A stretch of 64,000 nt of DNA from the NCBI RefSeq assembly GCF_017894385.1, contig NZ_CP059560.1:1-64000 (forward strand), given 5' to 3'. The DNA is from Aromatoleum petrolei (GTDB lineage Bacteria > Pseudomonadota > Gammaproteobacteria > Burkholderiales > Rhodocyclaceae). The position numbers were made by a program, and so were the translations under genes. Positions 1-64,000 of this stretch are shown here, piece after piece. Position 1 is the stretch's first letter, and each line of letters starts with the position of its first letter. The notes under the pieces are model-generated. The model searched no databases, was not told the DNA's origin, and saw only the letters and a program-made list of their open reading frames with translations.

Positions 1-249
1 AGCCGGCTCATCACCTACCGCTGCGACAGCTACGAGATCCAGCGCGAGGTCGTGCTGCGCAGCGACACTGTGCTGATGAGCGTCGTGGCGATCATGCGGG
101 ACGAGATCGAGGCGGGAGAACTCGTTCCGCTCGGCGTCCTGACGGGAGTGGTGACCGGCAGCTACGTGCTGGTTCGGCTCGCCGGACGCAGCAGCTCCCC
201 CGCACTCGACCGTATCGGCGAACTGGCACGCACGCATTTCCGCGTCTGA
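1..249 (+). CDS. LysR-type regulator, C-terminal fragment (cut by window edge)
   Basis: An open frame enters from the left edge in frame 1 and stops at 247-249; 82 residues are visible. The sequence around DEIEAGELVPL resembles the end of a LysR effector-binding domain, where an A/E-G-x-LVPL segment near the C terminus is common, and the final helix (LARTHFRV) fits. The DNA-binding half lies outside the window, so the family call rests on the tail only. It ends about 370 bases before the next gene on the same strand and could regulate the aromatic operon that follows, which is inference. Confidence 0.6.
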   Translation, partial: SRLITYRCDSYEIQREVVLRSDTVLMSVVAIMRDEIEAGELVPLGVLTGVVTGSYVLVRLAGRSSSPALDRIGELARTHFRV

Positions 250-426
250 GACGCCACCCCCCTTCCCGCCTCGCAGCCCCCGGCCGCAGCCCCGATCGGC
301 GTCGTGCGTCGCTGCCGACCGGCACAATCCGGCCCCGCCCGACGCCAGTCATGCGCGCTTGCTGCGTCGCGCAAACCACTGCCGCACCACGGGAAATTCC
401 GTTTTCCATGAATTTTCATATTTTCA

Positions 427-455
427 TTGACAACGGAAAGCTTTATACCTAAAGT
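427..455 (+). promoter_or_regulatory. candidate sigma70 promoter of the left aromatic operon
   Basis: TTGACA at 427-432 is followed after 17 bp by TAAAGT at 450-455, in an AT-rich patch (about 405-470) that contrasts with the GC-rich surroundings. It is the only good promoter-like sequence between the LysR fragment and the oxidoreductase operon. The rest of 250-623 shows no gene except the short leader frame listed separately. Confidence 0.4.
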
Positions 456-529
456 AAATTCCACAACAAAGCTTCGGACGGCATCAAGGCAACGCGACGC
501 CGGACCGAGTGAAAACCGGAGGAGACAAG

Positions 530-631
530 ATGGCCCCGACCCCAACAGTCAGGCCGTCGCCCGTGCGCCGCTCAGTGCGGCCATGCGGCGACGCCCGCAT
601 CCCCAGCGCCGGACAGCCGCGCCATGGCTGA
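530..631 (+). CDS. 33-codon leader ORF overlapping the iorA start
   Basis: An ATG at 530 sits 5 nt after a near-perfect Shine-Dalgarno sequence (GGAGGAG) and opens a 33-codon frame. It ends in TGA at 629-631, overlapping the ATG of the next gene (624). The iorA start itself has no recognisable ribosome site, so translation may be coupled through this leader. The peptide is rich in Pro and Arg and resembles no known family. The alternative is that it is fortuitous or that a frameshift separates it from iorA. No second start for iorA with a good ribosome site is visible. Confidence 0.35.
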   Translation: MAPTPTVRPSPVRRSVRPCGDARIPSAGQPRHG

Positions 632-2795
632 GCGCTCGTTCGCGAAGGAAGTCGAGCAGCTGCGGCTGCCGGCCGGCAGCGAGTTCCGCGGCGAAGGCAT
701 CCTGGCCGTCACCAAGGCCTTGCTGCAGTCCGGCGTCGGCTACGTCGCCGGCTACCAGGGCTCGCCGATCTCGCACCTGATGGACGTGCTCGCCGACGCG
801 AAGGAGATCCTCGACGAGCTCGGCGTGCATTTCGAGGCGAGCGCCTCCGAGGCCACTGCGGCGGCGACGCTTGCCGCGTCGGTGATGTACCCGATCCGCG
901 GCGCGGTCACGTGGAAATCCACGGTCGGCACCAACGTCGCGTCCGACGCGCTCGCCAACCTCGCGTCGGGCGGCGTCACCGGCGGCGCGCTGGTAATCAT
1001 CGGCGAGGACTACGGCGAAGGCTCGTCGATCATGCAGGAGCGCTCGCACGCGTTCGCGATGAAGTCGCAGATGTGGCTGCTCGATCCGCGCCCGAATCTC
1101 GAATCCATCGTCAAGGCGGTCGAGGACGGCTTCGAGCTGTCGGAGGCGAGCAGCACGCCCGTGATGTTGGAGATGCGCATCCGCTCGTGCCACGTGCATG
1201 GCCGCTTCATCACGCGCGAAAACTGCCGGCCCGCGTTCAGCCTCGCCGAAGCGCTCGAAAACCCGCGCCGCGACACCAGCCGCATCGTGCTGCCGCCGGC
1301 CTCGTTCGCGCACGAGCACGAGAAGGTCCGCGACCGCTGGCCCGCCGCCGTGCGCTTCATCCGCGAGCGGAAGCTCAACGAATTCTTCGACGGCGACGAC
1401 GCCCACGCCGACCTCGGTCTGATCCTGCAGGGCGGCCTCTACAACGGCGTGATCCGCGCGCTACAGTTGCTCGGTCTCGCCGACGCGTTCGGCAACAGCC
1501 GCATCCCGCTGTACGTGATGAACGTGACCTACCCCGTCATCGACGACGAGGTGCTCGCGTTCTGCAAGGACAAGCGCGCGGTGCTGCTGCTCGAGGAAGG
1601 CCAGCCCGACTACATCGAGCAGAACCTCAACACCATCCTGCGCCGGGCGGGCGTGACGACGACGCTGTGCGGCAAGGACGTGCTGCCGATGGCCGGCGAA
1701 TACACGACGCAGGTCATGCGCGACGGCATCGAAGCCTTCCTGACGACGCACGCACCGCGCGCACTCGAATCATCCGCCGCGGTGCCGGCGCAGGCCCCCG
1801 CGGCGGTGCCGGTCACGTTCCATCCGAGAATCCGCGATCTCACCGCCGTTGTGCCGCCGCGGCCCGCGGGCTTCTGCACCGGCTGCCCCGAGCGACCGAT
1901 CTTCGCGGCGATGAAGCTCGCGCAGGCCGATCTCGGCGAGCATCACATCTCGTGCGACATCGGCTGCCACCTGTTTTCCATCCTGCCACCGTTCAACCTC
2001 GGCGCGACGACGATGGGCTACGGGCTCGGCGCGGCGTCGAGCTCGGCGTTCAACGTGAAGTCCGGCAAGCGTTCGATCTCGGTGATGGGCGACGGCGGCT
2101 TCTGGCACAACGGCCTGACCTCCGGCATCGCCAACGCGGCGTTCAACAAGAACGACGGCGTCATCGTCATCGTCGACAACTTCTACTCGTCGGCCACCGG
2201 CGGGCAGGACATCCCGTCGTCGCGCGCCGACAACCCGGATCGCGCGACCAAGCATCCGATCGAGGCGGCGATCCGCGGCGCCGGCGTCAAGTGGGTGCGC
2301 ACCATCGACCGCACCTACGACGTCGCCCGCCTGCGCGACACGCTCGAGGAGGCGCTGACGACGAGCACCGATGGCCCCAAGGTCATCATCGCCCAGTCCG
2401 AATGCATGCTGAACAAGCAGCGGCGTGTGAAGCCGCTGTTCAACAAGGCAGTGAAGGCCGGCGAGCGGGTGGTCAAGGAGCGCTTCGGCGTCGATCCGGA
2501 CGTGTGCAGCGGCGATCACGCGTGCATCCGCCTGTCGGGCTGCCCGTCGCTGTCGGTGAAGGACAGCGGCGACCCCTTGAAGGAGGATCCGGTGGCGCAC
2601 GTCGACAACACCTGTGTCGGCTGCGGCAACTGCGGCGAAGTCGCCGAGGCCGCGGTGCTGTGCCCGTCCTTCTATCGCGCCGACATCATCCACAACCCGA
2701 CCGCGGCCGACCGCATCAAGGCGCGCGTGCGCGGCGCGGTCATCGGCTGGCTGCAGCGGCGCCGCGCGGCGCGGCTCGCACGCCACGCGCTGTGA
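624..2795 (+). CDS. iorA: indolepyruvate:ferredoxin oxidoreductase, alpha subunit (IorA-like)
   Basis: 723 residues. This TPP-dependent 2-oxoacid oxidoreductase subunit would oxidatively decarboxylate arylpyruvates (indolepyruvate, phenylpyruvate) to arylacetyl-CoA, passing electrons to ferredoxin. The N-terminal half is the pyrimidine-binding domain (YQGSPISHLMD; GTNVASDALANLA). The TPP-binding core is near residue 490 (MGDGGFWHNGLTSGIAN...VDN). A C-terminal ferredoxin-like part from about residue 630 carries two cysteine groups (CSGDHACIRLSGCPS; CVGCGNCGEVAEAAVLCPS). The length matches two-subunit aerobic-type IorA. The stop is 8 nt before the beta subunit start. Substrate specificity cannot be read from sequence. 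Its presence near pad genes fits a role in phenylalanine or tryptophan breakdown. Confidence 0.85.
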   Translation: MAERSFAKEVEQLRLPAGSEFRGEGILAVTKALLQSGVGYVAGYQGSPISHLMDVLADAKEILDELGVHFEASASEATAAATLAASVMYPIRGAVTWKSTVGTNVASDALANLASGGVTGGALVIIGEDYGEGSSIMQERSHAFAMKSQMWLLDPRPNLESIVKAVEDGFELSEASSTPVMLEMRIRSCHVHGRFITRENCRPAFSLAEALENPRRDTSRIVLPPASFAHEHEKVRDRWPAAVRFIRERKLNEFFDGDDAHADLGLILQGGLYNGVIRALQLLGLADAFGNSRIPLYVMNVTYPVIDDEVLAFCKDKRAVLLLEEGQPDYIEQNLNTILRRAGVTTTLCGKDVLPMAGEYTTQVMRDGIEAFLTTHAPRALESSAAVPAQAPAAVPVTFHPRIRDLTAVVPPRPAGFCTGCPERPIFAAMKLAQADLGEHHISCDIGCHLFSILPPFNLGATTMGYGLGAASSSAFNVKSGKRSISVMGDGGFWHNGLTSGIANAAFNKNDGVIVIVDNFYSSATGGQDIPSSRADNPDRATKHPIEAAIRGAGVKWVRTIDRTYDVARLRDTLEEALTTSTDGPKVIIAQSECMLNKQRRVKPLFNKAVKAGERVVKERFGVDPDVCSGDHACIRLSGCPSLSVKDSGDPLKEDPVAHVDNTCVGCGNCGEVAEAAVLCPSFYRADIIHNPTAADRIKARVRGAVIGWLQRRRAARLARHAL

Positions 2796-2803
2796 GGATT
2801 CCG

Positions 2804-4402
2804 ATGAGCCAAGTGACCCTTCATTCCGGCACGCCGATCAAGATCGCGATTCTCGCGATGGGCGGCCAGGGCGGCGGCGTGCTCGCCGACTGGATCGTCG
2901 AGATGGCCGAAACGGCCGGCTGGTGGGCGCAGACGACCTCGGTGCCGGGGGTGGCGCAGCGCACCGGCGCGACGATCTACTACGTCGAGCTGCTGCCCGA
3001 GGCGGCCGCGCACGCCGCCGGGCGTCCGCCGGTGCTCGCGATGATGCCCACGCCGGGCGATGTCGATCTCGTCGTCGCCGCGGAGCTGATGGAAGCCGGC
3101 CGCGCGATGCAGCGCGGCTTGGTGACCCCGGATCGCACGACGCTGATCGCCTCCACCCATCGCAGCTACGCAGTGGCCGAGAAGGCGGCGCCCGGCAACG
3201 GGATCGCCGATCCCAATAAGGTCCTCGATGCAGGGCGCGAGGCGGCAAAGCGCATGCTGTGCTTCGACCTCCAGCAGATGGCCGAGCGCGCCGGCAGCAT
3301 GATCTCGGCGAGCCTGTTCGGTGCGATCGCCGGGGCCGGCGTGCTGCCGTTCGCCCGCGACGCGTTCGAAGCGACGATCCGCCACGGCGGCGTCGGCGTC
3401 GAGGCGAGCCTGAAGGCGTTCGCCCTCGGCTTCGACGCCGCGACCCAGGCCCCTGCCGCGCCCGCGCGCATCGACACCTCACGCCCGCTGCCCGCCGTGC
3501 CAGCGAACGCCGCGCATCCGCGCGTGCAGGCGCTGCTCGACACCGTAAAGCAGTTCCCGCAGGCCGCGCAGCCGCTGCTCGTCGCGGGCCTGCGCCGGCT
3601 GATCGACTACCAGGACGTCGCCTACGCCGAGGATTATCTGCGCACGCTGCAGGGCTTCCGTGCCCTCGACGCGAAGGCCGGCGGCGACGCGCGCGACTGG
3701 GCGTTGACGCAGGCGGCGGCGCGTTACATCGCGGTCGCGATGAGTTACGACGACGTGATCCGCGTCGCCGACCTGAAAACGCGCGGCAGCCGCTTCGAGC
3801 GCGTGCGCAGCGAAGTCGGCGCGAAGAGCGACCAGCTCGTCTACACGACCGAGTTCATGCACCCGCGGCTGGAAGAAATCTGCGGCACGCTGCCGCTGCG
3901 GCTGGGTCGCTGGCTGGAGAACTCGAAGACGCTCGGCAGCTTCATCCGCCGCCGGGTCGAGCATGGCCGGCGCGTGAAGACGGGCACGCTGACGTGGTTC
4001 GTCGGGCTGTACTGCATCGCCGGCCTGCGCCGCTTCCGCCGCGGCACGCTGCGTCATGCGATCGAGATGGCGCACATCGACGACTGGCTCGCACGCGCGA
4101 CGCGCATCGTCGCGACCGACTATGCCCTCGGCGTCGAGGTGCTCGCCTGCCGGCGTCTCATCAAGGGCTACAGCGGCACGCACGACCGCGGCGACCGCCG
4201 CTTCGCGCGGCTGATGCAGGCCGCCGACGAACTGCTCGGCCAGCCCAACGCCGCCGCAACGCTGAAATCCTTGCGCGAAGCCGCGCTCGCCGACGAGGAA
4301 GGCAAGGCGCTCGACGCACAGCTCGCTCAGCTGCTGCGCGCCCACCCCACGCCTCCCGCAGGCGGCCGCGCACGAATCGACACCCCCCGCGTCGCGGCCT
4401 GA
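2804..4402 (+). CDS. iorB: indolepyruvate:ferredoxin oxidoreductase, beta subunit with C-terminal DUF6537-type domain
   Basis: 532 residues, partner of the preceding alpha subunit. Residues 1 to about 200 form the gamma-type catalytic domain (AILAMGGQGGGVLADWI). The remaining ~300 residues are the extension typical of 'indolepyruvate oxidoreductase subunit beta family' proteins of Proteobacteria (DUF6537 type). The ATG at 2804 follows GAGGATTCC. The frame is open much further upstream, but that part is the shadow of iorA, so the start at 2804 is preferred. The gene is co-transcribed with iorA. Confidence 0.85.
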   Translation: MSQVTLHSGTPIKIAILAMGGQGGGVLADWIVEMAETAGWWAQTTSVPGVAQRTGATIYYVELLPEAAAHAAGRPPVLAMMPTPGDVDLVVAAELMEAGRAMQRGLVTPDRTTLIASTHRSYAVAEKAAPGNGIADPNKVLDAGREAAKRMLCFDLQQMAERAGSMISASLFGAIAGAGVLPFARDAFEATIRHGGVGVEASLKAFALGFDAATQAPAAPARIDTSRPLPAVPANAAHPRVQALLDTVKQFPQAAQPLLVAGLRRLIDYQDVAYAEDYLRTLQGFRALDAKAGGDARDWALTQAAARYIAVAMSYDDVIRVADLKTRGSRFERVRSEVGAKSDQLVYTTEFMHPRLEEICGTLPLRLGRWLENSKTLGSFIRRRVEHGRRVKTGTLTWFVGLYCIAGLRRFRRGTLRHAIEMAHIDDWLARATRIVATDYALGVEVLACRRLIKGYSGTHDRGDRRFARLMQAADELLGQPNAAATLKSLREAALADEEGKALDAQLAQLLRAHPTPPAGGRARIDTPRVAA

Positions 4403-4429
4403 GCCGTGACCCTATCGAGGAGCGTTCAC

Positions 4430-5419
4430 ATGCGCACATTCGAACTTGAAGTCCGCGCCGTCACCACGGAAACCCCGCTGATCCGCGCATTCGAATTCGC
4501 CGCGCCCGATGGCGCCGCCCTGCCCGGCTTCAGCGCCGGCGCACACCTGCAGATCGCGGTGCCGGGGCTCGCCGAGCCGCGCTGTTATTCGCTGATCGAA
4601 CCTTCGCCCGATGCCGCGGCCTTCGACCGCCCGACACGCTATCGCCTCGGCGTGCGCATCGAGGACGCCAGCCGCGGCGGTTCGCGCTTCATGCACGCGC
4701 TGAAGGCCGGCGACCGCGTCACCGTGACGGGCCCGAAGAACGATTTTCCGCTGCACGCATCGACGCCCGGCGAGGCCCCGGTCGTGCTCCTCGCCGGCGG
4801 CATCGGCATCACGCCCGTCGCCTCGATGGCGGCGGCGCTGAAGGCGGCCGGGCGCCCCTTCGTGCTGCACTACAGCGGCCGCAGCCGCGACCAGCTCGCC
4901 TTCGTCGACGAACTCGCGGCGCTGGCCGGCGACGCGCTGGTGCTGCACGCCGACGACGACCCCATGACCCGGCTCGAGGTCGGCGCGCTGCTCGATTCGG
5001 TGAAACCGACACGCGGCGAAGCCCCGCACCTCTACGTGTGCGGCCCCAAAGGCATGATCGACGCGACCATAGACGGCGCGAAGGCGCGCGGCTGGCCGGC
5101 CGGGCACGTGCATTTCGAACTCTTTGCCGCGGCAGCGCCGATCGCGGGCGACCAGCCCTTCGAACTGGAACTGCGCCAATCCGGCCGCGTGCTCACGGTC
5201 CCCGCCGACAAGACCATCGTCGACGTCATGGAGGCCGCCGGCTGCGACCCGATGTTCGACTGCAAGCGCGGCGAATGCGGCGTGTGCACCGCGACGGTCC
5301 TCGAAGGCGTGCCGGACCACCGCGACTACTTCCTGACGGACTCCGAGAAGGCCGCAGGAAAGCTGATCCAGATCTGCATCTCGCGTGCGAAGAGCGCGCG
5401 GCTGGTGCTCGATCTCTGA
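4430..5419 (+). CDS. PDR/VanB-family oxidoreductase (flavin, NAD and plant-type 2Fe-2S domains)
   Basis: 329 residues; the likely electron-transfer partner of the Rieske dioxygenase encoded next. Domain order is that of phthalate dioxygenase reductase and VanB: a flavin-binding barrel (RCYSL near residue 48), an NAD(P) domain (LLAGGIGITP near 120), and a C-terminal chloroplast-type ferredoxin with DCKRGECGVC around 276-285 plus a last cysteine in IQICIS. The start at 4430 has GAGGAGCG 6 nt upstream; an in-frame ATG at 4406 lacks a ribosome site. It would take electrons from NAD(P)H and deliver them one at a time to the oxygenase. Confidence 0.85.
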   Translation: MRTFELEVRAVTTETPLIRAFEFAAPDGAALPGFSAGAHLQIAVPGLAEPRCYSLIEPSPDAAAFDRPTRYRLGVRIEDASRGGSRFMHALKAGDRVTVTGPKNDFPLHASTPGEAPVVLLAGGIGITPVASMAAALKAAGRPFVLHYSGRSRDQLAFVDELAALAGDALVLHADDDPMTRLEVGALLDSVKPTRGEAPHLYVCGPKGMIDATIDGAKARGWPAGHVHFELFAAAAPIAGDQPFELELRQSGRVLTVPADKTIVDVMEAAGCDPMFDCKRGECGVCTATVLEGVPDHRDYFLTDSEKAAGKLIQICISRAKSARLVLDL

Positions 5420-5454
5420 AACACCACAGACGAGAAAACTCGCAGGAGGAGACG

Positions 5455-6768
5455 ATGGAACGCTATACCGGCAACCCCGACGCCGTGCGCGCGCTGGTGC
5501 GCGACCTGGAAGTGCATAAGGACACCTACATCGACGAGGAAGTCTTCGCGCTCGAAATGGAGCACCTCTTCGCCAACACCTGGGTGTATGTCGGCCACGC
5601 CAGCCAGGTGCCGAACAAGGGCGACTTCTACACGACGACCGTCGGCACCGAACCGGTCGTGATGGTGCGGCACACCGACGACTCGATCCGCGTGCTGTAT
5701 AACCGCTGCCCGCACAAGGGCGTCAAGGTCGCCGGCGAGACCTGTGGCAACACCGGAAAATTCTTCCGCTGCCCCTACCACGCCTGGACCTTCAAGACCG
5801 ACGGCAGCCTCCTCGCCGTGCCGCTCAAGAAAGGCTACGAGAACACCGGCTTCGAGTCCTGCGAGGCCAAGCACGGCATGGCCCCGGTCGAGAACGTGAA
5901 GGTCTACCGCGATTTCGTGTTCTGCCGACTCAACTCGAACGGCATCTCGTTCGAGGACTACTTCGGCGAATCCCTGTCGACCATCGACAACATGGTCGAC
6001 CGCTCGCCCGAAGGCCGCCTCGAAGTCGCCGGCGGCGTGCTGCGCTACATGCACAACTGCAATTGGAAGATGCTCGTCGACAACCAGACCGACACCTGTC
6101 ACCCGATGGTCGCGCACGAATCCTCCGCCGGCACCGCGGTGAAGGTGTGGCAGGAAGCGCCCGAAGGCACGCCCAAGCCGATGGCGGTCGAACTCTTCGC
6201 GCCCTTCGTCTCGTCCTACGAGTTCTTCGAGAACATGGGCATCCGCGTGTGGGAAAACGGCCACGGCCACACCGGCGTCGCCGACTCGATCCACGCAGCC
6301 TATTCACCCGCCCCCGGCTACTGGGAACAGATGGTCGCCGCCTACGGCGAGGAGCGCGCGAAGACGATCCTCGGCGACACCCGGCACAACACCGTCTATT
6401 TCCCGAACATCATGGTCAAGGGCCCGATCCAGACGCTGCGCCTGTTCAAGCCCATCGCCGCGAACAAGACCCTCGTCGAATCCTGGACCTTCCGCCTCGT
6501 CGGCGCGCCCGACCTGCTGCTCGAACGCACGCTCATGTACAACCGCCTGATCAACGCCCCGACCTCCGTCGTCGGCCACGACGACCTCGAAATGTACGAA
6601 CGCGCGCAGGAAGCCCTGCAATCGCGCGGCCGCGACTGGATCAACGTCGCGCGGCTGTTCGACCCCGCCGAGAAGGAACAGAAGAACGTCGCGACGAACG
6701 GCACCAACGAATGGCAGATGCGCAACCAGTTCCGGGCGTGGGCCAGATTCATGACAGAGAGCATGTAG
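5455..6768 (+). CDS. aromatic-ring-hydroxylating dioxygenase, alpha subunit
   Basis: 437 residues. The Rieske centre is RCPHKG near residue 82 and FRCPYHAW near 104-111 (C-x-H...C-x2-H). The mononuclear iron site is DNQTDTCHPMVAH near 208-222, with the bridging Asp and two His residues. A strong ribosome site (AGGAGGAGACG) precedes the ATG at 5455. With the reductase upstream and the beta subunit downstream it forms a two-component ring-hydroxylating dioxygenase. It is an oxygen-requiring enzyme in an operon that otherwise looks CoA-based. The ring substrate is unknown; anthranilate, phthalate or cumate-type acids are possible. Confidence 0.85.
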   Translation: MERYTGNPDAVRALVRDLEVHKDTYIDEEVFALEMEHLFANTWVYVGHASQVPNKGDFYTTTVGTEPVVMVRHTDDSIRVLYNRCPHKGVKVAGETCGNTGKFFRCPYHAWTFKTDGSLLAVPLKKGYENTGFESCEAKHGMAPVENVKVYRDFVFCRLNSNGISFEDYFGESLSTIDNMVDRSPEGRLEVAGGVLRYMHNCNWKMLVDNQTDTCHPMVAHESSAGTAVKVWQEAPEGTPKPMAVELFAPFVSSYEFFENMGIRVWENGHGHTGVADSIHAAYSPAPGYWEQMVAAYGEERAKTILGDTRHNTVYFPNIMVKGPIQTLRLFKPIAANKTLVESWTFRLVGAPDLLLERTLMYNRLINAPTSVVGHDDLEMYERAQEALQSRGRDWINVARLFDPAEKEQKNVATNGTNEWQMRNQFRAWARFMTESM

Positions 6769-6789
6769 CAAACAACACGACGCCAAACA

Positions 6790-6900
6790 GCCCGAACCGC
6801 AAGGGGCGGTCGGGGTGTTTGCGGAGCCGGCGAGGACTGTCTGAGCGAGGGCCGCGGGAGCGCGGCCCAAAGCGAGTTCCGCAGCCGGCGGAGCAAATTC
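6790..6900. repeat. GC-rich imperfect palindromic intergenic element
   Basis: The 207-bp space between the dioxygenase subunits is unusually long for an otherwise tight operon. It contains a perfect 8-bp stem with a 4-base loop (GGGCCGCG at 6849-6856, CGCGGCCC at 6861-6868), flanked by related arms (GCGGAGCCGGCG at 6821 and CCGCAGCCGGCG near 6879). The layout resembles a REP/BIME-type chromosomal repeat. It could also act as an mRNA-stabilising or attenuating hairpin. No second copy was noticed in this window. Confidence 0.4.
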
Positions 6901-6975
6901 CCCGATCGACCCGATTAGCAGCACGGGCCGCTCTCGCTCCAAGAACGCAGCGCGATCAAAACGAGGAACAAACAA

Positions 6976-7461
6976 ATGTCCGCCCTCGACATCACCCACA
7001 AAACCCTCACCGACTTCATCTACGCCGAAGCCCGTCTCCTCGACGAGCAACGCTTCGAAGACTGGCTCAACCTATTCACCGAAGACGGCCACTACTGGAT
7101 GCCCCTCGCCCACGGCCAGACCGACCCCCGCCTGCACACCTCGCTGCTGTACGAAGACAAGCTGCTGCTGCGCGTGCGCGTCGAACGCCTCGCCGGCCAG
7201 CGTACCTTCTCGCAACAACCGAAAAGCCGCTGCCACCACCTCCTGCAAGCGCCGACCGTCGAATCATCCGACCCCGGCGGCGAACACATCGTGCGCACTG
7301 CCTTCCACTACGTCGAAACCCGCCAGGACCAGCAGACCCTCTTCGCCGGCTGGACCACGCACCACCTCGTCGAAGACGCAGGCGCGCTGAAGATCCGCCT
7401 CAAGCGCGTCGACCTCGTCAATTGCGACGCCGCCTTCGGCAACATCCAGCTCTTCATGTGA
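6976..7461 (+). CDS. aromatic-ring-hydroxylating dioxygenase, beta subunit
   Basis: 161 residues, the usual size of the small non-catalytic subunit (NTF2-like fold, alpha3-beta3 hexamers). The N terminus (TDFIYAEARLLDEQRFEDWLNLFTEDGHYWMPL) is typical of the family. A GAGGA ribosome site precedes the ATG. It is separated from the alpha gene by the palindromic element at 6790-6900, and its stop is 19 nt before the preferred ATG of the CoA ligase. Confidence 0.85.
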   Translation: MSALDITHKTLTDFIYAEARLLDEQRFEDWLNLFTEDGHYWMPLAHGQTDPRLHTSLLYEDKLLLRVRVERLAGQRTFSQQPKSRCHHLLQAPTVESSDPGGEHIVRTAFHYVETRQDQQTLFAGWTTHHLVEDAGALKIRLKRVDLVNCDAAFGNIQLFM

Positions 7462-7480
7462 GCCCCACGTGAGCCCCTTC

Positions 7481-9115
7481 ATGACCGCCACCGTCTTCGA
7501 CGCCTTCACCGCGGCCGCCGGGCAATGGGGCGAACGCCCCTTCCTGTGCATCCTGCCCGACACCGCCGCGGCCTACGGCATCGCCCCCGGCGAACTCGCC
7601 TACCGTGACGCGGCGCACCGCATCGACGCCCTGCGCGACGCCTACTCCGCCGCCGGCTACGGCACCGGCCACCGCGTCGGCCTGCTGCTCGAAAACCGCC
7701 CGGCCTTCTTCCTGCACTGGTTCGCACTCAACGCGCTGGGCGTCTCCGTCGTCCCGATCAACGCCGACCTGCGCGCCGCCGAACTCGAATACCTCATCGG
7801 CCACTCCGAAATCGCCCTCGCCGTCGCGCTGCCGCAACGCCACGCAGATCTCGCCGCCGCAGCCGAACGCGCCGGCCGGCCGCTTCGCATCATGAGCGAC
7901 GGCGACACGCCGCCGCCCGCCGCCTTCCCCGCGCCGCTCGCGGGCACGGCGCTGGACGAACTCACCGAATGCGCCCTGCTCTACACCTCCGGCACCACCG
8001 GCCGGCCCAAAGGCTGCATGCTGCCCAACCGCTACTTCCTGCACGCCGGCCGCTGGTACGCCAACATCGGCGGCCTCGCCCGCCTCATGCCCGGCGAAGA
8101 GCGCATGGTCACGCCGCTGCCGCTGGTGCACATGAATGCCATGGCGTATTCCGCGATGGCCATGCTCATGACCGGCGGCTGCCTCGTCCCCCTCGACCGC
8201 TTCCACCCCAAGCGCTGGTGGGCCAACGTCAGGGAGGCGCGCGCGAGCGTCGTGCATTACCTCGGCGTCATGCCGGCGATGCTCATGAAGGCCGACGCCT
8301 CGCCCGAAGACCGCGCCCATTCCGTGCGCTTCGGCTTCGGCGCAGGCGTCGATCGCACGCTGCATGCGGCGTTCGAGGCGCGCTTCGGCTTCCCGCTGCT
8401 CGAAGCCTGGGCGATGACCGAGACCGGCGCGGGCGCCGTCGTCATCGCGAACCATGAGCCGCGCAAGGTCGGCACGAGCTGCTTCGGCAAGGAGGCGTCC
8501 GACGTCGAAGTCCGCATCGCGACCGAAGACGGAAGCGACGCCGACATCGACGAACCCGGCGAGCTGCTCGTGCGCCACGCCGGCGACGATCCGCGCTACG
8601 GCTTCCTCGCCGGCTACCTGAAGGACGAGGCCGCGACCGCGGAGGCCTGGACCGGCGGCTGGTTCCACACCGGCGACGTCGTGCGCCGCGACGCCGACGG
8701 CCATCTGCATTTCGTCGATCGCAAGAAGAACGTCATCCGCCGCAGCGGCGAGAACATCGCCGCGGTCGAAGTCGAGAGCGTGCTGCAGCAGCATCCGCTC
8801 GTGAAGGCGGTCGCCGTCGCCGCGGTGCCCGACCCCGTGCGCGGCGACGAAGTCATGGCCTGCATCGTGCCGCAGCAGCCGCTCGCCGACCGCCGCGCGA
8901 TGGAGGCCGCCGCCGAGGAACTCGTGCGCTGGACGCTCGGCGAACTGGCGTACTACAAGGCGCCCGGGCATGTCGCCTTCGTGGACAGCCTGCCGCTGAC
9001 GGCAACGAACAAGATCCAGCGCGGCGAACTGAAGGCGCTGGCGCCCACGCTCGTCGGCGCGCCCGAGTGCGTCGATACCTGCGCGCTGAAGAAGCGCCAG
9101 GAGACGGCCACATGA
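7481..9115 (+). CDS. AMP-dependent acyl-CoA ligase (CaiC-like)
   Basis: About 544 residues from the ATG at 7481; a GTG at 7469 would add four residues. It is an ANL-superfamily adenylating enzyme that would activate a carboxylic acid to its CoA thioester with ATP. The P-loop motif LLYTSGTTGRPKGC lies near residue 167-180, the A5-type motif WAMTETGAG near 308, and the GWFHTGDVVRRDADG hinge region near 392. The catalytic lysine region (TNKIQRGELK) is near the C terminus. It resembles crotonobetaine/carnitine-type ligases, but the substrate is not recognisable. Its stop overlaps the start of the next gene (ATGA). Confidence 0.85.
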   Translation: MTATVFDAFTAAAGQWGERPFLCILPDTAAAYGIAPGELAYRDAAHRIDALRDAYSAAGYGTGHRVGLLLENRPAFFLHWFALNALGVSVVPINADLRAAELEYLIGHSEIALAVALPQRHADLAAAAERAGRPLRIMSDGDTPPPAAFPAPLAGTALDELTECALLYTSGTTGRPKGCMLPNRYFLHAGRWYANIGGLARLMPGEERMVTPLPLVHMNAMAYSAMAMLMTGGCLVPLDRFHPKRWWANVREARASVVHYLGVMPAMLMKADASPEDRAHSVRFGFGAGVDRTLHAAFEARFGFPLLEAWAMTETGAGAVVIANHEPRKVGTSCFGKEASDVEVRIATEDGSDADIDEPGELLVRHAGDDPRYGFLAGYLKDEAATAEAWTGGWFHTGDVVRRDADGHLHFVDRKKNVIRRSGENIAAVEVESVLQQHPLVKAVAVAAVPDPVRGDEVMACIVPQQPLADRRAMEAAAEELVRWTLGELAYYKAPGHVAFVDSLPLTATNKIQRGELKALAPTLVGAPECVDTCALKKRQETAT

Positions 9116-10284
9116 GGAGCCGCCAGAGCTACGACGGCGTCGTCGCCGCGGTGCCCGTCACCGTACCCTATGCCCGCTACTCGACGCACGCCGCGCACTG
9201 GTGGCTCGGCCGCGCCCTCGCTGCGCTGATCCGCGACTCGGGCATCGCCAAGGCCGACATCGACGGCGTGTGCGTCTCGAGCTTCACGCTCGGCCCCGAT
9301 ACCGCGGTCGGCCTGATGCAGCACCTCGGCATGAGCCCGCGCTGGCTCGACCACATCCCGATGGGGGGCGCGTCCGGCGTCGTGGCGCTGCGGCGCGCCG
9401 CACGTGCGGTGCAGGCCGGGGACGCGGAAGTCATCGCCTGCATCGCCGGCGACACCAACCATGTCGACTCCTTCCGCCACACCGTCAGCCAGTTCTCGCG
9501 CTTCGCGCAGGACGCCGTCTATCCCTACGGCGCCGGCGGGCCGAACGCGAGCTTCGCGCTGCTGACCGACCACTACATGCGGCAATACGGCGCCACGCGC
9601 GAGGACTTCGGCAAGCTCTGCGTCGCGCAGCGCGACAACGCGCTGAGGAACCCGCATGCGCTGATGAGGAAACCGCTGACCCTCGCGCAATACCTCGACG
9701 CGCGGCCGATCACCGACCCCATCCATCTCTTCGACTGCGTGATGCCCTGCGCCGGCGCCGAAGGCTTCCTCATCATGACGGAGGAACGGGCAAGCGCCCT
9801 GAAACTGCCGGGCGTGCGCATCCGCTCGACCATCGAACGCCACAACGCCTACCCCGACGACCCGATCCAGTTCCGCGGCGGCTGGGCGATGGACCGCGAT
9901 GCGCTGTACGAGCACGCCGGCGTCCCGCCCGCGGACGTCGACTTCGTCGAGACCTACGACGACTACCCGGTGATCAACATGCTGCAGTTCGAGGACCTCG
10001 GCTTCTGCGCGAAGGGCGAAGCACCCGCCTTCGTGCGCGAGCACCGCTTCACGATCGACGGCTCCTTCCCGTTCAACACCTCCGGCGGGCAGCTCTCGGT
10101 CGGCCAGGCGGGTGCGGCGGGGGGCTATCTGGGGCTCGTGCAGGCCCTGCGCCAGCTCACGAACGCCGCGGGCGACATGCAGGTCGCGGACGCGCGCGTC
10201 GGCCTCGTGTCCGGTTTCGGCATGATCAACTACGACCGCGGCCTGTGCTCCGGCGCCGCGCTCCTCGAACGGGGGACGGCATGA
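9112..10284 (+). CDS. thiolase-fold protein (SCP2/lipid-transfer type) lacking the thiolase cysteine
   Basis: 390 residues with a thiolase fold: N-terminal half with GGASGVVALRRA, C-terminal NTSGGQLSVGQAGAAGG. The nucleophilic Cys expected in the N-terminal active-site loop is absent (MGGASG), and the usual GHP histidine is replaced (VGQAG). This pattern is known in Ltp2-like proteins, which pair with DUF35 partners and act as retro-aldolases. The next gene encodes exactly such a DUF35 domain, so a hetero-oligomeric carbon-carbon lyase is more likely than a true thiolase. ATGA overlaps tie it to both neighbours. Confidence 0.75.
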   Translation: MRSRQSYDGVVAAVPVTVPYARYSTHAAHWWLGRALAALIRDSGIAKADIDGVCVSSFTLGPDTAVGLMQHLGMSPRWLDHIPMGGASGVVALRRAARAVQAGDAEVIACIAGDTNHVDSFRHTVSQFSRFAQDAVYPYGAGGPNASFALLTDHYMRQYGATREDFGKLCVAQRDNALRNPHALMRKPLTLAQYLDARPITDPIHLFDCVMPCAGAEGFLIMTEERASALKLPGVRIRSTIERHNAYPDDPIQFRGGWAMDRDALYEHAGVPPADVDFVETYDDYPVINMLQFEDLGFCAKGEAPAFVREHRFTIDGSFPFNTSGGQLSVGQAGAAGGYLGLVQALRQLTNAAGDMQVADARVGLVSGFGMINYDRGLCSGAALLERGTA

Positions 10285-11525
10285 CCGACGCCACGCCCAA
10301 ACCGAAACGGAAGAACCCTGTCGCACGCACGCGCCTACCCACGCTGCCGCCCGCATCGCGTAGCCGCAGCGCCCTCGGCCTCGCCCGCGCAGCCGCCGAA
10401 GGGCGTTTCGAGATGCAGGCCTGCGCCGACTGCGGCGCCGTGCAATACCCGCCGCGCGAAGTCTGCGTCAGCTGCCTGTCCGAACGGCTCGACTGGTGCG
10501 AAGTCGCCAACGGCGGCGCGCTGATCGCGACGACGACCTTGCGCCACAGCAACGATGCCTATTTCCGCGAGCGCCTGCCGTGGCGCGTCGGCACCGTGAA
10601 GATGGATGCCGGCCCCTCGGTGGTCGCGCACGTGCATGAAGACTGCCACGAAGCCGGCCGCGTGCGCCTCGCCCTGAAACTCGACCGTAGCGGCCAAGCC
10701 GTGCTGCACGCGCTGCCCGTGGAGGACACCCCGAACATGAACGATTCGCCCCAACTGCGCGAGACCCACTGCGACCCGAAGCACCGCCGCGTGCTCGTCA
10801 CCGACGGACGCTCCACGCTCGGCCGCGCAATGGTCAAGGCCTTGCTCGACGCCGGCGCGTCGACCGTCTTCGTCGGCGATCCGGCGACGTGGAAGGCCGA
10901 TGCCGGATTCGACGCCTTTGTCGCCTCCGACCCGCGCATCGAGCCGGTCGCGCTCGACGTCACCGACACCGACTCGGTCGACCGGCTCGCCGCGTCGATC
11001 GGCGCCAAGGTCGAGATCCTCATCAACACCGCCGACCACCTGCGCGATGGCGGGGTCATGCACGCCCGCGACGTCGGGCTCGCGCGCGACGCCTTCGACG
11101 TCAACGTGCTCGGCCTGATGCGACTCGCGCAGGCCTTCGGCCCGACGATGTGCTTCCGCGCAGCCGACGGCACGCACGGCGCGGTCGCGTGGGTGAATCT
11201 GCTGTCGATCCATGCGCTTGCGGCCCTGCCCGCGCGCGGCGCGTGGTCGGCGTCGAAGGCCGCCGCCCTGTCCGCCGCCCTCACCCTGCGTGCCGAGTTC
11301 GCCGGCGCCGGCATACGGGTCGTGAACGTCTTCCCCGGCCCGATCGACGACGAATGGGAGCAGCTGACCCCGCCCCCGAAGCTCGCGCCGTCCGCGGTCG
11401 CCGCCTCGGTCGTCCGCGGTCTGCGCGATGGCGTCGAAGACCTCTACGTCGGCGACGTCGCCGAGGAGCTGCGGGCGCGCCTGCGCGACAACCACAAGGC
11501 CGTCGAACGCGAACTCGGCGGCTGA
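10281..11525 (+). CDS. DUF35 (zinc ribbon/OB-fold) fused to a degenerate SDR domain
   Basis: 414 residues in one uninterrupted frame. Residues about 45-70 form a rubredoxin-like zinc ribbon (CADCGAVQYPPREVCVSC, C-x2-C...C-x2-C), followed by an OB-fold acyl-CoA-binding part to about 150. From about 165 a short-chain dehydrogenase domain starts (VLVTDGRSTLGRA). Its catalytic YxxxK is WSASK near 324, and the NNAG motif is NTADH. The Tyr-to-Trp change suggests the SDR part is not a normal oxidoreductase. An internal Met near 10738 could serve as a separate start, but no stop divides the domains. Likely partner of the thiolase-like protein upstream. Confidence 0.75.
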   Translation: MTDATPKPKRKNPVARTRLPTLPPASRSRSALGLARAAAEGRFEMQACADCGAVQYPPREVCVSCLSERLDWCEVANGGALIATTTLRHSNDAYFRERLPWRVGTVKMDAGPSVVAHVHEDCHEAGRVRLALKLDRSGQAVLHALPVEDTPNMNDSPQLRETHCDPKHRRVLVTDGRSTLGRAMVKALLDAGASTVFVGDPATWKADAGFDAFVASDPRIEPVALDVTDTDSVDRLAASIGAKVEILINTADHLRDGGVMHARDVGLARDAFDVNVLGLMRLAQAFGPTMCFRAADGTHGAVAWVNLLSIHALAALPARGAWSASKAAALSAALTLRAEFAGAGIRVVNVFPGPIDDEWEQLTPPPKLAPSAVAASVVRGLRDGVEDLYVGDVAEELRARLRDNHKAVERELGG

Positions 11526-11588
11526 TTGCGCCACGACACACAACGACAGACCCGTAAGGGCACCCCACCCACCCAAGGAGACCCCCAC

Positions 11589-12374
11589 GTGAGCACCGCC
11601 CTCCTCGCGCAGTTCATGGCCGAGCTGCTGTCCGGCCGCATCCGACTCGTCGATCTCACGCAAACCCTGACGCCGGAATTCCCGACCATCGTCCTGCCGC
11701 CGGAACTCGGCCAGGCGTGGCCCTTCCGCATCGAGGAGATCTCGCGCTACGACGAGCGCGGTCCGGCCTGGTACTGGAACAATTTCTCGTGTTCGGAACA
11801 TACCGGCACGCACTTTGATGCCCCGGTGCATTGGGTCACCGGCAAGGACCAGCCGAACAACGCCGTCGACTCGATCCCGGTCGAGAACTTCATCGCCGCC
11901 GCCTGCGTCATCGACGTCTCCGCCGAGGCCGCGAAGAATCCCGATTTCCTCCTCACGATCGACTTTGTCGAGAAGTGGGAGGCGCAGCACGACCGCATCC
12001 CCGAGCGCTCGTGGGTGCTGCTGCGCACCGACTGGTCCAAGCGCAGCGGCGCGAAGGAATACCTGAACATGGCCGAGGACGGCGCGCATTCGCCGGGCCC
12101 CGACGCCGAGGTCGTGCCCTGGCTGATCCGCGAACGCAACGTGCACGGCTTCGGCACCGAATCGATCGGCACCGACGCCGGCCAGGCGCATCACCTCAAC
12201 CCGCCCTACCCGTGCCACTACTTCATGCACGGCAACAACCGCTACGGCCTGCAGTGCCTGACGAATCTCGACCAGCTGCCGCCCCAGGGCGCGCTGATCC
12301 TCGCCGCGCCGCTGAAGATCCGCAACGGCTCCGGCAGCCCGCTGCGCGTGCTCGCGCTGACCCCGCGCACCTGA
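11589..12374 (+). CDS. cyclase-family (kynurenine formamidase/isatin hydrolase-like) metal hydrolase
   Basis: 261 residues. The metal-binding signature HTGTHFDAPVHW sits near residue 64, as in kynurenine formamidase, isatin hydrolase and related 'cyclase' proteins that open cyclic amides, lactams or lactones. The GTG at 11589 is chosen because AAGGAG precedes it; an in-frame ATG at 11526 has no ribosome site. A clear paralogue is encoded in the pad operon (34752-35540), sharing VDLTQ, GPAWYW, the HTGTHFDAPVHW block and TDAGQAH. An isatin-type substrate would fit the indole-linked IOR, but this is speculation. Confidence 0.75.
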   Translation: MSTALLAQFMAELLSGRIRLVDLTQTLTPEFPTIVLPPELGQAWPFRIEEISRYDERGPAWYWNNFSCSEHTGTHFDAPVHWVTGKDQPNNAVDSIPVENFIAAACVIDVSAEAAKNPDFLLTIDFVEKWEAQHDRIPERSWVLLRTDWSKRSGAKEYLNMAEDGAHSPGPDAEVVPWLIRERNVHGFGTESIGTDAGQAHHLNPPYPCHYFMHGNNRYGLQCLTNLDQLPPQGALILAAPLKIRNGSGSPLRVLALTPRT

Positions 12375-12384
12375 GGACATGACG

Positions 12385-13113
12385 ATGAGCGAAAGACGTG
12401 TCGCGATCGTCACCGGCGGCAGCGCCGGCATCGGTGCCGATATCTGCCGGCGCATGCTGGACGAGGACTACGAAGTGGTTTCCGTCGCCCGCCGCGCCGC
12501 CGACTGGACGCACCCGCGGCTGACGAACTTCCAGGTCGACCTCCTCGACGCAGCCGCGACCGAAGCCGCCGCGCAGGAGATCGCACGCGACTTCCCGGTG
12601 AGCCACCTCATCCACAACGCCGGCGTGATCTGGCCGAAGCTCCTGCCCGACGTCACGCAGGACGATCTGCACGGCCTCACGCAGATCCACCTCGGCGCCG
12701 CGATCAGCCTGATGCAGGCGGCGCTGCCCGGCATGCGGGCGCGCAGCTTCGGCCGCGTCGTGCTGATGTCCTCGCGCGGCGCGCTGGGTCTTGCCACACG
12801 CACCGCGTATTCGGCGACCAAGGCCGGCATGATCGGCATGGCGCGGACCTGGGCGCTCGAACTCGCGCCGCACGGCATCACCGTGAATGTCGTCGCCCCC
12901 GGCCCCATCGCCACCGACATGTTCCACGACGTCGTCCCCGCGGGCAGCGAGCGCGAGCACAAGCTCGCCGCGAACATCCCGGTCGGGCGCATCGGCCGCC
13001 CCGACGACGTCACCCGCGCCGTGATGTTCTTCGCCGACCCCGCGAACAGCTTCGTGACCGGCCAGACCTTGTACGTTTGCGGCGGCGCGAGCGTCGGCAC
13101 ACTGACGATCTGA
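12385..13113 (+). CDS. short-chain dehydrogenase/reductase
   Basis: 242 residues from the ATG at 12385, which has GAGGA 7 nt upstream; the ATG at 12379 is too close to that site. Classical SDR motifs are intact: TGGSAGIG for the cofactor, HNAG near 73, catalytic Ser in MSSRG and YSATK near 147. C-terminal PGPIATDMF is typical. Unlike the SDR domain of the fusion upstream, this one should be an active NAD(P)H-dependent oxidoreductase of a hydroxyacid or hydroxyacyl intermediate. Confidence 0.8.
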   Translation: MSERRVAIVTGGSAGIGADICRRMLDEDYEVVSVARRAADWTHPRLTNFQVDLLDAAATEAAAQEIARDFPVSHLIHNAGVIWPKLLPDVTQDDLHGLTQIHLGAAISLMQAALPGMRARSFGRVVLMSSRGALGLATRTAYSATKAGMIGMARTWALELAPHGITVNVVAPGPIATDMFHDVVPAGSEREHKLAANIPVGRIGRPDDVTRAVMFFADPANSFVTGQTLYVCGGASVGTLTI

Positions 13114-13179
13114 TGCCACCCCATAACCAGACGCCGTAAGGCGCCCTCACCCCAAGCACCGCCCCCACGGAGACGAAAG

Positions 13180-14331
13180 ATGAAGCTGAACAAAGCTGCC
13201 ACCACCCTCGCCATCGCATTGGCCGCCTTCGCGTCGCAGTCCGCCCTCGCCCAGGTGAAGATCGGCGTCGTGTCGTCGGCGACCGGCCCGACCGCGCTGG
13301 TCGGAATCCCGCAGAAGAACACCGTGCCGCTGCTGCCGGCGAAGATCGGCGATCTCAGCGTCGAGTACATCCCGCTCGACGACGCGAGCGATCCCACCGC
13401 GTCGGTCACAGCGGTGAAGAAGCTGATCTCGGAGCAGAACGTCGACGCGATCATCGGCCCCTCCGGCTCGCCCAACGCGATGGGCGTGATCCAGTTCGTC
13501 GCCGACGCCGGCGTGCCGCTCCTCGCGCCGGTCGGCACCGCCGCCGTCGTGACACCGATGGACGACAAGAAGAAGTGGGTGTTCAAGACCACGCAAAACG
13601 ACGACATCATCGCCCGCGCGCTCGTCGGCCACATGGTGAAGGCCGGCGTGAAGACGGTCGGCTTCATCGGCGTCGGCGACCCCTACGGCGAGAACTGGTA
13701 CAAGGTGTTCTCGGCGCTCGCCGAAAAGAACGGCATGAAGATCGTCGCCAACGAGCGCTTCCAGCGCCAGGACGCGTCGGTCACCGGCCAGAGCCTGAAG
13801 ATCCTCGCCGCGAAACCCGACGCAGTGCTCGTCGCCGCCGCCGGCGGCCCGGCGGTGCTGCCGCAGACCACGCTCGTCGAGCAAGGCTACAAGGGCCAGA
13901 TCTACCAGACCCACGGCGCCGCCCTGCCCGACTTCCTCAAGCTCGGCGGCAAGAAGGTCGAGGGCACGATCCTCGCCGCGAGCCTGATGCTGGTGCTGCC
14001 CGAGATCGCCGACAGCCACCCGTCGAAGAAGATCGCCAGCGAATACATCGCCGCCTACGAGAAGGCGCACGGCACCAAGCCCGCGACCTTCGGCGCCAAC
14101 GTCTTCGACGCCGGCCTGCTGCTGCAACAGGCGATCCCCGCCGCGGCGAAAGTCGCCAAACCCGGCACGAAGGAGTTCCGCGCCGCGCTGCGCGACAGCC
14201 TCGAGCAGACCCGCGAGCTCGTCGGCACCCAGGGCATCTACAACATGAGCGCCACCGACCACAGCGGCTTCGACGAACGCGGCCGCGTGCTCATCGCCGT
14301 CAGGGACGGCGCCTGGACGCTGGCGAAGTAA
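13180..14331 (+). CDS. periplasmic binding protein, branched-chain amino acid/aromatic acid type
   Basis: 383 residues with a Sec signal peptide (MKLNKAATTLAIALAAF...SALAQ, cleavage after AQ or ALA near residue 24), then a type I periplasmic-binding fold (KIGVVSSATGPTALVG; GVGDPYGENWY). Such LivK-like proteins often bind aromatic acids in aromatic-degrading bacteria. No permease or ATPase genes of this class follow, so the membrane part must be encoded elsewhere. It is the last gene of the plus-strand operon and is followed by a strong hairpin. Confidence 0.85.
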   Translation: MKLNKAATTLAIALAAFASQSALAQVKIGVVSSATGPTALVGIPQKNTVPLLPAKIGDLSVEYIPLDDASDPTASVTAVKKLISEQNVDAIIGPSGSPNAMGVIQFVADAGVPLLAPVGTAAVVTPMDDKKKWVFKTTQNDDIIARALVGHMVKAGVKTVGFIGVGDPYGENWYKVFSALAEKNGMKIVANERFQRQDASVTGQSLKILAAKPDAVLVAAAGGPAVLPQTTLVEQGYKGQIYQTHGAALPDFLKLGGKKVEGTILAASLMLVLPEIADSHPSKKIASEYIAAYEKAHGTKPATFGANVFDAGLLLQQAIPAAAKVAKPGTKEFRAALRDSLEQTRELVGTQGIYNMSATDHSGFDERGRVLIAVRDGAWTLAK

Positions 14332-14366
14332 GCCGCCGCCCGACCTCGCCCTGCGAAGCGGCCGCA

Positions 14367-14404
14367 ACGGGCCCGCGTCACGGAACCTCCGTGCGCGGGC
14401 CCGT
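14367..14404 (+). terminator. long GC hairpin after the operon
   Basis: An 11-bp perfect stem (ACGGGCCCGCG with its complement) continues after one unpaired T into a further 6-bp stem (CACGGA/TCCGTG), giving about 17 bp with a 3-base loop. There is no U-run, so it may be a non-canonical terminator or an mRNA 3'-end stabiliser. It lies 36 bp beyond the binding-protein stop. Confidence 0.5.
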
Positions 14405-14581
14405 CGTCATCCGGCCGGGCAAACCCCGGCACTCCCGCATGCGAACGCTTGCGCGCGGAGAATCATCCTGCGCGAGGCAAAAATGTCCGCCGCAACCCTC
14501 CCCACCTTTGACGCCGGACAGAAACTCCGACCCGTATCGCCCCTAGACTGAAGCGGTCAAAACAATTTCACGGCCAACGAA

Positions 14582-15781
14582 ATGACCGCGACCGCGTCCC
14601 GCGTGTTTCCCGGAGCGCTATGGGTGAGCGCGTTCCGCCCCTTCTTCCTGCTCGGCACGCTGTACGCCCCCCTGCTGATGGGCGCCTGGCTCGGCGCCTG
14701 GTCCGGCTGGTGGAGCGGACCGGTCGGCGACATGCCGGCGGCGTTGTGGCACGGTCACGAGATGGTCTTCGGCTTCTCGACCGCGATCATCCTCGGCATC
14801 GTGCTCACCGCGCTGCCCAGCTGGGCCGGCACCGACGAGATCCACGGCCCCCGCCTCGCCCTCATCGTCGCCGCATGGCTCACAGGCCGCCTCGCCTTCT
14901 GGGCCCTGCCACTGCTACCCGCCGGCATCGCAGCGGTGGCCGATTGCCTGCTGTTTCCGCTGGTGTTCGCGACCGTCGCACCGCAACTGCTGCGCGCGGC
15001 GAACCGCCTGTACCTCTTGCTGCTCCCGGTTCTCGCGGCCTTCTTCACCGCGAACCTCGCCTTTCATCTCAGCATCAGCGCTGGCAATCCGGCCTTGGCC
15101 ACGCTCGCCCTGCACGGCGGCGTCTATACGATTCTCACGCTCTACGTGCTCAAGGGCGGCGTGCTCACGCCGATCTTCACCGGCAACGCGCTGCGCGAAA
15201 AAGGGCGCGGGGAACAGGCGCCGTTCCGGATGTGGCTCGATGTCACCGCCGTCGGCCTCGTCGTCGCGCTCGCCGCGCTCGACCTCGCCGGTGCGCCGGC
15301 CCGATGGATCGGCCTCGCCGCCCTCGCCTGCACCCTCGTCCATGCCTGGCGCGTCGGCCGCTGGCAAGGCTGGCGCGTGGCCGACGTCCCCCTCCTCCTC
15401 GTCATGCACCTCGGCTTCGCCTGGCTGATCCTCGCCTTCGCCCTCAAGGCACTCGCGGCGCTCACCGGCCTCGTTTCCGACACCGCATGGCTACACGCCT
15501 TCACGGTCGGCAGCCTCGGCATGATGATGCTCGGCCTGATGACCCGCGTAAGCCTCCGCCACACCGGCCGCCCGCTCAAGCTGCCGACGGCCATGCGGGT
15601 CGCCTGCGCGCTCGTGTTCGCCGCAGCGATCGCGCGGCTCACGCTGTCGATGCCCCAAGTCCGCTCCTTGGCGATCGCGGCGGCCGCGCTGCTGTGGGCG
15701 GCGGCGTTCGCGACCTACTTGTCCAGGTTCGGAGCGCTGCTGGCGAGGCCCAGCCTCCCGCGCAAGACCGGCACGCCCTAG
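14582..15781 (+). CDS. nnrS: NnrS family haem-copper membrane protein
   Basis: 399 residues, very hydrophobic with about 12 membrane segments. The N terminus has the family hallmarks FRPFFLLG, WHGHEMVFGF and LTALPSW. NnrS proteins occur in denitrifiers and relieve nitric-oxide stress, which fits an organism oxidising aromatics with nitrate. It stands alone, convergent with the asparaginase gene (36 bp between the stops). No clear FNR or Dnr box was recognised in the 177 bp between the hairpin and the ATG. Confidence 0.85.
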   Translation: MTATASRVFPGALWVSAFRPFFLLGTLYAPLLMGAWLGAWSGWWSGPVGDMPAALWHGHEMVFGFSTAIILGIVLTALPSWAGTDEIHGPRLALIVAAWLTGRLAFWALPLLPAGIAAVADCLLFPLVFATVAPQLLRAANRLYLLLLPVLAAFFTANLAFHLSISAGNPALATLALHGGVYTILTLYVLKGGVLTPIFTGNALREKGRGEQAPFRMWLDVTAVGLVVALAALDLAGAPARWIGLAALACTLVHAWRVGRWQGWRVADVPLLLVMHLGFAWLILAFALKALAALTGLVSDTAWLHAFTVGSLGMMMLGLMTRVSLRHTGRPLKLPTAMRVACALVFAAAIARLTLSMPQVRSLAIAAAALLWAAAFATYLSRFGALLARPSLPRKTGTP

Positions 15782-15817
15782 GACGCGACACTCCCCAGCA
15801 CCTGGCTACACACTGCG

Positions 15818-16837
15818 TTAATAGCGCTCAAAACAAGAGCGCAGGTGGTGAAGCTCGTGGCTCTGAGTCAATGCGAGCATCAGCAGGATGCGAGCCTTCT
15901 GCGGATTGAGCGATCCAGCTGCGACCATCCCGAGGGTTTCATCATCGAATGACGGGGTGACGATCCCTCGGCCGACCCGACTTGACCGAACGAAGGCGAC
16001 ACCCGCACGGGCTGCCAATTCGGCCCCCAAGCGGGCGCTCGGTGACAGGCTGCCGTTCCCCGTGGCGGCGAGGACGATACCTCGGGCACCCGCGTCGATC
16101 GCGGCGTGGTAGTGGTGAATCCCCGCGCCCTGATGGTCGAAGATGATGTCCGCCATCGGAAGCTCCGCGAGTCGGTCGAGCGAAAACGACGTCGCTGCCG
16201 TATGCAGACGCAGCGGCGCATGGAAGAGATGGATCCCGCCGCAGGCAATCCTTCCCAGGCATCCCTCCTCAGCCGCCTCAAAGGCTTCGACTGCGGTGGT
16301 ATGCGCCTTTGCAACGTCACGCGCGGCGAACAAACGGTCGTTCATCACGACCAGAACCCCCTTGCCATGCGCGGCGGGCGCAAGGGCGACGCGCACCGCG
16401 TTGTAGAGGTTGAGCGGACCGTCGGCGCTCAGGGCGCTGGCGGGACGCATGGCCCCGACCACCACCACGGGCTTCGTGCTCTTGAGCACAAGGTTGAGGA
16501 AGTAGGCGGTTTCCTCCAGCGTGTCGGTGCCATGGGTGACGATCAGGCCATCCACCTCGGGGTCTGCGAGCTCTTTGGCGACACGGCGGGCGATCGTCAA
16601 CAGTGCCGCACTGTCTATCGCATGGCTGTCGAGTTGCAGCAAATTCACGGCGCGCAGGTCGGCGAGCGCATGCAGTTCGGGTATCGCAGTAAACATGTCT
16701 TCCACCCCCGCGGTCACGCGGTAGTCGTGCAACTGCGTCGCACTGTCGGCAGATGATGCGATCGTACCGCCAGTGCCCAGCACCACCACGCGAGGGCGTC
16801 CGCCCGTCGACCTCCGATCCCTTCTTGGCTCGCTCAC
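15818..16837 (-). CDS. L-asparaginase (type II family)
   Basis: 339 residues; starts with GTG. Active-site motifs are present: LGTGGTIAS near residue 22 and VTHGTDTLEETA near 100, the two threonine loops of the family, plus GAMRPASALSADGP. No signal peptide is visible, so the enzyme is probably cytoplasmic despite the type II-like sequence. It is last in the polar amino-acid ABC operon, 13 bp after the ATPase gene, which suggests use of imported amides. Confidence 0.85.
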   Translation of the reverse strand: MSEPRRDRRSTGGRPRVVVLGTGGTIASSADSATQLHDYRVTAGVEDMFTAIPELHALADLRAVNLLQLDSHAIDSAALLTIARRVAKELADPEVDGLIVTHGTDTLEETAYFLNLVLKSTKPVVVVGAMRPASALSADGPLNLYNAVRVALAPAAHGKGVLVVMNDRLFAARDVAKAHTTAVEAFEAAEEGCLGRIACGGIHLFHAPLRLHTAATSFSLDRLAELPMADIIFDHQGAGIHHYHAAIDAGARGIVLAATGNGSLSPSARLGAELAARAGVAFVRSSRVGRGIVTPSFDDETLGMVAAGSLNPQKARILLMLALTQSHELHHLRSCFERY

Positions 16838-16850
16838 GGTCAGCTCCCGG

Positions 16851-17585
<735 letters not shown>

Positions 17586-17611
17586 CTCGGCGGTCTCCTC
17601 CACATGTCCGC

Positions 17612-18571
17612 TCATTTGTCGAAATAGCCTGCGCGGATCGCGGCACCGATCAGATTCACGATCAGGCGTCCCGCCGTGACGCAGGTGAGCTTCGAGGCGT
17701 TGTCCTTCGATGGCTGGATTTCGACGATGTCCATGCCGACCACGCGCCCCTTCCTCACGAGGCCGTGGATCAGCTTGCGCGCCTGCACGAAAGTGACGCC
17801 GCCCGGTGCCGGGCCATCGACCGCCGGCATGATGGTGGGGTCGAGGCCGTCGGCGTCGATCGTCAGGTAGTAGTTCCCACCGTCCGGGATACGCTCGAGC
17901 ACCGCGTCCATGCCAACCTCGTGCAACTCATAGGCGGTCACGAGTTCGGCGCCGTAGCGGCGTGCGACCTCGAACTCCTCCGGCCGCGCGCTTCCCTGCG
18001 CACGCAGCCCAATCTGCACGATGCGCGCCACATGCGGCATCTCCGAGGCGCGGCGGATCGGGCTCGACAGGCCCTCGCGCACACCGTTGACGTCGTCGCG
18101 CCAGTCCAGATGCGCGTCGATATGCACGAGCGTGATCGGCCCCACCTCGCTGAACGCACGCAGCACCGGCGTCGTGATGCCGTGATCGCCCCCGAGCACG
18201 ATCGGAAGGCCGCCGCCCTTGAGGATCTGGCGCACAGCCAGCTCTACGCGCCGATAGTGGTCGCCGGGTTTCGCCAGGTCGGGCAGCACGTCGCCGCAAT
18301 CGACGAAGCGGATGTCCGAACGCCCCTGCAGCAGCGGGCCGTCGATGTCGAAATCGTAGTGCTCGGGGGCGCGCACGATACGGTCGGTGACCTCGCGGAT
18401 CGCCTGCGGCGCATTGCTCTGGTCGTTGGTGAAGGCGCGCGGCCCGTAGGCCGAGCCGAACGGCATGCCCAGTACGGCAATGTCGGCGCGCAGAGCACTC
18501 AGGTCGGTGACGAGTTCCGAGTAGAGCAAGGTCTTGTGCCCACTACGAGGCGCTACGGTCAATTGTTCCAT
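17612..18571 (-). CDS. agmatinase-family ureohydrolase
   Basis: 319 residues with the binuclear manganese (or nickel) site of the arginase/agmatinase fold: [13 protein letters not shown] and TIDADGLDP followed by PAPGG. It would split a guanidino compound into urea and an amine; agmatine, guanidinobutyrate, guanidinopropionate or guanidine are all possible. It lies between permease and ATPase genes of one ABC transporter, so the transporter may import its substrate. Confidence 0.8.
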
Positions 18572-18606
18572 GTTTGGTTTCCTGTCGGGGTTGTGAGGGG
18601 CGGCGC

Positions 18607-19269
18607 TCAGCGATGGCTCCAGCGACGGACGCGCGTTTCCATCGCGTGGCCGAAGGCGTCGAAGACTGCACTGCAGCCCCAGTAGATCAGCGCGGTGGTG
18701 GTGAGGACTTCCAGGTAGGCAAAGGTGTCGGCAGTCATCAGGTTGCTTTGGTAGGTGAGCTCGGGCAGGCTCATCACCGAGAACACGGCGGAGTCCTTGA
18801 ACATCATGATCGTCAGGCTGACCGAGGGCGGTATGAGGAAGCCGAAGATCTGCGGCACGACAACATGGCGCTGCACCTGCCACCCGGTCATGCCCAACGA
18901 CAACGCCGCACGGACCTGCCCCCGCGGCACGCTGCGTAAGGCGGCACGCAGGATTTCGCAGAAGTAGCCGCCGGTGTAGAACGCGGTCGCCCCGATCGCG
19001 ATGCCGAATGCGGACACCAGCAGCCCCAGCTTGGGCAGGCCGAAGAACGACAGGTACACCAGAATCAGGAAGGGGATGTTGCGCACCAGCTCGACGTAAC
19101 CGAGCGCCAGCATGCGCAGCGGCCTGGACGCGGAATCGGCCATATAAGCGGCGACCGTGCCGGCCAGGATGCCCAGCGGAATGCCGACCATGCTGACTGT
19201 CGCCGTCACCTTCAGGCCCTGCAGCAAGGCGGGTGTCGCCTGCGCGACGATGTCGAAATCAATGGACAT
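18607..19269 (-). CDS. polar amino acid ABC transporter permease
   Basis: 220 residues from the ATG at 19269 (a TTG at 19287 would extend it). His/Glu/Gln/Arg/opine family permease with several membrane helices and the EAA loop (CEILRAALRSVPRGQVRAA) that contacts the ATPase. It overlaps the preceding permease gene by about 11 bp, indicating translational coupling. Confidence 0.85.
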   Translation of the reverse strand: MSIDFDIVAQATPALLQGLKVTATVSMVGIPLGILAGTVAAYMADSASRPLRMLALGYVELVRNIPFLILVYLSFFGLPKLGLLVSAFGIAIGATAFYTGGYFCEILRAALRSVPRGQVRAALSLGMTGWQVQRHVVVPQIFGFLIPPSVSLTIMMFKDSAVFSVMSLPELTYQSNLMTADTFAYLEVLTTTALIYWGCSAVFDAFGHAMETRVRRWSHR

Positions 19270-19939
19270 TGGGGAGAAGTCTCGCAAAGCGGCGCTCGAC
19301 GCTGCGGGAGATCGTCGAGGCGCACCACAGCATCAGGAAATAGACGGCCGCGGTCGCGGCAAACACCTGCAGCGGCAGATCGCTCTGCAGCGTCGCGTTG
19401 CGCGCAACGGTCGCAAGTTCCGACACGGCGATCAGGGACAACAGCGACGACGCCTTCAGGAGCACCGTGAACTCGTTGGTCAGCGGCGGCAGCGCGCGAT
19501 GGAACATCTGCGGCAACAGCACGTGCAGCCAGCACTGCCACGGCCGCATGCCCAGCGCGCGCGCCGCCGCGGTCTGGCCTGCGGGGATCGTCGACAGCGC
19601 GGCGCGCAGGATCTCGCTGACATAGGCCGTGGTATTTAGGGCCAGCGCCAGGACGCCCGCCGCGAGCGGCGAGATCGAGATCCCGAGCAGCGACGGCAGC
19701 ACGTAGTACGCGATCAGCAACTGCACCAGCAGCGGCGTGCCGCGCATCGCGCTGACGTACACGATGACGGCAACGCGCCCGAGCGGCCCGCCGGCCACCC
19801 GCAGCGCGAGCACCACGACGCCCAGCGCGAGTCCGATCGCGAAGGCGGCCCCGCTCGAGAGCAGGGTGTTGCCCGCACCCTCGATCAGACCGTCGAAGAA
19901 CGGCATGAGGGCGCTGTCCGCGGTAAGCCAGTCAATCAT
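19259..19939 (-). CDS. polar amino acid ABC transporter permease
   Basis: 226 residues, second permease of the pair, with the EAA loop SEILRAALSTIPAGQTAAAR. It starts 11 bp after the binding-protein stop. The two permeases probably form a heterodimer served by the ATPase at 16851. Confidence 0.85.
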   Translation of the reverse strand: MIDWLTADSALMPFFDGLIEGAGNTLLSSGAAFAIGLALGVVVLALRVAGGPLGRVAVIVYVSAMRGTPLLVQLLIAYYVLPSLLGISISPLAAGVLALALNTTAYVSEILRAALSTIPAGQTAAARALGMRPWQCWLHVLLPQMFHRALPPLTNEFTVLLKASSLLSLIAVSELATVARNATLQSDLPLQVFAATAAVYFLMLWCASTISRSVERRFARLLPNVH

Positions 19940-19950
19940 GACGGCACCGC

Positions 19951-20805
19951 TCAGAGTGCGCCGGCAGGCAGGTAGCCCGTCGTCGGCAGGTCAAGGGGCG
20001 CGCCGAACCACTTCTTCTGCAGTTCGGCGAGCTTGCCGCTCTCCCGAAGTTCCGCGAGCGTCTGGTTGATGAAAGTACGGATTTCCGGATCCTGGGGATG
20101 TGCGACCCACGCGAGCAGCCGCGGCTGCCCGACCTCGCCGATCGTGCGGAACACGCCCGGCTGACGGCGCATCTGTACGGACAACACGTTCGACGGCACG
20201 ACGCCGATGTCGAGCGTACCGTTGCTCAGCGCCACGCCGACGTCGGGATAGCCCTGGAACAGTTTCAGCTCGGCAAAGCCCTTTCCCTGCTTCGCCTTCA
20301 GCTCGCGCTCGAAATCCTGGATCATCGGCTGCGCCATCGAGCCCATCTGCGTGCCGACCGTCTTGCCTACCGCATCCTCCGGCTTCGCGATCGCGCCATT
20401 CGACGCCTTTACCGCGAGCATGGAGTGCACGATTCCCACCGGCGCACTGAACGCAAAGCGCTTGGCGCGCTCTTCGGTGATGCCGACGCTGGTCGCCACG
20501 AAATCGAACTTGCGCGACATCAGGCCCGGCAGCAGGCCCTGGAAGGGCAGGTTCAGCTGCACGAGCTTCACGCCGAGCTTGCCAGCCATGTGTTCGAGAA
20601 TGTCACGACCATAGCCAACGACCTTCCCGTCCTCGACGAACTCGTAGGGCTCATATGCAGCTTCGGTGCCCACGGTCAGCTGCCCCCGCTTCTTGATATC
20701 CGTGAGGGATCCGCCCTCTGCCCAGCCCATCGCCGGGACACAGGCCATGACGGCGAAAGCGATCGCCCCCTGCATTGCGCGGCGCCTGCTTGAAATCATC
20801 TTCAT
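19951..20805 (-). CDS. polar amino acid ABC transporter substrate-binding protein
   Basis: 284 residues with a signal peptide (basic start MKMISSRRR, hydrophobic stretch, cleavage near VPAMGWA). The mature part has the family-3 solute-binding signature (LTVGTEAAYEPYEFV; GYGRDILEHMA). First gene of the operon, divergent from a LysR gene. The ligand is unknown; the downstream ureohydrolase and asparaginase point to a guanidino or amide amino acid. Confidence 0.85.
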   Translation of the reverse strand: MKMISSRRRAMQGAIAFAVMACVPAMGWAEGGSLTDIKKRGQLTVGTEAAYEPYEFVEDGKVVGYGRDILEHMAGKLGVKLVQLNLPFQGLLPGLMSRKFDFVATSVGITEERAKRFAFSAPVGIVHSMLAVKASNGAIAKPEDAVGKTVGTQMGSMAQPMIQDFERELKAKQGKGFAELKLFQGYPDVGVALSNGTLDIGVVPSNVLSVQMRRQPGVFRTIGEVGQPRLLAWVAHPQDPEIRTFINQTLAELRESGKLAELQKKWFGAPLDLPTTGYLPAGAL

Positions 20806-20869
20806 CGTCTCCTCCTTCTAGTGATTGGTCTGCCGACGAAAGTGACTTTAGTCGCCGCAAATGGCAATG

Positions 20870-20882
20870 AAAAATGATTTTT
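20870..20882. promoter_or_regulatory. candidate LysR operator in the divergent promoter region
   Basis: AAAAATGATTTTT is a perfect inverted repeat around one central base, in a markedly AT-rich stretch (20860-20915) between the ABC operon and the LysR gene. LysR regulators usually bind AT-rich dyads in such divergent intervals. The actual T-N11-A site was not resolved. Confidence 0.4.
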
Positions 20883-20923
20883 ATAGTGGTATGGTTTCAA
20901 AATTCAATACCTTTTCTCATGCC

Positions 20924-21805
20924 ATGCCCAGACCGCCCTTCACCGAACGAGACCTGCGCTCGCTGCGCGTTTTCTGCGCCGTGGCCGAGGCCGGCGGCTT
21001 TGCAGCCGCCGAGGATCGCCTGAACATGTCGAAAGCCTCGATCAGCCGGCATGTGCGGGAGGTCGAGGAGAGACTCGGCGTGCGTCTGTGCGAACGTGGC
21101 CCCTCAGGATTCAAGCTGAGCTCCGCTGGGATGGTCGCGCTCGAGCTCGCCTCCAACGCGTTGAAGTCGCTCGAGCGCATTCGGCCCGAGATCGATGCAG
21201 TCCGCGGAGTGCTATCGGGCTCGCTCGAAATAGGCATGGTGGAACACCTGATCACACACCGAGACTGCCGGATCCCCGAAGCCTTGCGCGAGCTTGCGCG
21301 CCGGGCTCCAGACGTCCGACCGCACGTGACGGTGATGACCTTCGCCAATCTCAACCAAGCGCTACGCGAGCGCCGCGTCGAGATCGCGATCCGAGGGATG
21401 TACGCGAAGGAACGAATGTTCGACTACCAGGCGCTGTTCGTAGAGACTCACCGCGTCTACGCTGCGACCGAAAGTGCGCCCGAGCGGCGCGAGGATCGGC
21501 CCCTCGTGTACCGCCCCCACCCGTTTGTCGAGGCGGCACTGGCGGACCACGGCTTCGCGCGCGGCCCCGATGCGGGCGGATTGGAAGCGATTGGCCTGCT
21601 GGTGGCCACCGGCAATTATGCCGGACTGCTGCCGGAGCACTATGCGGACCTCGTCGCCCAGCGGTACCCAATGCGCGCCCTTCCCGATAGCCCGTCCTAT
21701 CGCAATTCGATCTGTGCCATTACCGAGGCCTCACGCCCGCTCACACGTCGCGCAGAGCTTTTCCTGGACATTCTTGCTGAGCTGCACGCGGGGAACGGGG
21801 CATAA
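20924..21805 (+). CDS. LysR-type transcriptional regulator
   Basis: 293 residues from the ATG at 20924, chosen because the in-frame ATG at 20861 lies inside the AT-rich promoter region. The N-terminal winged helix (FCAVAEAGGFAAAEDRLNMSKASISRHVREVEERLG) is clear, followed by the effector-binding domain. Divergent from the polar amino-acid transporter and ureohydrolase operon, which it most likely controls. Confidence 0.85.
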   Translation: MPRPPFTERDLRSLRVFCAVAEAGGFAAAEDRLNMSKASISRHVREVEERLGVRLCERGPSGFKLSSAGMVALELASNALKSLERIRPEIDAVRGVLSGSLEIGMVEHLITHRDCRIPEALRELARRAPDVRPHVTVMTFANLNQALRERRVEIAIRGMYAKERMFDYQALFVETHRVYAATESAPERREDRPLVYRPHPFVEAALADHGFARGPDAGGLEAIGLLVATGNYAGLLPEHYADLVAQRYPMRALPDSPSYRNSICAITEASRPLTRRAELFLDILAELHAGNGA

Positions 21806-21890
21806 GCCACGCAGACCACAGCAAGCGCCGTCGACGAGAAAGACGTCGCCGAAAGGAATGTGCAGGACATCCCGCAACAGAAGGGGCGTG

Positions 21891-22313
21891 TCAGCCCGCA
21901 GCGAGGGCGATCGTCAGGGCTTCGAAGGCGATCATCACGCAGCCGTGGCGGCTGCGGTAGCCCTGCACCGGCGCGAACAGCGCGATCTCGTCGGCGCCCT
22001 CGGGCATTCCGGACACCTCGCCCGCGGTGAGCATCGCCGCCATGCGCGCGCGCAGCCGTTCGACCTCGGCCGGCGTGCTGCCGACCGCATGCAGGCCGAT
22101 CAGCGATGCCGACGCGCGGCACAGCAGGCATCCCTTGACCTCGTGCGCGAGCGCCGTGATGCGGCCGTCGACGAGTTCGACGTCCATCCGCACGCGGTCG
22201 CCGCACATCGGGCTGTCGCGCAGCGCCGAGCCCGTCGGTGCAGCGAGCCGGCCGGCGCCGTGGGCGGCGTCGGCGAGCTCGCGGATGCCTTTGTTGTAGA
22301 GGGCTTCGATCAT
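21891..22313 (-). CDS. NifU/SufU-like iron-sulfur scaffold protein
   Basis: 140 residues. The three scaffold cysteines of the IscU/SufU fold are in their usual settings: SPMCGDR near 36, GCLLCRASASL near 61, and HGCVMIAFEAL near the C terminus. Last gene of the minus-strand operon; ATGA overlap with the molybdopterin-binding gene. It could act as a sulfur or Fe-S carrier working with a SufS desulfurase; the nearest one is at 54066, under a matching promoter. Confidence 0.75.
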   Translation of the reverse strand: MIEALYNKGIRELADAAHGAGRLAAPTGSALRDSPMCGDRVRMDVELVDGRITALAHEVKGCLLCRASASLIGLHAVGSTPAEVERLRARMAAMLTAGEVSGMPEGADEIALFAPVQGYRSRHGCVMIAFEALTIALAAG

Positions 22314-23386
22314 CGGACTGTAGACGTCCCGCTTCGGTTCACGACGTGGGCGGCAGCTCGTGCGGGGCCGCGGGCCCCGTCATCGTCGGGCTTCGCGTCG
22401 TCGCCCTCCTCGGGCGCGCTGCGGATCAGGCCGCCGACGCCCATGCGCATGATGTCTTCGCGTGTCGGGGGGATGCCCGCCATCAGCCGAGGCAGGACGA
22501 GGTCGAGGCCGTTGCTCTTTCGCGAGCGGCCGCAGCCGGGGAGGATCACGACGGGCACGGCGCCGATGCGACCGAGCACGAGCATGTTGCCGGGCTCGAC
22601 GGGCATGCCGAAATGCTCGATCGTGCCACCCACCGCCGTGACCGCGGCGGGGGCGATGTCGTTGCGGTCCTTGGCGACGGTGGCGCCGCACACCATCACG
22701 AGCTCGCAGCCGGCCGCCAGCGCCTGGTGCAGCATGGAGTCGAGGGCGTCGCGTCGATGGGGACCGCGCAGCGCGAGCGTGAGCCGGCCGCCGAGCGCCT
22801 CGACCCGGTCGCGCGTGACCTTCGCCGTGGCCGCGAAGATCGAGTCCTTCATGCCCGGCAGTTCGGTCTGGATCAGCGCGGCGCGGCAGGGCTTGAGTTC
22901 GGCCACGGCGATCGGCGGCGTACCGCCAGCGATTTCGCGGCAGGCATCGAGCAGGCGGCGCGGCACGGCGAAGGGGATGATCTTCATGGTGGCGACGACC
23001 TGACCGGGACGCACGACGGCATGGCGGGGCAGCGTTCCGATCGCGATGGCCTCGTCGAGCAGGTTCATGCGGTCGATGCGTTCGGCGTCGATGCGCAGCA
23101 CGCCGGATGCCGACGCGTGCAGGTTGCAGCGGCCGGCGCGCGGCGGGCGTGTCTCCGTGTTGGGGCCGACGAGCAGGGCGGCGAGTTCCTCGGCTGCGGC
23201 GTCCTCGGCGACGTCGTCCGGATCGAGCCGCGCGCCGGTGACGGTCGAGAAACCCTCGTCGTCGAGCAGATCGAGATCGAGCGCGGACAGCACGCGGCCC
23301 TTCTTCAGCGTGCGCCCGCCGAGCTTCAGCGTGTGGGCGAGCATCACGCCTTGCGCGGCGGCGAGGGGAAATTCGTCGAAGATCAT
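22310..23386 (-). CDS. molybdopterin-binding protein (MoeA/MogA-like)
   Basis: 358 residues. The N-terminal part (FPLAAAQGVMLAHTLKLGGRTLKKGRVL) resembles the MoeA substrate-entry region. The C-terminal half is a MoCF-type domain (VMVCGATVAKDRNDIAPAAV...GMPVEPGNMLVLG...VVILPGCGRS). Such proteins accompany xanthine-dehydrogenase-family enzymes and bind or activate the cofactor. It overlaps the XdhC fusion gene by 4 bp and the NifU-like gene by 4 bp. Confidence 0.75.
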   Translation of the reverse strand: MIFDEFPLAAAQGVMLAHTLKLGGRTLKKGRVLSALDLDLLDDEGFSTVTGARLDPDDVAEDAAAEELAALLVGPNTETRPPRAGRCNLHASASGVLRIDAERIDRMNLLDEAIAIGTLPRHAVVRPGQVVATMKIIPFAVPRRLLDACREIAGGTPPIAVAELKPCRAALIQTELPGMKDSIFAATAKVTRDRVEALGGRLTLALRGPHRRDALDSMLHQALAAGCELVMVCGATVAKDRNDIAPAAVTAVGGTIEHFGMPVEPGNMLVLGRIGAVPVVILPGCGRSRKSNGLDLVLPRLMAGIPPTREDIMRMGVGGLIRSAPEEGDDAKPDDDGARGPARAAAHVVNRSGTSTVR

Positions 23387-25197
23387 TGCTGGTGCCTCGT
23401 CTGGATGACCTCGGCGAGGATCGCGACCGCGATCTCGGCCGGAGCGCGGCCGCCGAGGTCGAGGCCGACCGGCGCGCGGATGCGCGGAATCGCCTCGCCA
23501 AGTCCCGCCTCGGTGAGCCGCGCGACGCGCTTCGCGTGCGTGCGCGTGCTGCCGAGCGAGCCGATGTAGAAAGCGGGGCTCGCGAGCGCGATGGTCAGCG
23601 CGGGATCGTCGAGCTTGGGGTCGTGCGTCAGCGTGATGACGGCGGTCTGGGCATCGGGCTGCAGGCGTTCGAGCGCCTCGTCGGGCCATTCGGTCGACAC
23701 CTCGACATTCGGCAGCCGTTCGGGCGTGGCGAATGCGCGGCGCGGGTCGACGACCACGACGTCGAAGCCAGCGATCGCGGCCATCGGCGCGAGCGCCTGG
23801 GTGATGTGCACCGCACCGACGATGATCATGCGCGGGGCGCCGACGTGGCAGCGCACGAAGAGCGCCCCCTCGTTCGCGCCCTTATTCGCGTCCCCCGCGG
23901 CGAGCGCACCGCTGCGATTGGCCGCGAGGCGGGCGCGCGTCTCGGCAAGTTGGACGTCATCGAGCGAGAGCTCGCCCGCGACCGCGTCGTCGAAAACCAG
24001 CGCGTGTGCGCCGTCGGCGAGCCGGGTGACGAGCGCGACCGGCCGCTTCGCGCGCCGTGTCGCCAGCAGCGGGCCGAACAGCTCGTCATCGACGCGCTCG
24101 ACGAGCACCTGCACGCGCCCGCCGCACGCCAGCCCCACTTCCCACGCCTGCTCGTCGCTGACACCGAATTCCAGCAACCGGGCCTTGCCGTCGGCGATCG
24201 AATCCTGTGCCTCGCCGATGACCGCGCCCTCGATGCAGCCGCCGGAGACCGAGCCGACGAAGGAGCCGCCCTGCTCCACCGCCAGGTGGCTGCCCTCGGG
24301 GCGCGGCGACGAACCCCAGGTTCGCACGACCGTCGCGAGCGCGACGCCGCGGCCGTCCGCCCGCCAGCGCTCAACCTGGGCGAAGAGCTGGTCGTCCGTT
24401 GCCGGCGCCGACGGCGCTGCAACCGCGGCCGCGTTCCGCCGTCGACCGACGCCCGCGACCCGCGCGTGTTCGTCGATGCGATCGGCCAGCGCGGCCACGC
24501 CGTCGCCGCTCGTCGCCACCGTCGTCAGCACGGGCACCTCCCAGCCCGGACCGTGTGCCCCGCCGCGTGCTTCAAGGTCGCGCACCGTGGCCGCGGCGAC
24601 AGGCGAATCGGCCTTGTTGACGACGAGGATGTCCGCGATCTCCAGCACGCCGGCCTTGATCGCCTGCACCTCGTCTCCGAGCCCGGGCGCGCACACGACG
24701 ACGCGCGTGTCGGCGAGCTGGGCGATCTCGACTTCGGACTGGCCGACACCGACGGTCTCGACGACGACGACGTCGAAGCCGGCCGCGTCGAAGAGGTCCA
24801 CCGCGTGCGCCGTCTTCCGGGACAGACCGCCGAGCTGGCCACGCGAGGACAGCGAGCGGATGAAGACGCGCTCGTCGCTGCCGTGAGCGCCCATGCGCAC
24901 GCGGTCACCGAGCAGCGCGCCGCCGCTGACCGGGCTGGAGGGGTCGACGGCGACGACCGCGACGCGCCTGTCCCGCGCGAGCAACTCGCCGAGCAAGGCA
25001 TTGATCAGGGTTGACTTGCCGGCGCCGGGCGCCCCGGTGATGCCGATGACGTGCGCGCGCCCGACCCGGCCGGCGAGCGACGCGAGCAAGGCGTCGGCAC
25101 CGGGGAGATCGTTCTCGATCGCGGTCAATGCGCGTGCGAGCGCCGGGCGGGAGCCGGCGTCAATCGCATCGAAGTCCGGGCTGGGCGGCGGGGGCAT
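23383..25197 (-). CDS. MeaB/ArgK-type GTPase fused to XdhC
   Basis: 604 residues in one frame. Residues 1 to about 265 are a MeaB/ArgK P-loop GTPase: Walker A GAPGAGKST at 55-63, VETVGVGQSEVE, and NKAD near 200. After an Ala-rich linker, residues about 280-335 match the XdhC/CoxI N-terminal domain (VVRTWGSSPRPEGSHLAV; SVSGGCIEGAVIGEA), and 425-600 the XdhC Rossmann domain (VVVVDPRRAFATPERLPN; APVGLDLGGRAPAEIAVAILAEV). XdhC binds and protects sulfurated molybdenum cofactor before insertion. A GTPase chaperone in the same chain suggests nucleotide-gated delivery. I know of no characterised protein with this architecture. Confidence 0.85.
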   Translation of the reverse strand: MPPPPSPDFDAIDAGSRPALARALTAIENDLPGADALLASLAGRVGRAHVIGITGAPGAGKSTLINALLGELLARDRRVAVVAVDPSSPVSGGALLGDRVRMGAHGSDERVFIRSLSSRGQLGGLSRKTAHAVDLFDAAGFDVVVVETVGVGQSEVEIAQLADTRVVVCAPGLGDEVQAIKAGVLEIADILVVNKADSPVAAATVRDLEARGGAHGPGWEVPVLTTVATSGDGVAALADRIDEHARVAGVGRRRNAAAVAAPSAPATDDQLFAQVERWRADGRGVALATVVRTWGSSPRPEGSHLAVEQGGSFVGSVSGGCIEGAVIGEAQDSIADGKARLLEFGVSDEQAWEVGLACGGRVQVLVERVDDELFGPLLATRRAKRPVALVTRLADGAHALVFDDAVAGELSLDDVQLAETRARLAANRSGALAAGDANKGANEGALFVRCHVGAPRMIIVGAVHITQALAPMAAIAGFDVVVVDPRRAFATPERLPNVEVSTEWPDEALERLQPDAQTAVITLTHDPKLDDPALTIALASPAFYIGSLGSTRTHAKRVARLTEAGLGEAIPRIRAPVGLDLGGRAPAEIAVAILAEVIQTRHQQ

Positions 25198-25308
25198 GGG
25201 CAGGTCTCAATCAGTGGGAGGTCGGCGTTCTCGTGCACTGGCGCATCGGCGGCGGAAGTCTCCTTGCGCGGGATCGACGGTTTGCGCCGGACACGACCGC
25301 ATCCCCGC

Positions 25309-25701
25309 TCAATGGCGTGGAAAGACCAGACCGAAGTCCTCGACGAAGTCCGCGAGGCCGGCGGCCTCCAGCCCGTCGAGGGACCTCAGCATGTAGGGAT
25401 GGAGCCGGCCGCGACGCACGAGCTGGGGCACCTCCGCGAGGCCCTGCTCCAGCACCGCGGCGAGCGCATCGCCATCGGCGACGAGCAGCATCGCGACGTC
25501 GGCATCGAAGTCTCCGCGGAAGTCGCGCAGCGCGACGCTGGCGCCGGACGCGGTGCCCCGCCAGACGAGGACCCGGCCGCTGCGCGCGGAGAAATCGTCC
25601 TTCGTCAGCACGCCGACGGACGCGTCGGCCGCCGCGAGCCCCTCGCGATCCAGCATCGCCTTCCACGCCGTGCAGTCGAGCACCTCAACGGCCGTTTCCA
25701 T
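25309..25701 (-). CDS. hypothetical protein in the XdhC-fusion operon
   Basis: 130 residues; no family recognised. It looks like a compact alpha/beta protein without signal peptide, membrane helices or cysteine motif (one Cys at residue 10). It starts 9 bp after the RidA-like stop and ends 111 bp before the MeaB-XdhC gene; that 111-bp gap shows nothing recognisable. Co-transcription suggests a role with the molybdenum maturation genes. Confidence 0.65.
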   Translation of the reverse strand: METAVEVLDCTAWKAMLDREGLAAADASVGVLTKDDFSARSGRVLVWRGTASGASVALRDFRGDFDADVAMLLVADGDALAAVLEQGLAEVPQLVRRGRLHPYMLRSLDGLEAAGLADFVEDFGLVFPRH

Positions 25702-25710
25702 CGCGTGCTC

Positions 25711-26103
25711 CTAGGCCGGCAACATCGCCGTCACTTCGATCTCGATCTTCGCGCCGTGCTCGACGAAGCCGGCGACCTGCAGGGCCGTCATCGCCGGGAA
25801 GTGCTTGCCGATCAGCTCGCGGTAGACCGCGCCGATCTCGGCGAGGCGCGCGTTGTACTCGGCCGCATCGCCGAGATACCAGTTCATGCGCACGATGTTC
25901 GACGGCTGCGCGTCGGCCTGCGCGAGGATCGCGACGATGTTGGTCAGCGCCTGGCGGGCCTGGCCGACGAGGTCGTCGGTCTGGAACTTCTCGTTCTCGT
26001 CCCAGCCGACCTGGCCGGCGACGAATACCATGCGGCCGCTCGTGACGACGCCGTTCGAATAGCCTTTCGGGCGAACCCAGCCGGGCGGTTGCAGGAATTG
26101 CAT
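25711..26103 (-). CDS. RidA/YjgF family protein
   Basis: 130 residues, the usual RidA length. Family features include FVAGQVGWD, TNIVAILAQADA and the C-terminal IEIEVTAML. RidA proteins hydrolyse reactive enamines/imines; others act as amidohydrolases in catabolic operons. The expected substrate-binding Arg of archetypal RidA in the last third is not obvious, so a pathway-specific amidohydrolase or isomerase role is possible. Confidence 0.8.
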   Translation of the reverse strand: MQFLQPPGWVRPKGYSNGVVTSGRMVFVAGQVGWDENEKFQTDDLVGQARQALTNIVAILAQADAQPSNIVRMNWYLGDAAEYNARLAEIGAVYRELIGKHFPAMTALQVAGFVEHGAKIEIEVTAMLPA

Positions 26104-26169
26104 GTCTCGTTCTCCTCGGTGTTGGGGGTGATGCGACCGCCATCCGGCGGCCGCCTGTTCATCGAGTGC

Positions 26170-28140
26170 TCAGATCCGCACGCCGAGCCGATACCCCTCG
26201 TGGATCGATGCGTCGAGTCCGCGCGGTATAACCGCGTCGCCGGCGCCGTGCAGCTCGTCCACCATCCACTGGAACTCGTGGAAGAGGTCGTGGTTCGCCT
26301 TGCGGGGCCCGGATACGAGCACCGTGTCGGCCTCGACGAAAGTCTCCTCGCCCTTCGCGTTGCGGATCATCGCGCCCTCGCCCGTGACGCCGACGAGCAT
26401 CGACGACGTCAGCGTGCGGATCTCGAGCTCCTCGATCCACGCGGAGTGGCGCCACTTGAAGGACGGCATGACGTCGCCGGCGATGCGCTTGTCCTCCTCG
26501 ACGATGACCACCTCGTGGCCCTGCTTGCACAGCGACTCGGCGAGCGTGAGCCCGATCTTGCCCGCGCCGACCATGACGATGCGCTTGCCCGGCTTCGCCT
26601 TGCCGGTCGCGACGTCGAGGGCGTCGACCAGCTTGTCGTGGCCCGGGATATGGCGGTAGGCGTTCATGTCGGTGCGCGAGCCGGCGGCGACGATGCACAC
26701 GTCGAACTGGTGCAGGATGCTGCGCATGAACTTGGCGTTGGCCTCGGTGTTGAAGCGCACGTCGATCTCCATCTTGCGCGCCATCGTCTCGTAGTACTTG
26801 ATCACCGAGATCAGGTCGTCGGGCCGCGCGAGGTCGTTCGACGCGTAGCCGACGAGGCTGCCGCCGATGCGGTCGCCCTTCTCGAACACGGTGACGTCAT
26901 GGCCGCGACGCTTCGCAGTGATCGCGGCCTCCATCCCGGCTGGGCCGGCGCCGATGATCATGATCTTCTTCTTCACCGCCGCGGGCGTGACGTGGTATTC
27001 CGGCTCGACCTCGTGGCCCAGCGTGGGGTTCATCGCGCAGGTGTAGGGCAGATCGCGGAAGAGCCGCGACAGGCAGTTCAGCGAGCCGATGCAGCGGCGC
27101 ACCTCGTCGAGCCGGTCCTCGGCCGCCTTGTGCAGCAGCTCGGGGTCGGCGAGCATCGGGCGGCACACTTCCCAGTAGTCGAAGACGCCGTCGGCGATGC
27201 ACTGGTTCGCCATGACCGGGTCGGGCAGGCGGTTGCCGAAGGTGATCAGCGTGTTCGGGAAGAGCTTCTTCGCCTTCGCCGAGAGGTAGTTCCAGTGGCC
27301 AGGCGCGACGTCGCGGCCGATCGACGATTCGGGCGCCTCCTGCCAGCCGACCGTCACCGAGATCATGTCGACGCCGCAGTCGACCGCCTGCTGCATCAGC
27401 TCGAAGCACTCGTCCTCGCTGTTGCCGCCCCAGCGGTCCATCAGCTCGGCACCGTTCAGGCGCACGACGAGCGGATGCTCGGGGGTGGCCTGCTTGATCG
27501 AGTCGATCAGCTCGCGCATGAAGCGGCCGCGGTTCTCGATCGAGCCGCCGTATTCGTCGGTGCGCTGGTTGGTGAAGCGCGAGTTGAAGTTCGCGAGCAG
27601 GTAGCCCATGAAGCTCGTGACTTCGGTGCCGTCGAAGCCGGCGCGGATCGCGCGTTTGGCGGCATCGGCGTGCTGCATGACGATGGCGCGGATCTGCTCC
27701 TTGGTCAGCTCGCGCGGCGGACGGAAGTGCGGCAGCGTCTGCGGCACGACGGACGGCTGAATGCAGTAGCCGAGGTCGATGCCGCCGTAGCGGCCGGCGT
27801 GCAGGATCTGCTGGATTGCGACGGCGCCGTTGTCGTGGATGTACTGCGCGATGGTCTCGAACTGCGGCAGGAACTTGTCGTCGAAGATCGCGACCTGGCG
27901 GAAGTAGGCCTTGCCCTCGCCGAGCGGATCGGGATACGCACCCTGGTTGGTGATGATGCCGGCGCCGGTGCCGGCGATGACGCGCGTCCGGGCGAGCTCG
28001 CGCGGGGTGATGTAGCCGTCGCGCGTGTTGTAGTTCGATACGCAGCAGGCGCCGTACTTGACCATGTTCTTGGTCTCGTACTTGCCGATCTTGCCGGGCT
28101 TGAACAGGTGGGGGAGCTTGAGCTCGCCGGGTCGCTTCAT
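26170..28140 (-). CDS. FMN/FAD iron-sulfur oxidoreductase (2,4-dienoyl-CoA reductase/TMADH family)
   Basis: 656 residues. An N-terminal old-yellow-enzyme barrel (QILHAGRYGG; TNQRTDEYGGSIENR) is followed near residue 350 by a cysteine-rich linker, then a FAD/NAD disulfide-reductase-like half (IMIIGAGPAGMEAAI near 392; VMVGAGKIGLTLAE). The linker reads CIGSLNC...C, where relatives have C-x2-C-x2(3)-C...C, so one 4Fe-4S ligand is Ser. Probably reduces or oxidises an enoyl/dienoyl intermediate using NADH. It sits between the small-protein gene and ridA in one operon. Confidence 0.8.
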   Translation of the reverse strand: MKRPGELKLPHLFKPGKIGKYETKNMVKYGACCVSNYNTRDGYITPRELARTRVIAGTGAGIITNQGAYPDPLGEGKAYFRQVAIFDDKFLPQFETIAQYIHDNGAVAIQQILHAGRYGGIDLGYCIQPSVVPQTLPHFRPPRELTKEQIRAIVMQHADAAKRAIRAGFDGTEVTSFMGYLLANFNSRFTNQRTDEYGGSIENRGRFMRELIDSIKQATPEHPLVVRLNGAELMDRWGGNSEDECFELMQQAVDCGVDMISVTVGWQEAPESSIGRDVAPGHWNYLSAKAKKLFPNTLITFGNRLPDPVMANQCIADGVFDYWEVCRPMLADPELLHKAAEDRLDEVRRCIGSLNCLSRLFRDLPYTCAMNPTLGHEVEPEYHVTPAAVKKKIMIIGAGPAGMEAAITAKRRGHDVTVFEKGDRIGGSLVGYASNDLARPDDLISVIKYYETMARKMEIDVRFNTEANAKFMRSILHQFDVCIVAAGSRTDMNAYRHIPGHDKLVDALDVATGKAKPGKRIVMVGAGKIGLTLAESLCKQGHEVVIVEEDKRIAGDVMPSFKWRHSAWIEELEIRTLTSSMLVGVTGEGAMIRNAKGEETFVEADTVLVSGPRKANHDLFHEFQWMVDELHGAGDAVIPRGLDASIHEGYRLGVRI

Positions 28141-28211
28141 CGTTGTCTCCTCGTCAATTTGGTGTAGCTGGAAGGTCGTTCTGATCGTTGTTCAATCGTC
28201 GGTCGGCCGTT

Positions 28212-28451
28212 TCAGGCGGGGACCGCGCTGCGCGGCGCCTGCACCGGCGGCAGCGTCGCGATGAAGTCGCGCAGGCTCTCGCCCCGCATCTCGCGGATGT
28301 ACCCGAGCACGTCGCCGAGCGACGACGCGCACACGCAGGAACAGGCGGTGGGAAAGACGAAGCCGCTGCGCTCCGAGGTTTCTCCCGTCATGGAGGCCTC
28401 CTCTTCCTGGAGCTCCTGAACCAATGCCATCACATTTCCCAGTGCTGTCAT
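28212..28451 (-). CDS. small cysteine-containing protein (paralogue of 53831-54037)
   Basis: 79 residues; starts at the ATG that follows GAGGAGAAC. No known family. A middle segment has a cysteine cluster (FPTACSCVCASS), followed by LGDVLGYIREMRG. The protein at 53831 shares the FP-x-x-C and LG(D/E)VL(A/G)(F/Y)IR features. First gene of the operon that leads into the FMN oxidoreductase and XdhC fusion. Role unknown; metal or sulfur carriage, regulation, or a precursor peptide are all possible. Confidence 0.65.
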   Translation of the reverse strand: MTALGNVMALVQELQEEEASMTGETSERSGFVFPTACSCVCASSLGDVLGYIREMRGESLRDFIATLPPVQAPRSAVPA

Positions 28452-28494
28452 GTTGTTCTCCTCGAACGAATCGGCCCGGATCGCCGGAGCCGTT

Positions 28495-28552
28495 GTACGT
28501 GGAGTCAATGTAGCGGGACGTTCCCGGCGAATCCCCCCCCACCCGGTATGGG
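28495..28552 (-). promoter_or_regulatory. conserved promoter, copy 1 (small protein and molybdenum-maturation operon)
   Basis: Reading the minus strand: an inverted repeat (CCCAT-N5-GTGGG, 28552-28538) followed by a G-run, then TACATT (28512-28507) as a -10-like box 40 bp from the repeat start, then CACGTAC (28501-28495). The same three elements with identical spacing occur upstream of the second small-protein gene at 53731-53788. Transcription would begin near 28500, about 50 bp before the start codon. Confidence 0.6.
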
Positions 28553-28664
28553 TCGGACGAGGCGGATTCGGTGGATGCGAAAAGCATCGGATTCACGCGC
28601 ACGAGCGCACTCCTCCCGCATGCGCGGGCAAGTCTTTTTGCATGTTCAGACGGTCAGGACCGGA

Positions 28665-29675
28665 TCAGGCCAGCGCCCTCTCCCGCGTGCGCGACGGCGA
28701 CTCTCCGAACCTCGCCTTGTAGGCGTTGGCGAAATGACCAAGGTGGTGAAAGCCCCAGCGCGTCGCGATACAGGTCACGGTCTTTTCGGCCGACGCCGGA
28801 TCGCGCAGCTCGTCATGCACGCGCTGCATGCGCACCGATTTCAGGTAGGCCATCGGCGTGGTGTTGCGGAACTCGCGAAAACCCGCGAACAGCGCGCTCG
28901 TGCTGACGTTCGCATGCGCGGCGAGATCGCCGACGGTCAGGTCCTGGTCGGCATGCGCGTCGATGTATTCCTCGACGCGGCGGACATGGCGCGGCGCGAT
29001 CGACTGCGACGGGCTCAGGAGTTCGTCGCGATAGTTGTTCGGCTGGATCATCAGCAGCGTGGTGACGAGCAGGTGCTCGATCTGCGCTGCGGCGAGCGAG
29101 GAGGCGAGCATCGGCGACTGATGCTCCAGTTCCGACACGAGGTAGGACACCAGCGCCTGCCAGCTCACGCCGCCCTGGCTCGACATCGTCAGGCCGAGCC
29201 CGAATTCGAGCGGCTTGCGCAGCGGATGGCCGAGATGCTGCGCGCAGACGTTTTCCAGCATCTGACGGTCGATCTTGACCATGATCTGGTCGCACTCGTC
29301 GTAGATGGTCTCGATCAGCGGCAGCGTCGGCGTGACGACCGATGCGAGGTCCGGCGTGGAGTGGATCGTCTGCTCACCGCAGCGAACGTCGGCATGTCCC
29401 GACATCGGCATCATCACGAGCAGGAAATCGTGCAGACAGCCCGCGTCGATCGAGACGGTCGCCCCGTAACCCAGGCGGTTGACCGACACGCCGCGGATGG
29501 GCGCGTGCTGCATGCGGGTGTTCACCCGGCTGTCGCAGCCGGCGAACTTCAGCTCGTGCGGGCAGAACACGCCCGCGACGCGGTTCCGGGCCTCGTCGAG
29601 ATCCTGCGTGTGGAAAAGCGTGAAGCGCGAGAGCGCATCGCGCCCTCCCAGCGACGTCATCAGCGCCTGAGTCAT
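28665..29675 (-). CDS. AraC/XylS-type transcriptional activator
   Basis: 336 residues from the ATG with GGAGGAG ahead of it. The N-terminal ~220 residues are an AraC-binding-like effector domain, as in XylS and FeaR. The C-terminal two-helix-turn-helix region includes LTVGDLAAHANVSTSALFAGFREF and GFHHLGHFANAYKARFGESPS, the latter close to the XylS signature. Adjacent to the pad operon in the same orientation. It is the best candidate in the window to bind the XylS-like tandem repeats at 40732, 47765 and 53654. Confidence 0.85.
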   Translation of the reverse strand: MTQALMTSLGGRDALSRFTLFHTQDLDEARNRVAGVFCPHELKFAGCDSRVNTRMQHAPIRGVSVNRLGYGATVSIDAGCLHDFLLVMMPMSGHADVRCGEQTIHSTPDLASVVTPTLPLIETIYDECDQIMVKIDRQMLENVCAQHLGHPLRKPLEFGLGLTMSSQGGVSWQALVSYLVSELEHQSPMLASSLAAAQIEHLLVTTLLMIQPNNYRDELLSPSQSIAPRHVRRVEEYIDAHADQDLTVGDLAAHANVSTSALFAGFREFRNTTPMAYLKSVRMQRVHDELRDPASAEKTVTCIATRWGFHHLGHFANAYKARFGESPSRTRERALA

Positions 29676-29849
29676 GGTCTCCTCCGGTGTGGGTTCCGTG
29701 CCCTTTTGTCGGTGCAAGGCATCGGAACGAGTTCGGACGCGTGCGGTCTGCGCCGTCTTCGCATCCTGGTCAGCGTCTGTCGTCGAACCTCCTGTTCCTT
29801 CGGGTCACTGGGCCGCGCCCACTGGACGCAGGCGCATGCGAGGTTGTCG

Positions 29850-29876
29850 GGACACTGTATACAGTATCCCTATATA
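29850..29876 (-). promoter_or_regulatory. araC-type gene promoter with GntR-like palindrome
   Basis: On the minus strand TATATA (29876-29871) forms a -10 box with TTGGGC about 16 bp upstream. Immediately downstream is a 20-bp near-perfect palindrome at 29850-29869 centred on CTGTATACAG (one mismatched pair). This is the kind of site bound by GntR-family repressors and would overlap the transcription start. The remainder of 29676-29910 shows nothing else. Confidence 0.5.
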
Positions 29877-29910
29877 ACCTTGTGCATAGTAGGCCCAAGC
29901 AGGTCGGCGG

Positions 29911-31293
29911 TTACTGATCCAGGTCAACTGCCATCGAATCGGATGGATGACAAACTATCCGCTTCCCCTCACGCGATCGCATCCCGGCGAGTTCGCGCAG
30001 CACCTGCGCCTGCTCCGCGACGTGCTGCTCGATGTGCGCGATCTGCGCGGGGTCGAGGTGGCGGAACTTGCCGAGCAGCTTCAGGTAATCCGTGACCGGC
30101 AGCGGATCGTCGATGTCGCGCGAGAGCGTCAGCCCCTGCTCGCGGCGGTACTCCCACAGCACGGCGAAGTTCGTCTCGACTGCCGTGCGCGCGACCTCGA
30201 TGTTGCTCGCCGACGGGAAGCGCCAGCCGGACGTGCAGGGCGAATACAGGTGCAGGTAGGCGAAGCCGCGTTCGGAGGCGTCGAGAGCCGCCTCCAGCTT
30301 CGCGTAGAAGTCTTCCATGAACGCGGTCGAGGCCGTCGCGACGTATTCGCAGCCATGCCACATCATCAGCAGCGGCAGGTTCTTGGCGTCCTGCGCCTTG
30401 CCGCGGGCGCTGTCGCCGATGGGCGTCGTCGCCGTCCACGCGCCGTAGGTGGTGCTGCCCGAGCGCTGCGCGCCGGTGTTCATGTAGCCCTCGTTGTCGA
30501 CGCAGACGAAAAGGATCTGCTCGCCGCGCTCCGCCGCGCCCGACAGGGACTGGAATCCGACGTCGCCCGCGCCGCCGTCGCCGGCGAGCGCGAGCGCGGT
30601 CACGTTGCGACCCTTGCGCTTGTGCTGGCGACGGATGCCGGTGAGCATCGACGCGGTGTTCGTGAGCAGCGGATGGAAGACCGGCACCTTGCAGCCGAGC
30701 ATGCCGTTGTAGCCGACCGAGCCCATGCCCGGGATGCAGCCGGGCGGCGTCGCGAGCACGGTGTTCGGGCCGACGCGCCGCAGCGTGTGGCGCATGATGA
30801 GTTCGGTGTTGCAGCCCTGGCAGCCGCCCAGGCCCGGCACGAACAGGTCTTCGAGCTCGCCCCAGCGGTTGTAGAGCTTCGCCGCCGTGACGTAGCGCAA
30901 CGCGCCGCGCGTGCAGGCGGCGACGCATTGCGGAGCGCCCGCGCATTGGTCGCATTTGACGACGTGGCCTTCGTCGGCACTAAATGCGATGCCGCCGAAG
31001 GTGCAGCCGGCGGTGCAGATCAGGCAGTTCACGCAGCGTCCGGCGTCCCACGCGACGACGCCGTCGTCGCCCTTCGCCAGCGCGGCGGCCGGGCATACGG
31101 ACGCGCAGCGCGGGTCGCCGCACTGGCGGCACTGCGCGACGCCCCAGTGACCGGCCTCGTCATCGTGCACGATGCGGATGCGGGACTGAGCCGTGTTTCC
31201 GTGGGTCGATTTCGCGCTCGCGCAGGCGCGCATGCAGTCGCCGCAGCCGTCGCAGCGCGCGGGGTCGAAGGCGATGGTCGGGGTGGCGCTCAT
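29911..31293 (-). CDS. padI: phenylglyoxylate dehydrogenase, beta subunit (TPP and Fe-S)
   Basis: 460 residues. The N-terminal ~135 residues are ferredoxin-like with several 4Fe-4S cysteine sets (CDGCGDCMRAC; CRQCGDPRCASVC; CVNCLICTAGC; CDQC...C). The rest is the TPP-binding catalytic half (GLGGCQGCNTEL; LAGDGGAGDVGFQSL; VDNEGYMNTG). With PadE, F, G and H it converts phenylglyoxylate, CoA and NAD+ to benzoyl-CoA, CO2 and NADH. Last pad gene, 4 bp after padH. Size matches the ~48 kDa subunit described in Azoarcus evansii. Confidence 0.9.
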   Translation of the reverse strand: MSATPTIAFDPARCDGCGDCMRACASAKSTHGNTAQSRIRIVHDDEAGHWGVAQCRQCGDPRCASVCPAAALAKGDDGVVAWDAGRCVNCLICTAGCTFGGIAFSADEGHVVKCDQCAGAPQCVAACTRGALRYVTAAKLYNRWGELEDLFVPGLGGCQGCNTELIMRHTLRRVGPNTVLATPPGCIPGMGSVGYNGMLGCKVPVFHPLLTNTASMLTGIRRQHKRKGRNVTALALAGDGGAGDVGFQSLSGAAERGEQILFVCVDNEGYMNTGAQRSGSTTYGAWTATTPIGDSARGKAQDAKNLPLLMMWHGCEYVATASTAFMEDFYAKLEAALDASERGFAYLHLYSPCTSGWRFPSASNIEVARTAVETNFAVLWEYRREQGLTLSRDIDDPLPVTDYLKLLGKFRHLDPAQIAHIEQHVAEQAQVLRELAGMRSREGKRIVCHPSDSMAVDLDQ

Positions 31294-31297
31294 CGAT

Positions 31298-32584
31298 TCA
31301 TCTCCACAGTCCGGACATCAACGCCCGCGCGGTGTCTTGCGGGTTTTCGAGCAGTGCACCGCGCCGCGCGCCGATCTCGACGCGGCGCAGGATCAGCTCC
31401 CACATGATCCCCGGATCGAACAGCACGTCGACGCCGAAGATGCCTTGCAGACGGCCATCGCGCAGCACGAGCTTGAGGTAGGCGTCGCCCCCCTCCCCGC
31501 CGCGCACGAGCACGTCCCACTCCGATCCGGCCCCCTCGGGGGCGTCGCGCCCCACGGAAAGGGCACGGTGACCGAAGAAGCCGTAGGTGTTCAGCGGCAC
31601 GCCCCCGGGATAGGGGCGCAGGGCGGGATCGCCCGCCATGCTCATGCCGGCGGTGCGGCCCTGTTCGACGGCGTCGGGCAGGATGCCTCCCGCGGGCGTG
31701 CCGTCGCCGAAGAAGCTCGGCGTCTGCACGACGTCGCCGGCCGCCCAGACGTTTGCCGCGGCGGTGCGCATGAACTCGTCGACGACGACGCCGCGCTCGA
31801 CCGCGACGCCCGAACCGGCGAGATACGACACCTCCGGCCGCACCCCCGCGGCGACGAGCAGCAGGTCGGCGTCGCGCGCCTCGCCGCCGTCGAGCAGCAC
31901 CGCGCAGCCTTCGCCGCGCCGCGCGAGCTGTTCGACACGCCGGCCGGTCAGCACCTCGACGCCCTTGTCGCGGAACACCGCTTCGATGCAGGCGGCGGCC
32001 GCGGCGTCGAAGTAGCCGGGCAGCACCTGGCCGCGCATCTCGACGACCGTCACGCGGGCCCCTGCACGCACGAGGTTCTCGGCGGCATGCATGCCGACGA
32101 GTCCCGCGCCGAGAACGACCGCCCTGCCCGCGGAACGGCCGGCCTCACTTGCGACCTCACTTGCAACATCTCGCAGCGCGAGCGCGTCGTCGAGCGTGCG
32201 CAGCACGTGGAAGCTCACGTCCGACAAACCCTCGATCGGCGGGAGCGCCGGGGCGGCCCCCGTTGCGAGCAGCAGCTTGCCGTAACCGATCTCGCGGCCG
32301 TCGGCGAGGCGCAGCCGGCCCTGGGCGGTGTCGAGCGCGGCGGCGGCCGCCTGCTGCCGGTAGTCGACGCGCTGAGCGTCGAACCAACGCCGCTCACGCA
32401 GCGCGATGCGATCCTCGGCGCACTTGCCGGACACCACGTAGGGCAGCACCGTCGGCGACACCGGCAGCCGCGCCTCGCGGTCGAGCACGGCGATGCTGCC
32501 GTCCGCATCGTGCGCGCGGATCGCCCGCAGCGCTTCGAGACCAGCGTGGCTCGCGCCGAGCACGACGTAGTCGAACTGTTCCAT
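31298..32584 (-). CDS. padH: phenylglyoxylate dehydrogenase, epsilon subunit (FAD NADH oxidoreductase)
   Basis: 428 residues of pyridine-nucleotide-disulfide oxidoreductase type. FAD-binding start (YVVLGASHAGLEALRAI), NAD-binding motif VVLGAGLVGMHAAE near 150, and C-terminal FAD motif (VWAAGDVV near 275). It passes electrons from the 2-oxoacid oxidoreductase core to NAD+, which makes PadEFGHI NAD-dependent. Start codon immediately follows the padG stop (TGAATG). Confidence 0.9.
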   Translation of the reverse strand: MEQFDYVVLGASHAGLEALRAIRAHDADGSIAVLDREARLPVSPTVLPYVVSGKCAEDRIALRERRWFDAQRVDYRQQAAAAALDTAQGRLRLADGREIGYGKLLLATGAAPALPPIEGLSDVSFHVLRTLDDALALRDVASEVASEAGRSAGRAVVLGAGLVGMHAAENLVRAGARVTVVEMRGQVLPGYFDAAAAACIEAVFRDKGVEVLTGRRVEQLARRGEGCAVLLDGGEARDADLLLVAAGVRPEVSYLAGSGVAVERGVVVDEFMRTAAANVWAAGDVVQTPSFFGDGTPAGGILPDAVEQGRTAGMSMAGDPALRPYPGGVPLNTYGFFGHRALSVGRDAPEGAGSEWDVLVRGGEGGDAYLKLVLRDGRLQGIFGVDVLFDPGIMWELILRRVEIGARRGALLENPQDTARALMSGLWR

Positions 32585-33880
32585 TCATCGATCCTCGGCG
32601 TTGAGCCACACGGGCTCGCGCGGACAGGGGGCATCCAGGAGCTTCGCGGTTTCGGCAATCGCGCGCTCGAAATGCGTTTGGGTCAGATCGGCGCCGGCGA
32701 GGCCGCCGATCAGCGACAGGCAGGGAATGCGGTGGCGGCAGTGCTGCAGCGCCGCCAGCGTCTCCTGATGCACGGGGCCGCTGTTCCAGCCGTAGGACAC
32801 TGCGCGATCCACGACGCCGACCGCGCGCACCTTGTCGAGCGCCGCGACCATCGCGTCGAGCGGGAACGGCCGCAGCGTCTTGATGCGGATGAGGCCGACG
32901 CGCTCGCCGCGGTCGCGCGCGGCATCGACCGCATCCTTCGCGGCGCCCGCCATGCTGCCGATCGTCACGAGCGCGTGATCGGCCTCGTCCAGCCGGTATT
33001 CCTCGACCAGCGGCGCGTAGCGGCGGCCGAAGCGGCGCGCCCATTCCTCGTGCACCTCGACGATCACGCGCAGCGCGTTCTGCATGCCTTCGCAGTGCCC
33101 GCGCCGGTAGCCGACGAAGAGCGCCGGCCCCGGTCCCGTCGCGCCGCCGGTCAGCGGATCGACGCCCATCGGCCGGTCGGGGTCGAGCGCCGCGTGCCAA
33201 TTCACGTCCGGCGTGCCGAGGAAGTCGTTGACCTCGGCCTGGTCGGGCAGCTCGATGCGGACGATGCCGTTCGACAGGTAGTTGCCGTCGTGATTGACGT
33301 TGACCGGCAGCATCACCGAGCGGTCCTCGGCGATGCGGTAGGCCATGACGATGGTGTCGAGCACCTCCTGCACCGTCTCGCAGAAGAGCTGCACCCAGCC
33401 GACCTCGCGCACCGTCATCGCGTCCTGCTGGCCGCCCCACACGCACTGCGGCGTGATGCCGTCGCGGTTCACGATGGACATGACGATCGGCAGGCGCAGG
33501 TTGGGCGTGCGGAAATAGGGCTCGAACATGAAGGCGAGACCCTGGCCGCAGCTCGCGGTGTAAGTGCGCGCCCCCGCCAGCGCCGCGCCATGCAGCACCG
33601 ACAGCACGCTGTGCTCGCCCTCCGCCTCGACGAGCTCGGCATCGAGCACGCCGTCGGCGACGAACTGCGCGACGTACTCGGCGAGCGAGGACTGCGGCGT
33701 GATCGGATACACCGCGACCATGTCCGGCCGCGACAGCACGACGCCCCACGCCGCCGCCTCGTTGCCGTCGCAGACGAGGATCCTGGGTTCCTTTTTCGCG
33801 GTCACGGCGTCGGTGCGCGGCACCACTCCTTTGCCCGCCGGTTCGGCAAGCAGCCCGGTCTTCTCGACGACCTCGTTCAT
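32585..33880 (-). CDS. padG: phenylglyoxylate dehydrogenase, alpha subunit
   Basis: 431 residues from the ATG with GAGGA 5 nt upstream; an earlier in-frame start at 33916 lies inside padF. Pyruvate:ferredoxin oxidoreductase alpha fold: VYPITPQSSLAEYVA near 60, EAEGEHSVLSVLHGAALAGARTYTASCGQGLA, and a C-terminal transketolase-like domain (VGLIRIKTLRPFP). One base separates it from the padF stop. Confidence 0.9.
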   Translation of the reverse strand: MNEVVEKTGLLAEPAGKGVVPRTDAVTAKKEPRILVCDGNEAAAWGVVLSRPDMVAVYPITPQSSLAEYVAQFVADGVLDAELVEAEGEHSVLSVLHGAALAGARTYTASCGQGLAFMFEPYFRTPNLRLPIVMSIVNRDGITPQCVWGGQQDAMTVREVGWVQLFCETVQEVLDTIVMAYRIAEDRSVMLPVNVNHDGNYLSNGIVRIELPDQAEVNDFLGTPDVNWHAALDPDRPMGVDPLTGGATGPGPALFVGYRRGHCEGMQNALRVIVEVHEEWARRFGRRYAPLVEEYRLDEADHALVTIGSMAGAAKDAVDAARDRGERVGLIRIKTLRPFPLDAMVAALDKVRAVGVVDRAVSYGWNSGPVHQETLAALQHCRHRIPCLSLIGGLAGADLTQTHFERAIAETAKLLDAPCPREPVWLNAEDR

Positions 33881-33881
33881 C

Positions 33882-34172
33882 TCATTCCTCTTCGGCCACC
33901 ATCGAAATCGCCCCATGCGGGCATTCGCGCGCGCAGATGCCGCAGCCCTTGCAGGTGGCGAGGTTCATGTCGAACCAGCCGGCGCGCTCGACGACGCACT
34001 GCACGGGGCAGTACAGCCAGCACACCGCGCATTTCACGCACTTGCGGCGGTCCACAACCGGGCGCAGCGAACGCCAGTCGCCCGGCAGCATGCGGCTGTA
34101 CTCGGTCGCGATCGGGCACAGGGTTTTCGGGATCGCGCCCGCATCGAAAAGCGGCACCGCCTGCTTCTTCAT
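33882..34172 (-). CDS. padF: phenylglyoxylate dehydrogenase, delta subunit (8Fe ferredoxin)
   Basis: 96 residues with two 4Fe-4S motifs (CVKCAVCWLYCPVQC; CKGCGICARECPHG), as in delta subunits of 2-oxoacid:ferredoxin oxidoreductases. Overlaps padE by 4 bp (ATGA). The frame is open upstream, but that part is the shadow of padE. Confidence 0.9.
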   Translation of the reverse strand: MKKQAVPLFDAGAIPKTLCPIATEYSRMLPGDWRSLRPVVDRRKCVKCAVCWLYCPVQCVVERAGWFDMNLATCKGCGICARECPHGAISMVAEEE

Positions 34173-34741
34173 GCCGCCTCCCGCCGCTCGACGCGGTGCA
34201 CGACCGTGCACGCGTGACCGAGCGCCAGCGCTCGCTGGTTCTGCACCAGGCCGCCGTCGCGGAAGCTCGTCTCCTCCAGCGCGCGTTCGAGCGCCTCGAG
34301 CGACACGAGGCCGGTCGCGCGGGCGAAGGCGCCGAGCATCACGGTATTGGTGATCGGCCGTCCGAAGACCTCGCGCGCGATCGTTACCGCATCGCACACG
34401 GCGACCGTCCCGACCGACGCCGGCACCGCGATGTCCTGTGGCGCGAGCCGGCTCGCCTGCACCAGCGTGCCCCCGGCGCGCAGGCCCGCGAAGATGTCGA
34501 CGACGCGCGGCAGCGACGAGTCGATGCACACGACGCAGTCCGGCGCGTAGATGTTCGTCATCGCCCGCATCGGCGTGTCCGACGCGCGCAGATAGGCCGC
34601 AACCGGCGCGCCCCTGCGCTCGAAGCCGAACTGCGGCACCGCGACGACATGCTTGCCCTCGGCGACCAGCGCCTTCGCGAGTATTCCGGCGGCGAGCACC
34701 GTTCCCTGCCCGCCGCGTCCGTGCAATCGCACCTCGAACAT
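34169..34741 (-). CDS. padE: phenylglyoxylate dehydrogenase, gamma subunit
   Basis: 190 residues, starting MFEVRLHGRGGQGTVLAAGILA, the standard gamma-domain opening with the CoA/TPP-interacting GRGGQG loop. First of the five contiguous phenylglyoxylate dehydrogenase genes, 10 bp after the cyclase-family gene. Confidence 0.9.
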   Translation of the reverse strand: MFEVRLHGRGGQGTVLAAGILAKALVAEGKHVVAVPQFGFERRGAPVAAYLRASDTPMRAMTNIYAPDCVVCIDSSLPRVVDIFAGLRAGGTLVQASRLAPQDIAVPASVGTVAVCDAVTIAREVFGRPITNTVMLGAFARATGLVSLEALERALEETSFRDGGLVQNQRALALGHACTVVHRVERREAA

Positions 34742-34751
34742 GCGGCCTCCG

Positions 34752-35540
34752 TCAGGCCGGCACGAGCGCGAGCACGCGCAGCGGGCTGCCCGAGCCGCCG
34801 ACGAGCTTCAACGGCGAGGCGACGACGACGGCCCCGGTCGGCGGTAGGCGGTCGAGGTTCGCGAGGCTCGCGAGGCCGAACTTGCCGTTACCCTGCATGA
34901 TGTGGTGCGTCCAGAACGGCGGGTCGAAGCTGTGCGCCTGGCCCGCGTCGGTGCCCACCGTCTCGACGCCCACGCCCAGCACGTCGCGTTCGAGCGCGAG
35001 CAGTTCCGTCGCGCCACGGTCGAAGCCCGGCGAATGCGGCCCGTCCTCGCGGCAGTTCAGGAATTCGGCGACGCCGACGCGCTTCGACCAGTCGCTGCGC
35101 AGCAGCACCCAGGACTTCGGCGGGATGCGCCCGTGCCTCGCCTCCCACGCGAGCACCCCGTCGCGCGTCAGCAGGAAATCCGGATTCGCGCTCGCCTCGG
35201 CGCTGATGTCGATGACGCAAGCGGGACCGACGAAGCGCTCGGCGGGGATCGTGTCGAGGGTGTTGTCGGCGCGGTCCTTGCCGCTGACCCAGTGCACCGG
35301 CGCATCGAAATGCGTGCCGGTGTGCTCGCCCATGCGGATCGTGCGCCAGTACCACGCGGGGCCCTTGTCGTCGTACTGCGAAATCGTCTCGAAGCTCACC
35401 CCGGGCGAGTTCGCGAACGGCGGGGGCAGCCCCAGCACCGGCGTGTCGGGGCCGAGCGGCTGCGTCAGGTCGACGACCCTGATCGCGCCGCGGGCGAGCT
35501 CCGCGGCGAGCTGCGTCAGTACATTGCCATTGGCGGTCAT
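34752..35540 (-). CDS. cyclase-family metal hydrolase inside the pad operon
   Basis: 262 residues from the ATG with GAGGAGAG upstream. Metal site HTGTHFDAPVHW near 74. Clear paralogue of the protein at 11589-12374. It is not part of the classical PadB-I set. Its position between fdhD and padE, co-transcribed with both, suggests it opens a cyclic or amide-linked precursor feeding the pathway. Substrate unknown. Confidence 0.75.
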   Translation of the reverse strand: MTANGNVLTQLAAELARGAIRVVDLTQPLGPDTPVLGLPPPFANSPGVSFETISQYDDKGPAWYWRTIRMGEHTGTHFDAPVHWVSGKDRADNTLDTIPAERFVGPACVIDISAEASANPDFLLTRDGVLAWEARHGRIPPKSWVLLRSDWSKRVGVAEFLNCREDGPHSPGFDRGATELLALERDVLGVGVETVGTDAGQAHSFDPPFWTHHIMQGNGKFGLASLANLDRLPPTGAVVVASPLKLVGGSGSPLRVLALVPA

Positions 35541-35550
35541 GCTTCTCTCC

Positions 35551-36501
35551 TCAGTCGTCAAGCGTGAAGGGCACTACCGCGGCGCCTGTTGCGCGGGCGG
35601 ACTCGTGCCCGCCGGCACCGTCGCGGATGCGTTGCGGATGGGTGTAGATGGTCGCGGAAGCGCCGCGGACGAAGCCGCACAGCGTGATGCCGGCGCGTTC
35701 GGCGAGTTCGATCGCGAGCGAGGTCGGCGCGGACACGGCGGCCACGAGCTCGAAGCCCGCGCGCGCGGCCTTCGCGACCATCTCGTAGCTAAGGCGCGAG
35801 GACAGCACCACGCCGCAGCCGGCGAGCGGCATCTCGCGCAGCAGGCATTCCCCAACCACCTTGTCGAGGGCGTTGTGGCGGCCCAGGTCCTCGGCGACGG
35901 CAAGGATTCCGCCCTGCGGCGAGAACACCGCGGCGGCGTGCGCACCGCCGGTCGTGCGGAAGAGGCGCTGCCGGCGCTGCATCGCCGCCATCAGCGCGGT
36001 CAGCTCCGACGCCGCGAGGCGCAGCCGCGCCGCGACCGGAGCGAAGTCGTCGAAGCCGTCCTCGATCGCCTCGCGACCGCCGCATACGCCGCAGGAGCTC
36101 GCGACCACCACGTCGCGCCGCTTGACCGCGACGCGCTCGGGCGCGTGGAGCCGCATGCGCACGACGTTTCGTCGATCGGGACAGACCGCCATCGTCGCGA
36201 TATCGGCGAGACCGCCGATGATCCCTTCCGAATACGCGAAGCCCGCCGCCAGCGTCAGCCGCTCGGGCACGGGTTCATCCCCCAGCACCCCCTCCCCGGC
36301 AACGAAGCCCACGGCACCGTCGTCGTCGGCCGGCGTCCACATCAGCATGTAGCGTCCGACGCCTTCGACGTCGATCGTCAGCGCGTCCTCGTCGATGACG
36401 CGGCAGGTCGCCTCACCGCGCGCGTCCCCGGCGGTCAGGCGCAGCGCGGACACCGCGCGGCTGCCGCTCGCCCGCCACAGCCGGGCAATGCTCGTATGCA
36501 T
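35551..36501 (-). CDS. fdhD: FdhD-like sulfurtransferase for a molybdenum bis-MGD enzyme
   Basis: 316 residues. The essential Cys loop is ASSCGVCGG near residue 137, and DLGRHNALDKVVG and SSRLSYEMVAKA are typical. FdhD moves sulfur from IscS to Mo-bis-MGD and is needed for formate dehydrogenases. Here it follows PadBCD, so PadB is the probable client. The segment around residues 50-95 seems longer than usual (YMLMWTPADDDGAVGF...GFAYSEGII), as if about 20 residues were inserted. Confidence 0.85.
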   Translation of the reverse strand: MHTSIARLWRASGSRAVSALRLTAGDARGEATCRVIDEDALTIDVEGVGRYMLMWTPADDDGAVGFVAGEGVLGDEPVPERLTLAAGFAYSEGIIGGLADIATMAVCPDRRNVVRMRLHAPERVAVKRRDVVVASSCGVCGGREAIEDGFDDFAPVAARLRLAASELTALMAAMQRRQRLFRTTGGAHAAAVFSPQGGILAVAEDLGRHNALDKVVGECLLREMPLAGCGVVLSSRLSYEMVAKAARAGFELVAAVSAPTSLAIELAERAGITLCGFVRGASATIYTHPQRIRDGAGGHESARATGAAVVPFTLDD

Positions 36502-36523
36502 CGGCCGTCTCCGTTGCCGCGGC

Positions 36524-37423
36524 TCAGTGCCGGAACCGGTACGCCAGGCTCAGCGCAGGATCGTAGCCCCCGGCCTTGAACACCAGCACGCGGAAGGCGT
36601 AGTAGCCGGTGAGCTCGAGGCCGGCGACCGCGAGCATCCACGCGAAGTCCGGCGGCGCGGCCAGCATCATCAGCGCCGACACGACGAAGCCCGCGCCGAT
36701 CACGAGTGGCACGAACCAGCGCGCGAAGCCGCCCTGCAGCAGCAGCGCCACCGACTGTCGCCCCCCTTCGGACGCGTGGCGCGCGCCGTGCAGCAGGCTC
36801 AGCACCGTGACCAGCCCGTAGAGCATCAGCGCGACGGCGAACACCTGCAGCAGCCGTACGGTGTCGGGCCGATCCGCGAGGAAGGGCTCGCCGAAACCGA
36901 ACACGAGCGTCAGCAGCACGCCGTTCAACAGCGCATAGGTCAGGCTTGCGACGGGCATCAAGCCGCTGCTCCACAGCGTGATCGCCGACGAATGCGACAT
37001 CGCGAAGCCCTGGTAGATCATGATGATGAAGCACGCCGCGAGCGCGAGCGCGGCGACGAGCTGCGACACCCCGGCGGGAAGCAGGCCGGCGCGAACGTCG
37101 ATGACGTGCAGCGCGCCGGCGACGATGAACAACACGATCGCCGCGAGCCCGCGGCTCACCCACGAGGTGCGCACCTTCGTCAGCGCCCGCCAGCCGCGCA
37201 AGGGCTGCCCGAGGTGCAGCACGTGCCCGCCGGCCTTGCCGAACAGCACCATGAGGAGCCCGGCCGTCATGCCGAGCACGAAGTCGAAGAACTGCGCGAC
37301 GAAGTACAGCCCCGCGCCGGCTTCCCCGAAGAAGAAGGCGGTGGCCATCTGCACGCCCCACGCCTTCTGCAGGCCGACGCCGACGCGGAAACTGCCGTCC
37401 GCGATCCGGTTGCTCGCAATCAT
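36524..37423 (-). CDS. padD: phenylacetyl-CoA:acceptor oxidoreductase membrane subunit
   Basis: 299 residues with about eight to nine hydrophobic helices, NrfD/DmsC-like. The second Met (37423) is preferred because AAGGGG lies 6 nt ahead of it; the first Met is at 37429. It would anchor PadBC to the membrane and pass electrons to the quinone pool. 11 bp after padC. Confidence 0.85.
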   Translation of the reverse strand: MIASNRIADGSFRVGVGLQKAWGVQMATAFFFGEAGAGLYFVAQFFDFVLGMTAGLLMVLFGKAGGHVLHLGQPLRGWRALTKVRTSWVSRGLAAIVLFIVAGALHVIDVRAGLLPAGVSQLVAALALAACFIIMIYQGFAMSHSSAITLWSSGLMPVASLTYALLNGVLLTLVFGFGEPFLADRPDTVRLLQVFAVALMLYGLVTVLSLLHGARHASEGGRQSVALLLQGGFARWFVPLVIGAGFVVSALMMLAAPPDFAWMLAVAGLELTGYYAFRVLVFKAGGYDPALSLAYRFRH

Positions 37424-37434
37424 GTGCATCCCCT

Positions 37435-38049
37435 TCAGTCGATGTAAAAGACGCGCGGGTTGGTGTTCTTCTCGGGCAGCGGCTGGCGCCCGCGGCGCTC
37501 CAGGATCAGCTGGCGCGGCCGGCTCGTCGGATCGTCAAGGTCGCCGAAGATGCGCGCCTCGGTCGGACAGGTCGCGACGCACGCGGGCAACTGGCCGGCA
37601 TCGACGCGCTCATGGCAGAACGTGCATTTGACGACGGTCCCCACGGTGAAGCGCCCGATGCCCTGCTCCTCGAAGGGCGTCAGCCGCCCGTCGCCGAACA
37701 GCCCCTTGTCGAGCATCTCCGGCTCGAGGCGCGTGCGCTGGTCGTACGGACACGCCACGATGCAGGTGCCGCAGCCGATGCACTTGTCGCGATCGACCAT
37801 GACGATGCCGTCGGGACGCGTGTAGGTCGCGCCCGTCGGACACGCGCGCTCGCACGGGGCGTCCTCGCAGTGATTGCAGATCGTCGGCACGTAGCTGCGC
37901 GTGACATCGGGATACTCCCCGACCTCCTCGGACAGCGTCTTGGTGAAGAACACGCCGTCGGGCAGGCTGTTCTCCTGCTTGCACGCGACCGCGCACGCAT
38001 TGCAGCCGATGCAGCGGCGCAGATCAAAAACCATCCCCCACCTGGCCAT
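37435..38049 (-). CDS. padC: phenylacetyl-CoA:acceptor oxidoreductase Fe-S subunit
   Basis: 204 residues with four cysteine clusters of the DMSO reductase electron-transfer subunit type (CIGCNACAVACK; CNHCEDAPCERACP; CIGCGTCIVACPY; CTFCHERVDAG...C). Start at 38049, overlapping the padB stop (TGATG). The longer open frame upstream is the shadow of padB. Confidence 0.9.
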   Translation of the reverse strand: MARWGMVFDLRRCIGCNACAVACKQENSLPDGVFFTKTLSEEVGEYPDVTRSYVPTICNHCEDAPCERACPTGATYTRPDGIVMVDRDKCIGCGTCIVACPYDQRTRLEPEMLDKGLFGDGRLTPFEEQGIGRFTVGTVVKCTFCHERVDAGQLPACVATCPTEARIFGDLDDPTSRPRQLILERRGRQPLPEKNTNPRVFYID

Positions 38050-40664
38050 CAGTGCGCCCTCCCCTTGCCGCTGGTTCGTCCGAACACCGAGTTGCCGGCG
38101 GCGATCTCCGCGGGCACCGAAGCGAGCTTCGTCAGCTTCACTTTCGCGACCGTCTCCGGCTGGCCGCTGCACGCGTCGGTGTGCCTCAAGTTCGCCGGCA
38201 GCAGCTGGTTGAAGTTGCCACCGCCGTGGCGCACGCCGGTGTTCTGCGTCGCGACGCGCGACAGCGCGTTCGACACGCACACCGCATCGGGATGGACGCC
38301 TTCGGACAGCGCGAGCCTCGCGACGATCGCGCCGTACGGCGACTCGATGCGCACGATGTCGCCCTCGTCGAGTTTTCGTTCGCGCGCGCTCTTCGGGTTC
38401 AGCAGCACCGCCGTATGCACCGGGTCCTTGAACACGATGTCGTTGATCCACGGGTTGCCGATGCTCTCGCCGAAGTTGATCTGGATGTCCTTGAAGGTGA
38501 TCGCGTACAGGTCGAAGTCGGCCGGCTCCAGGTGCACCGGATCGGGCACCGCCGTCGGCAGCGGCTGGTAGTCGCCCCACTCCCACTCGTGGCGGAACGG
38601 CACGTCGGCCACCTCCATTTTCTGGCGCAGCGTGTCGCGCGCGCGCACGATGTCCTCGATGTAGAAATGCAGCCGCAGCCCGTCCCACGGCCGGTACCAC
38701 TTGTCGGGGCGGCGCGGCGTCACCGCGTGGCCGTGCTCGACGTACCAGTCGAGATCCTTGCCGTTCCACAGCTTGCCCTTGCGCTCGGCGATCTCGCGGT
38801 CGCTGTACTTGCGGTTCGGTTCGAGCAGCAGTTCGGGCTGCTGGTGGAAGCCGTTGACGAAGTTGAGGATGCCGTTCCAGGTCTCGAGCACGCCGAGGCG
38901 CTCGGAGATCTCGTAGAAGATCTCCTCCTCGCTCTTCGTGTCGTACAGCGGCGGCGTCGCGGGCTGGCGCAGGCACATACCCTCGTGATGGGGCGGCTCG
39001 ATCATCGTCATGTTCCACGACTCGAGGAGATCGTGGGACGGCAGGATGACGTCGGCCCATTCGTTCGATTCGTTGGGCAGGATGTCGATCGCGACGATGA
39101 AGCGCATCTCGCGCAGCAGCGCGTACCACTGCTCGCGGTCGCCCGGCAGGTTCCACAGCGGATTCGAATGGCACATCAGCAGCGTGTCGGGGCGGTAGTC
39201 GAGTCCGAACTTCTCGGCGTTCGCGAGCGTGTGCTGCGTCAGGTGCCCCGGATCGACGCCGATCGGGAAGAAGCCCATCAGGTGCGTCTCGTTCGGCGGC
39301 CACGAGAACGGCACCTCGGGATGGAGCTGGTGCGGCATCGTCTGCATCATGCCGTTCTCGCCGGCCTGGATCTGTCCGCAGCCGCCGCGGATGTCCTGCA
39401 TCTGGTCGTCCAGCGTGACCCCGACGTGTCCGCCCGGCGTGTCGATCGCGCCGACGAGGAAGTTCACCAGCTTGAACGCCTGGTTCGCCATCGCGCTGTA
39501 CTTGTGGCCCTGCGCGCCACGGTAGTAGTTGTACGCGGCGGGGCGCAGCGGCAGCATGCGGCCGTCGATCTCGATGTAGGAGCCGATCTGCGCCGCCTTC
39601 GCGAACTCGCGCGCGATGCGCCGCGTCGTCGCCGCGGGCACGGTCGTCAGCGTCTCCATCTGCTCGGGCGAGCAGTCGGCGAGGATGTCCTTGAACTTCT
39701 GGAACGCCGGCCGGCAGGGCTTGCCTTCGACCGTGTAAGTGCCTTCGAGCGCGAAGTCCTTGATCTCGGGGTCGTCCCACAGCCGCGCGCAGTTGTCGAC
39801 CGCATCCCACACGTAGATCTTGCCTTCGCCGTTACGCACGAAGTACCCGTCCGGCCCGACGAGGTAGGGAGCGTTGGTGTCCTTCTTGAGGAATTTCGCG
39901 TCGTAGAGCTTCTCGGCGACGAGCACGTGGGCGAGTCCCAGCGCGAACTGGCGGTCGGTCGCCGGGCGGATCGGCACCCACTCGTTCGCCTTCGCGGCGC
40001 CGATCGACAGGCGCGGCTCGACGACGACGACCCGCATGTTGCGCTCGACGCGCGCCTTCGCGACGTGATTCGCCTGGGCGGCGGTATGCAGGTGCGAGGA
40101 AAAGCCGTCGCCACCGCCGTTGTTGATCCAGTAGTTGCAGTAATTGACGTCGTTCGCCGCGGCGAAGGCGGAATGGATGAACCCGTTCATCGGGTGGTAG
40201 CCGCCGCCGCAGAAGTTGCCGACCGACGACAGGTAGTTCGCGTTGCCGAGCGCAGCGGGCCAGGCCCACAGGAAGAGCTTCTGGAAGTCATTGATCGCCG
40301 GCAGCAGCTTGCGCGGGTCCTCATCCAGCGTTTTCTTCAGCTCGCGACCGACGAGATCCAGCGCCTCGTCCCAGCCGATCGGAACCCACTTCGGATCGAC
40401 GCCCGGCCCCTTCTCCGGGTTCGTGCGCCGCAGCGGCGTCCTGAAACGCGCCGGATCGTAATGCCGCAGGATCGCCGCGTTGCCCTTCGGGCACAGGCGT
40501 CCGTTGTTGCTCGGGCTCGTCGGGTTGCCCTCGATCTTGTTCACGACGCCGTCTTCGGTGACGTGGACCCGCGTGATGCAGGAGTGAATGCACATCTTGC
40601 AGCTCGAATTGAGCCACTTGCCCGGTTTCATCGAGTTCTGCACGGGCTGCGTGAGAGTCTCCAT
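38049..40664 (-). CDS. padB: phenylacetyl-CoA:acceptor oxidoreductase catalytic molybdenum subunit
   Basis: 871 residues from the ATG that follows GAGGAGCGGTA; an upstream in-frame Met at 40703 has no ribosome site and precedes the promoter -10 region closely. DMSO-reductase-family molybdopterin oxidoreductase with an N-terminal 4Fe-4S site (CKMCIHSC...GRLCPKGNA). No twin-arginine signal, so it acts in the cytoplasm, as expected for a CoA-ester substrate. It oxidises phenylacetyl-CoA to phenylglyoxylate, giving electrons to quinone through PadCD. First gene of a minus-strand operon ending at padI. Confidence 0.9.
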   Translation of the reverse strand: METLTQPVQNSMKPGKWLNSSCKMCIHSCITRVHVTEDGVVNKIEGNPTSPSNNGRLCPKGNAAILRHYDPARFRTPLRRTNPEKGPGVDPKWVPIGWDEALDLVGRELKKTLDEDPRKLLPAINDFQKLFLWAWPAALGNANYLSSVGNFCGGGYHPMNGFIHSAFAAANDVNYCNYWINNGGGDGFSSHLHTAAQANHVAKARVERNMRVVVVEPRLSIGAAKANEWVPIRPATDRQFALGLAHVLVAEKLYDAKFLKKDTNAPYLVGPDGYFVRNGEGKIYVWDAVDNCARLWDDPEIKDFALEGTYTVEGKPCRPAFQKFKDILADCSPEQMETLTTVPAATTRRIAREFAKAAQIGSYIEIDGRMLPLRPAAYNYYRGAQGHKYSAMANQAFKLVNFLVGAIDTPGGHVGVTLDDQMQDIRGGCGQIQAGENGMMQTMPHQLHPEVPFSWPPNETHLMGFFPIGVDPGHLTQHTLANAEKFGLDYRPDTLLMCHSNPLWNLPGDREQWYALLREMRFIVAIDILPNESNEWADVILPSHDLLESWNMTMIEPPHHEGMCLRQPATPPLYDTKSEEEIFYEISERLGVLETWNGILNFVNGFHQQPELLLEPNRKYSDREIAERKGKLWNGKDLDWYVEHGHAVTPRRPDKWYRPWDGLRLHFYIEDIVRARDTLRQKMEVADVPFRHEWEWGDYQPLPTAVPDPVHLEPADFDLYAITFKDIQINFGESIGNPWINDIVFKDPVHTAVLLNPKSARERKLDEGDIVRIESPYGAIVARLALSEGVHPDAVCVSNALSRVATQNTGVRHGGGNFNQLLPANLRHTDACSGQPETVAKVKLTKLASVPAEIAAGNSVFGRTSGKGRAH

Positions 40665-40705
40665 TACCGCTCCTCGGTGGAATTGCGCGCCTGCTTCGAG
40701 CATTG

Positions 40706-40757
40706 AAGTTACGGCACGCCCGCCCGCCGAACTATCCCGCGATTACGACGCCTATCC
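40706..40757 (-). promoter_or_regulatory. pad operon promoter with XylS-like tandem repeats
   Basis: GGATAG occurs twice on the minus strand with a 20-bp period (CTATCC at 40752-40757 and 40732-40737 on the plus strand). Exactly 20 bp after the second copy is TAACTT (40711-40706), a plausible -10. The same arrangement precedes 47565 and 53559. XylS binds direct repeats ending in GGNTA with a period of about 21 bp, so an AraC/XylS activator is the likely ligand. About 40 bp separate the -10 from padB. Confidence 0.6.
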
Positions 40758-40805
40758 CCGGACTGTCGAGATGTTTGCGCGGGTTGCGGGCGGCCGGCAG
40801 GCAAG

Positions 40806-40832
40806 AAAAAAGGGGCGCCCTCGGCGCCCCTT
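40806..40832 (-). terminator. intrinsic terminator of the MMPL/DUF1302/DUF1329 operon
   Basis: A 10-bp stem (AAGGGGCGCC at 40810-40819 with GGCGCCCCTT at 40823-40832, 3-base loop) is followed on the minus strand by a run of T (40811-40806). It lies 20 bp beyond the DUF1329 stop and separates that operon from the pad promoter. Confidence 0.8.
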
Positions 40833-40851
40833 TCGGCCTCGTGCCGCGGCC

Positions 40852-42153
40852 TCAGCTGCCGCGCATGTACTGCACCGAGAACAGCTTCGTCGGGCTCATC
40901 TCCTGGTCGAGATGCACCTTGAACTTGCCGGTCGAGCAGTGCTTCGCCTGCACGTCGATGATGCTGAAGCCATCGTTGATCGCCACGCCGCGCCCGGCGT
41001 TCTTCGGCATGTGGCTCTCCGAATCGGTGTAGGCGATGATGAAGGTCTTCCACAGCTCGCCCTTGCGGTCGTAGATCTCGTTCAGGCTCAGCGCATAGGT
41101 CTCGGCATCGACGTAGTGCACGCGCTTGCTGATGACATGGTCGGGATTGACCGGCACCGACTCGATGACATAGGTCTTGCGCAGCTGCCACGTCACGTTC
41201 GGGAAGCACGCCCCCTCGCCGCCGAAGTCGATGAACTTGAAGCCGTCCGCCTCCTTCGGCTCCTCGGCGAGCTTCTGCTTGTTGTGGGCGTAGAACGGCA
41301 CCAGCAGGTCGCGCGTGCCCTTGTATTCCCACTTCATGTCGCGCATGCGGCCGTTGTAGCCCTCGAAGTCCTCGACCATCAGGTCCGAGCCGAGGAAGGG
41401 GTCGGTGACCTGGTTCGACGCGAGGCGGCGCACGCGGCGCTGGAAGCCGAGGTAGAGATACACCTCGTCGAGCTTCGCGTCGTCCGAGAAGCGGCTGATC
41501 AGGAGCTGCGTGTCCTTGAGGTCTTGCGGCTCATGCACCTTCAGGTAGCCCGAGCGCAGCAGCTGCGACGGGTTCGGCTCGACTTCGGGTCGCGGGTCCT
41601 GGTCGACGCGGTGCTTCCACTGGATGATGTGGTATTCCTGCTTCAGCGTGCGCTCGACCTTGCCGCTCGCCATGTTCTTGTATTCCATGTACCACGGCCA
41701 GATCGTGTAGCTGTCGCCGATGCGGTTGTTGTGCTGGAAGTTCCAGAACACCTTCTCGCCGGCGCGCGGGTCCTTCGCGTCGGGCTCCAGCGGGAACGGC
41801 CGGCCGGCGACGAAGCCCGTCAGGTCGCCGACGTTCGCACCCAAGGACACCTTGTTGAGGTTCTTGCGCGTCGCATCGATGTAGTTCTTGCTGATGCCAA
41901 AGGAATAGGTCTCGCCCACCGTCAGCGTCGTCTGGCCGTTCTTGATGTACTGCGCCATGCTCGGGATCAGCGCCGCCTTCGCGGCCTCGACGTTGTTCTT
42001 GTCGATGACCATGCCGGGCTTGACGCCGGCGACCGTCGGCACACCGCTCTTGTACGGACCGAAGCTCTTGTCGACATCGGCGTCGGTCGCGGCCTGTGCC
42101 GTACCGATCGCGCCGGCCGCCAACAGCATCGATGTCATTGTCCTCATCTTCAT
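40852..42153 (-). CDS. DUF1329 outer-membrane-associated protein
   Basis: 433 residues with a signal peptide (MKMRTMTSMLLAAGAIGTAQA). DUF1329 proteins have a LolB/LppM-like fold and occur with DUF1302 and MMPL proteins. Features seen: YKNMASGKVERT, WEYKGTRDLLVPFY, and a Trp/Tyr-rich body without catalytic motifs. Probably a periplasmic or outer-membrane-bound carrier of a hydrophobic compound. Last gene of its operon. Confidence 0.85.
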   Translation of the reverse strand: MKMRTMTSMLLAAGAIGTAQAATDADVDKSFGPYKSGVPTVAGVKPGMVIDKNNVEAAKAALIPSMAQYIKNGQTTLTVGETYSFGISKNYIDATRKNLNKVSLGANVGDLTGFVAGRPFPLEPDAKDPRAGEKVFWNFQHNNRIGDSYTIWPWYMEYKNMASGKVERTLKQEYHIIQWKHRVDQDPRPEVEPNPSQLLRSGYLKVHEPQDLKDTQLLISRFSDDAKLDEVYLYLGFQRRVRRLASNQVTDPFLGSDLMVEDFEGYNGRMRDMKWEYKGTRDLLVPFYAHNKQKLAEEPKEADGFKFIDFGGEGACFPNVTWQLRKTYVIESVPVNPDHVISKRVHYVDAETYALSLNEIYDRKGELWKTFIIAYTDSESHMPKNAGRGVAINDGFSIIDVQAKHCSTGKFKVHLDQEMSPTKLFSVQYMRGS

Positions 42154-42172
42154 CGTCTTCCTCCTCCGGGGT

Positions 42173-44179
42173 TCAGAACTTGTACTGCATCACGAACTGC
42201 AACTCGTCTTCCTCCTGCGCCATGCCGATCGGGCCGGCACGGAAACGGCCCAGCGGCTCGAATCCGCCCAGGCCCAGCGAGCCGTCGTTCGGCCCCTGCC
42301 CCGGCGAGGCGGAGAAGGGATGGAAGGGGTTGCAGGTGCGGCAGTCGTCGAACTTGCGCGCTCCGCGGCCGACCTTGACGTTGGCGCCGACCGTGAGCTT
42401 CAGGTTGTCGCTGACGAGCCAGTCGATCGACGGCGCGATCGTGGTCGCCTCGGCGCGGACGTCGTGCGCCATGATCACCTGCGGGCTCAGCCGGTCGTTC
42501 ATGTAGAAGCCCTTCAGGAGCAGCGTGAAAATGTTGTTGTCCTTCCAGTCGGGCATGCCGACCTTGCCGAACGGACGGTCCTCCAGCTCGTGGTCGAGCA
42601 GATGCTGGCCGAAGAGCTGCGCCGAGATCAGGAAGGCGCGGGTCTTGTTGAGGAAGGGGATGAAGGTCGGGCGGTCCCAGCCGACCACGTAGCGGAACAC
42701 ACGCGACTCGGAGAACAGGCGCTTGCGCAGGCCGTTCGGGAACTCCTCACCCTCGGTCAGCGCGGCCTCGAGCCGGAACACCGACTTGATCGCATCCACC
42801 TGCAGGTCCATCGAGCCGCCGATCAGGTTCACGCGCGGGAAATGCACGTCGAACGCGATCAGGTACGGGTAGGGATGCGGCTGCGGCGTGGTGTCAACGG
42901 CGCCGACCGGGTCGAACGGGTTGCGCGCCGGGATGCCGCCGCGCAGCGAAGGCAGCTGCGAGCGGTAGGTCAGCGCATTGAGCGAGAAGCCGACGCCGCT
43001 CTTCTGGCCTTCGAGCTTGACACCCAGTTGCGTGTTCGCCAGCGACCAGCTCGGCAGATGCGCCTTGCGGATGCCGATCTGGTTCGGCCCGAAGTCGGTC
43101 GCCGCCAGCCCCGGCAGACCGAGGTTGGCGAAGTTCGCGACGGTGCCGCCGTTGTCCCACAGGTTCTTCATGCCGCGCATGAAGCAGCCCGCATCGAGGA
43201 TCACGTTCGGACTGCCGCACTGGCCGATGTTGTGCGGCCGGAACTTGTCGAAGTTCCACACGACGGCGAAGTTCAGGTCGTCGAAGGTCTCCGTCGCGCC
43301 GGCGCGGTACTCGGCCTGCATGATCCACATTGGAATGCGGATGTCCTGGAGCTCGTCGTAGATGTTGTTGCGCGAGTAATCGACCGGATTGATGACGTCG
43401 AGCACGCGGAAGAGGTCGGTGCGTCCCCACACCACCTGCTGCTTGCCGACCTTCATGAACAGGCTCGAACCGTCGTCGAAGGGCACGGAGCCGGTGACGT
43501 AGGCCTCGCGGATGAAGTCCCAGCGGTCGTTGAACTCGGGCGACTCCAGTTCCTGGCGCGTCGCGTCGAGGTAGTCCTTGATGCAGCCGCGCGAGTCCTT
43601 GTCGCACGGGCGCACCGGCACCGCGAATGCCACGCCGCCGTCGGTGCGGTGCAGGTGTTCGCCCAGCACGACCATCCCCTCGTTGGGGTTGTAGCGCGGT
43701 GCGGAGGGGTCGGTCGAGTTGAAGCCGAAGGCGCCGCCGCCGGGCAAGCCAGCGAGTCCGGCGGTGAGCGGATTCGTCGGGCTGCCGAGGCCCTCGCCGT
43801 GCGCGACACTGGACCCCGGGATGCCCACGGTGTTCTCGAGCCGTACCGCGCCGCCGGCCTTGTTGCCGTAGGTATCGTCGTTGAGGCGATAGACACCGTC
43901 GAACGTGCCGCGCAGCTTCAGGTTAACGCCCACGTCGTCGAACGCGCCACGCCGGCCGAGCTGGCGGTCGATGTCGATCTTCAGCGTGTTGCGGAACTTC
44001 GACAGCCCGACATCGCGGCGCGCGAAGGTCGCGTTCTCGTAGACCACGTCGACGCGCGCCTCCTCGTTCGGCATGTCGCCCGCTGCGGCGCCCCCCGTGT
44101 GCGCGACGCCGACGGCCAGCGTCAGCATGCCGGCCGCAAGCGGTACGTTGCGGCTATCCTTCTTTGCGGATTTCCTCAC
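42173..44179 (-). CDS. DUF1302 outer-membrane beta-barrel protein
   Basis: 668 residues from a GTG with GGGAGGAC upstream; no ATG exists near the N terminus. A signal-like hydrophobic stretch (VPLAAGMLTLAVGVAHTGGAAA) is followed by many alternating amphipathic strands ending in LQFVMQYKF, the terminal Phe expected for outer-membrane barrels. DUF1302 proteins are predicted porins for hydrophobic substrates. Partner genes flank it on both sides. Confidence 0.85.
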   Translation of the reverse strand: MRKSAKKDSRNVPLAAGMLTLAVGVAHTGGAAAGDMPNEEARVDVVYENATFARRDVGLSKFRNTLKIDIDRQLGRRGAFDDVGVNLKLRGTFDGVYRLNDDTYGNKAGGAVRLENTVGIPGSSVAHGEGLGSPTNPLTAGLAGLPGGGAFGFNSTDPSAPRYNPNEGMVVLGEHLHRTDGGVAFAVPVRPCDKDSRGCIKDYLDATRQELESPEFNDRWDFIREAYVTGSVPFDDGSSLFMKVGKQQVVWGRTDLFRVLDVINPVDYSRNNIYDELQDIRIPMWIMQAEYRAGATETFDDLNFAVVWNFDKFRPHNIGQCGSPNVILDAGCFMRGMKNLWDNGGTVANFANLGLPGLAATDFGPNQIGIRKAHLPSWSLANTQLGVKLEGQKSGVGFSLNALTYRSQLPSLRGGIPARNPFDPVGAVDTTPQPHPYPYLIAFDVHFPRVNLIGGSMDLQVDAIKSVFRLEAALTEGEEFPNGLRKRLFSESRVFRYVVGWDRPTFIPFLNKTRAFLISAQLFGQHLLDHELEDRPFGKVGMPDWKDNNIFTLLLKGFYMNDRLSPQVIMAHDVRAEATTIAPSIDWLVSDNLKLTVGANVKVGRGARKFDDCRTCNPFHPFSASPGQGPNDGSLGLGGFEPLGRFRAGPIGMAQEEDELQFVMQYKF

Positions 44180-44214
44180 CTTCGTCCTCCCCTCGTTGTT
44201 GTCGGCCAATGCGC

Positions 44215-46590
44215 TCACGCGACTTGCAGCACACCGTCTTCGTCGAGCCGCGCCTTCGTGATGAAGACGGGCTTGAACATCACGACCCATGCCGGCATCA
44301 GCAGCATCGCGGCGAGCGCGTTGAGCACCAGCATCAGCGTCAGCAGCAGCGCGGAATCCGCCTGGAAGCGCAGATCGGACAGGAGGACCCACATGATCAC
44401 GCCCGCGATCAGCGTTACCGCCGTGAACACCACCGCGAAGCCCGTCGTGCCCGCCGCGGTGCGCACCGCCTGGCCGAGGTCGCCGCACACCGCCACCTCC
44501 TCGCGGATGCGGTTCATGATGTAGATCGCGTAGTCGATGCCGACGCCGATGCCCACCGCGATGACGGGCACCGTATTGACGTTGATGCCGATGCCCATGG
44601 CGCCCATGTAGGCGTAGGTCATGACCGTGGCGAACAGCATGGGCAGCACCATCAGCCAACCGGCGTGGAGCGAGCCGTAGGACAGCGTCACGAAGACGAA
44701 GGCCAGCAGGAGCACGAGCGGCACGATGAGGCGGTTATCGTCGTCGACCGCGTCGTTGATCGCGGCATTGACGCCGATCGCGCCGCCCCCCAGGCGCAGC
44801 TCGAAGCCTTCGACTGCGCCGACCTTGGCGATGCCCTGCTCGGCCACATGCACCGCGCGCCGGATCGTGTCGGCCTGTTTGTCCTTGTAGTAGAAGACGA
44901 GGTTGGCATCGCGCTCGTCGGCGTCGAGGAACTCGGCAAGCGCGCCGGGAATGGGGCTCGCCGCCATGTAGGCGAAGAGCAGCCCGCCCACCGCGGAGGC
45001 CGACTCGGGGATCTGGTTCCAGCGCGGGTCGGTGTTGTGGATCAGGCCATTGACCGCGCGGACGAGACCGGGCAGCGCCTTCGTGCCACCGAGCGCCGGA
45101 TCGAGCAGCATGTAGTGCTGGAACTGCTCGATCGCGCGCAGCACCTCGGGCCGCTTCAGGCCGCCCTTCTCTTCCGTTCGGGCAACGATGTAGAGCTCCT
45201 CGGAGCCGGGGAAACGCGCGTTGATCGCGCGCGACGACACGTTGTAGTCGTGGTCCGGGTACAGCAGCGGCGAACCCGCCTCGGCCTCGCCGATCTTCAC
45301 CCGCGCGGCGAGCCCGCCGCCGACGACGAGCAGCACCGCGGCGACCGCCAGCACGGACGCCGCCGCGCGACGCCCAGCCACCGCGCCGAACACCCGCTCG
45401 ACCGCCGCATGCGCCCAGCCGCGGCGGTTCTCGGTATTGCGCGGCGCGGGCAGCAGCCACAGCAGCAGCGGCACGACCAGCAGCACCGTGAAGAACACCG
45501 AGAACGCCCAGAAACCGGCGTAGTAACCGAGCTTGGTGTTGATCGGCGCCGCGCCGAGCGCCAGCACCGCGATGCCAATCGCATCGACGGTGATCGCGAG
45601 CGAGCCCGGCCGGAACAGGTCCTCGAACGCCACGCGCGCCGCAACGCGGCCGTCGCGGCTCGCCGCCAGCTCGGCGTAGTAGCGTTCGACGAGCTGGATG
45701 CTGTGCGACATCGCGCGCGCGGCGATCAGGAAGGGGATCACGAGCGACAGCGGATCGAGGTTCCAGCCCATCTTCGACACGAAGCCCAGGCCCCAGATCG
45801 ATGACAGCGCGATGCCGACGAGAGGCAGCGCGACGCCGTAGAAGCGGCGGAAATACGCGACCAGCAGGCCCACCATCAGCAACAGCGTGTACAGGAAAAT
45901 CTGCAGGATCTGCGGCAGGTAGGTGTAGACCCAGCCAATCAGCACCGGCTGGCCGGTGGCGTGAATCTGCGTGCCGGCGGCCTGCTCCTTCGCGCGCACC
46001 GCCTGCAGCTCGCCGAAGATCTTCTCGTAGTCGATCGCACCGGCTTCGTTCATCTGCGCCTTCACGAGCGCCGCCTTCGCGTCGGGCGACACGAGCAGGC
46101 CATAGATGCGCGGATTGGCGCGGACCTCCTTGCCGAGCGCCTCGAGCTCGTCGGCCGACAGCGCCGGGCGCTGCGGGTCGTAGTACTGCTGCGAACGCAT
46201 CTCGCCGTCCTCGGTCAGCCAGATCTTGCGCGAGGTGCGATGCGTCAGGCTGGAGACGAGGTTGTGATTCACGCCCGACAGGCTGTCCACGGCCTGCGTG
46301 ACGCGGTGGATTCGAGCCAGCGTGTCGTTGGTGAAGATCGTGCCGTTCTCGACCTCGACCGCGACGACGATCTGGTTCGCCCCGCCGAAGGTGTCGCGGA
46401 TCTCGTTGTGCAGGCGGATGAAGGCGTGGCCCTGCGGGAGGAGGTCGGCGAACTCGGTGTGCATCTTCAGCGCCGGGATCTGCAGCGCGAAATACGCGGT
46501 GACCGCGAGGATCGCCGCGAGCACGAGGCGCGGGAAGGCGAAGACCTTCAGTTCGAGTTCGTGCAGCGCGTGGGTGAATTGGTTTCGCAC
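44215..46590 (-). CDS. MMPL/RND-family transporter
   Basis: 791 residues, GTG start. One helix, a large periplasmic loop (residues about 40-215), five to six helices, then the same pattern again (helix near 420, second loop, helices to about 775): the classical RND/MMPL duplication. Related to HpnN-like lipid or hopanoid exporters. With YCF48, DUF1302 and DUF1329 proteins it likely forms an envelope-spanning route for hydrophobic compounds, direction unknown. Confidence 0.85.
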   Translation of the reverse strand: MRNQFTHALHELELKVFAFPRLVLAAILAVTAYFALQIPALKMHTEFADLLPQGHAFIRLHNEIRDTFGGANQIVVAVEVENGTIFTNDTLARIHRVTQAVDSLSGVNHNLVSSLTHRTSRKIWLTEDGEMRSQQYYDPQRPALSADELEALGKEVRANPRIYGLLVSPDAKAALVKAQMNEAGAIDYEKIFGELQAVRAKEQAAGTQIHATGQPVLIGWVYTYLPQILQIFLYTLLLMVGLLVAYFRRFYGVALPLVGIALSSIWGLGFVSKMGWNLDPLSLVIPFLIAARAMSHSIQLVERYYAELAASRDGRVAARVAFEDLFRPGSLAITVDAIGIAVLALGAAPINTKLGYYAGFWAFSVFFTVLLVVPLLLWLLPAPRNTENRRGWAHAAVERVFGAVAGRRAAASVLAVAAVLLVVGGGLAARVKIGEAEAGSPLLYPDHDYNVSSRAINARFPGSEELYIVARTEEKGGLKRPEVLRAIEQFQHYMLLDPALGGTKALPGLVRAVNGLIHNTDPRWNQIPESASAVGGLLFAYMAASPIPGALAEFLDADERDANLVFYYKDKQADTIRRAVHVAEQGIAKVGAVEGFELRLGGGAIGVNAAINDAVDDDNRLIVPLVLLLAFVFVTLSYGSLHAGWLMVLPMLFATVMTYAYMGAMGIGINVNTVPVIAVGIGVGIDYAIYIMNRIREEVAVCGDLGQAVRTAAGTTGFAVVFTAVTLIAGVIMWVLLSDLRFQADSALLLTLMLVLNALAAMLLMPAWVVMFKPVFITKARLDEDGVLQVA

Positions 46591-46599
46591 GGCCTCTCC

Positions 46600-47565
46600 T
46601 TACTTCGCGGTCGCAGGGGTCAGGGAAACGATGTCGAGCGTGCCGGCGCCACCGGCGACGAGCAGCCCGCGCCCCGCGAGCGAGAAGCCGCTGCGCAGGT
46701 AGGGCGCCGGACGGCCCTCCACCGGCCGCCACTGCCCGTCGGCCAGCGCCAGCACCAGCCCGTTCGCGCCGAGCGCGTACACGCGGTCGTCGTGGCGGGC
46801 GAGGCCGTACATCGGTGCGCCGGTCGGATTCGGCTGCTTCTGCCAGCTCGCGCCGCCGTCGGTGGTGTGCAGGATCGTGCCGGCGAGCCCGCTGACCCAG
46901 CCGGTCTGCGCATCGGTAAACAGCGCGCCGTACGGATAGAAGTCGTTCGGGATCGGCGTGCCCGCCTGCCAGCTCGCGCCGCCGTCCTGCGTGGTCAGGA
47001 AGCTGCCGAACTCGCCGGTGATGACGCCGTGCCGCTCGTCTACGAACTGCACCGTCGTGAACATCTGGTCCTCGCCGAGCGAGGCATCGCGCCACGTCGC
47101 GCCGCGGTCCGCGCTCGACAGGATCGCGCTCTCGCTGCCGACGACCCACACCTGCCCCGTAGGGTCGCAGGCGACCGCGAGCGGCGTCGCCTCACTCGTG
47201 ATTGGGCGCGCTGTCCAGTTGGTCGCCGCGGCGTCGCCGATCCACACGCGGCGGCCGAAATCGAGGGCGACGAAGCCGCCATCCGGGCACACCGCGACGC
47301 CGATCAGTGAGGCGCCGGCATCGACGACCTGCCGCCGCCAGCTCTTGCCGCCGTCGGCCGACGACACGACGACGCCGTTCGCGCCGACCGCGACGAGCAC
47401 GCCCGGATTCGCCACGGCGGCCTGGAACTGGTCGGAGCGCAACACCGGTGCGGACTGCGTCGCGGCGAGCTCCGCGAGGTTGGCCGACGCGCTGCAGCCG
47501 AGCAGTGCGGACGGCGCGAGCGCGAACGGCAGAAGCCAGGTACGGATGCGGTCAATCCCAGTCAT
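46600..47565 (-). CDS. YCF48-like beta-propeller lipoprotein
   Basis: 321 residues with a lipobox (ALLGCSAS), so probably a lipoprotein. Repeated SxDGGxxW motifs (SSADGGKSW, SSADRGATW, TTQDGGASW, HTTDGGASW) mark a BNR/Ycf48-type propeller. First gene of the MMPL operon, with AAGGGG ahead of its ATG. May act as an assembly or gating factor of the transporter. Confidence 0.8.
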   Translation of the reverse strand: MTGIDRIRTWLLPFALAPSALLGCSASANLAELAATQSAPVLRSDQFQAAVANPGVLVAVGANGVVVSSADGGKSWRRQVVDAGASLIGVAVCPDGGFVALDFGRRVWIGDAAATNWTARPITSEATPLAVACDPTGQVWVVGSESAILSSADRGATWRDASLGEDQMFTTVQFVDERHGVITGEFGSFLTTQDGGASWQAGTPIPNDFYPYGALFTDAQTGWVSGLAGTILHTTDGGASWQKQPNPTGAPMYGLARHDDRVYALGANGLVLALADGQWRPVEGRPAPYLRSGFSLAGRGLLVAGGAGTLDIVSLTPATAK

Positions 47566-47738
47566 GAAGTCCCCTTGCGATCAGCAATGACACCCCCTGC
47601 ACGGGGGCGGCGAACTCTTGGGCTGGGGTTGGATGTCCCGACGCGCACGACACCCGCGCGCCGGCGCATCTGCGACTGGGCCGATTCCGCTTCCGGCTCT
47701 GAGATCGGGGTCACCTCCCGACGTCGCGCGACATCGGA

Positions 47739-47790
47739 AAGGTAAGGAGTTCGGGGCGCTGCCGCTATCCGGCAACTGCGGCGCTTATCC
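47739..47790 (-). promoter_or_regulatory. MMPL/DUF1302 operon promoter with XylS-like tandem repeats
   Basis: Minus-strand GGATAA and GGATAG with a 20-bp period (plus strand TTATCC at 47785-47790, CTATCC at 47765-47770). TACCTT (47744-47739) lies exactly 20 bp downstream, as in the pad promoter. The flank continues to match the other copies (plus strand CGGAGTTC after the second repeat). It leaves a leader of about 170 bp before the YCF48 gene in which nothing else was seen. Confidence 0.6.
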
Positions 47791-47887
47791 GCGGAGTTCC
47801 GAACAATTTCCGTTGGGGAGCATCGCCGGCGAGGGGCGGTTTGTCGGAGTACGACCACATCATCGGGATGACTTTACGTGCGTCTTG

Positions 47888-47902
47888 TATCGAAATACGA
47901 TA
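47888..47902 (+). promoter_or_regulatory. candidate operator of the chrA-padR pair
   Basis: TATCG-AAATA-CGATA is a perfect inverted repeat in an AT-rich patch (47880-47922), 32 bp before the chrA start. It overlaps CGATATCG. Such a dyad fits a winged-helix repressor such as the PadR-family protein encoded downstream, an autoregulation model not proven by sequence. Confidence 0.45.
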
Positions 47903-47933
47903 TCGAAGATCAATACATAACGACGGCAACGCC

Positions 47934-49148
<1,215 letters not shown>

Positions 49149-49162
49149 ACGAAGGTGGGAAA

Positions 49163-49492
49163 ATGGGCGAGCGCGACCTGCTGAGCGGGCTGATCCGACT
49201 GCATATCCTGCACCACGCCGCACAGGAGCCGATCTTCGGGCTGGGTATCATTGAAGAGCTTGGCCGACACGGCTACAAGGTATCGGCCGGCACCCTCTAC
49301 CCGATCCTGCATGGAATGGAGAAATGCGGCCACCTCGCCTCCCGCTCCGAACTGGTGGCCGGTCGGCAGCGACGGCTCTATGTCATCACCGAGCGCGGAC
49401 GGGAGATGCTTGCCCAGGGCAAGGCCAGGGTCTGGGAGCTGTTCCACGAGCTGTTCGACGACGAGTTGCGCGCCGGTACCAAAGGGCGGTGA
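49163..49492 (+). CDS. PadR-family transcriptional regulator
   Basis: About 109 residues from the ATG at 49163, which follows GAAGGTGGG; an ATG at 49145 overlapping the chrA stop would add six. PadR winged-helix features: FGLGIIEELGRHGYKVSAGTLYPILHGMEKCGHL and the wing (RRLYVITERGREML). Coupled to chrA, so it probably controls it, possibly through the dyad at 47888. Confidence 0.85.
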   Translation: MGERDLLSGLIRLHILHHAAQEPIFGLGIIEELGRHGYKVSAGTLYPILHGMEKCGHLASRSELVAGRQRRLYVITERGREMLAQGKARVWELFHELFDDELRAGTKGR

Positions 49493-49524
49493 CGTCGATC
49501 TCGCTGTTGCCGGACCCACTGCCT

Positions 49525-49660
49525 GCCTGATCTCGGCCTTGCCCTTGTTATCGGCCTTTCGAAGCCGGCGCTCGAGGCGATCGGTGTTGTGTCCGCTGTC
49601 CTGGTCGATGCCGTGCGTCTCGTCGTCTATGGCTTCGGATTCATGGGTGATGCAGACCGA
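49525..49660 (+). pseudogene. remnant of a TauE/SafE-type membrane exporter gene
   Basis: Directly after padR-type gene, the frame beginning near 49526 encodes a hydrophobic stretch (LGLALVIGLSKPALEAIG, then VSAVLVDAVRLVVYGFGFM) resembling part of a sulfite-exporter TauE/SafE protein. There is no start codon with a ribosome site and no complete domain, and the sequence soon becomes non-protein-like. I read this as a decayed fragment about 40 codons long; a chance hydrophobic frame is the alternative. Confidence 0.45.
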
Positions 49661-49697
49661 TCATCCCCGTGCCGACACGGGCGTCCCCCCCGCCCAA

Positions 49698-49726
49698 GAA
49701 AAACGCGGCCGCCCAACGGCGGCCGC
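49698..49726 (-). terminator. intrinsic terminator of the molybdenum hydroxylase operon
   Basis: A perfect 9-bp stem (GCGGCCGCC at 49705-49713, GGCGGCCGC at 49718-49726) with loop CAAC, followed on the minus strand by a T-run (49703-49698 with flanking Ts). It lies 29 bp past the stop of the large subunit gene. Confidence 0.75.
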
Positions 49727-49755
49727 CCTGCTGTTCAAACCCGTCCGGTAGCGGG

Positions 49756-52137
49756 TCAGCGACTACCTCTTATGCTTGCGTAATCCCGCACGCCCTTCTC
49801 CATGATGCCCTTCAACACCTTCTCCGGCGTGATCGGCGCCTCGATGAACTGGATCCCGATGGCGTGGAAGATCGCGTTGGCCACCGCCCCCACCGGGCTC
49901 ACCAGCCCCGACTCGCCGACGCTCTTCGCCCCGAAGGGGCCGACCGGATCGGCGTCCTCGACGAGGATCGTCGTGATCTTCGGCATGTCCTCGGGGCCGA
50001 ACATCTTGTAGTCGGTGAAGCTGTTGTTCTGCACCCGTCCCTTGGCGTCGTAGTCTGTCTCCTCGCTCAGCACGAAACCGAGGCCCTGCTGGATGCCGCC
50101 TTCGAGCTGACCTTCGACCGCGGCCGGGTTGATCGCGCGCCCGATGTCGTGCGCATTGACGAGCTCGGTCACCCTCACCTCGCCGGTCTCGGTATCGACC
50201 TCGACCTCGGCGAAGGACGCCCCGAAGGGTGGCGAGTTGTGCGGGGCGAAGAAGCTCACGTAGCCCTGGATCTGCCCCGGCACCCCGCCCGGTTCGCCGG
50301 TCATGGGGTCGACGAAGTGATACACGCCGGCGCGCGTGATCGCCTCCGCCTCGATGCCGCGCGAAGGGTCCGCCTTGACGAAGATCCGTTTGTTGCGAAT
50401 GTCGAGCTCGTCGGCGGGAACGCCGAGCTGCAGCGACGCGCGCTCGAAGAGTTGGCGCTTCGCCTCCTCGCAGGCCTTCTTCACCGCAGCGCCGCCCACG
50501 TAGATCGTGCGGCTCGCATGCGCGCCGATGTCGAAGCCGGCGACGTCCGAGGTGCCGCCCGACAACTGCACATGCTCGAAGGGGAAGCCCAGCGTCTCCG
50601 CGGCGATCTGCTTCAGCGCCGTGTGCGAGCCCTGCCCCATGTCCGAGCAGGCGAACAGGACCTCGGCGGTCGCGTCCTCGTTGAGCTTCACGGTACAGGC
50701 GGTGTGCTCCAGCAGCATCGGCATCGCCCCGCTGGTGTGATTCATCACCGCGACACCGACGCCGCGCCGGATCGTCCCCTCCTGCTTCGCGTACTTGCGC
50801 CGCTTCTCGGTCCAGCCGATCGCCGCCGCACCGCGGTCGAGGCACTCGTCCAGCGCGCACGACGGATAGGTCACGCCCGGGCACCAGCCGTCGTCGCCGA
50901 CGCCCTTGTGCCATTTCTTGCGCCATTCGACCGGATCGGCGCCGATCTCGGCGCATCCGCGGTCGATGAGCTGTTCGAGCACGAAGTTCGTCTGCGGGTT
51001 GCCGTAGCCGCGATACGCGCCGGTCAGGCCCTGGTTCGTGAAGTAGGACTCGCCGCGGTAACGCAGCGCCGGGAAGCGGTACATGCCGCCGAGCCAGGCG
51101 CCGGCCGTGAAGGCGGTGCCGGAGGCGTCGAGGTAGTAGGCCCCCTTGTAATTCTCGAAGCGCGCGTCACATGCGAGCGGCGTACCGTCACGCTTGAAGC
51201 CTATCCTCATCCAGTACTTTCCCGGGTGGCGGCTCGGCGAGATCACCCAGTCCTCCTCGCGCAGCGTCTGCAGCTTCACCGGATGACCGGGCACCGCCAG
51301 CGCCATCGCGCAGACCTGCGGTTCCGAGATCATGCCGAGGCGCGTGCCGAAGCCGCCGCCGATCACGGTCGGAACGATCTTCATGAGATTCATCGGCAGG
51401 TCGAAGAGCTTCGCGAGCTTGCGCTGCACGAGCTTGGGCATCTGCGACGAGGTCCAGCACGTGAGCCGCCCGCCGCTGTCGACCTTCGCGACGTACGCGT
51501 GCGGCTCCATCTGGCATTGCTTCTGTTTCGGGACGTAGAACGCGTCCTCGACCACGATGTCCGCCTCCCGCATCGCGCCGTCGACATCGCCGCCGCCGAG
51601 CGCGTGGTTTGGGAACATCGCCTCGGGCAGCTGGAACGCCAGGTTGCCGGGTTTCTCCGGCGTAAACTGCACCGCCCCGGGCGCCCTCGACGCTTCCGCG
51701 GTCAGGTACACCGGCAACGGCTCGTACTCCACGATCACCTTCGCCGCGGCGCGCTCGGCCGCCTCTTCGGAACGCGCGATGATTCCGCAGATGGCATCGC
51801 CCTGAAATTTCACGTGCTCGGTGAAGATGGGCTGGTCGTCGATGTCGCCGAGCATGTCGTGCATCGACTCGGACACCATCAGGTCGAGCACCGACGAGTT
51901 GTAGCGCTTCGCCGTGACGTCCTTCGGACCGATCACGCGCACGACGCCCGGCGACGCCGCCGCCGCCGAGAGATCCAGCCGCTTCACGCGTGCGTGGGCA
52001 TGTTCCCAGCAGCGCACCACCTTGCCGTACAGCATGCCCGGCAGCTGGATGTCCGCCGCGTACTGCGCCTGCCCGGTCGCCTTGTCGCGCACGTCCACGC
52101 GCGGCGCGTTGGTGCCGACGATCGCTTGCTCGCTCAT
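49756..52137 (-). CDS. xanthine dehydrogenase-family molybdenum hydroxylase, large subunit
   Basis: 793 residues. N-terminal a/b hammerhead (GTNAPRVDVRDKATGQAQYAADI), then the cofactor-binding domain: GGGFGTRLG near 270, AYRGYGNPQ near 375, GQGSHTALKQIAAE and the catalytic glutamate motif VGESGL near 745. It belongs to the branch with 4-hydroxybenzoyl-CoA reductase and carbon monoxide/aldehyde dehydrogenases. Substrate not recognisable; co-regulation with the pad operon suggests an aromatic or CoA-bound aromatic compound. ATGA overlap with the 2Fe-2S subunit gene. Confidence 0.85.
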   Translation of the reverse strand: MSEQAIVGTNAPRVDVRDKATGQAQYAADIQLPGMLYGKVVRCWEHAHARVKRLDLSAAAASPGVVRVIGPKDVTAKRYNSSVLDLMVSESMHDMLGDIDDQPIFTEHVKFQGDAICGIIARSEEAAERAAAKVIVEYEPLPVYLTAEASRAPGAVQFTPEKPGNLAFQLPEAMFPNHALGGGDVDGAMREADIVVEDAFYVPKQKQCQMEPHAYVAKVDSGGRLTCWTSSQMPKLVQRKLAKLFDLPMNLMKIVPTVIGGGFGTRLGMISEPQVCAMALAVPGHPVKLQTLREEDWVISPSRHPGKYWMRIGFKRDGTPLACDARFENYKGAYYLDASGTAFTAGAWLGGMYRFPALRYRGESYFTNQGLTGAYRGYGNPQTNFVLEQLIDRGCAEIGADPVEWRKKWHKGVGDDGWCPGVTYPSCALDECLDRGAAAIGWTEKRRKYAKQEGTIRRGVGVAVMNHTSGAMPMLLEHTACTVKLNEDATAEVLFACSDMGQGSHTALKQIAAETLGFPFEHVQLSGGTSDVAGFDIGAHASRTIYVGGAAVKKACEEAKRQLFERASLQLGVPADELDIRNKRIFVKADPSRGIEAEAITRAGVYHFVDPMTGEPGGVPGQIQGYVSFFAPHNSPPFGASFAEVEVDTETGEVRVTELVNAHDIGRAINPAAVEGQLEGGIQQGLGFVLSEETDYDAKGRVQNNSFTDYKMFGPEDMPKITTILVEDADPVGPFGAKSVGESGLVSPVGAVANAIFHAIGIQFIEAPITPEKVLKGIMEKGVRDYASIRGSR

Positions 52138-52646
52138 TGCACGACCTCCTTGCAGGGCTCGACCGCCGCGACACGGCCCGGCATCGTCTGCGCCGCCTTT
52201 TTCACCGCCTTGACGATTTTCTCGTAACCGGTGCAGCGGCAGATGTTGCCCTCCAGCGCATGACGGATCTCGGCCTCGCTTGGGTCGGGGTTCGTCGCGA
52301 GCAGGCTCGCCGTCTTCATGACCATGCCCGGCGTGCAGTAGCCGCACTGGATCGCAGCCTCGTCGACGAAGGCCTGCTGGATGTGGTCGAGCCGGCCGAA
52401 GTCCGCCCGCCCCGCGACCGTCGCGATGCGCTTGCCGTCCATCGTCGCGGCGAGCGTCAGGCAGGAATTGATCGCCTTGCCCTCGACGACCACCGTGCAG
52501 GCGCCGCATTCGCCGGTGCCGCAGCCGTATTTCGTCTCCGTCATGCCGAGTTCGTCGCGCAGCACGTCGAGCAACGTGCGATTCACGGCGACGTTCAGCC
52601 TGTACTCCTCACCATTGATATGGAGCGTGATGTCCCGGTTCTTCAT
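52134..52646 (-). CDS. molybdenum hydroxylase, 2Fe-2S subunit
   Basis: 170 residues with both family clusters: plant-type CGTGECGACTV...C near 42-61 and the all-helical CGYC...CRC type near 100-138 (IQCGYCTPGM; GNICRCTGYE). Small subunit of the three-subunit hydroxylase, carrying electrons from molybdenum to FAD. Located between large and FAD subunit genes. Confidence 0.9.
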   Translation of the reverse strand: MKNRDITLHINGEEYRLNVAVNRTLLDVLRDELGMTETKYGCGTGECGACTVVVEGKAINSCLTLAATMDGKRIATVAGRADFGRLDHIQQAFVDEAAIQCGYCTPGMVMKTASLLATNPDPSEAEIRHALEGNICRCTGYEKIVKAVKKAAQTMPGRVAAVEPCKEVVQ

Positions 52647-52677
52647 TCTGGTCTCCTCGTCTTCTTCGGCCGCGGGC

Positions 52678-53559
52678 TCAGGCGGCGCCGCAGGCTTCCT
52701 GGATCGCCCGCTTGAGCAGCACGCCCGACACCTGCTTGCGGTATTCGGCGGTGGAGCGCTTGTCGTCGATCGGGCTGATCTCCCAGGGCACCGACGCGGC
52801 GACGCGTTGCAGCACCTCCGGCGTGAGTTCGTGGCCCTTGAGCAGCGTCTCGGTTTTCGTCAGCCGCAGCGGCGTGGGCGCGACGCAGCCCATCGCGAGG
52901 CGGGCGTCGACACAGGTGTTGCCCTCCATCTCGAGCCGCACCGCGACGTTGAGCTTCGCCAGATCCTCGCTCGTGCGGGTCATGCGCTTGAAGGCGGAGC
53001 GGGAACCGGCCGCGGGCGGCGGCAGGATCAGTTCGACGGCGAGCTCGTCCGGCAGCCGCGCGGTGACGCCGTACGACAGCCAGAAGTCATCGATGTCGAC
53101 CTCGCGGCGGCCGGATGCCCCGTGCAGCACGACGACGCCGCCGATCGCGTAGATCGCGCAACTGCAGTCGCCGGCGGGCGACGCGCGCAGCAGGTTGCCG
53201 AGCACCGTGGCGGTGTTGCGCACCTGGCCGGTCGCGAAGGTCTGCGCGGCATGCCACAGGGCACGGTAATGCCGTTTCACGTCCGGCTGCGCGAGCAACT
53301 CGGCGACGGTCGCCTTGGCGCCGATGCGCAGGCCCTTTTCGGGGTCGAACAGCACGTAGCCGAGACCCGGAACGTTATCCAGGCTCATCACGAATTCGGG
53401 CACCTTGGCGGGCGATTGCGCGAACTTCATCGCAACCATGACGTCGGTGCCCCCGGCCATCACGGTGATCCGCTCACGGTGCGTCGACAGCAGCTCGACC
53501 GCCTCGGGGATGCTCTGAGGAAGCAACAGGTCAAAATCCGGCAATATTCGACTGCTCAT
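52678..53559 (-). CDS. molybdenum hydroxylase, FAD subunit
   Basis: 293 residues of the CO-dehydrogenase flavoprotein type (FDLLLPQSIPEAVELLS; VMAGGTDVMVAMKF for FAD; TVLGNLLRASPAGD). I see no CxxC cluster insertion of the kind found in 4-hydroxybenzoyl-CoA reductase beta subunits, which argues against a reductive enzyme. First gene of the operon, behind an XylS-like promoter. Confidence 0.85.
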   Translation of the reverse strand: MSSRILPDFDLLLPQSIPEAVELLSTHRERITVMAGGTDVMVAMKFAQSPAKVPEFVMSLDNVPGLGYVLFDPEKGLRIGAKATVAELLAQPDVKRHYRALWHAAQTFATGQVRNTATVLGNLLRASPAGDCSCAIYAIGGVVVLHGASGRREVDIDDFWLSYGVTARLPDELAVELILPPPAAGSRSAFKRMTRTSEDLAKLNVAVRLEMEGNTCVDARLAMGCVAPTPLRLTKTETLLKGHELTPEVLQRVAASVPWEISPIDDKRSTAEYRKQVSGVLLKRAIQEACGAA

Positions 53560-53626
53560 GAAGTCACTCCTTCGCGAGATGCAGGCAGGGTGGATCGGAC
53601 GGCACGGATGGGCCGCGCATCCCCGT

Positions 53627-53679
53627 ATTGAAACGGCGGCGGAACCGTGCCGGCTATCCGGCGCGTACGGCGCCTATCC
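53627..53679 (-). promoter_or_regulatory. molybdenum hydroxylase operon promoter with XylS-like tandem repeats
   Basis: Minus-strand GGATAG repeated with a 20-bp period (CTATCC at 53674-53679 and 53654-53659). TTCAAT (53632-53627) is a possible -10 about 20 bp downstream. The plus-strand flank CGGAGTTCGA after the second repeat matches the copy at 47765. It lies in the divergent region shared with the promoter of the second small-protein gene. Confidence 0.6.
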
Positions 53680-53730
53680 TCGGAGTTCGAAAAATTCGCC
53701 GCGGGGGCGAATGCGAACGGCACGAGGCCA

Positions 53731-53788
53731 CCCATACCGCATGGGGGGGACGCCGACGGCGGCGCGTGGCTATAGTCTGCTCACGTAC
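53731..53788 (+). promoter_or_regulatory. conserved promoter, copy 2 (small protein and sufS)
   Basis: CCCAT-ACCGC-ATGGG (53731-53745) is a perfect inverted repeat followed by a G-run. TATAGT (53771-53776) starts 40 bp after the repeat start, and CACGTAC (53782-53788) 11 bp further on. Spacing is identical to the copy at 28495-28552, although the sequence between the elements is not conserved. That pattern indicates selected regulatory sites. Confidence 0.6.
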
Positions 53789-53830
53789 CACCGCATCGAC
53801 GCTGCGTCGATTCACACGAGGAGAAACGCC

Positions 53831-54037
53831 ATGGCTTCCCAATACGATCCGATGGTCCCGGTGATGGATGCCGAGGGTGACGACACCGACGTGGCCGGCA
53901 TTCCATTTCCCGCCCCGCGCTGCGCCGAGACGCTGGACTTCCCGGCCATGCCCGACGGCGATTCCTTCCTCGGCGAGGTGCTGGCGTTCATCCGCAGCAC
54001 GGACGAGCGGCCCGGCGGCGCACCGGCTTGCCAATGA
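53831..54037 (+). CDS. small cysteine-containing protein (paralogue of 28212-28451)
   Basis: 68 residues; ATG preceded by GAGGAGAAACGCC. No known family. Acidic N-terminal half, then IPFPAPRC, then FLGEVLAFIRSTDE, and a C-terminal Cys (PACQ). Similar in layout to the small protein at 28212 (FPTAC; LGDVLGYIRE). Lies 28 bp before the sufS-type gene and behind the same promoter type. Confidence 0.65.
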   Translation: MASQYDPMVPVMDAEGDDTDVAGIPFPAPRCAETLDFPAMPDGDSFLGEVLAFIRSTDERPGGAPACQ

Positions 54038-54065
54038 GTGCAATGACACGCGGGGGGGACAGGCG

Positions 54066-55325
54066 ATGACGACGGTCACGATGAACCGCGACGAAACCGC
54101 CCCCCACCGCGATCTCGCGCAGTTCCGCGCCGATTTCCCCATCCTGCGCACGCGCGTGAACGGCCAGCCCCTGACCTACCTCGACAATGCCGCGACCACG
54201 CAAAAACCCGACGCGGTCATCGACGCCGAGGCGAACTTCTACCGCACTGCCAACGCCAACGTGCACCGCGGTGTGCACGCGCTGAGCCAACGCGCCACCG
54301 ACGCCCACGAGACGGCGCGCCACAAGGTCAGGTCATTCATCAATGCGCGCGCCGATGCCGAGATCATCTTCGTGCGCGGCGCCACGGACGCGATCAACCT
54401 CGTCGCGCAAGGCTTCGCCGAACCGTGCCTCACCCCCGGCGACGAGATCATCGTCAGCGCCCTGGAACACCATTCCAACATCGTGCCGTGGCAGATGGCG
54501 TGCCGGCGGTCAGGCGCGGTCCTGCGCGTGGTGCCCGTGGATGACTCCGGCGAATTCGATCTCGACGCGTATGCGGCGCTGCTGAACGGTCGCACCCGCA
54601 TCGTGGCCGTGACGCACCTGTCGAATGCCCTCGGGACGATCACGCCGGTCAGGCGCATCATCGACCTCGCCCACGCCCGCGGCGTGCCGGTGCTGCTCGA
54701 CGGTGCGCAGGCGATTTCACATCTGCCGGTCGACGTGCGCGCGCTCGACTGCGATTTCTATGCGTTCTCCGCACACAAGCTGTACGGCCCAACCGGCATC
54801 GGCGTGCTGTACGGCAAGACGGAGCACCTGCAGGCGATGACGCCGTGCCAGGGCGGTGGCGACATGATCCGTTCGGTGAGCTTCGACGCGACCGAGTACA
54901 ACGAGCTGCCCTACCGGCTCGAAGCCGGCACTCCGCACATCGCAGGCGTCGTCGGACTGGGCGCCGCGCTCGACTACGTGAGCGCGATCGGCATCGAACG
55001 CATCGCGGCCCACGAACGCGAACTACTGCACTACGCGACGCAATGGCTGGCCGACATTCCCGGCCTGCGCATCGTCGGGACCGCTGCGGAAAAGGCCAGC
55101 ATCCTGTCCTTCACGCTCGACGGCATCCACCCCCACGACATCGGCACGATGCTCGACGATCGCGGGATCGCCATCCGAGCCGGACACCACTGCGCGATGC
55201 CACTGATGCAGCGCCTCGGCATCACCGGCACCGCACGCGCATCCTTTGCGCTGTACAACACGCACGACGACGTGAACCGGCTCGTTGCGGCCGTCCGGCG
55301 GGTCTGCGAAACGCTCGGCTCGTGA
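54066..55325 (+). CDS. SufS/CsdA-type cysteine desulfurase
   Basis: 419 residues, class V aminotransferase fold. YLDNAATTQKP near 38, PLP lysine in SAHKLYGPTGIG near 237, and the catalytic Cys in AGHHCAMPLM near 377 are typical of group II desulfurases. No other suf gene is adjacent; the partners are a small protein and, divergently, the molybdenum hydroxylase. A role in cofactor sulfuration is therefore as likely as Fe-S assembly. Confidence 0.85.
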   Translation: MTTVTMNRDETAPHRDLAQFRADFPILRTRVNGQPLTYLDNAATTQKPDAVIDAEANFYRTANANVHRGVHALSQRATDAHETARHKVRSFINARADAEIIFVRGATDAINLVAQGFAEPCLTPGDEIIVSALEHHSNIVPWQMACRRSGAVLRVVPVDDSGEFDLDAYAALLNGRTRIVAVTHLSNALGTITPVRRIIDLAHARGVPVLLDGAQAISHLPVDVRALDCDFYAFSAHKLYGPTGIGVLYGKTEHLQAMTPCQGGGDMIRSVSFDATEYNELPYRLEAGTPHIAGVVGLGAALDYVSAIGIERIAAHERELLHYATQWLADIPGLRIVGTAAEKASILSFTLDGIHPHDIGTMLDDRGIAIRAGHHCAMPLMQRLGITGTARASFALYNTHDDVNRLVAAVRRVCETLGS

Positions 55326-55599
55326 TGTAGCGGCGTATCACAGGGCAACGAGCGAGAACAACGACGCCTCGTTCTTCAGCGGCCGGCAAGACTTCGACAG
55401 CGTCGTTGCCGCCGGCGTCGCCTCTCGCGGCGACACGGGCTTCGAAGCCGGCAGACGCTGCATCCGCCGCGTCGTAAACGATGTACCGCTCGCGCCCCGG
55501 GTTGTCTTCGAAGACAATAGCGCCCTTGTCATCGACGCCAACGAGCTTTCGCTCCGATCTCAGCCGTTTGATCAGCTCCATCGTCAGAACAGTCTTCAT
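55222..55599 (-). CDS. doubtful hypothetical ORF between sufS and mutS
   Basis: 125 residues from an ATG at 55599 without a clear ribosome site. The N-terminal half (MELIKRLRSERKLVGVDDKG, IVFEDN, YIVYD) looks protein-like, but the frame runs about 100 bp antisense into the sufS 3' end and its C-terminal part is Arg-rich. It may be a decayed gene or chance. Apart from this, 55326-55790 holds only an AT-rich stretch before mutS (55730-55780), probably its promoter. Confidence 0.25.
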   Translation of the reverse strand: MKTVLTMELIKRLRSERKLVGVDDKGAIVFEDNPGRERYIVYDAADAASAGFEARVAARGDAGGNDAVEVLPAAEERGVVVLARCPVIRRYITSRAFRRPAGRPQRAGSRRRACCTAQRMRVRCR

Positions 55600-55790
55600 G
55601 TTTCCCGGGTGCGAACTGGGGACCAGTTGGACATCGACCATGTCATGAAATGCCATTCGCCCCCTCGGTCCCCCAACAATGCGAAGGCAAACGCAGAAAG
55701 ATGACGTCAAGAGCAGCCAAATGACGGATCGAAAAGACTATAAGCAATTGAATGAAAAGCAATATATTGGAAATATCGGGTAACAGCCAC

Positions 55791-58355
55791 GTGTCCGAAC
55801 AGCACACCCCGATGATGCAGCAGTATCTCCGGATCAAGCAGCAGCACCCCGAAACGCTGCTCTTCTACCGGATGGGCGACTTCTACGAGCTGTTTTTCGA
55901 GGACGCCGAGAAGGCTGCCCGACTGCTCGACATCACATTGACGACGCGCGGACAATCCGCGGGACAGCCGATCAAGATGGCGGGTGTGCCCTTCCACGCG
56001 GTCGAGCAATACCTTGCGCGGCTGGTGAAGCTCGGCGAATCGGTCGTGATCGCCGAACAGGTCGGCGAGCCCGGTGCGACGAAGGGTCCCATGGAGCGCG
56101 CGGTCAGCCGCATCGTGACGCCCGGCACGCTCACCGACGCGGCTCTCCTCGATGACCGCTCCGATTCGCTCCTGCTCGCCGCGAACCTGCATCGCGGCGT
56201 GCTCGGCCTCGCGTGGCTGAACCTCGCGAACGGCGACCTGCGCGTGATGGAATGTCCCGCCGAAGATTTGCAGGCCCAGTTCGAACGCCTGCGCCCCGCC
56301 GAGGTGCTGGTGCCTGACGGCCTCACGCTGCCGCTGGTCGAGACGCTGTCGCCGGTGCTGCGCCGCCTTGCCGACTGGCAGTTCGAAGGGGAAACGGGCG
56401 AACGGCTGCTCACCAACCACTTTGGGACGCGCGACCTCACCGGCTTCGGCGTCGAAGACATGCCGGTCGCGCTGGGGGCCGCCGCAGCCCTTTTCGACTA
56501 CGCGCGCAGCACGCAGCGCCAAAGCCTCGAGCACGTCACCGGCCTCAAGGTCGAACGCGAATCGGAATACCTGCGGCTGGATGCGGCGACGCGGCGCAAC
56601 CTCGAGCTCACCGAGACGCTACGCGGCGAGCCCTCGCCCACCCTGCTCTCGCTGCTCGACTCCTGCATCACCAGCATGGGCTCGCGCTGGTTGCGCCACG
56701 CCCTGCATCACCCGCTGCGCGACCGTCACCACGCCGCCGAACGCCAAGGCGCCGTCGCCGAGCTGATCGGCAACGACACCGGCGACGCGCGCACGCTGGC
56801 GAACGCCCGCCAGGCCCTGCGAGGTGTCGCCGACGTCGACCGCATCACCGCGCGCATCGCGCTGCGCAGCGCCCGCCCGCGCGACCTCGCCGCGCTGCGC
56901 GACAGCCTCGCGCGTCTGCCCGAACTGCACGACGCGCTCGGCCATCCGCAGTCCGCCCTGCTCACCCAGCTCGTGGCCGGGCTCGGCGTCCCGGAAGCAG
57001 CCCTCGACCTCCTTGTCCGCGCCGTCGCGCCCGAACCTGCCGCCGCGGTGCGCGACGGGGGCGTGATCGCAACCGGCTACGACGCCGAACTCGACGAGCT
57101 GCGCGGCATCCAGACCAACTGCGGCGAATTCCTGCTGGCGCTCGAGGCACGCGAGCGCGAGCGCAGCGGCATCGCCAACCTCAAGGTCGAGTTCAACAAG
57201 GTGCATGGCTTCTACATCGAAGTCAGCCACGCGAACGCCGCCAAGGTGCCCGACGACTACCGCCGCCGCCAGACGCTCAAGAACGCCGAGCGCTACATCA
57301 CCCCCGAGCTCAAGGCCTTCGAGGACAAGGCGCTCTCCGCGCAGGAGCGCGCGCTCGCGCGCGAGAAGATGCTCTACGAGGCCTTGCTCGAAGCGCTCGC
57401 CGTCCACATTCCGACACTGCAGCACATCGCCCGCTCACTCGCCTGCCTCGACGGCCTCGGTGCCTTCGGCGAGGCCGCCGTGCGCTACGGCTACGTCTGC
57501 CCGCAGTTCTCCGACCAGCCCGGCATGGACATCGTCGGCGGCCGCCACCCGGTGGTCGAACGCCAGGTCGAGAACTTCATCGCCAACGACTGCAGCCTCG
57601 CGCCCACGCGTCGCATGCTGATGATCACCGGCCCGAACATGGGCGGTAAATCGACCTTCATGCGTCAGGTCGCGCTCATCGCGCTGCTCGCCCACGTCGG
57701 AGCCTTCGTGCCCGCGCAGGCCGCGCGCATCGGTCCGCTCGACGCCATCTTCACCCGCATCGGCGCCTCCGACGACCTCGCGTCGGGACGCTCGACCTTC
57801 ATGGTCGAGATGACCGAAGCCTCCGCGATCCTGCACGGCGCGACCGACCAGAGCCTCGTGCTGATGGACGAGATCGGCCGCGGCACCTCCACCTTCGACG
57901 GCCTGGCGCTGGCCTTCGCGATCGCCCGCCACCTGCTCGAAAAGAACCGCTGCCTCACGCTCTTCTCGACCCACTACTTCGAGCTCACCCGGCTCAACGC
58001 CGACTACCCCGAATGCGCGAACGTGCACCTCGACGCGGTCGAGCACGCGCACCGCATCGTCTTCCTGCACGCCGTCGAGGAAGGCCCCGCGAGCCAGAGC
58101 TACGGAATCGAGGTCGCGGCGCTGGCCGGCATTCCCGGCTCGGTGATCCGCGACGCCAAGCGCCGCCTGCGCGCACTGGAGAACCGCGAGGTCGGCGCCG
58201 GCCCGCAGGCCGACCTGTTCGCCATGCTGCCGGAACCCGAAAACGAACCCCTGTCGCACCCGGCACTCACCGCGCTGGCAGAACTGGACCCGGACAGCCT
58301 CAGCCCGCGCGAGGCGCTCGAGCAGCTTTACGCCCTCAAGAGACTGACAGCATGA
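55791..58355 (+). CDS. mutS: DNA mismatch repair protein MutS
   Basis: 854 residues from the GTG at 55791, close to E. coli MutS (853). A longer frame from 55752 starts inside the AT-rich promoter region. The mismatch-binding Phe motif is in [12 protein letters not shown] near residue 22-33. The ATPase has Walker [11 protein letters not shown] near 618, [12 protein letters not shown], and STHYFEL. Recognises base mismatches and recruits MutL. Overlaps the next gene by 4 bp (ATGA). Confidence 0.95.
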
Positions 58356-59107
58356 GCACGCCAATCGACATCAGCGAGGACGGCGGCGTCCGCTACCTGC
58401 ATTTCGGCTCGGAATGGGTCCAGGGCGCGATGCGCATCCGTCGCCCCAACGCACTGGAACTCGCCTACACGCGCGAGATGATGGCCGGACTGCTGCTGCG
58501 CGACGCCGACGAATGGCCGCGCACGGCGCTGGTGATCGGACTCGGCGCGGCGTCGCTGACCCGCTTCCTGCATCACCACTGCCCGCAGACGCGCACGCAG
58601 GTCGTCGAGATCGAACCGCGCGTCGTCGCCGCGGCGCGCCAGTTCTTCAAGCTGCCCGCCGAGGACGAGCGGCTCGCGATCCACGTCGGCGACGGTGTGC
58701 GCTACGTGATGGAGACCGAGCGCAAGTTCGACCTGATCCTGGTGGACGGTTTCGATCGGAACGCCCGCGCCGGCGCGCTCGACACCGCCCCGTTCTATGC
58801 GGCAGCGCGCACGCGCCTGTCCGGACAGGGTCTGCTGTCGGTGAACCTCTTCGGACGCTCACGCGGCTTCCGCGCCAGCGTCGAGCGCATCATCACCGCC
58901 TTCGACGACCGCGCGATCGCCTTCCCGTCCTGCGACAGCGGCAACGTCGTCGCCTTCGGCGCCGAAGGCGAGCGCATCGACATTCCGGTGGCCGAGCTGC
59001 GCGAACGCGCCCGTGCGCTGAAGGAAAAAACCGGCCTAGACCTCGGCCCCACCGTCACCCGACTGGAGCAGGCGGGCAGCCTGCCGGGCGGCAGGCTGAT
59101 GCTCTGA
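58352..59107 (+). CDS. spermidine synthase-like methyltransferase-fold protein
   Basis: 251 residues with a Rossmann motif ([18 protein letters not shown] near 52) and [24 protein letters not shown] as in SpeE-like proteins. The aminopropyltransferase Asp motif of true spermidine synthases was not clearly found, so function is uncertain. Co-transcribed with mutS. Confidence 0.75.
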
Positions 59108-59159
59108 GGACTTCCGCAGCGCGGATGGGCCGCGCGGTGGCGTTTTCCGCCGTCCGTGC

Positions 59160-59179
59160 GACGAAGGCCTCGTCTTTTT
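59160..59179 (+). terminator. weak intrinsic terminator after the mutS operon
   Basis: GACGA-AGGCC-TCGTC (59160-59174) forms a 5-bp stem followed by five Ts (59175-59179). It abuts the dnaQ stop on the other strand. Short stem, so low certainty. Confidence 0.35.
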
Positions 59180-59907
59180 CAGGCCGCGGGCGCTTCCTCG
59201 GCCGATGCAGGCGGAATCCACAGGCAGGCGCCCTTGTTGGCCTTGCTGATGTCCCGCAACACCTTGTCGTGCTCGGCGAGTTCGTCGGCCGTGGGACGCA
59301 GCACACGCAGCGGCGGCCGCTCGATCGGGCTGCCGCTCGCGTCGAGGCCGCCCATCGCCGGCTCGTCGTCGAGCAGCATCATCAGGCTTTCCTGCCCGCG
59401 GGTCATCGCCAGATAGACCTCAGCCAGCAGTTCCGCGTCGAGCAGCGCGCCGTGCAGGGTACGCGCGGCGTTGTCGATCTCGAAGCGGTCGCACAGCGCG
59501 TCGAGCGAAGCCTTCTTGCCCGGGTTCTGCTCCTTGGCCATCTTGAGCGTGTCGATCACGCCCGCGCACTGAGCCCCCAGCTTTGGATGCCCCAGCAGCG
59601 ACAATTCGTGGTCGAGAAAGCCGACGTCGAAGCTCGCGTTGTGGATCACGAGTTCCGAATCGCGCACGAAATCCATGAAATCGCCCACGATGTCGCGGAA
59701 CTTCGGCTTGTCGGCGAGGAATTCCTCGGTGATGCCATGAACCGCGATCGCTTCCGCGTCGATCCCCCGTTCCGGGTTGATATAGACGTGAAAATGCTTG
59801 CCGGTGAGGTTGCGGTTGAGCAACTCCACGCAGCCGATCTCGATCACGCGGTCGCCATTGCGCCAGTCGAGTCCGGTGGTTTCCGTATCCAGGACAATCT
59901 GTCTCAA
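59179..59907 (-). CDS. dnaQ: DNA polymerase III epsilon subunit (proofreading exonuclease)
   Basis: 242 residues. ExoI VLDTETTGLD, ExoII HNASFDVGFLDHEL and ExoIII HGALLDAELLAEVY carry the DEDDh catalytic residues. The C-terminal tail would bind the polymerase alpha subunit. 45 bp after the rnhA stop, the usual rnhA-dnaQ neighbourhood of beta- and gammaproteobacteria. Confidence 0.95.
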   Translation of the reverse strand: MRQIVLDTETTGLDWRNGDRVIEIGCVELLNRNLTGKHFHVYINPERGIDAEAIAVHGITEEFLADKPKFRDIVGDFMDFVRDSELVIHNASFDVGFLDHELSLLGHPKLGAQCAGVIDTLKMAKEQNPGKKASLDALCDRFEIDNAARTLHGALLDAELLAEVYLAMTRGQESLMMLLDDEPAMGGLDASGSPIERPPLRVLRPTADELAEHDKVLRDISKANKGACLWIPPASAEEAPAA

Positions 59908-59952
59908 GGGTTCATCCCCGATAGTTCGTTCGCGCCCTTGCGGGCCGGTTGA

Positions 59953-60414
59953 TCAGATTTCCGCGACGGCCTTGCCGCGCGTGCGCACGGCCTCGACGCC
60001 GCGTCGCGCAAGTTCGTCCGCGCGCTCGTTCTCGGCATGGCCCGCATGGCCGCGCACCCAGATCCACGCCACCTTGTGCCGGCTCGCAGCTTCGTCGAGC
60101 GCGCGCCACAGATCCTCGTTCTTCACCGGCTCGCGTGAGGCGGTCTTCCACCCGCGCTTCTTCCAGCCGTGAATCCACTCGGAGATCCCTTTCTGCACGT
60201 ATTGGCTGTCCGTATGCACGCGCGCCGCCACCGGACGCTTGAGCGTCTCGAGCGCACGGATCACGGCGAGCAGTTCCATGCGGTTGTTGGTGGTCTGCGG
60301 CTCGCCGCCCCAGATTTCCTTCTCGTGCGGGCCGCTGCGCAGGATCGCGCCCCAGCCGCCGGGGCCCGGATTGCCGCTGCACGCCCCGTCGGTAAATATC
60401 TCGACTTCTTCCAT
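59953..60414 (-). CDS. rnhA: ribonuclease HI
   Basis: 153 residues. Catalytic acidic residues in [17 protein letters not shown] (Asp), [13 protein letters not shown] (Glu), VHTDSQYV (Asp) and the final Asp in NERADELAR. Removes RNA from RNA-DNA hybrids. Its start directly abuts the stop of the upstream methyltransferase gene. Confidence 0.95.
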
Positions 60415-61155
60415 TCATTCCACTTTTTGTACGCCGCCCGTCACCTGCCGGCCGCGATGGGTGACAGGTGAAAGGCGCTTTGCCGCGGCGCGCGCATCGC
60501 GCCAATTCGGCGTTATCAGGCGCATTCCCTGCACCCGCTTGATGCCCTGGATGATGTAGGCCCCGCCGCAGATCGGCCACCAGCGGTCGCCCGCCTTGTC
60601 CATGAAGCCCCAGCGTTCCAGCCACTTCGTGCTCGTGAACGCCGGCGCGTAACAGCCGAAGCTGCCCGCCTGCGTCTCGAAGCCGAGCAGCGCCAGCCAG
60701 TCCTTCGTGCGCCGCACCGACAGGTATTGTCCACGCCACGGATAGCTTCCCGAGCGTCTCGCCACCAGACGCCGCACTCCCCACAGACTGAGCGGATTGA
60801 AGCCGGCGATGATCACGCTGCCCTCGGGCACCAGCACCCGCTCCACCTCGCGTAGCACCTGGTGCGGGTTGCGCGAGAACTCCAGCACGTGCGGCAGCAG
60901 CACCAGATCGATGCTCGCCGACGCGAACGGCAAGGCGCTTCCCTCCGCGACGACTGCGATGTCGCCCGAGCGCGCGCAATGGAAGCGGAACGGAATACGG
61001 TTGCCGCGCAGGAAATCATATTCCGGCAATCCGATCTGTACCGCGTTGTAGCCGAAAATGTCGGCTACCATGAGATCGAACTTGGCCTGCTCCCACCGCA
61101 GCAGATAACTTCCCTGCGGGGTTTCAAGCCAGTCCGACAGACTGAGGATGGACAT
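60415..61155 (-). CDS. class I SAM-dependent methyltransferase
   Basis: 246 residues. Methyltransf_11-type features: EGSALPFASASIDLVLLPHVLEFSRNPHQVLREVERVLVPEG. The glycine-rich SAM motif I is weak (YNAVQIGLPEYDFL), as is common in this gloB/rnhA-linked family. Substrate unknown. Divergent from gloB with starts overlapping by 8 bp, so the promoters lie inside each other's coding regions. Confidence 0.85.
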   Translation of the reverse strand: MSILSLSDWLETPQGSYLLRWEQAKFDLMVADIFGYNAVQIGLPEYDFLRGNRIPFRFHCARSGDIAVVAEGSALPFASASIDLVLLPHVLEFSRNPHQVLREVERVLVPEGSVIIAGFNPLSLWGVRRLVARRSGSYPWRGQYLSVRRTKDWLALLGFETQAGSFGCYAPAFTSTKWLERWGFMDKAGDRWWPICGGAYIIQGIKRVQGMRLITPNWRDARAAAKRLSPVTHRGRQVTGGVQKVE

Positions 61156-61945
61156 GGACGATCAGCACTCAAAAATCCGCAGCGCCGACATTATCCCTCT
61201 TCCGGCCTTCCGCGATAACTATATCTGGTTACTGCGCCGCGGCCCCTGCGCCGCCGTCATCGACCCCGGCGACGCGGCCGTCGTCGAGGCAGCCTTGCAG
61301 GCATACGGCCTGCGGCTCGTCGCGATCCTGCTCACCCACCACCACGACGACCACATCGGTGGCGTGGCCGAGCTCGCCGCGCGCCACCATCCCGCGGTGT
61401 TCGGTCCCGCGGGCGAGAACATCCCAGGACTCACGCGCGGTGTCGGCGAAGGCGACGAAGTCGCCCTCAATGCGCTGGAGCAGAGCTTCACCGTGTTGGC
61501 GATCCCCGGCCACACGACGACCCACATCGCCTACCATGCCCCTGGAATCCTGTTCGCGGGCGACACCCTGTTCAGCGCCGGCTGCGGCCGCCTCCTCGGC
61601 GGCACGGCGGCGCAGCTTCACGCCTCGCTGCAGCGTCTGGCGCGGCTTCCGGGCGACACCGCAGTCTACGCCGCCCATGAATACACGCTGTCCAACCTGG
61701 CCTTTGCTCAGATGGCCGAACCGGCCAATCCGACGCGCGACGCATGGCTCGCCGAATGCGAAGCCCTGCGCGCCGCAGGACGGCCGACGCTGCCCACCAG
61801 CATCGCGCGCGAATGCAGCATCAACCCCTTCCTGCGCACCGATTTGCCCGGCGTGATCGACACGGTCACGGCACACAGCGGGCAGCGTCCGGCCAATTCC
61901 GCCGAATGCTTCGCCGCCCTGCGCCGCTGGAAGGACGTGTTCTGA
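61148..61945 (+). CDS. gloB: hydroxyacylglutathione hydrolase (glyoxalase II)
   Basis: 265 residues; starts MDMDDQ (second Met at 61154 possible). The binuclear metal site is THHHDDHIGG near 59, with PGHTTTHIAY, FAGDTLFSAGCGR and AAHEYTLSNL supplying further ligands. Hydrolyses S-lactoylglutathione to lactate and glutathione in methylglyoxal detoxification. Confidence 0.9.
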   Translation: MDMDDQHSKIRSADIIPLPAFRDNYIWLLRRGPCAAVIDPGDAAVVEAALQAYGLRLVAILLTHHHDDHIGGVAELAARHHPAVFGPAGENIPGLTRGVGEGDEVALNALEQSFTVLAIPGHTTTHIAYHAPGILFAGDTLFSAGCGRLLGGTAAQLHASLQRLARLPGDTAVYAAHEYTLSNLAFAQMAEPANPTRDAWLAECEALRAAGRPTLPTSIARECSINPFLRTDLPGVIDTVTAHSGQRPANSAECFAALRRWKDVF

Positions 61946-61951
61946 CGCGGC

Positions 61952-62920
61952 TTACCGCACCGTGGCGAGTTCGGGCGCCGCGGCAAGGTGCCAGCGGTTG
62001 CGGCCATCGCGCTTCGCGCGGTACAGCGCTTCGTCGGCGCGCGCGACCAGCGTGGCGAAACCGCCGTCGTCGCTGCGCTCGGGGCTCGTCACTGCAATGC
62101 CGACGCTCACCGTGACGACGCGTGCCGCCGTCGAGTGCCGGTGCGTGATCGCCAAGGCCTCGACGGCCCTGCGCATCGACTCGGCGACGATCGCCGCGCC
62201 CTGTGCGTCGGTTTCGGGCAGCACGACGGCGAACTCCTCGCCGCCGTAGCGTGCCACCAGGTCGACCGGCCGCCGGGTGTTGCCCGCGAGGGCGCGCGCG
62301 ACCGCCTTCAGGCACTCGTCGCCAACCTGATGGCCGTATGCGTCGTTGAACTGTTTGAAGCAGTCGACATCGACCACCATCAGCGCAATCGACGCGCCAC
62401 TGCGTGCGCCGCGCCGCCATTCGCGCGAGAGCGTGGCGTCGAAGGTGCGGCGGTTGGCGATCCCCGTCAGCCCGTCGAAGGCCGACAGGCGCGTCAACTC
62501 CCGATTCGCCTCGTCGAGCTTGCGCGTGAGCGCCACGAGCGAGGCACGCATGTGGGCGATGCGCTGCATGGCCCACACCTTGGCCTTGAGCACCGCCTCG
62601 GAAACCGGCTTGACGAGATAATCGTCGCCCCCCACGGCGATGCCGCGCTCGATGTCCTCGTCCTGAGTCCGCGCCGACAGGAAGATGATCGGCGTCCATT
62701 CGCCATCGGACTCGAGCTGGCGTATCCGCCGCGCGACCTCGAAGCCATCCATCCCGGGCATCACGACGTCGAGCATGACGAGATCGGGGCGTGACTGCCG
62801 GAAGGCCTCGATGCCCCCCTCTCCGTCGCGCCGATGCATGGTTTCGAGCCCCATTCCGCCGAGCATCCGGCAGATCAGGGCGGCACTCGTCACGGTGTCT
62901 TCAATTACGAGAACCTTCAT
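61952..62920 (-). CDS. response regulator with GGDEF diguanylate cyclase domain
   Basis: 322 residues. Receiver domain 1-120 with phospho-Asp in LVMLDVVMPGMDG near 52 and Lys in DDYLVKPVS. After a helical linker, a GGDEF domain (FDGLTGIANRRTFD near 150; ARYGGEEFAVVLPE near 225; active GGEEF). A WspR-like output making cyclic-di-GMP. No histidine kinase is adjacent. Confidence 0.9.
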   Translation of the reverse strand: MKVLVIEDTVTSAALICRMLGGMGLETMHRRDGEGGIEAFRQSRPDLVMLDVVMPGMDGFEVARRIRQLESDGEWTPIIFLSARTQDEDIERGIAVGGDDYLVKPVSEAVLKAKVWAMQRIAHMRASLVALTRKLDEANRELTRLSAFDGLTGIANRRTFDATLSREWRRGARSGASIALMVVDVDCFKQFNDAYGHQVGDECLKAVARALAGNTRRPVDLVARYGGEEFAVVLPETDAQGAAIVAESMRRAVEALAITHRHSTAARVVTVSVGIAVTSPERSDDGGFATLVARADEALYRAKRDGRNRWHLAAAPELATVR

Positions 62921-63062
62921 GCCTGTCGATATCCCAGCGGATGGATAAAACCTTGTTATGGTATCAACTAAGTCCCGATATGTCGTCAGCGATTTCCGGT
63001 TTGACGCACTTTCTCCCCTGCCCTAGAGTCCACCCTCTTTTCACGAACGAGGCGCCGGATTC

Positions 63063-64000
63063 ATGGCGATTCCTCTCCTGCGAATTCTCCTGCTGGTCAT
63101 CGCGCTGACCGCGGCGGCGTCCTCGGCCATTGCAGAGGACACCCCGGCTGGCGATGTCCTGCCCTCCAATGCCCCTGCGCCGGTCGACACCGCGCCGGCC
63201 GAAGCCAGCCCGCGTTCGCTCGGGAGCCTGCGCCCGCCATCGGCCGCGCGCAGAACGGAAGGCCTCGCCGCCTCGCCCGGCCAAGTACTGGAACTGCGTG
63301 ACCCTGCCCCGCGCGTCCTCACACTGGACCTCACACGCGATGCGAACGACATCTGGGACCGCATCCGGCGCGGCTTCGGCATGCCCGACCTCGATACCGA
63401 GACGGTCGCCGAACAGCAACTCTTCTACCTCAACCGTCCGGGATTCCTGAAACGGGTGTTCGAGCGCGGCGGGCGCTACCTCTATCACATCGTGGACGAA
63501 CTCGAACGCCGCGGCATGCCCACCGAGCTCGCCCTGCTGCCGATGGTCGAGAGCAGCTACAACCCGATGGCCTATTCGCGCGCGCGCGCCTCGGGACTGT
63601 GGCAGTTCATCCCCTCGACCGGGCGCAACTACAACCTGACGCAAGACAAGTGGGTGGACGAACGGCGCGACGTGATCGCCTCGACCAACGCCGCGCTCGA
63701 CTACCTCCAGACCATCTACGAGATGCACGGCGACTGGCACCTCGCCCTCGCCTCCTACAACTGGGGCGAAGGCGCCGTAGGACGGGCCGTGCAGCGCAAC
63801 CTCGCCGAGGGGCTGCCAGCCGAATACAGCCAGCTGCGGATGCCCGAGGAAACCCGCAACTATGTCCCCAAGCTGCAGGCACTGAAGAACATCGTCGCGC
63901 AGCCCGAGCTCTTCCACTTCGAGCTGCCCTACGTTCCGAACACCCGCCACTTCGTCACCGTAGACACCCCCGCCGGTATCGACCTCGCGACCGCCGCGCG
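63063..64000 (+). CDS. mltD: membrane-bound lytic murein transglycosylase D, N-terminal part (cut by window edge)
   Basis: 312 codons are visible and the frame is open at the edge. A signal peptide (MAIPLLRILLLVIALTAAASSAIA) is followed by an SLT domain: LLPMVESSYNPMAYSRARASGLWQFIPSTGR with the catalytic Glu in VESSYNP near residue 163, and LALASYNWGEG. The LysM repeats expected at the C terminus lie outside. Cleaves peptidoglycan glycan strands. Confidence 0.85.
   Translation, partial: MAIPLLRILLLVIALTAAASSAIAEDTPAGDVLPSNAPAPVDTAPAEASPRSLGSLRPPSAARRTEGLAASPGQVLELRDPAPRVLTLDLTRDANDIWDRIRRGFGMPDLDTETVAEQQLFYLNRPGFLKRVFERGGRYLYHIVDELERRGMPTELALLPMVESSYNPMAYSRARASGLWQFIPSTGRNYNLTQDKWVDERRDVIASTNAALDYLQTIYEMHGDWHLALASYNWGEGAVGRAVQRNLAEGLPAEYSQLRMPEETRNYVPKLQALKNIVAQPELFHFELPYVPNTRHFVTVDTPAGIDLATAA

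Follow-up and report, generated by a model that had tools for sequence, protein, structure and literature searches.

XdhC, CoxF, CoxI and PaoD are chaperones of xanthine-oxidase-family enzymes (2we7, 3on5), and MeaB and MMAA are G-protein chaperones of B12-dependent mutases (2qm7, 8dpb, 2www). In IcmF, a MeaB-type G domain is fused to its client, isobutyryl-CoA mutase, and the maturation of Cox-type CO dehydrogenase involves the AAA+ ATPase CoxD, the VWA protein CoxE and the XdhC protein CoxF. MobB is a GTP-binding protein of MGD synthesis. In the passages drawn from PMC2997495, PMC10609526 and PMC4240915, no XdhC protein is described with an N-terminal GTPase. MeaB and XdhC occur together in no paper of the literature searched, in keeping with the preliminary description, which had proposed an activity that its author did not know to have been described. 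Of the papers naming both MeaB and the molybdenum cofactor, none joins the two in its title or the start of its abstract, and in one paper naming XdhC and a GTPase, the GTPase passage found concerns TorD. A protein of Aromatoleum petrolei (P0001) combines the two families in one chain, and it is moderately probable that this protein serves in molybdenum-hydroxylase maturation, as an XdhC chaperone that has captured a MeaB-type G protein at its N-terminal end. Like IcmF, it would place a MeaB-type G domain within a cofactor-loading system, but the domain is fused to the chaperone of another cofactor and not to a client mutase.

Domain architecture of the MeaB-XdhC protein

The window, a stretch of 64,000 nucleotides of contig NZ_CP059560.1, carries the fusion gene and its domains as follows:

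23383..25197, minus strand: MeaB-XdhC fusion gene, 604 aa; open frame, Pfam and NCBIfam
24448..25140, minus strand: MeaB G domain (P-loop, switches I-III, NKxD), residues 20-250; Pfam PF03308, 287 bits, and PDB MeaB matches
24163..24366, minus strand: XdhC_CoxI domain, residues 278-345; Pfam PF02625, 85.5 bits
23407..23829, minus strand: XdhC_C Rossmann domain, residues 457-597; Pfam PF13478, 133.5 bits, best PDB match 2we7/2we8

The preliminary description had proposed a single 604-residue frame, its strand unnamed, with intact Walker A and NKxD motifs and a complete XdhC, and all of these were recovered. The frame runs on the minus strand from an ATG at 25197 to a TGA at 23385-23383 with no internal stops, and encodes the MeaB GTPase (residues 20-250), a short linker and a complete XdhC (residues 278-602). 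All three domains exceed their Pfam cut-offs (MeaB 23.1, XdhC_CoxI 24.3 and XdhC_C 29.7 bits), and NCBIfam TIGR00750 (MeaB) scores 296 bits against a cut-off of 240.75; NCBIfam XdhC models and another MeaB model, PRK09435, also match, all under their own cut-offs (equivalog cut-offs for XdhC). Long plus-strand frames cover the locus, and the codon-position gene caller chose the minus frame over them. A chance or spurious frame was ruled out by the Pfam domain scores and dN/dS.

The G domain resembles MeaB and MMAA in its N-terminal region, P-loop (Walker A GAPGAGKST), switch I Asp, switch II Glu, switch III D/Q/K and NKxD motif (NKAD). It differs from them in that the match stops at position 240 of both the 273-position Pfam profile and the 300-position TIGR00750 profile, where XdhC follows, and the C-terminal (dimerisation) extension of MeaB is absent. 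A Pfam scan found no MM_CoA_mutase domain in the chain, such as IcmF possesses. The remainder resembles XdhC-family chaperones in possessing both XdhC_CoxI and XdhC_C, and the cysteines C321 and C358, which are invariant in 35 alignment rows and one of which may correspond to Cys82 of R. capsulatus XdhC; it differs from these chaperones in the preceding GTPase. Foldseek returned 2we8 and 2we7 as top matches. The predicted model (pTM 0.48) leaves the arrangement of the domains unfixed, which is counted against a role in hydroxylase maturation.

The switch residues D85, E147, D175, Q178 and K181 show no variation among the fused or split rows that carry a letter at these positions (118-119 rows), and the N of NKxD, retained here, is replaced by S in 13 of 119 rows. 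D175, Q178 and K181 align to D182, Q185 and K188 of MeaB, exchange of which uncouples GTP hydrolysis from cofactor transfer, according to an excerpt of PMC9974510. Fused and stand-alone G domains differ in their majority residue (>80% in both groups) at three positions, 56, 65 and 117. With just these three distinguishing positions, no evidence was obtained that the fused domain has lost mutase binding, and its small divergence from stand-alone relatives is likewise counted against the maturation role.

Fused and split forms

The fusion is present in seven of 17 genomes of the genus, the A. petrolei genome included, as eight genes, and in a further five genomes a MeaB-XdhC_CoxI gene overlaps a separate XdhC_C gene by ATGA. 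Among 121 proteins (P0001-P0121, the query and 120 matches listed out of 7837), 52 are fused and 64, classed by length, are MeaB-XdhC_CoxI without XdhC_C. A missed stop, frameshift or assembly error, and homologues that are all encoded as separate genes, had been named as refutations of the fusion; the former is ruled out by the same open frame in the seven genomes and many further sequences, and the latter by the 121 proteins. MeaB is joined to XdhC_CoxI at all 15 MeaB-bearing loci; the recurring unit is MeaB plus the small XdhC_CoxI domain, and the Rossmann domain is frequently a separate gene.

XdhC occurs without MeaB in the DNA examined at 65 of 80 loci, one of which (L021) ends at a contig end, as would be expected if the two halves shared a chain merely for co-expression and the GTPase had no role in molybdenum-cofactor work. 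This is very improbable, however, given the constant joining of MeaB to XdhC_CoxI and dN/dS values of 0.075-0.152 over both domains, which indicate purifying selection on both within the genus.

A tree of the G domain built from 91 sampled rows mixes fused with split sequences and places 35 of the 40 stand-alone ones in a single clade (support 83/89). We do not claim a single origin, because many of its branching points are left open and canonical MeaB and IcmF sit on very long branches.

Gene neighbourhoods and candidate clients

The fusion gene lies among the following genes of the same strand, the last three of which also share the order of the operon:

21891..22313, minus strand: NifU_N-like gene, 140 aa; Pfam PF01592, 27.2 bits (cut-off 22), ATGA overlap with the MoeA-like gene
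22310..23386, minus strand: MoeA-like molybdopterin-binding gene, 358 aa; start in ATGA overlap with the fusion
25309..25701, minus strand: 130-aa protein with an SCP2-like predicted fold
25711..26103, minus strand: RidA-family gene; Pfam PF01042
26170..28140, minus strand: FMN/FAD oxidoreductase of the old-yellow-enzyme family; Pfam PF00724 and Pyr_redox_2

The MoeA-like gene has no Pfam match, matches NCBIfam PRK14498 partially (32 bits), and is homologous to the MoeA portion of fused MoeA-MocA genes. The 130-aa protein, also with no Pfam match, gives a model of pLDDT 90.6 with SCP2-like matches and lies beside MeaB in 10/10 further Aromatoleum regions, in all of which the RidA-family and oxidoreductase genes are also kept.

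Among the 15 MeaB-XdhC loci (flanks of up to 10 kb), nine are flanked by MoeA, SufS, NifU or hydroxylase genes, no cofactor genes were seen at five (L015, L016, L019, L020 and L022), and at one (L012) the contig ends with the MeaB-XdhC gene. The five are counted against the maturation role. Hydroxylase, MoxR, VWA, MocA and SufS genes lie close by in several relatives, a further likeness to XdhC-type systems. At L014 and L017, MeaB-XdhC_CoxI heads a molybdenum-hydroxylase operon and is followed by CoxL- and CoxM-like, MoxR, VWA, XdhC_C, MoeA-MocA and SufS genes; the MoxR, VWA and XdhC genes surrounding the split gene recall Cox-type CO dehydrogenase maturation, from which the added GTPase sets these proteins apart. 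The first genes of such an operon are also present at L018, up to the contig end. The reading of the preliminary description, GTP-gated molybdenum-cofactor delivery, is partly supported by the genes around this fusion, the nine loci and the invariant switches. The recurring MeaB-XdhC_CoxI unit had been missed. A closely similar hydroxylase operon of Thiothrix (L025; CoxL 82%) possesses XdhC, but no MeaB match was found in the 10 kb flanks examined; therefore, the G domain is seemingly not required for this hydroxylase type generally, and this locus too is counted against the maturation role.

The GTPase might instead act earlier, driving hand-over of the cofactor from MoeA/MocA to XdhC, or its sulfuration, rather than insertion into the enzyme. 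The joining of the G domain in split forms to XdhC_CoxI and not to the Rossmann domain, the overlap of the MoeA-like gene with the fusion gene, and the SufS and NifU genes that come after in several relatives favour such a step. It is nevertheless quite unlikely, given that MeaB acts on its own client enzyme (PMC9974510, in part) and that MeaB-XdhC_CoxI adjoins the hydroxylase genes at L014, L017 and L018, with the cofactor genes more distant at L014 and L017.

For the maturation role, a candidate client is present in the window:

49756..52137, minus strand: large subunit of a molybdenum hydroxylase, 793 aa; NCBIfam XdhA at 613 bits, short of the 780 cut-off
52134..52646, minus strand: putative [2Fe-2S] subunit, 170 aa; cysteine pattern, judged by eye, and homology in relatives
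52678..53559, minus strand: FAD subunit, 293 aa; NCBIfam XdhB-type 165 bits, below the cut-off of 310

The best PDB match of the large subunit is 1rm6, 4-hydroxybenzoyl-CoA reductase. This hydroxylase is present in 10 of the 17 genomes, every one among the 12 with MeaB-XdhC, and one genome (G006) possesses two copies of each; at L042, a 66% homologue lies 0.4 kb before an XdhC homologue. Two of the 12 genomes (G001 and G002) do not possess it, and in the window it sits 24 kb from the fusion gene, both of which are counted against the maturation role. A cysteine desulfurase gene beside it (54066-55325) was rejected as a link, with 44-49% identity to the operon SufS genes and an encapsulin-cargo model, below its cut-off, as best-scoring match. 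The client is most likely the hydroxylase at 49756-53559 and may also include that of a putative iaa operon.

This operon of the same genome, labelled iaa (indoleacetate) by gene content, carries genes for a B12 mutase and for a molybdenum hydroxylase; we take the latter to belong to the indoleacetate pathway. In the part of PMC8360864 that describes the pathway, the mutase IaaGH and the dehydrogenase IaaF are given, with no mention of a molybdenum enzyme. The fusion could be a dual-cofactor chaperone that ties two cofactor supplies together: its MeaB half would still serve a B12 acyl-CoA mutase, which in Aromatoleum is the mutase of the putative iaa operon, and its XdhC half would serve that operon's molybdenum hydroxylase. 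The G domain retains its switches and R17, R22 and R99, which align to R20, R25 and K106, the residues through which MeaB binds its mutase (PMC9974510, excerpt). In four of 10 Aromatoleum regions, 4-9 kb separate the iaa-operon hydroxylase from the MeaB-XdhC operon, and in the A. petrolei genome the distance is about 43-47 kb if the contig is circular; none of the three MeaB matches of this genome adjoins the iaa-operon mutase. In two of the 10 regions, a mutase gene lies 11-13 kb from MeaB-XdhC in another operon, and the proximity of a B12-mutase operon in Aromatoleum is counted against the maturation role.

We nevertheless regard a dual-cofactor chaperone as unlikely. Searches with IaaG and MCM as queries recovered no B12 mutase in the flanks (up to 10 kb) of the 15 MeaB-XdhC loci, whereas such a mutase lies within 4 kb of 13 of 15 checked stand-alone MeaB relatives (4/4 plasmid hits chosen from 57 records and 9/11 hits in an order sample); therefore, a mutase-type G protein has apparently been captured by XdhC. 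The fusion overlaps the MoeA-like gene, outside the mutase operon, and canonical MeaB, present in all 17 genomes of the genus and beside a mutase in the A. petrolei genome, could serve the iaa-operon mutase. It is improbable that one GTP cycle times the loading of two enzymes of the putative iaa operon, the mutase with B12 and the hydroxylase with molybdenum cofactor; if true, two metalloenzymes of auxin breakdown would be matured jointly.

A proposed role in cofactor insertion

For the favoured maturation factor, neighbouring genes, here and at many relatives, point to molybdenum enzymes as the present clients of the GTP switch, and GTP-gated insertion is the best reading. The XdhC part would bind the Mo-MPT/MCD cofactor arriving from MoeA (and MocA), keep it while a cysteine desulfurase swaps an oxo for a sulfido ligand, and pass the sulfurated cofactor to the apo-hydroxylase. 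In the model for MeaB given in part of PMC9974510, the GTP state keeps the mutase open and hydrolysis lets it close, and it is from this mechanism that GTP gating of delivery by the fusion is inferred. The G domain may be the clock of the hand-over, its GTP state keeping the chaperone-client complex open for loading; client binding would complete the GTPase site, and hydrolysis would close and release the complex. Dimerisation, which in MeaB comes from the C-terminal extension, would be supplied here by XdhC.

The natural MeaB-XdhC fusion offers one protein in which nucleotide-controlled molybdenum-cofactor insertion could be tested with known MeaB point mutants. If the proposed role is true, a cofactor-specific G-protein chaperone would be transferable to an unrelated cofactor.

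A single-frame MeaB-XdhC gene

The fusion protein, P0001, is encoded with its three domains as follows.

Fusion gene and domains of P0001
23383-25197, minus strand: MeaB-XdhC fusion gene, one uninterrupted frame of 604 codons
Residues 20-250: MeaB domain (Pfam, 287 bits)
Residues 278-345: XdhC_CoxI domain (Pfam)
Residues 457-597: XdhC_C domain (Pfam)

The codon count and the three Pfam domains confirm the preliminary description of a single 604-residue frame joining MeaB to a complete XdhC, and the intact Walker A and NKxD motifs that it claimed can both be read in P0001, as NKAD for the latter, together with ETVGVGQS. In the XdhC half, C321 and C358 are unchanged across 35/35 aligned rows. 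Both halves look intact at the sequence level. The C-terminal MeaB extension, assigned to dimerisation in PMC9974510, is missing from P0001, as the profile match ends ahead of it (Pfam, NCBIfam). The best solved relatives of residues ~11-261 are MeaB-type proteins, and that of residues 278-601 is the M. smegmatis XdhC homologue 2we7. Foldseek of the predicted model (mean pLDDT 77, pTM 0.48, 35-row alignment) returned 2we8 and MeaB 4jyb; the predicted domain arrangement is not reliable.

In a census of 17 Aromatoleum genomes, own genome included, the full fusion is present in seven (eight genes, two of these in genome G006), so that an assembly error or frameshift is not borne out. A split form is present in five, where XdhC_C starts from the ATGA ending MeaB-XdhC_CoxI, and neither form in the other five. 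Among P0001 and the 120 matches listed out of 7837, classed by length, 52 proteins are fused and 64 split; Walker A and switch III motifs can be read in 116/116 of these and NKxD in 106/116. When the window gene is compared with four relatives from the genus, dN/dS ranges over 0.075-0.125 in MeaB and 0.083-0.152 in XdhC.

Gene neighbourhoods

The window order of OYE-family reductase, RidA, 130-aa protein, MeaB-XdhC, MoeA-like and NifU-like genes is repeated in 10/10 further Aromatoleum regions. The five split-type regions give a joint match to MoeA and MocA; the window and loci L007 and L009 have a MoeA of 358-360 aa that lacks MocA. The window also contains an anaerobic phenylacetate (pad) cluster (29911-40703, minus strand), with PadI and PadH (phenylglyoxylate dehydrogenase) above NCBIfam cut-offs, a POR-type subunit, FdhD, an NrfD/DmsC-like protein, a molybdenum oxidoreductase and, within it, a cyclase-family gene.

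For ARRANGEMENTS elsewhere, 80 named loci, out of 580 confirmed, were inspected, and a MeaB domain was found in 15; L021 begins inside the gene. The form is fused in six (L007-L012) and split in five, where the two genes overlap by ATGA or GTGA (L015, L016, L019, L020, L022), and MeaB-XdhC_CoxI and XdhC_C lie apart in four (L013, L014, L017, L018). L014 and L017 share the order MeaB-XdhC_CoxI, CoxL-like, CoxM-like, MoxR, VWA CoxE, XdhC_C, MoeA-MocA and SufS, the beginning of which is visible at L018 before the contig ends. XdhC is followed by MoeA-MocA, SufS and NifU at L010 and L013, and L011 carries MoeA-MocA and NifU; none of these genes, nor hydroxylase genes, was found in the flanks examined at the five overlapping split loci. 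Action of the G domain at an earlier step, the MoeA/MocA hand-over or sulfuration, is a less likely alternative to the role proposed below. An NnrS gene adjoins the split form at L015 (5275-6687), another lies ~7.6 kb from the window fusion (14582-15781), and five further compared loci hold members of the protein cluster.

MeaB-less forms also occur. In Azospirillum B510 the hydroxylase, MoxR and VWA genes are accompanied by XdhC_CoxI as a gene of its own (109 aa), XdhC_C and a MoeA-MocA-like gene. At Thiothrix locus L025, XdhC accompanies an L014-type hydroxylase operon (CoxL 82% to that of L014), and the flanks examined gave no MeaB match. At L156 (G148 C26), from another genus, a MeaB-less XdhC with MoeA-MocA and NifU is divergent to a pad cluster, with an OYE gene fragment at the stretch edge; the pad-XdhC link may therefore predate the MeaB fusion there.

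Mutase linkage and candidate client hydroxylases

Outside the XdhC-joined forms, the closest relatives are stand-alone MeaB-type proteins, mostly ~317 aa (search limited to proteins of at most 358 aa). Cobalamin-dependent mutase genes adjoin stand-alone MeaB in 4/4 plasmid matches, selected by hand from 57 records. Eleven MeaB-only matches came from 300 sampled genomes of the order, nine with a mutase at most ~3.5 kb away and two with none in the examined stretch; the flanks of MeaB-XdhC loci (up to 10 kb, shorter at contig ends) contained a mutase in 0/15. The difference (Fisher 9e-7) is a guide only, as flank lengths are unequal and relatedness is ignored. Within the genus, canonical MeaB is present in 17/17 genomes and adjoins methylmalonyl-CoA mutase in all 11 where its locus was defined. 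With four candidates scored per genome, the full fusion occurred in 1/300 order-sample genomes, the own genome only; the fusion is therefore rare outside the genus.

Three XdhC_CoxI matches and five hydroxylases were counted in the own genome. Two of these hydroxylases adjoin XdhC; the three that do not are the window hydroxylase (49756..53559, minus strand), that of a putative iaa operon and a further one at 1.99 Mb. Of the 17 genus genomes, 10 carry the window hydroxylase, all with MeaB-XdhC; it is missing from all five without MeaB-XdhC and from the split-form genomes G001 and G002 (hypergeometric 0.003, 17 genomes, relatedness ignored). G006 has two copies each of MeaB-XdhC and the window hydroxylase. 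Divergent from the window hydroxylase is a SufS-type cysteine desulfurase (54066-55325, plus strand), whose best NCBIfam score is to the family 2A encapsulin cargo desulfurase, under its cut-off.

We label the own-genome operon as putative iaa from its gene content. In 4/10 Aromatoleum regions the hydroxylase of this operon and the MeaB-XdhC operon are 4-9 kb apart; the regions reach roughly 10-13 kb downstream of the MeaB-XdhC operon, so that larger distances would escape. A mutase is visible in two of these four. A dual-cofactor role of P0001, serving a B12 mutase and a molybdenum hydroxylase, is a less likely rival reading. For such an operon, PMC8360864 names mutase IaaGH and dehydrogenase IaaF.

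Proposed role of the G domain

MeaB-XdhC is kept in several betaproteobacterial lineages, going by database record names. Some of these proteins are already in databases as MeaB or xanthine dehydrogenase accessory factor, and the sequences are therefore on record; no paper on MeaB together with XdhC was found in the literature searched, where most subscription journals are missing. The two parts are known and their combination is new.

According to PMC2997495, XdhC is a dimer that binds Mo-MPT, which is sulfurated by NifS4 and then inserted by XdhC into apo-XDH, thought to be open before insertion and closed after; what controls insertion is left unidentified there. In the model proposed in PMC9974510, the mutase is kept open by MeaB with GTP and can close upon hydrolysis, which is signalled through switch III; D182, Q185 and K188 exchanges uncouple hydrolysis and cofactor transfer. 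The aligned equivalents in P0001, D175, Q178 and K181, are invariant in 119/119 rows. From these two models and the conserved switch III, we infer that the G domain would act as the clock of cofactor transfer, timing the passage from XdhC to the hydroxylase.
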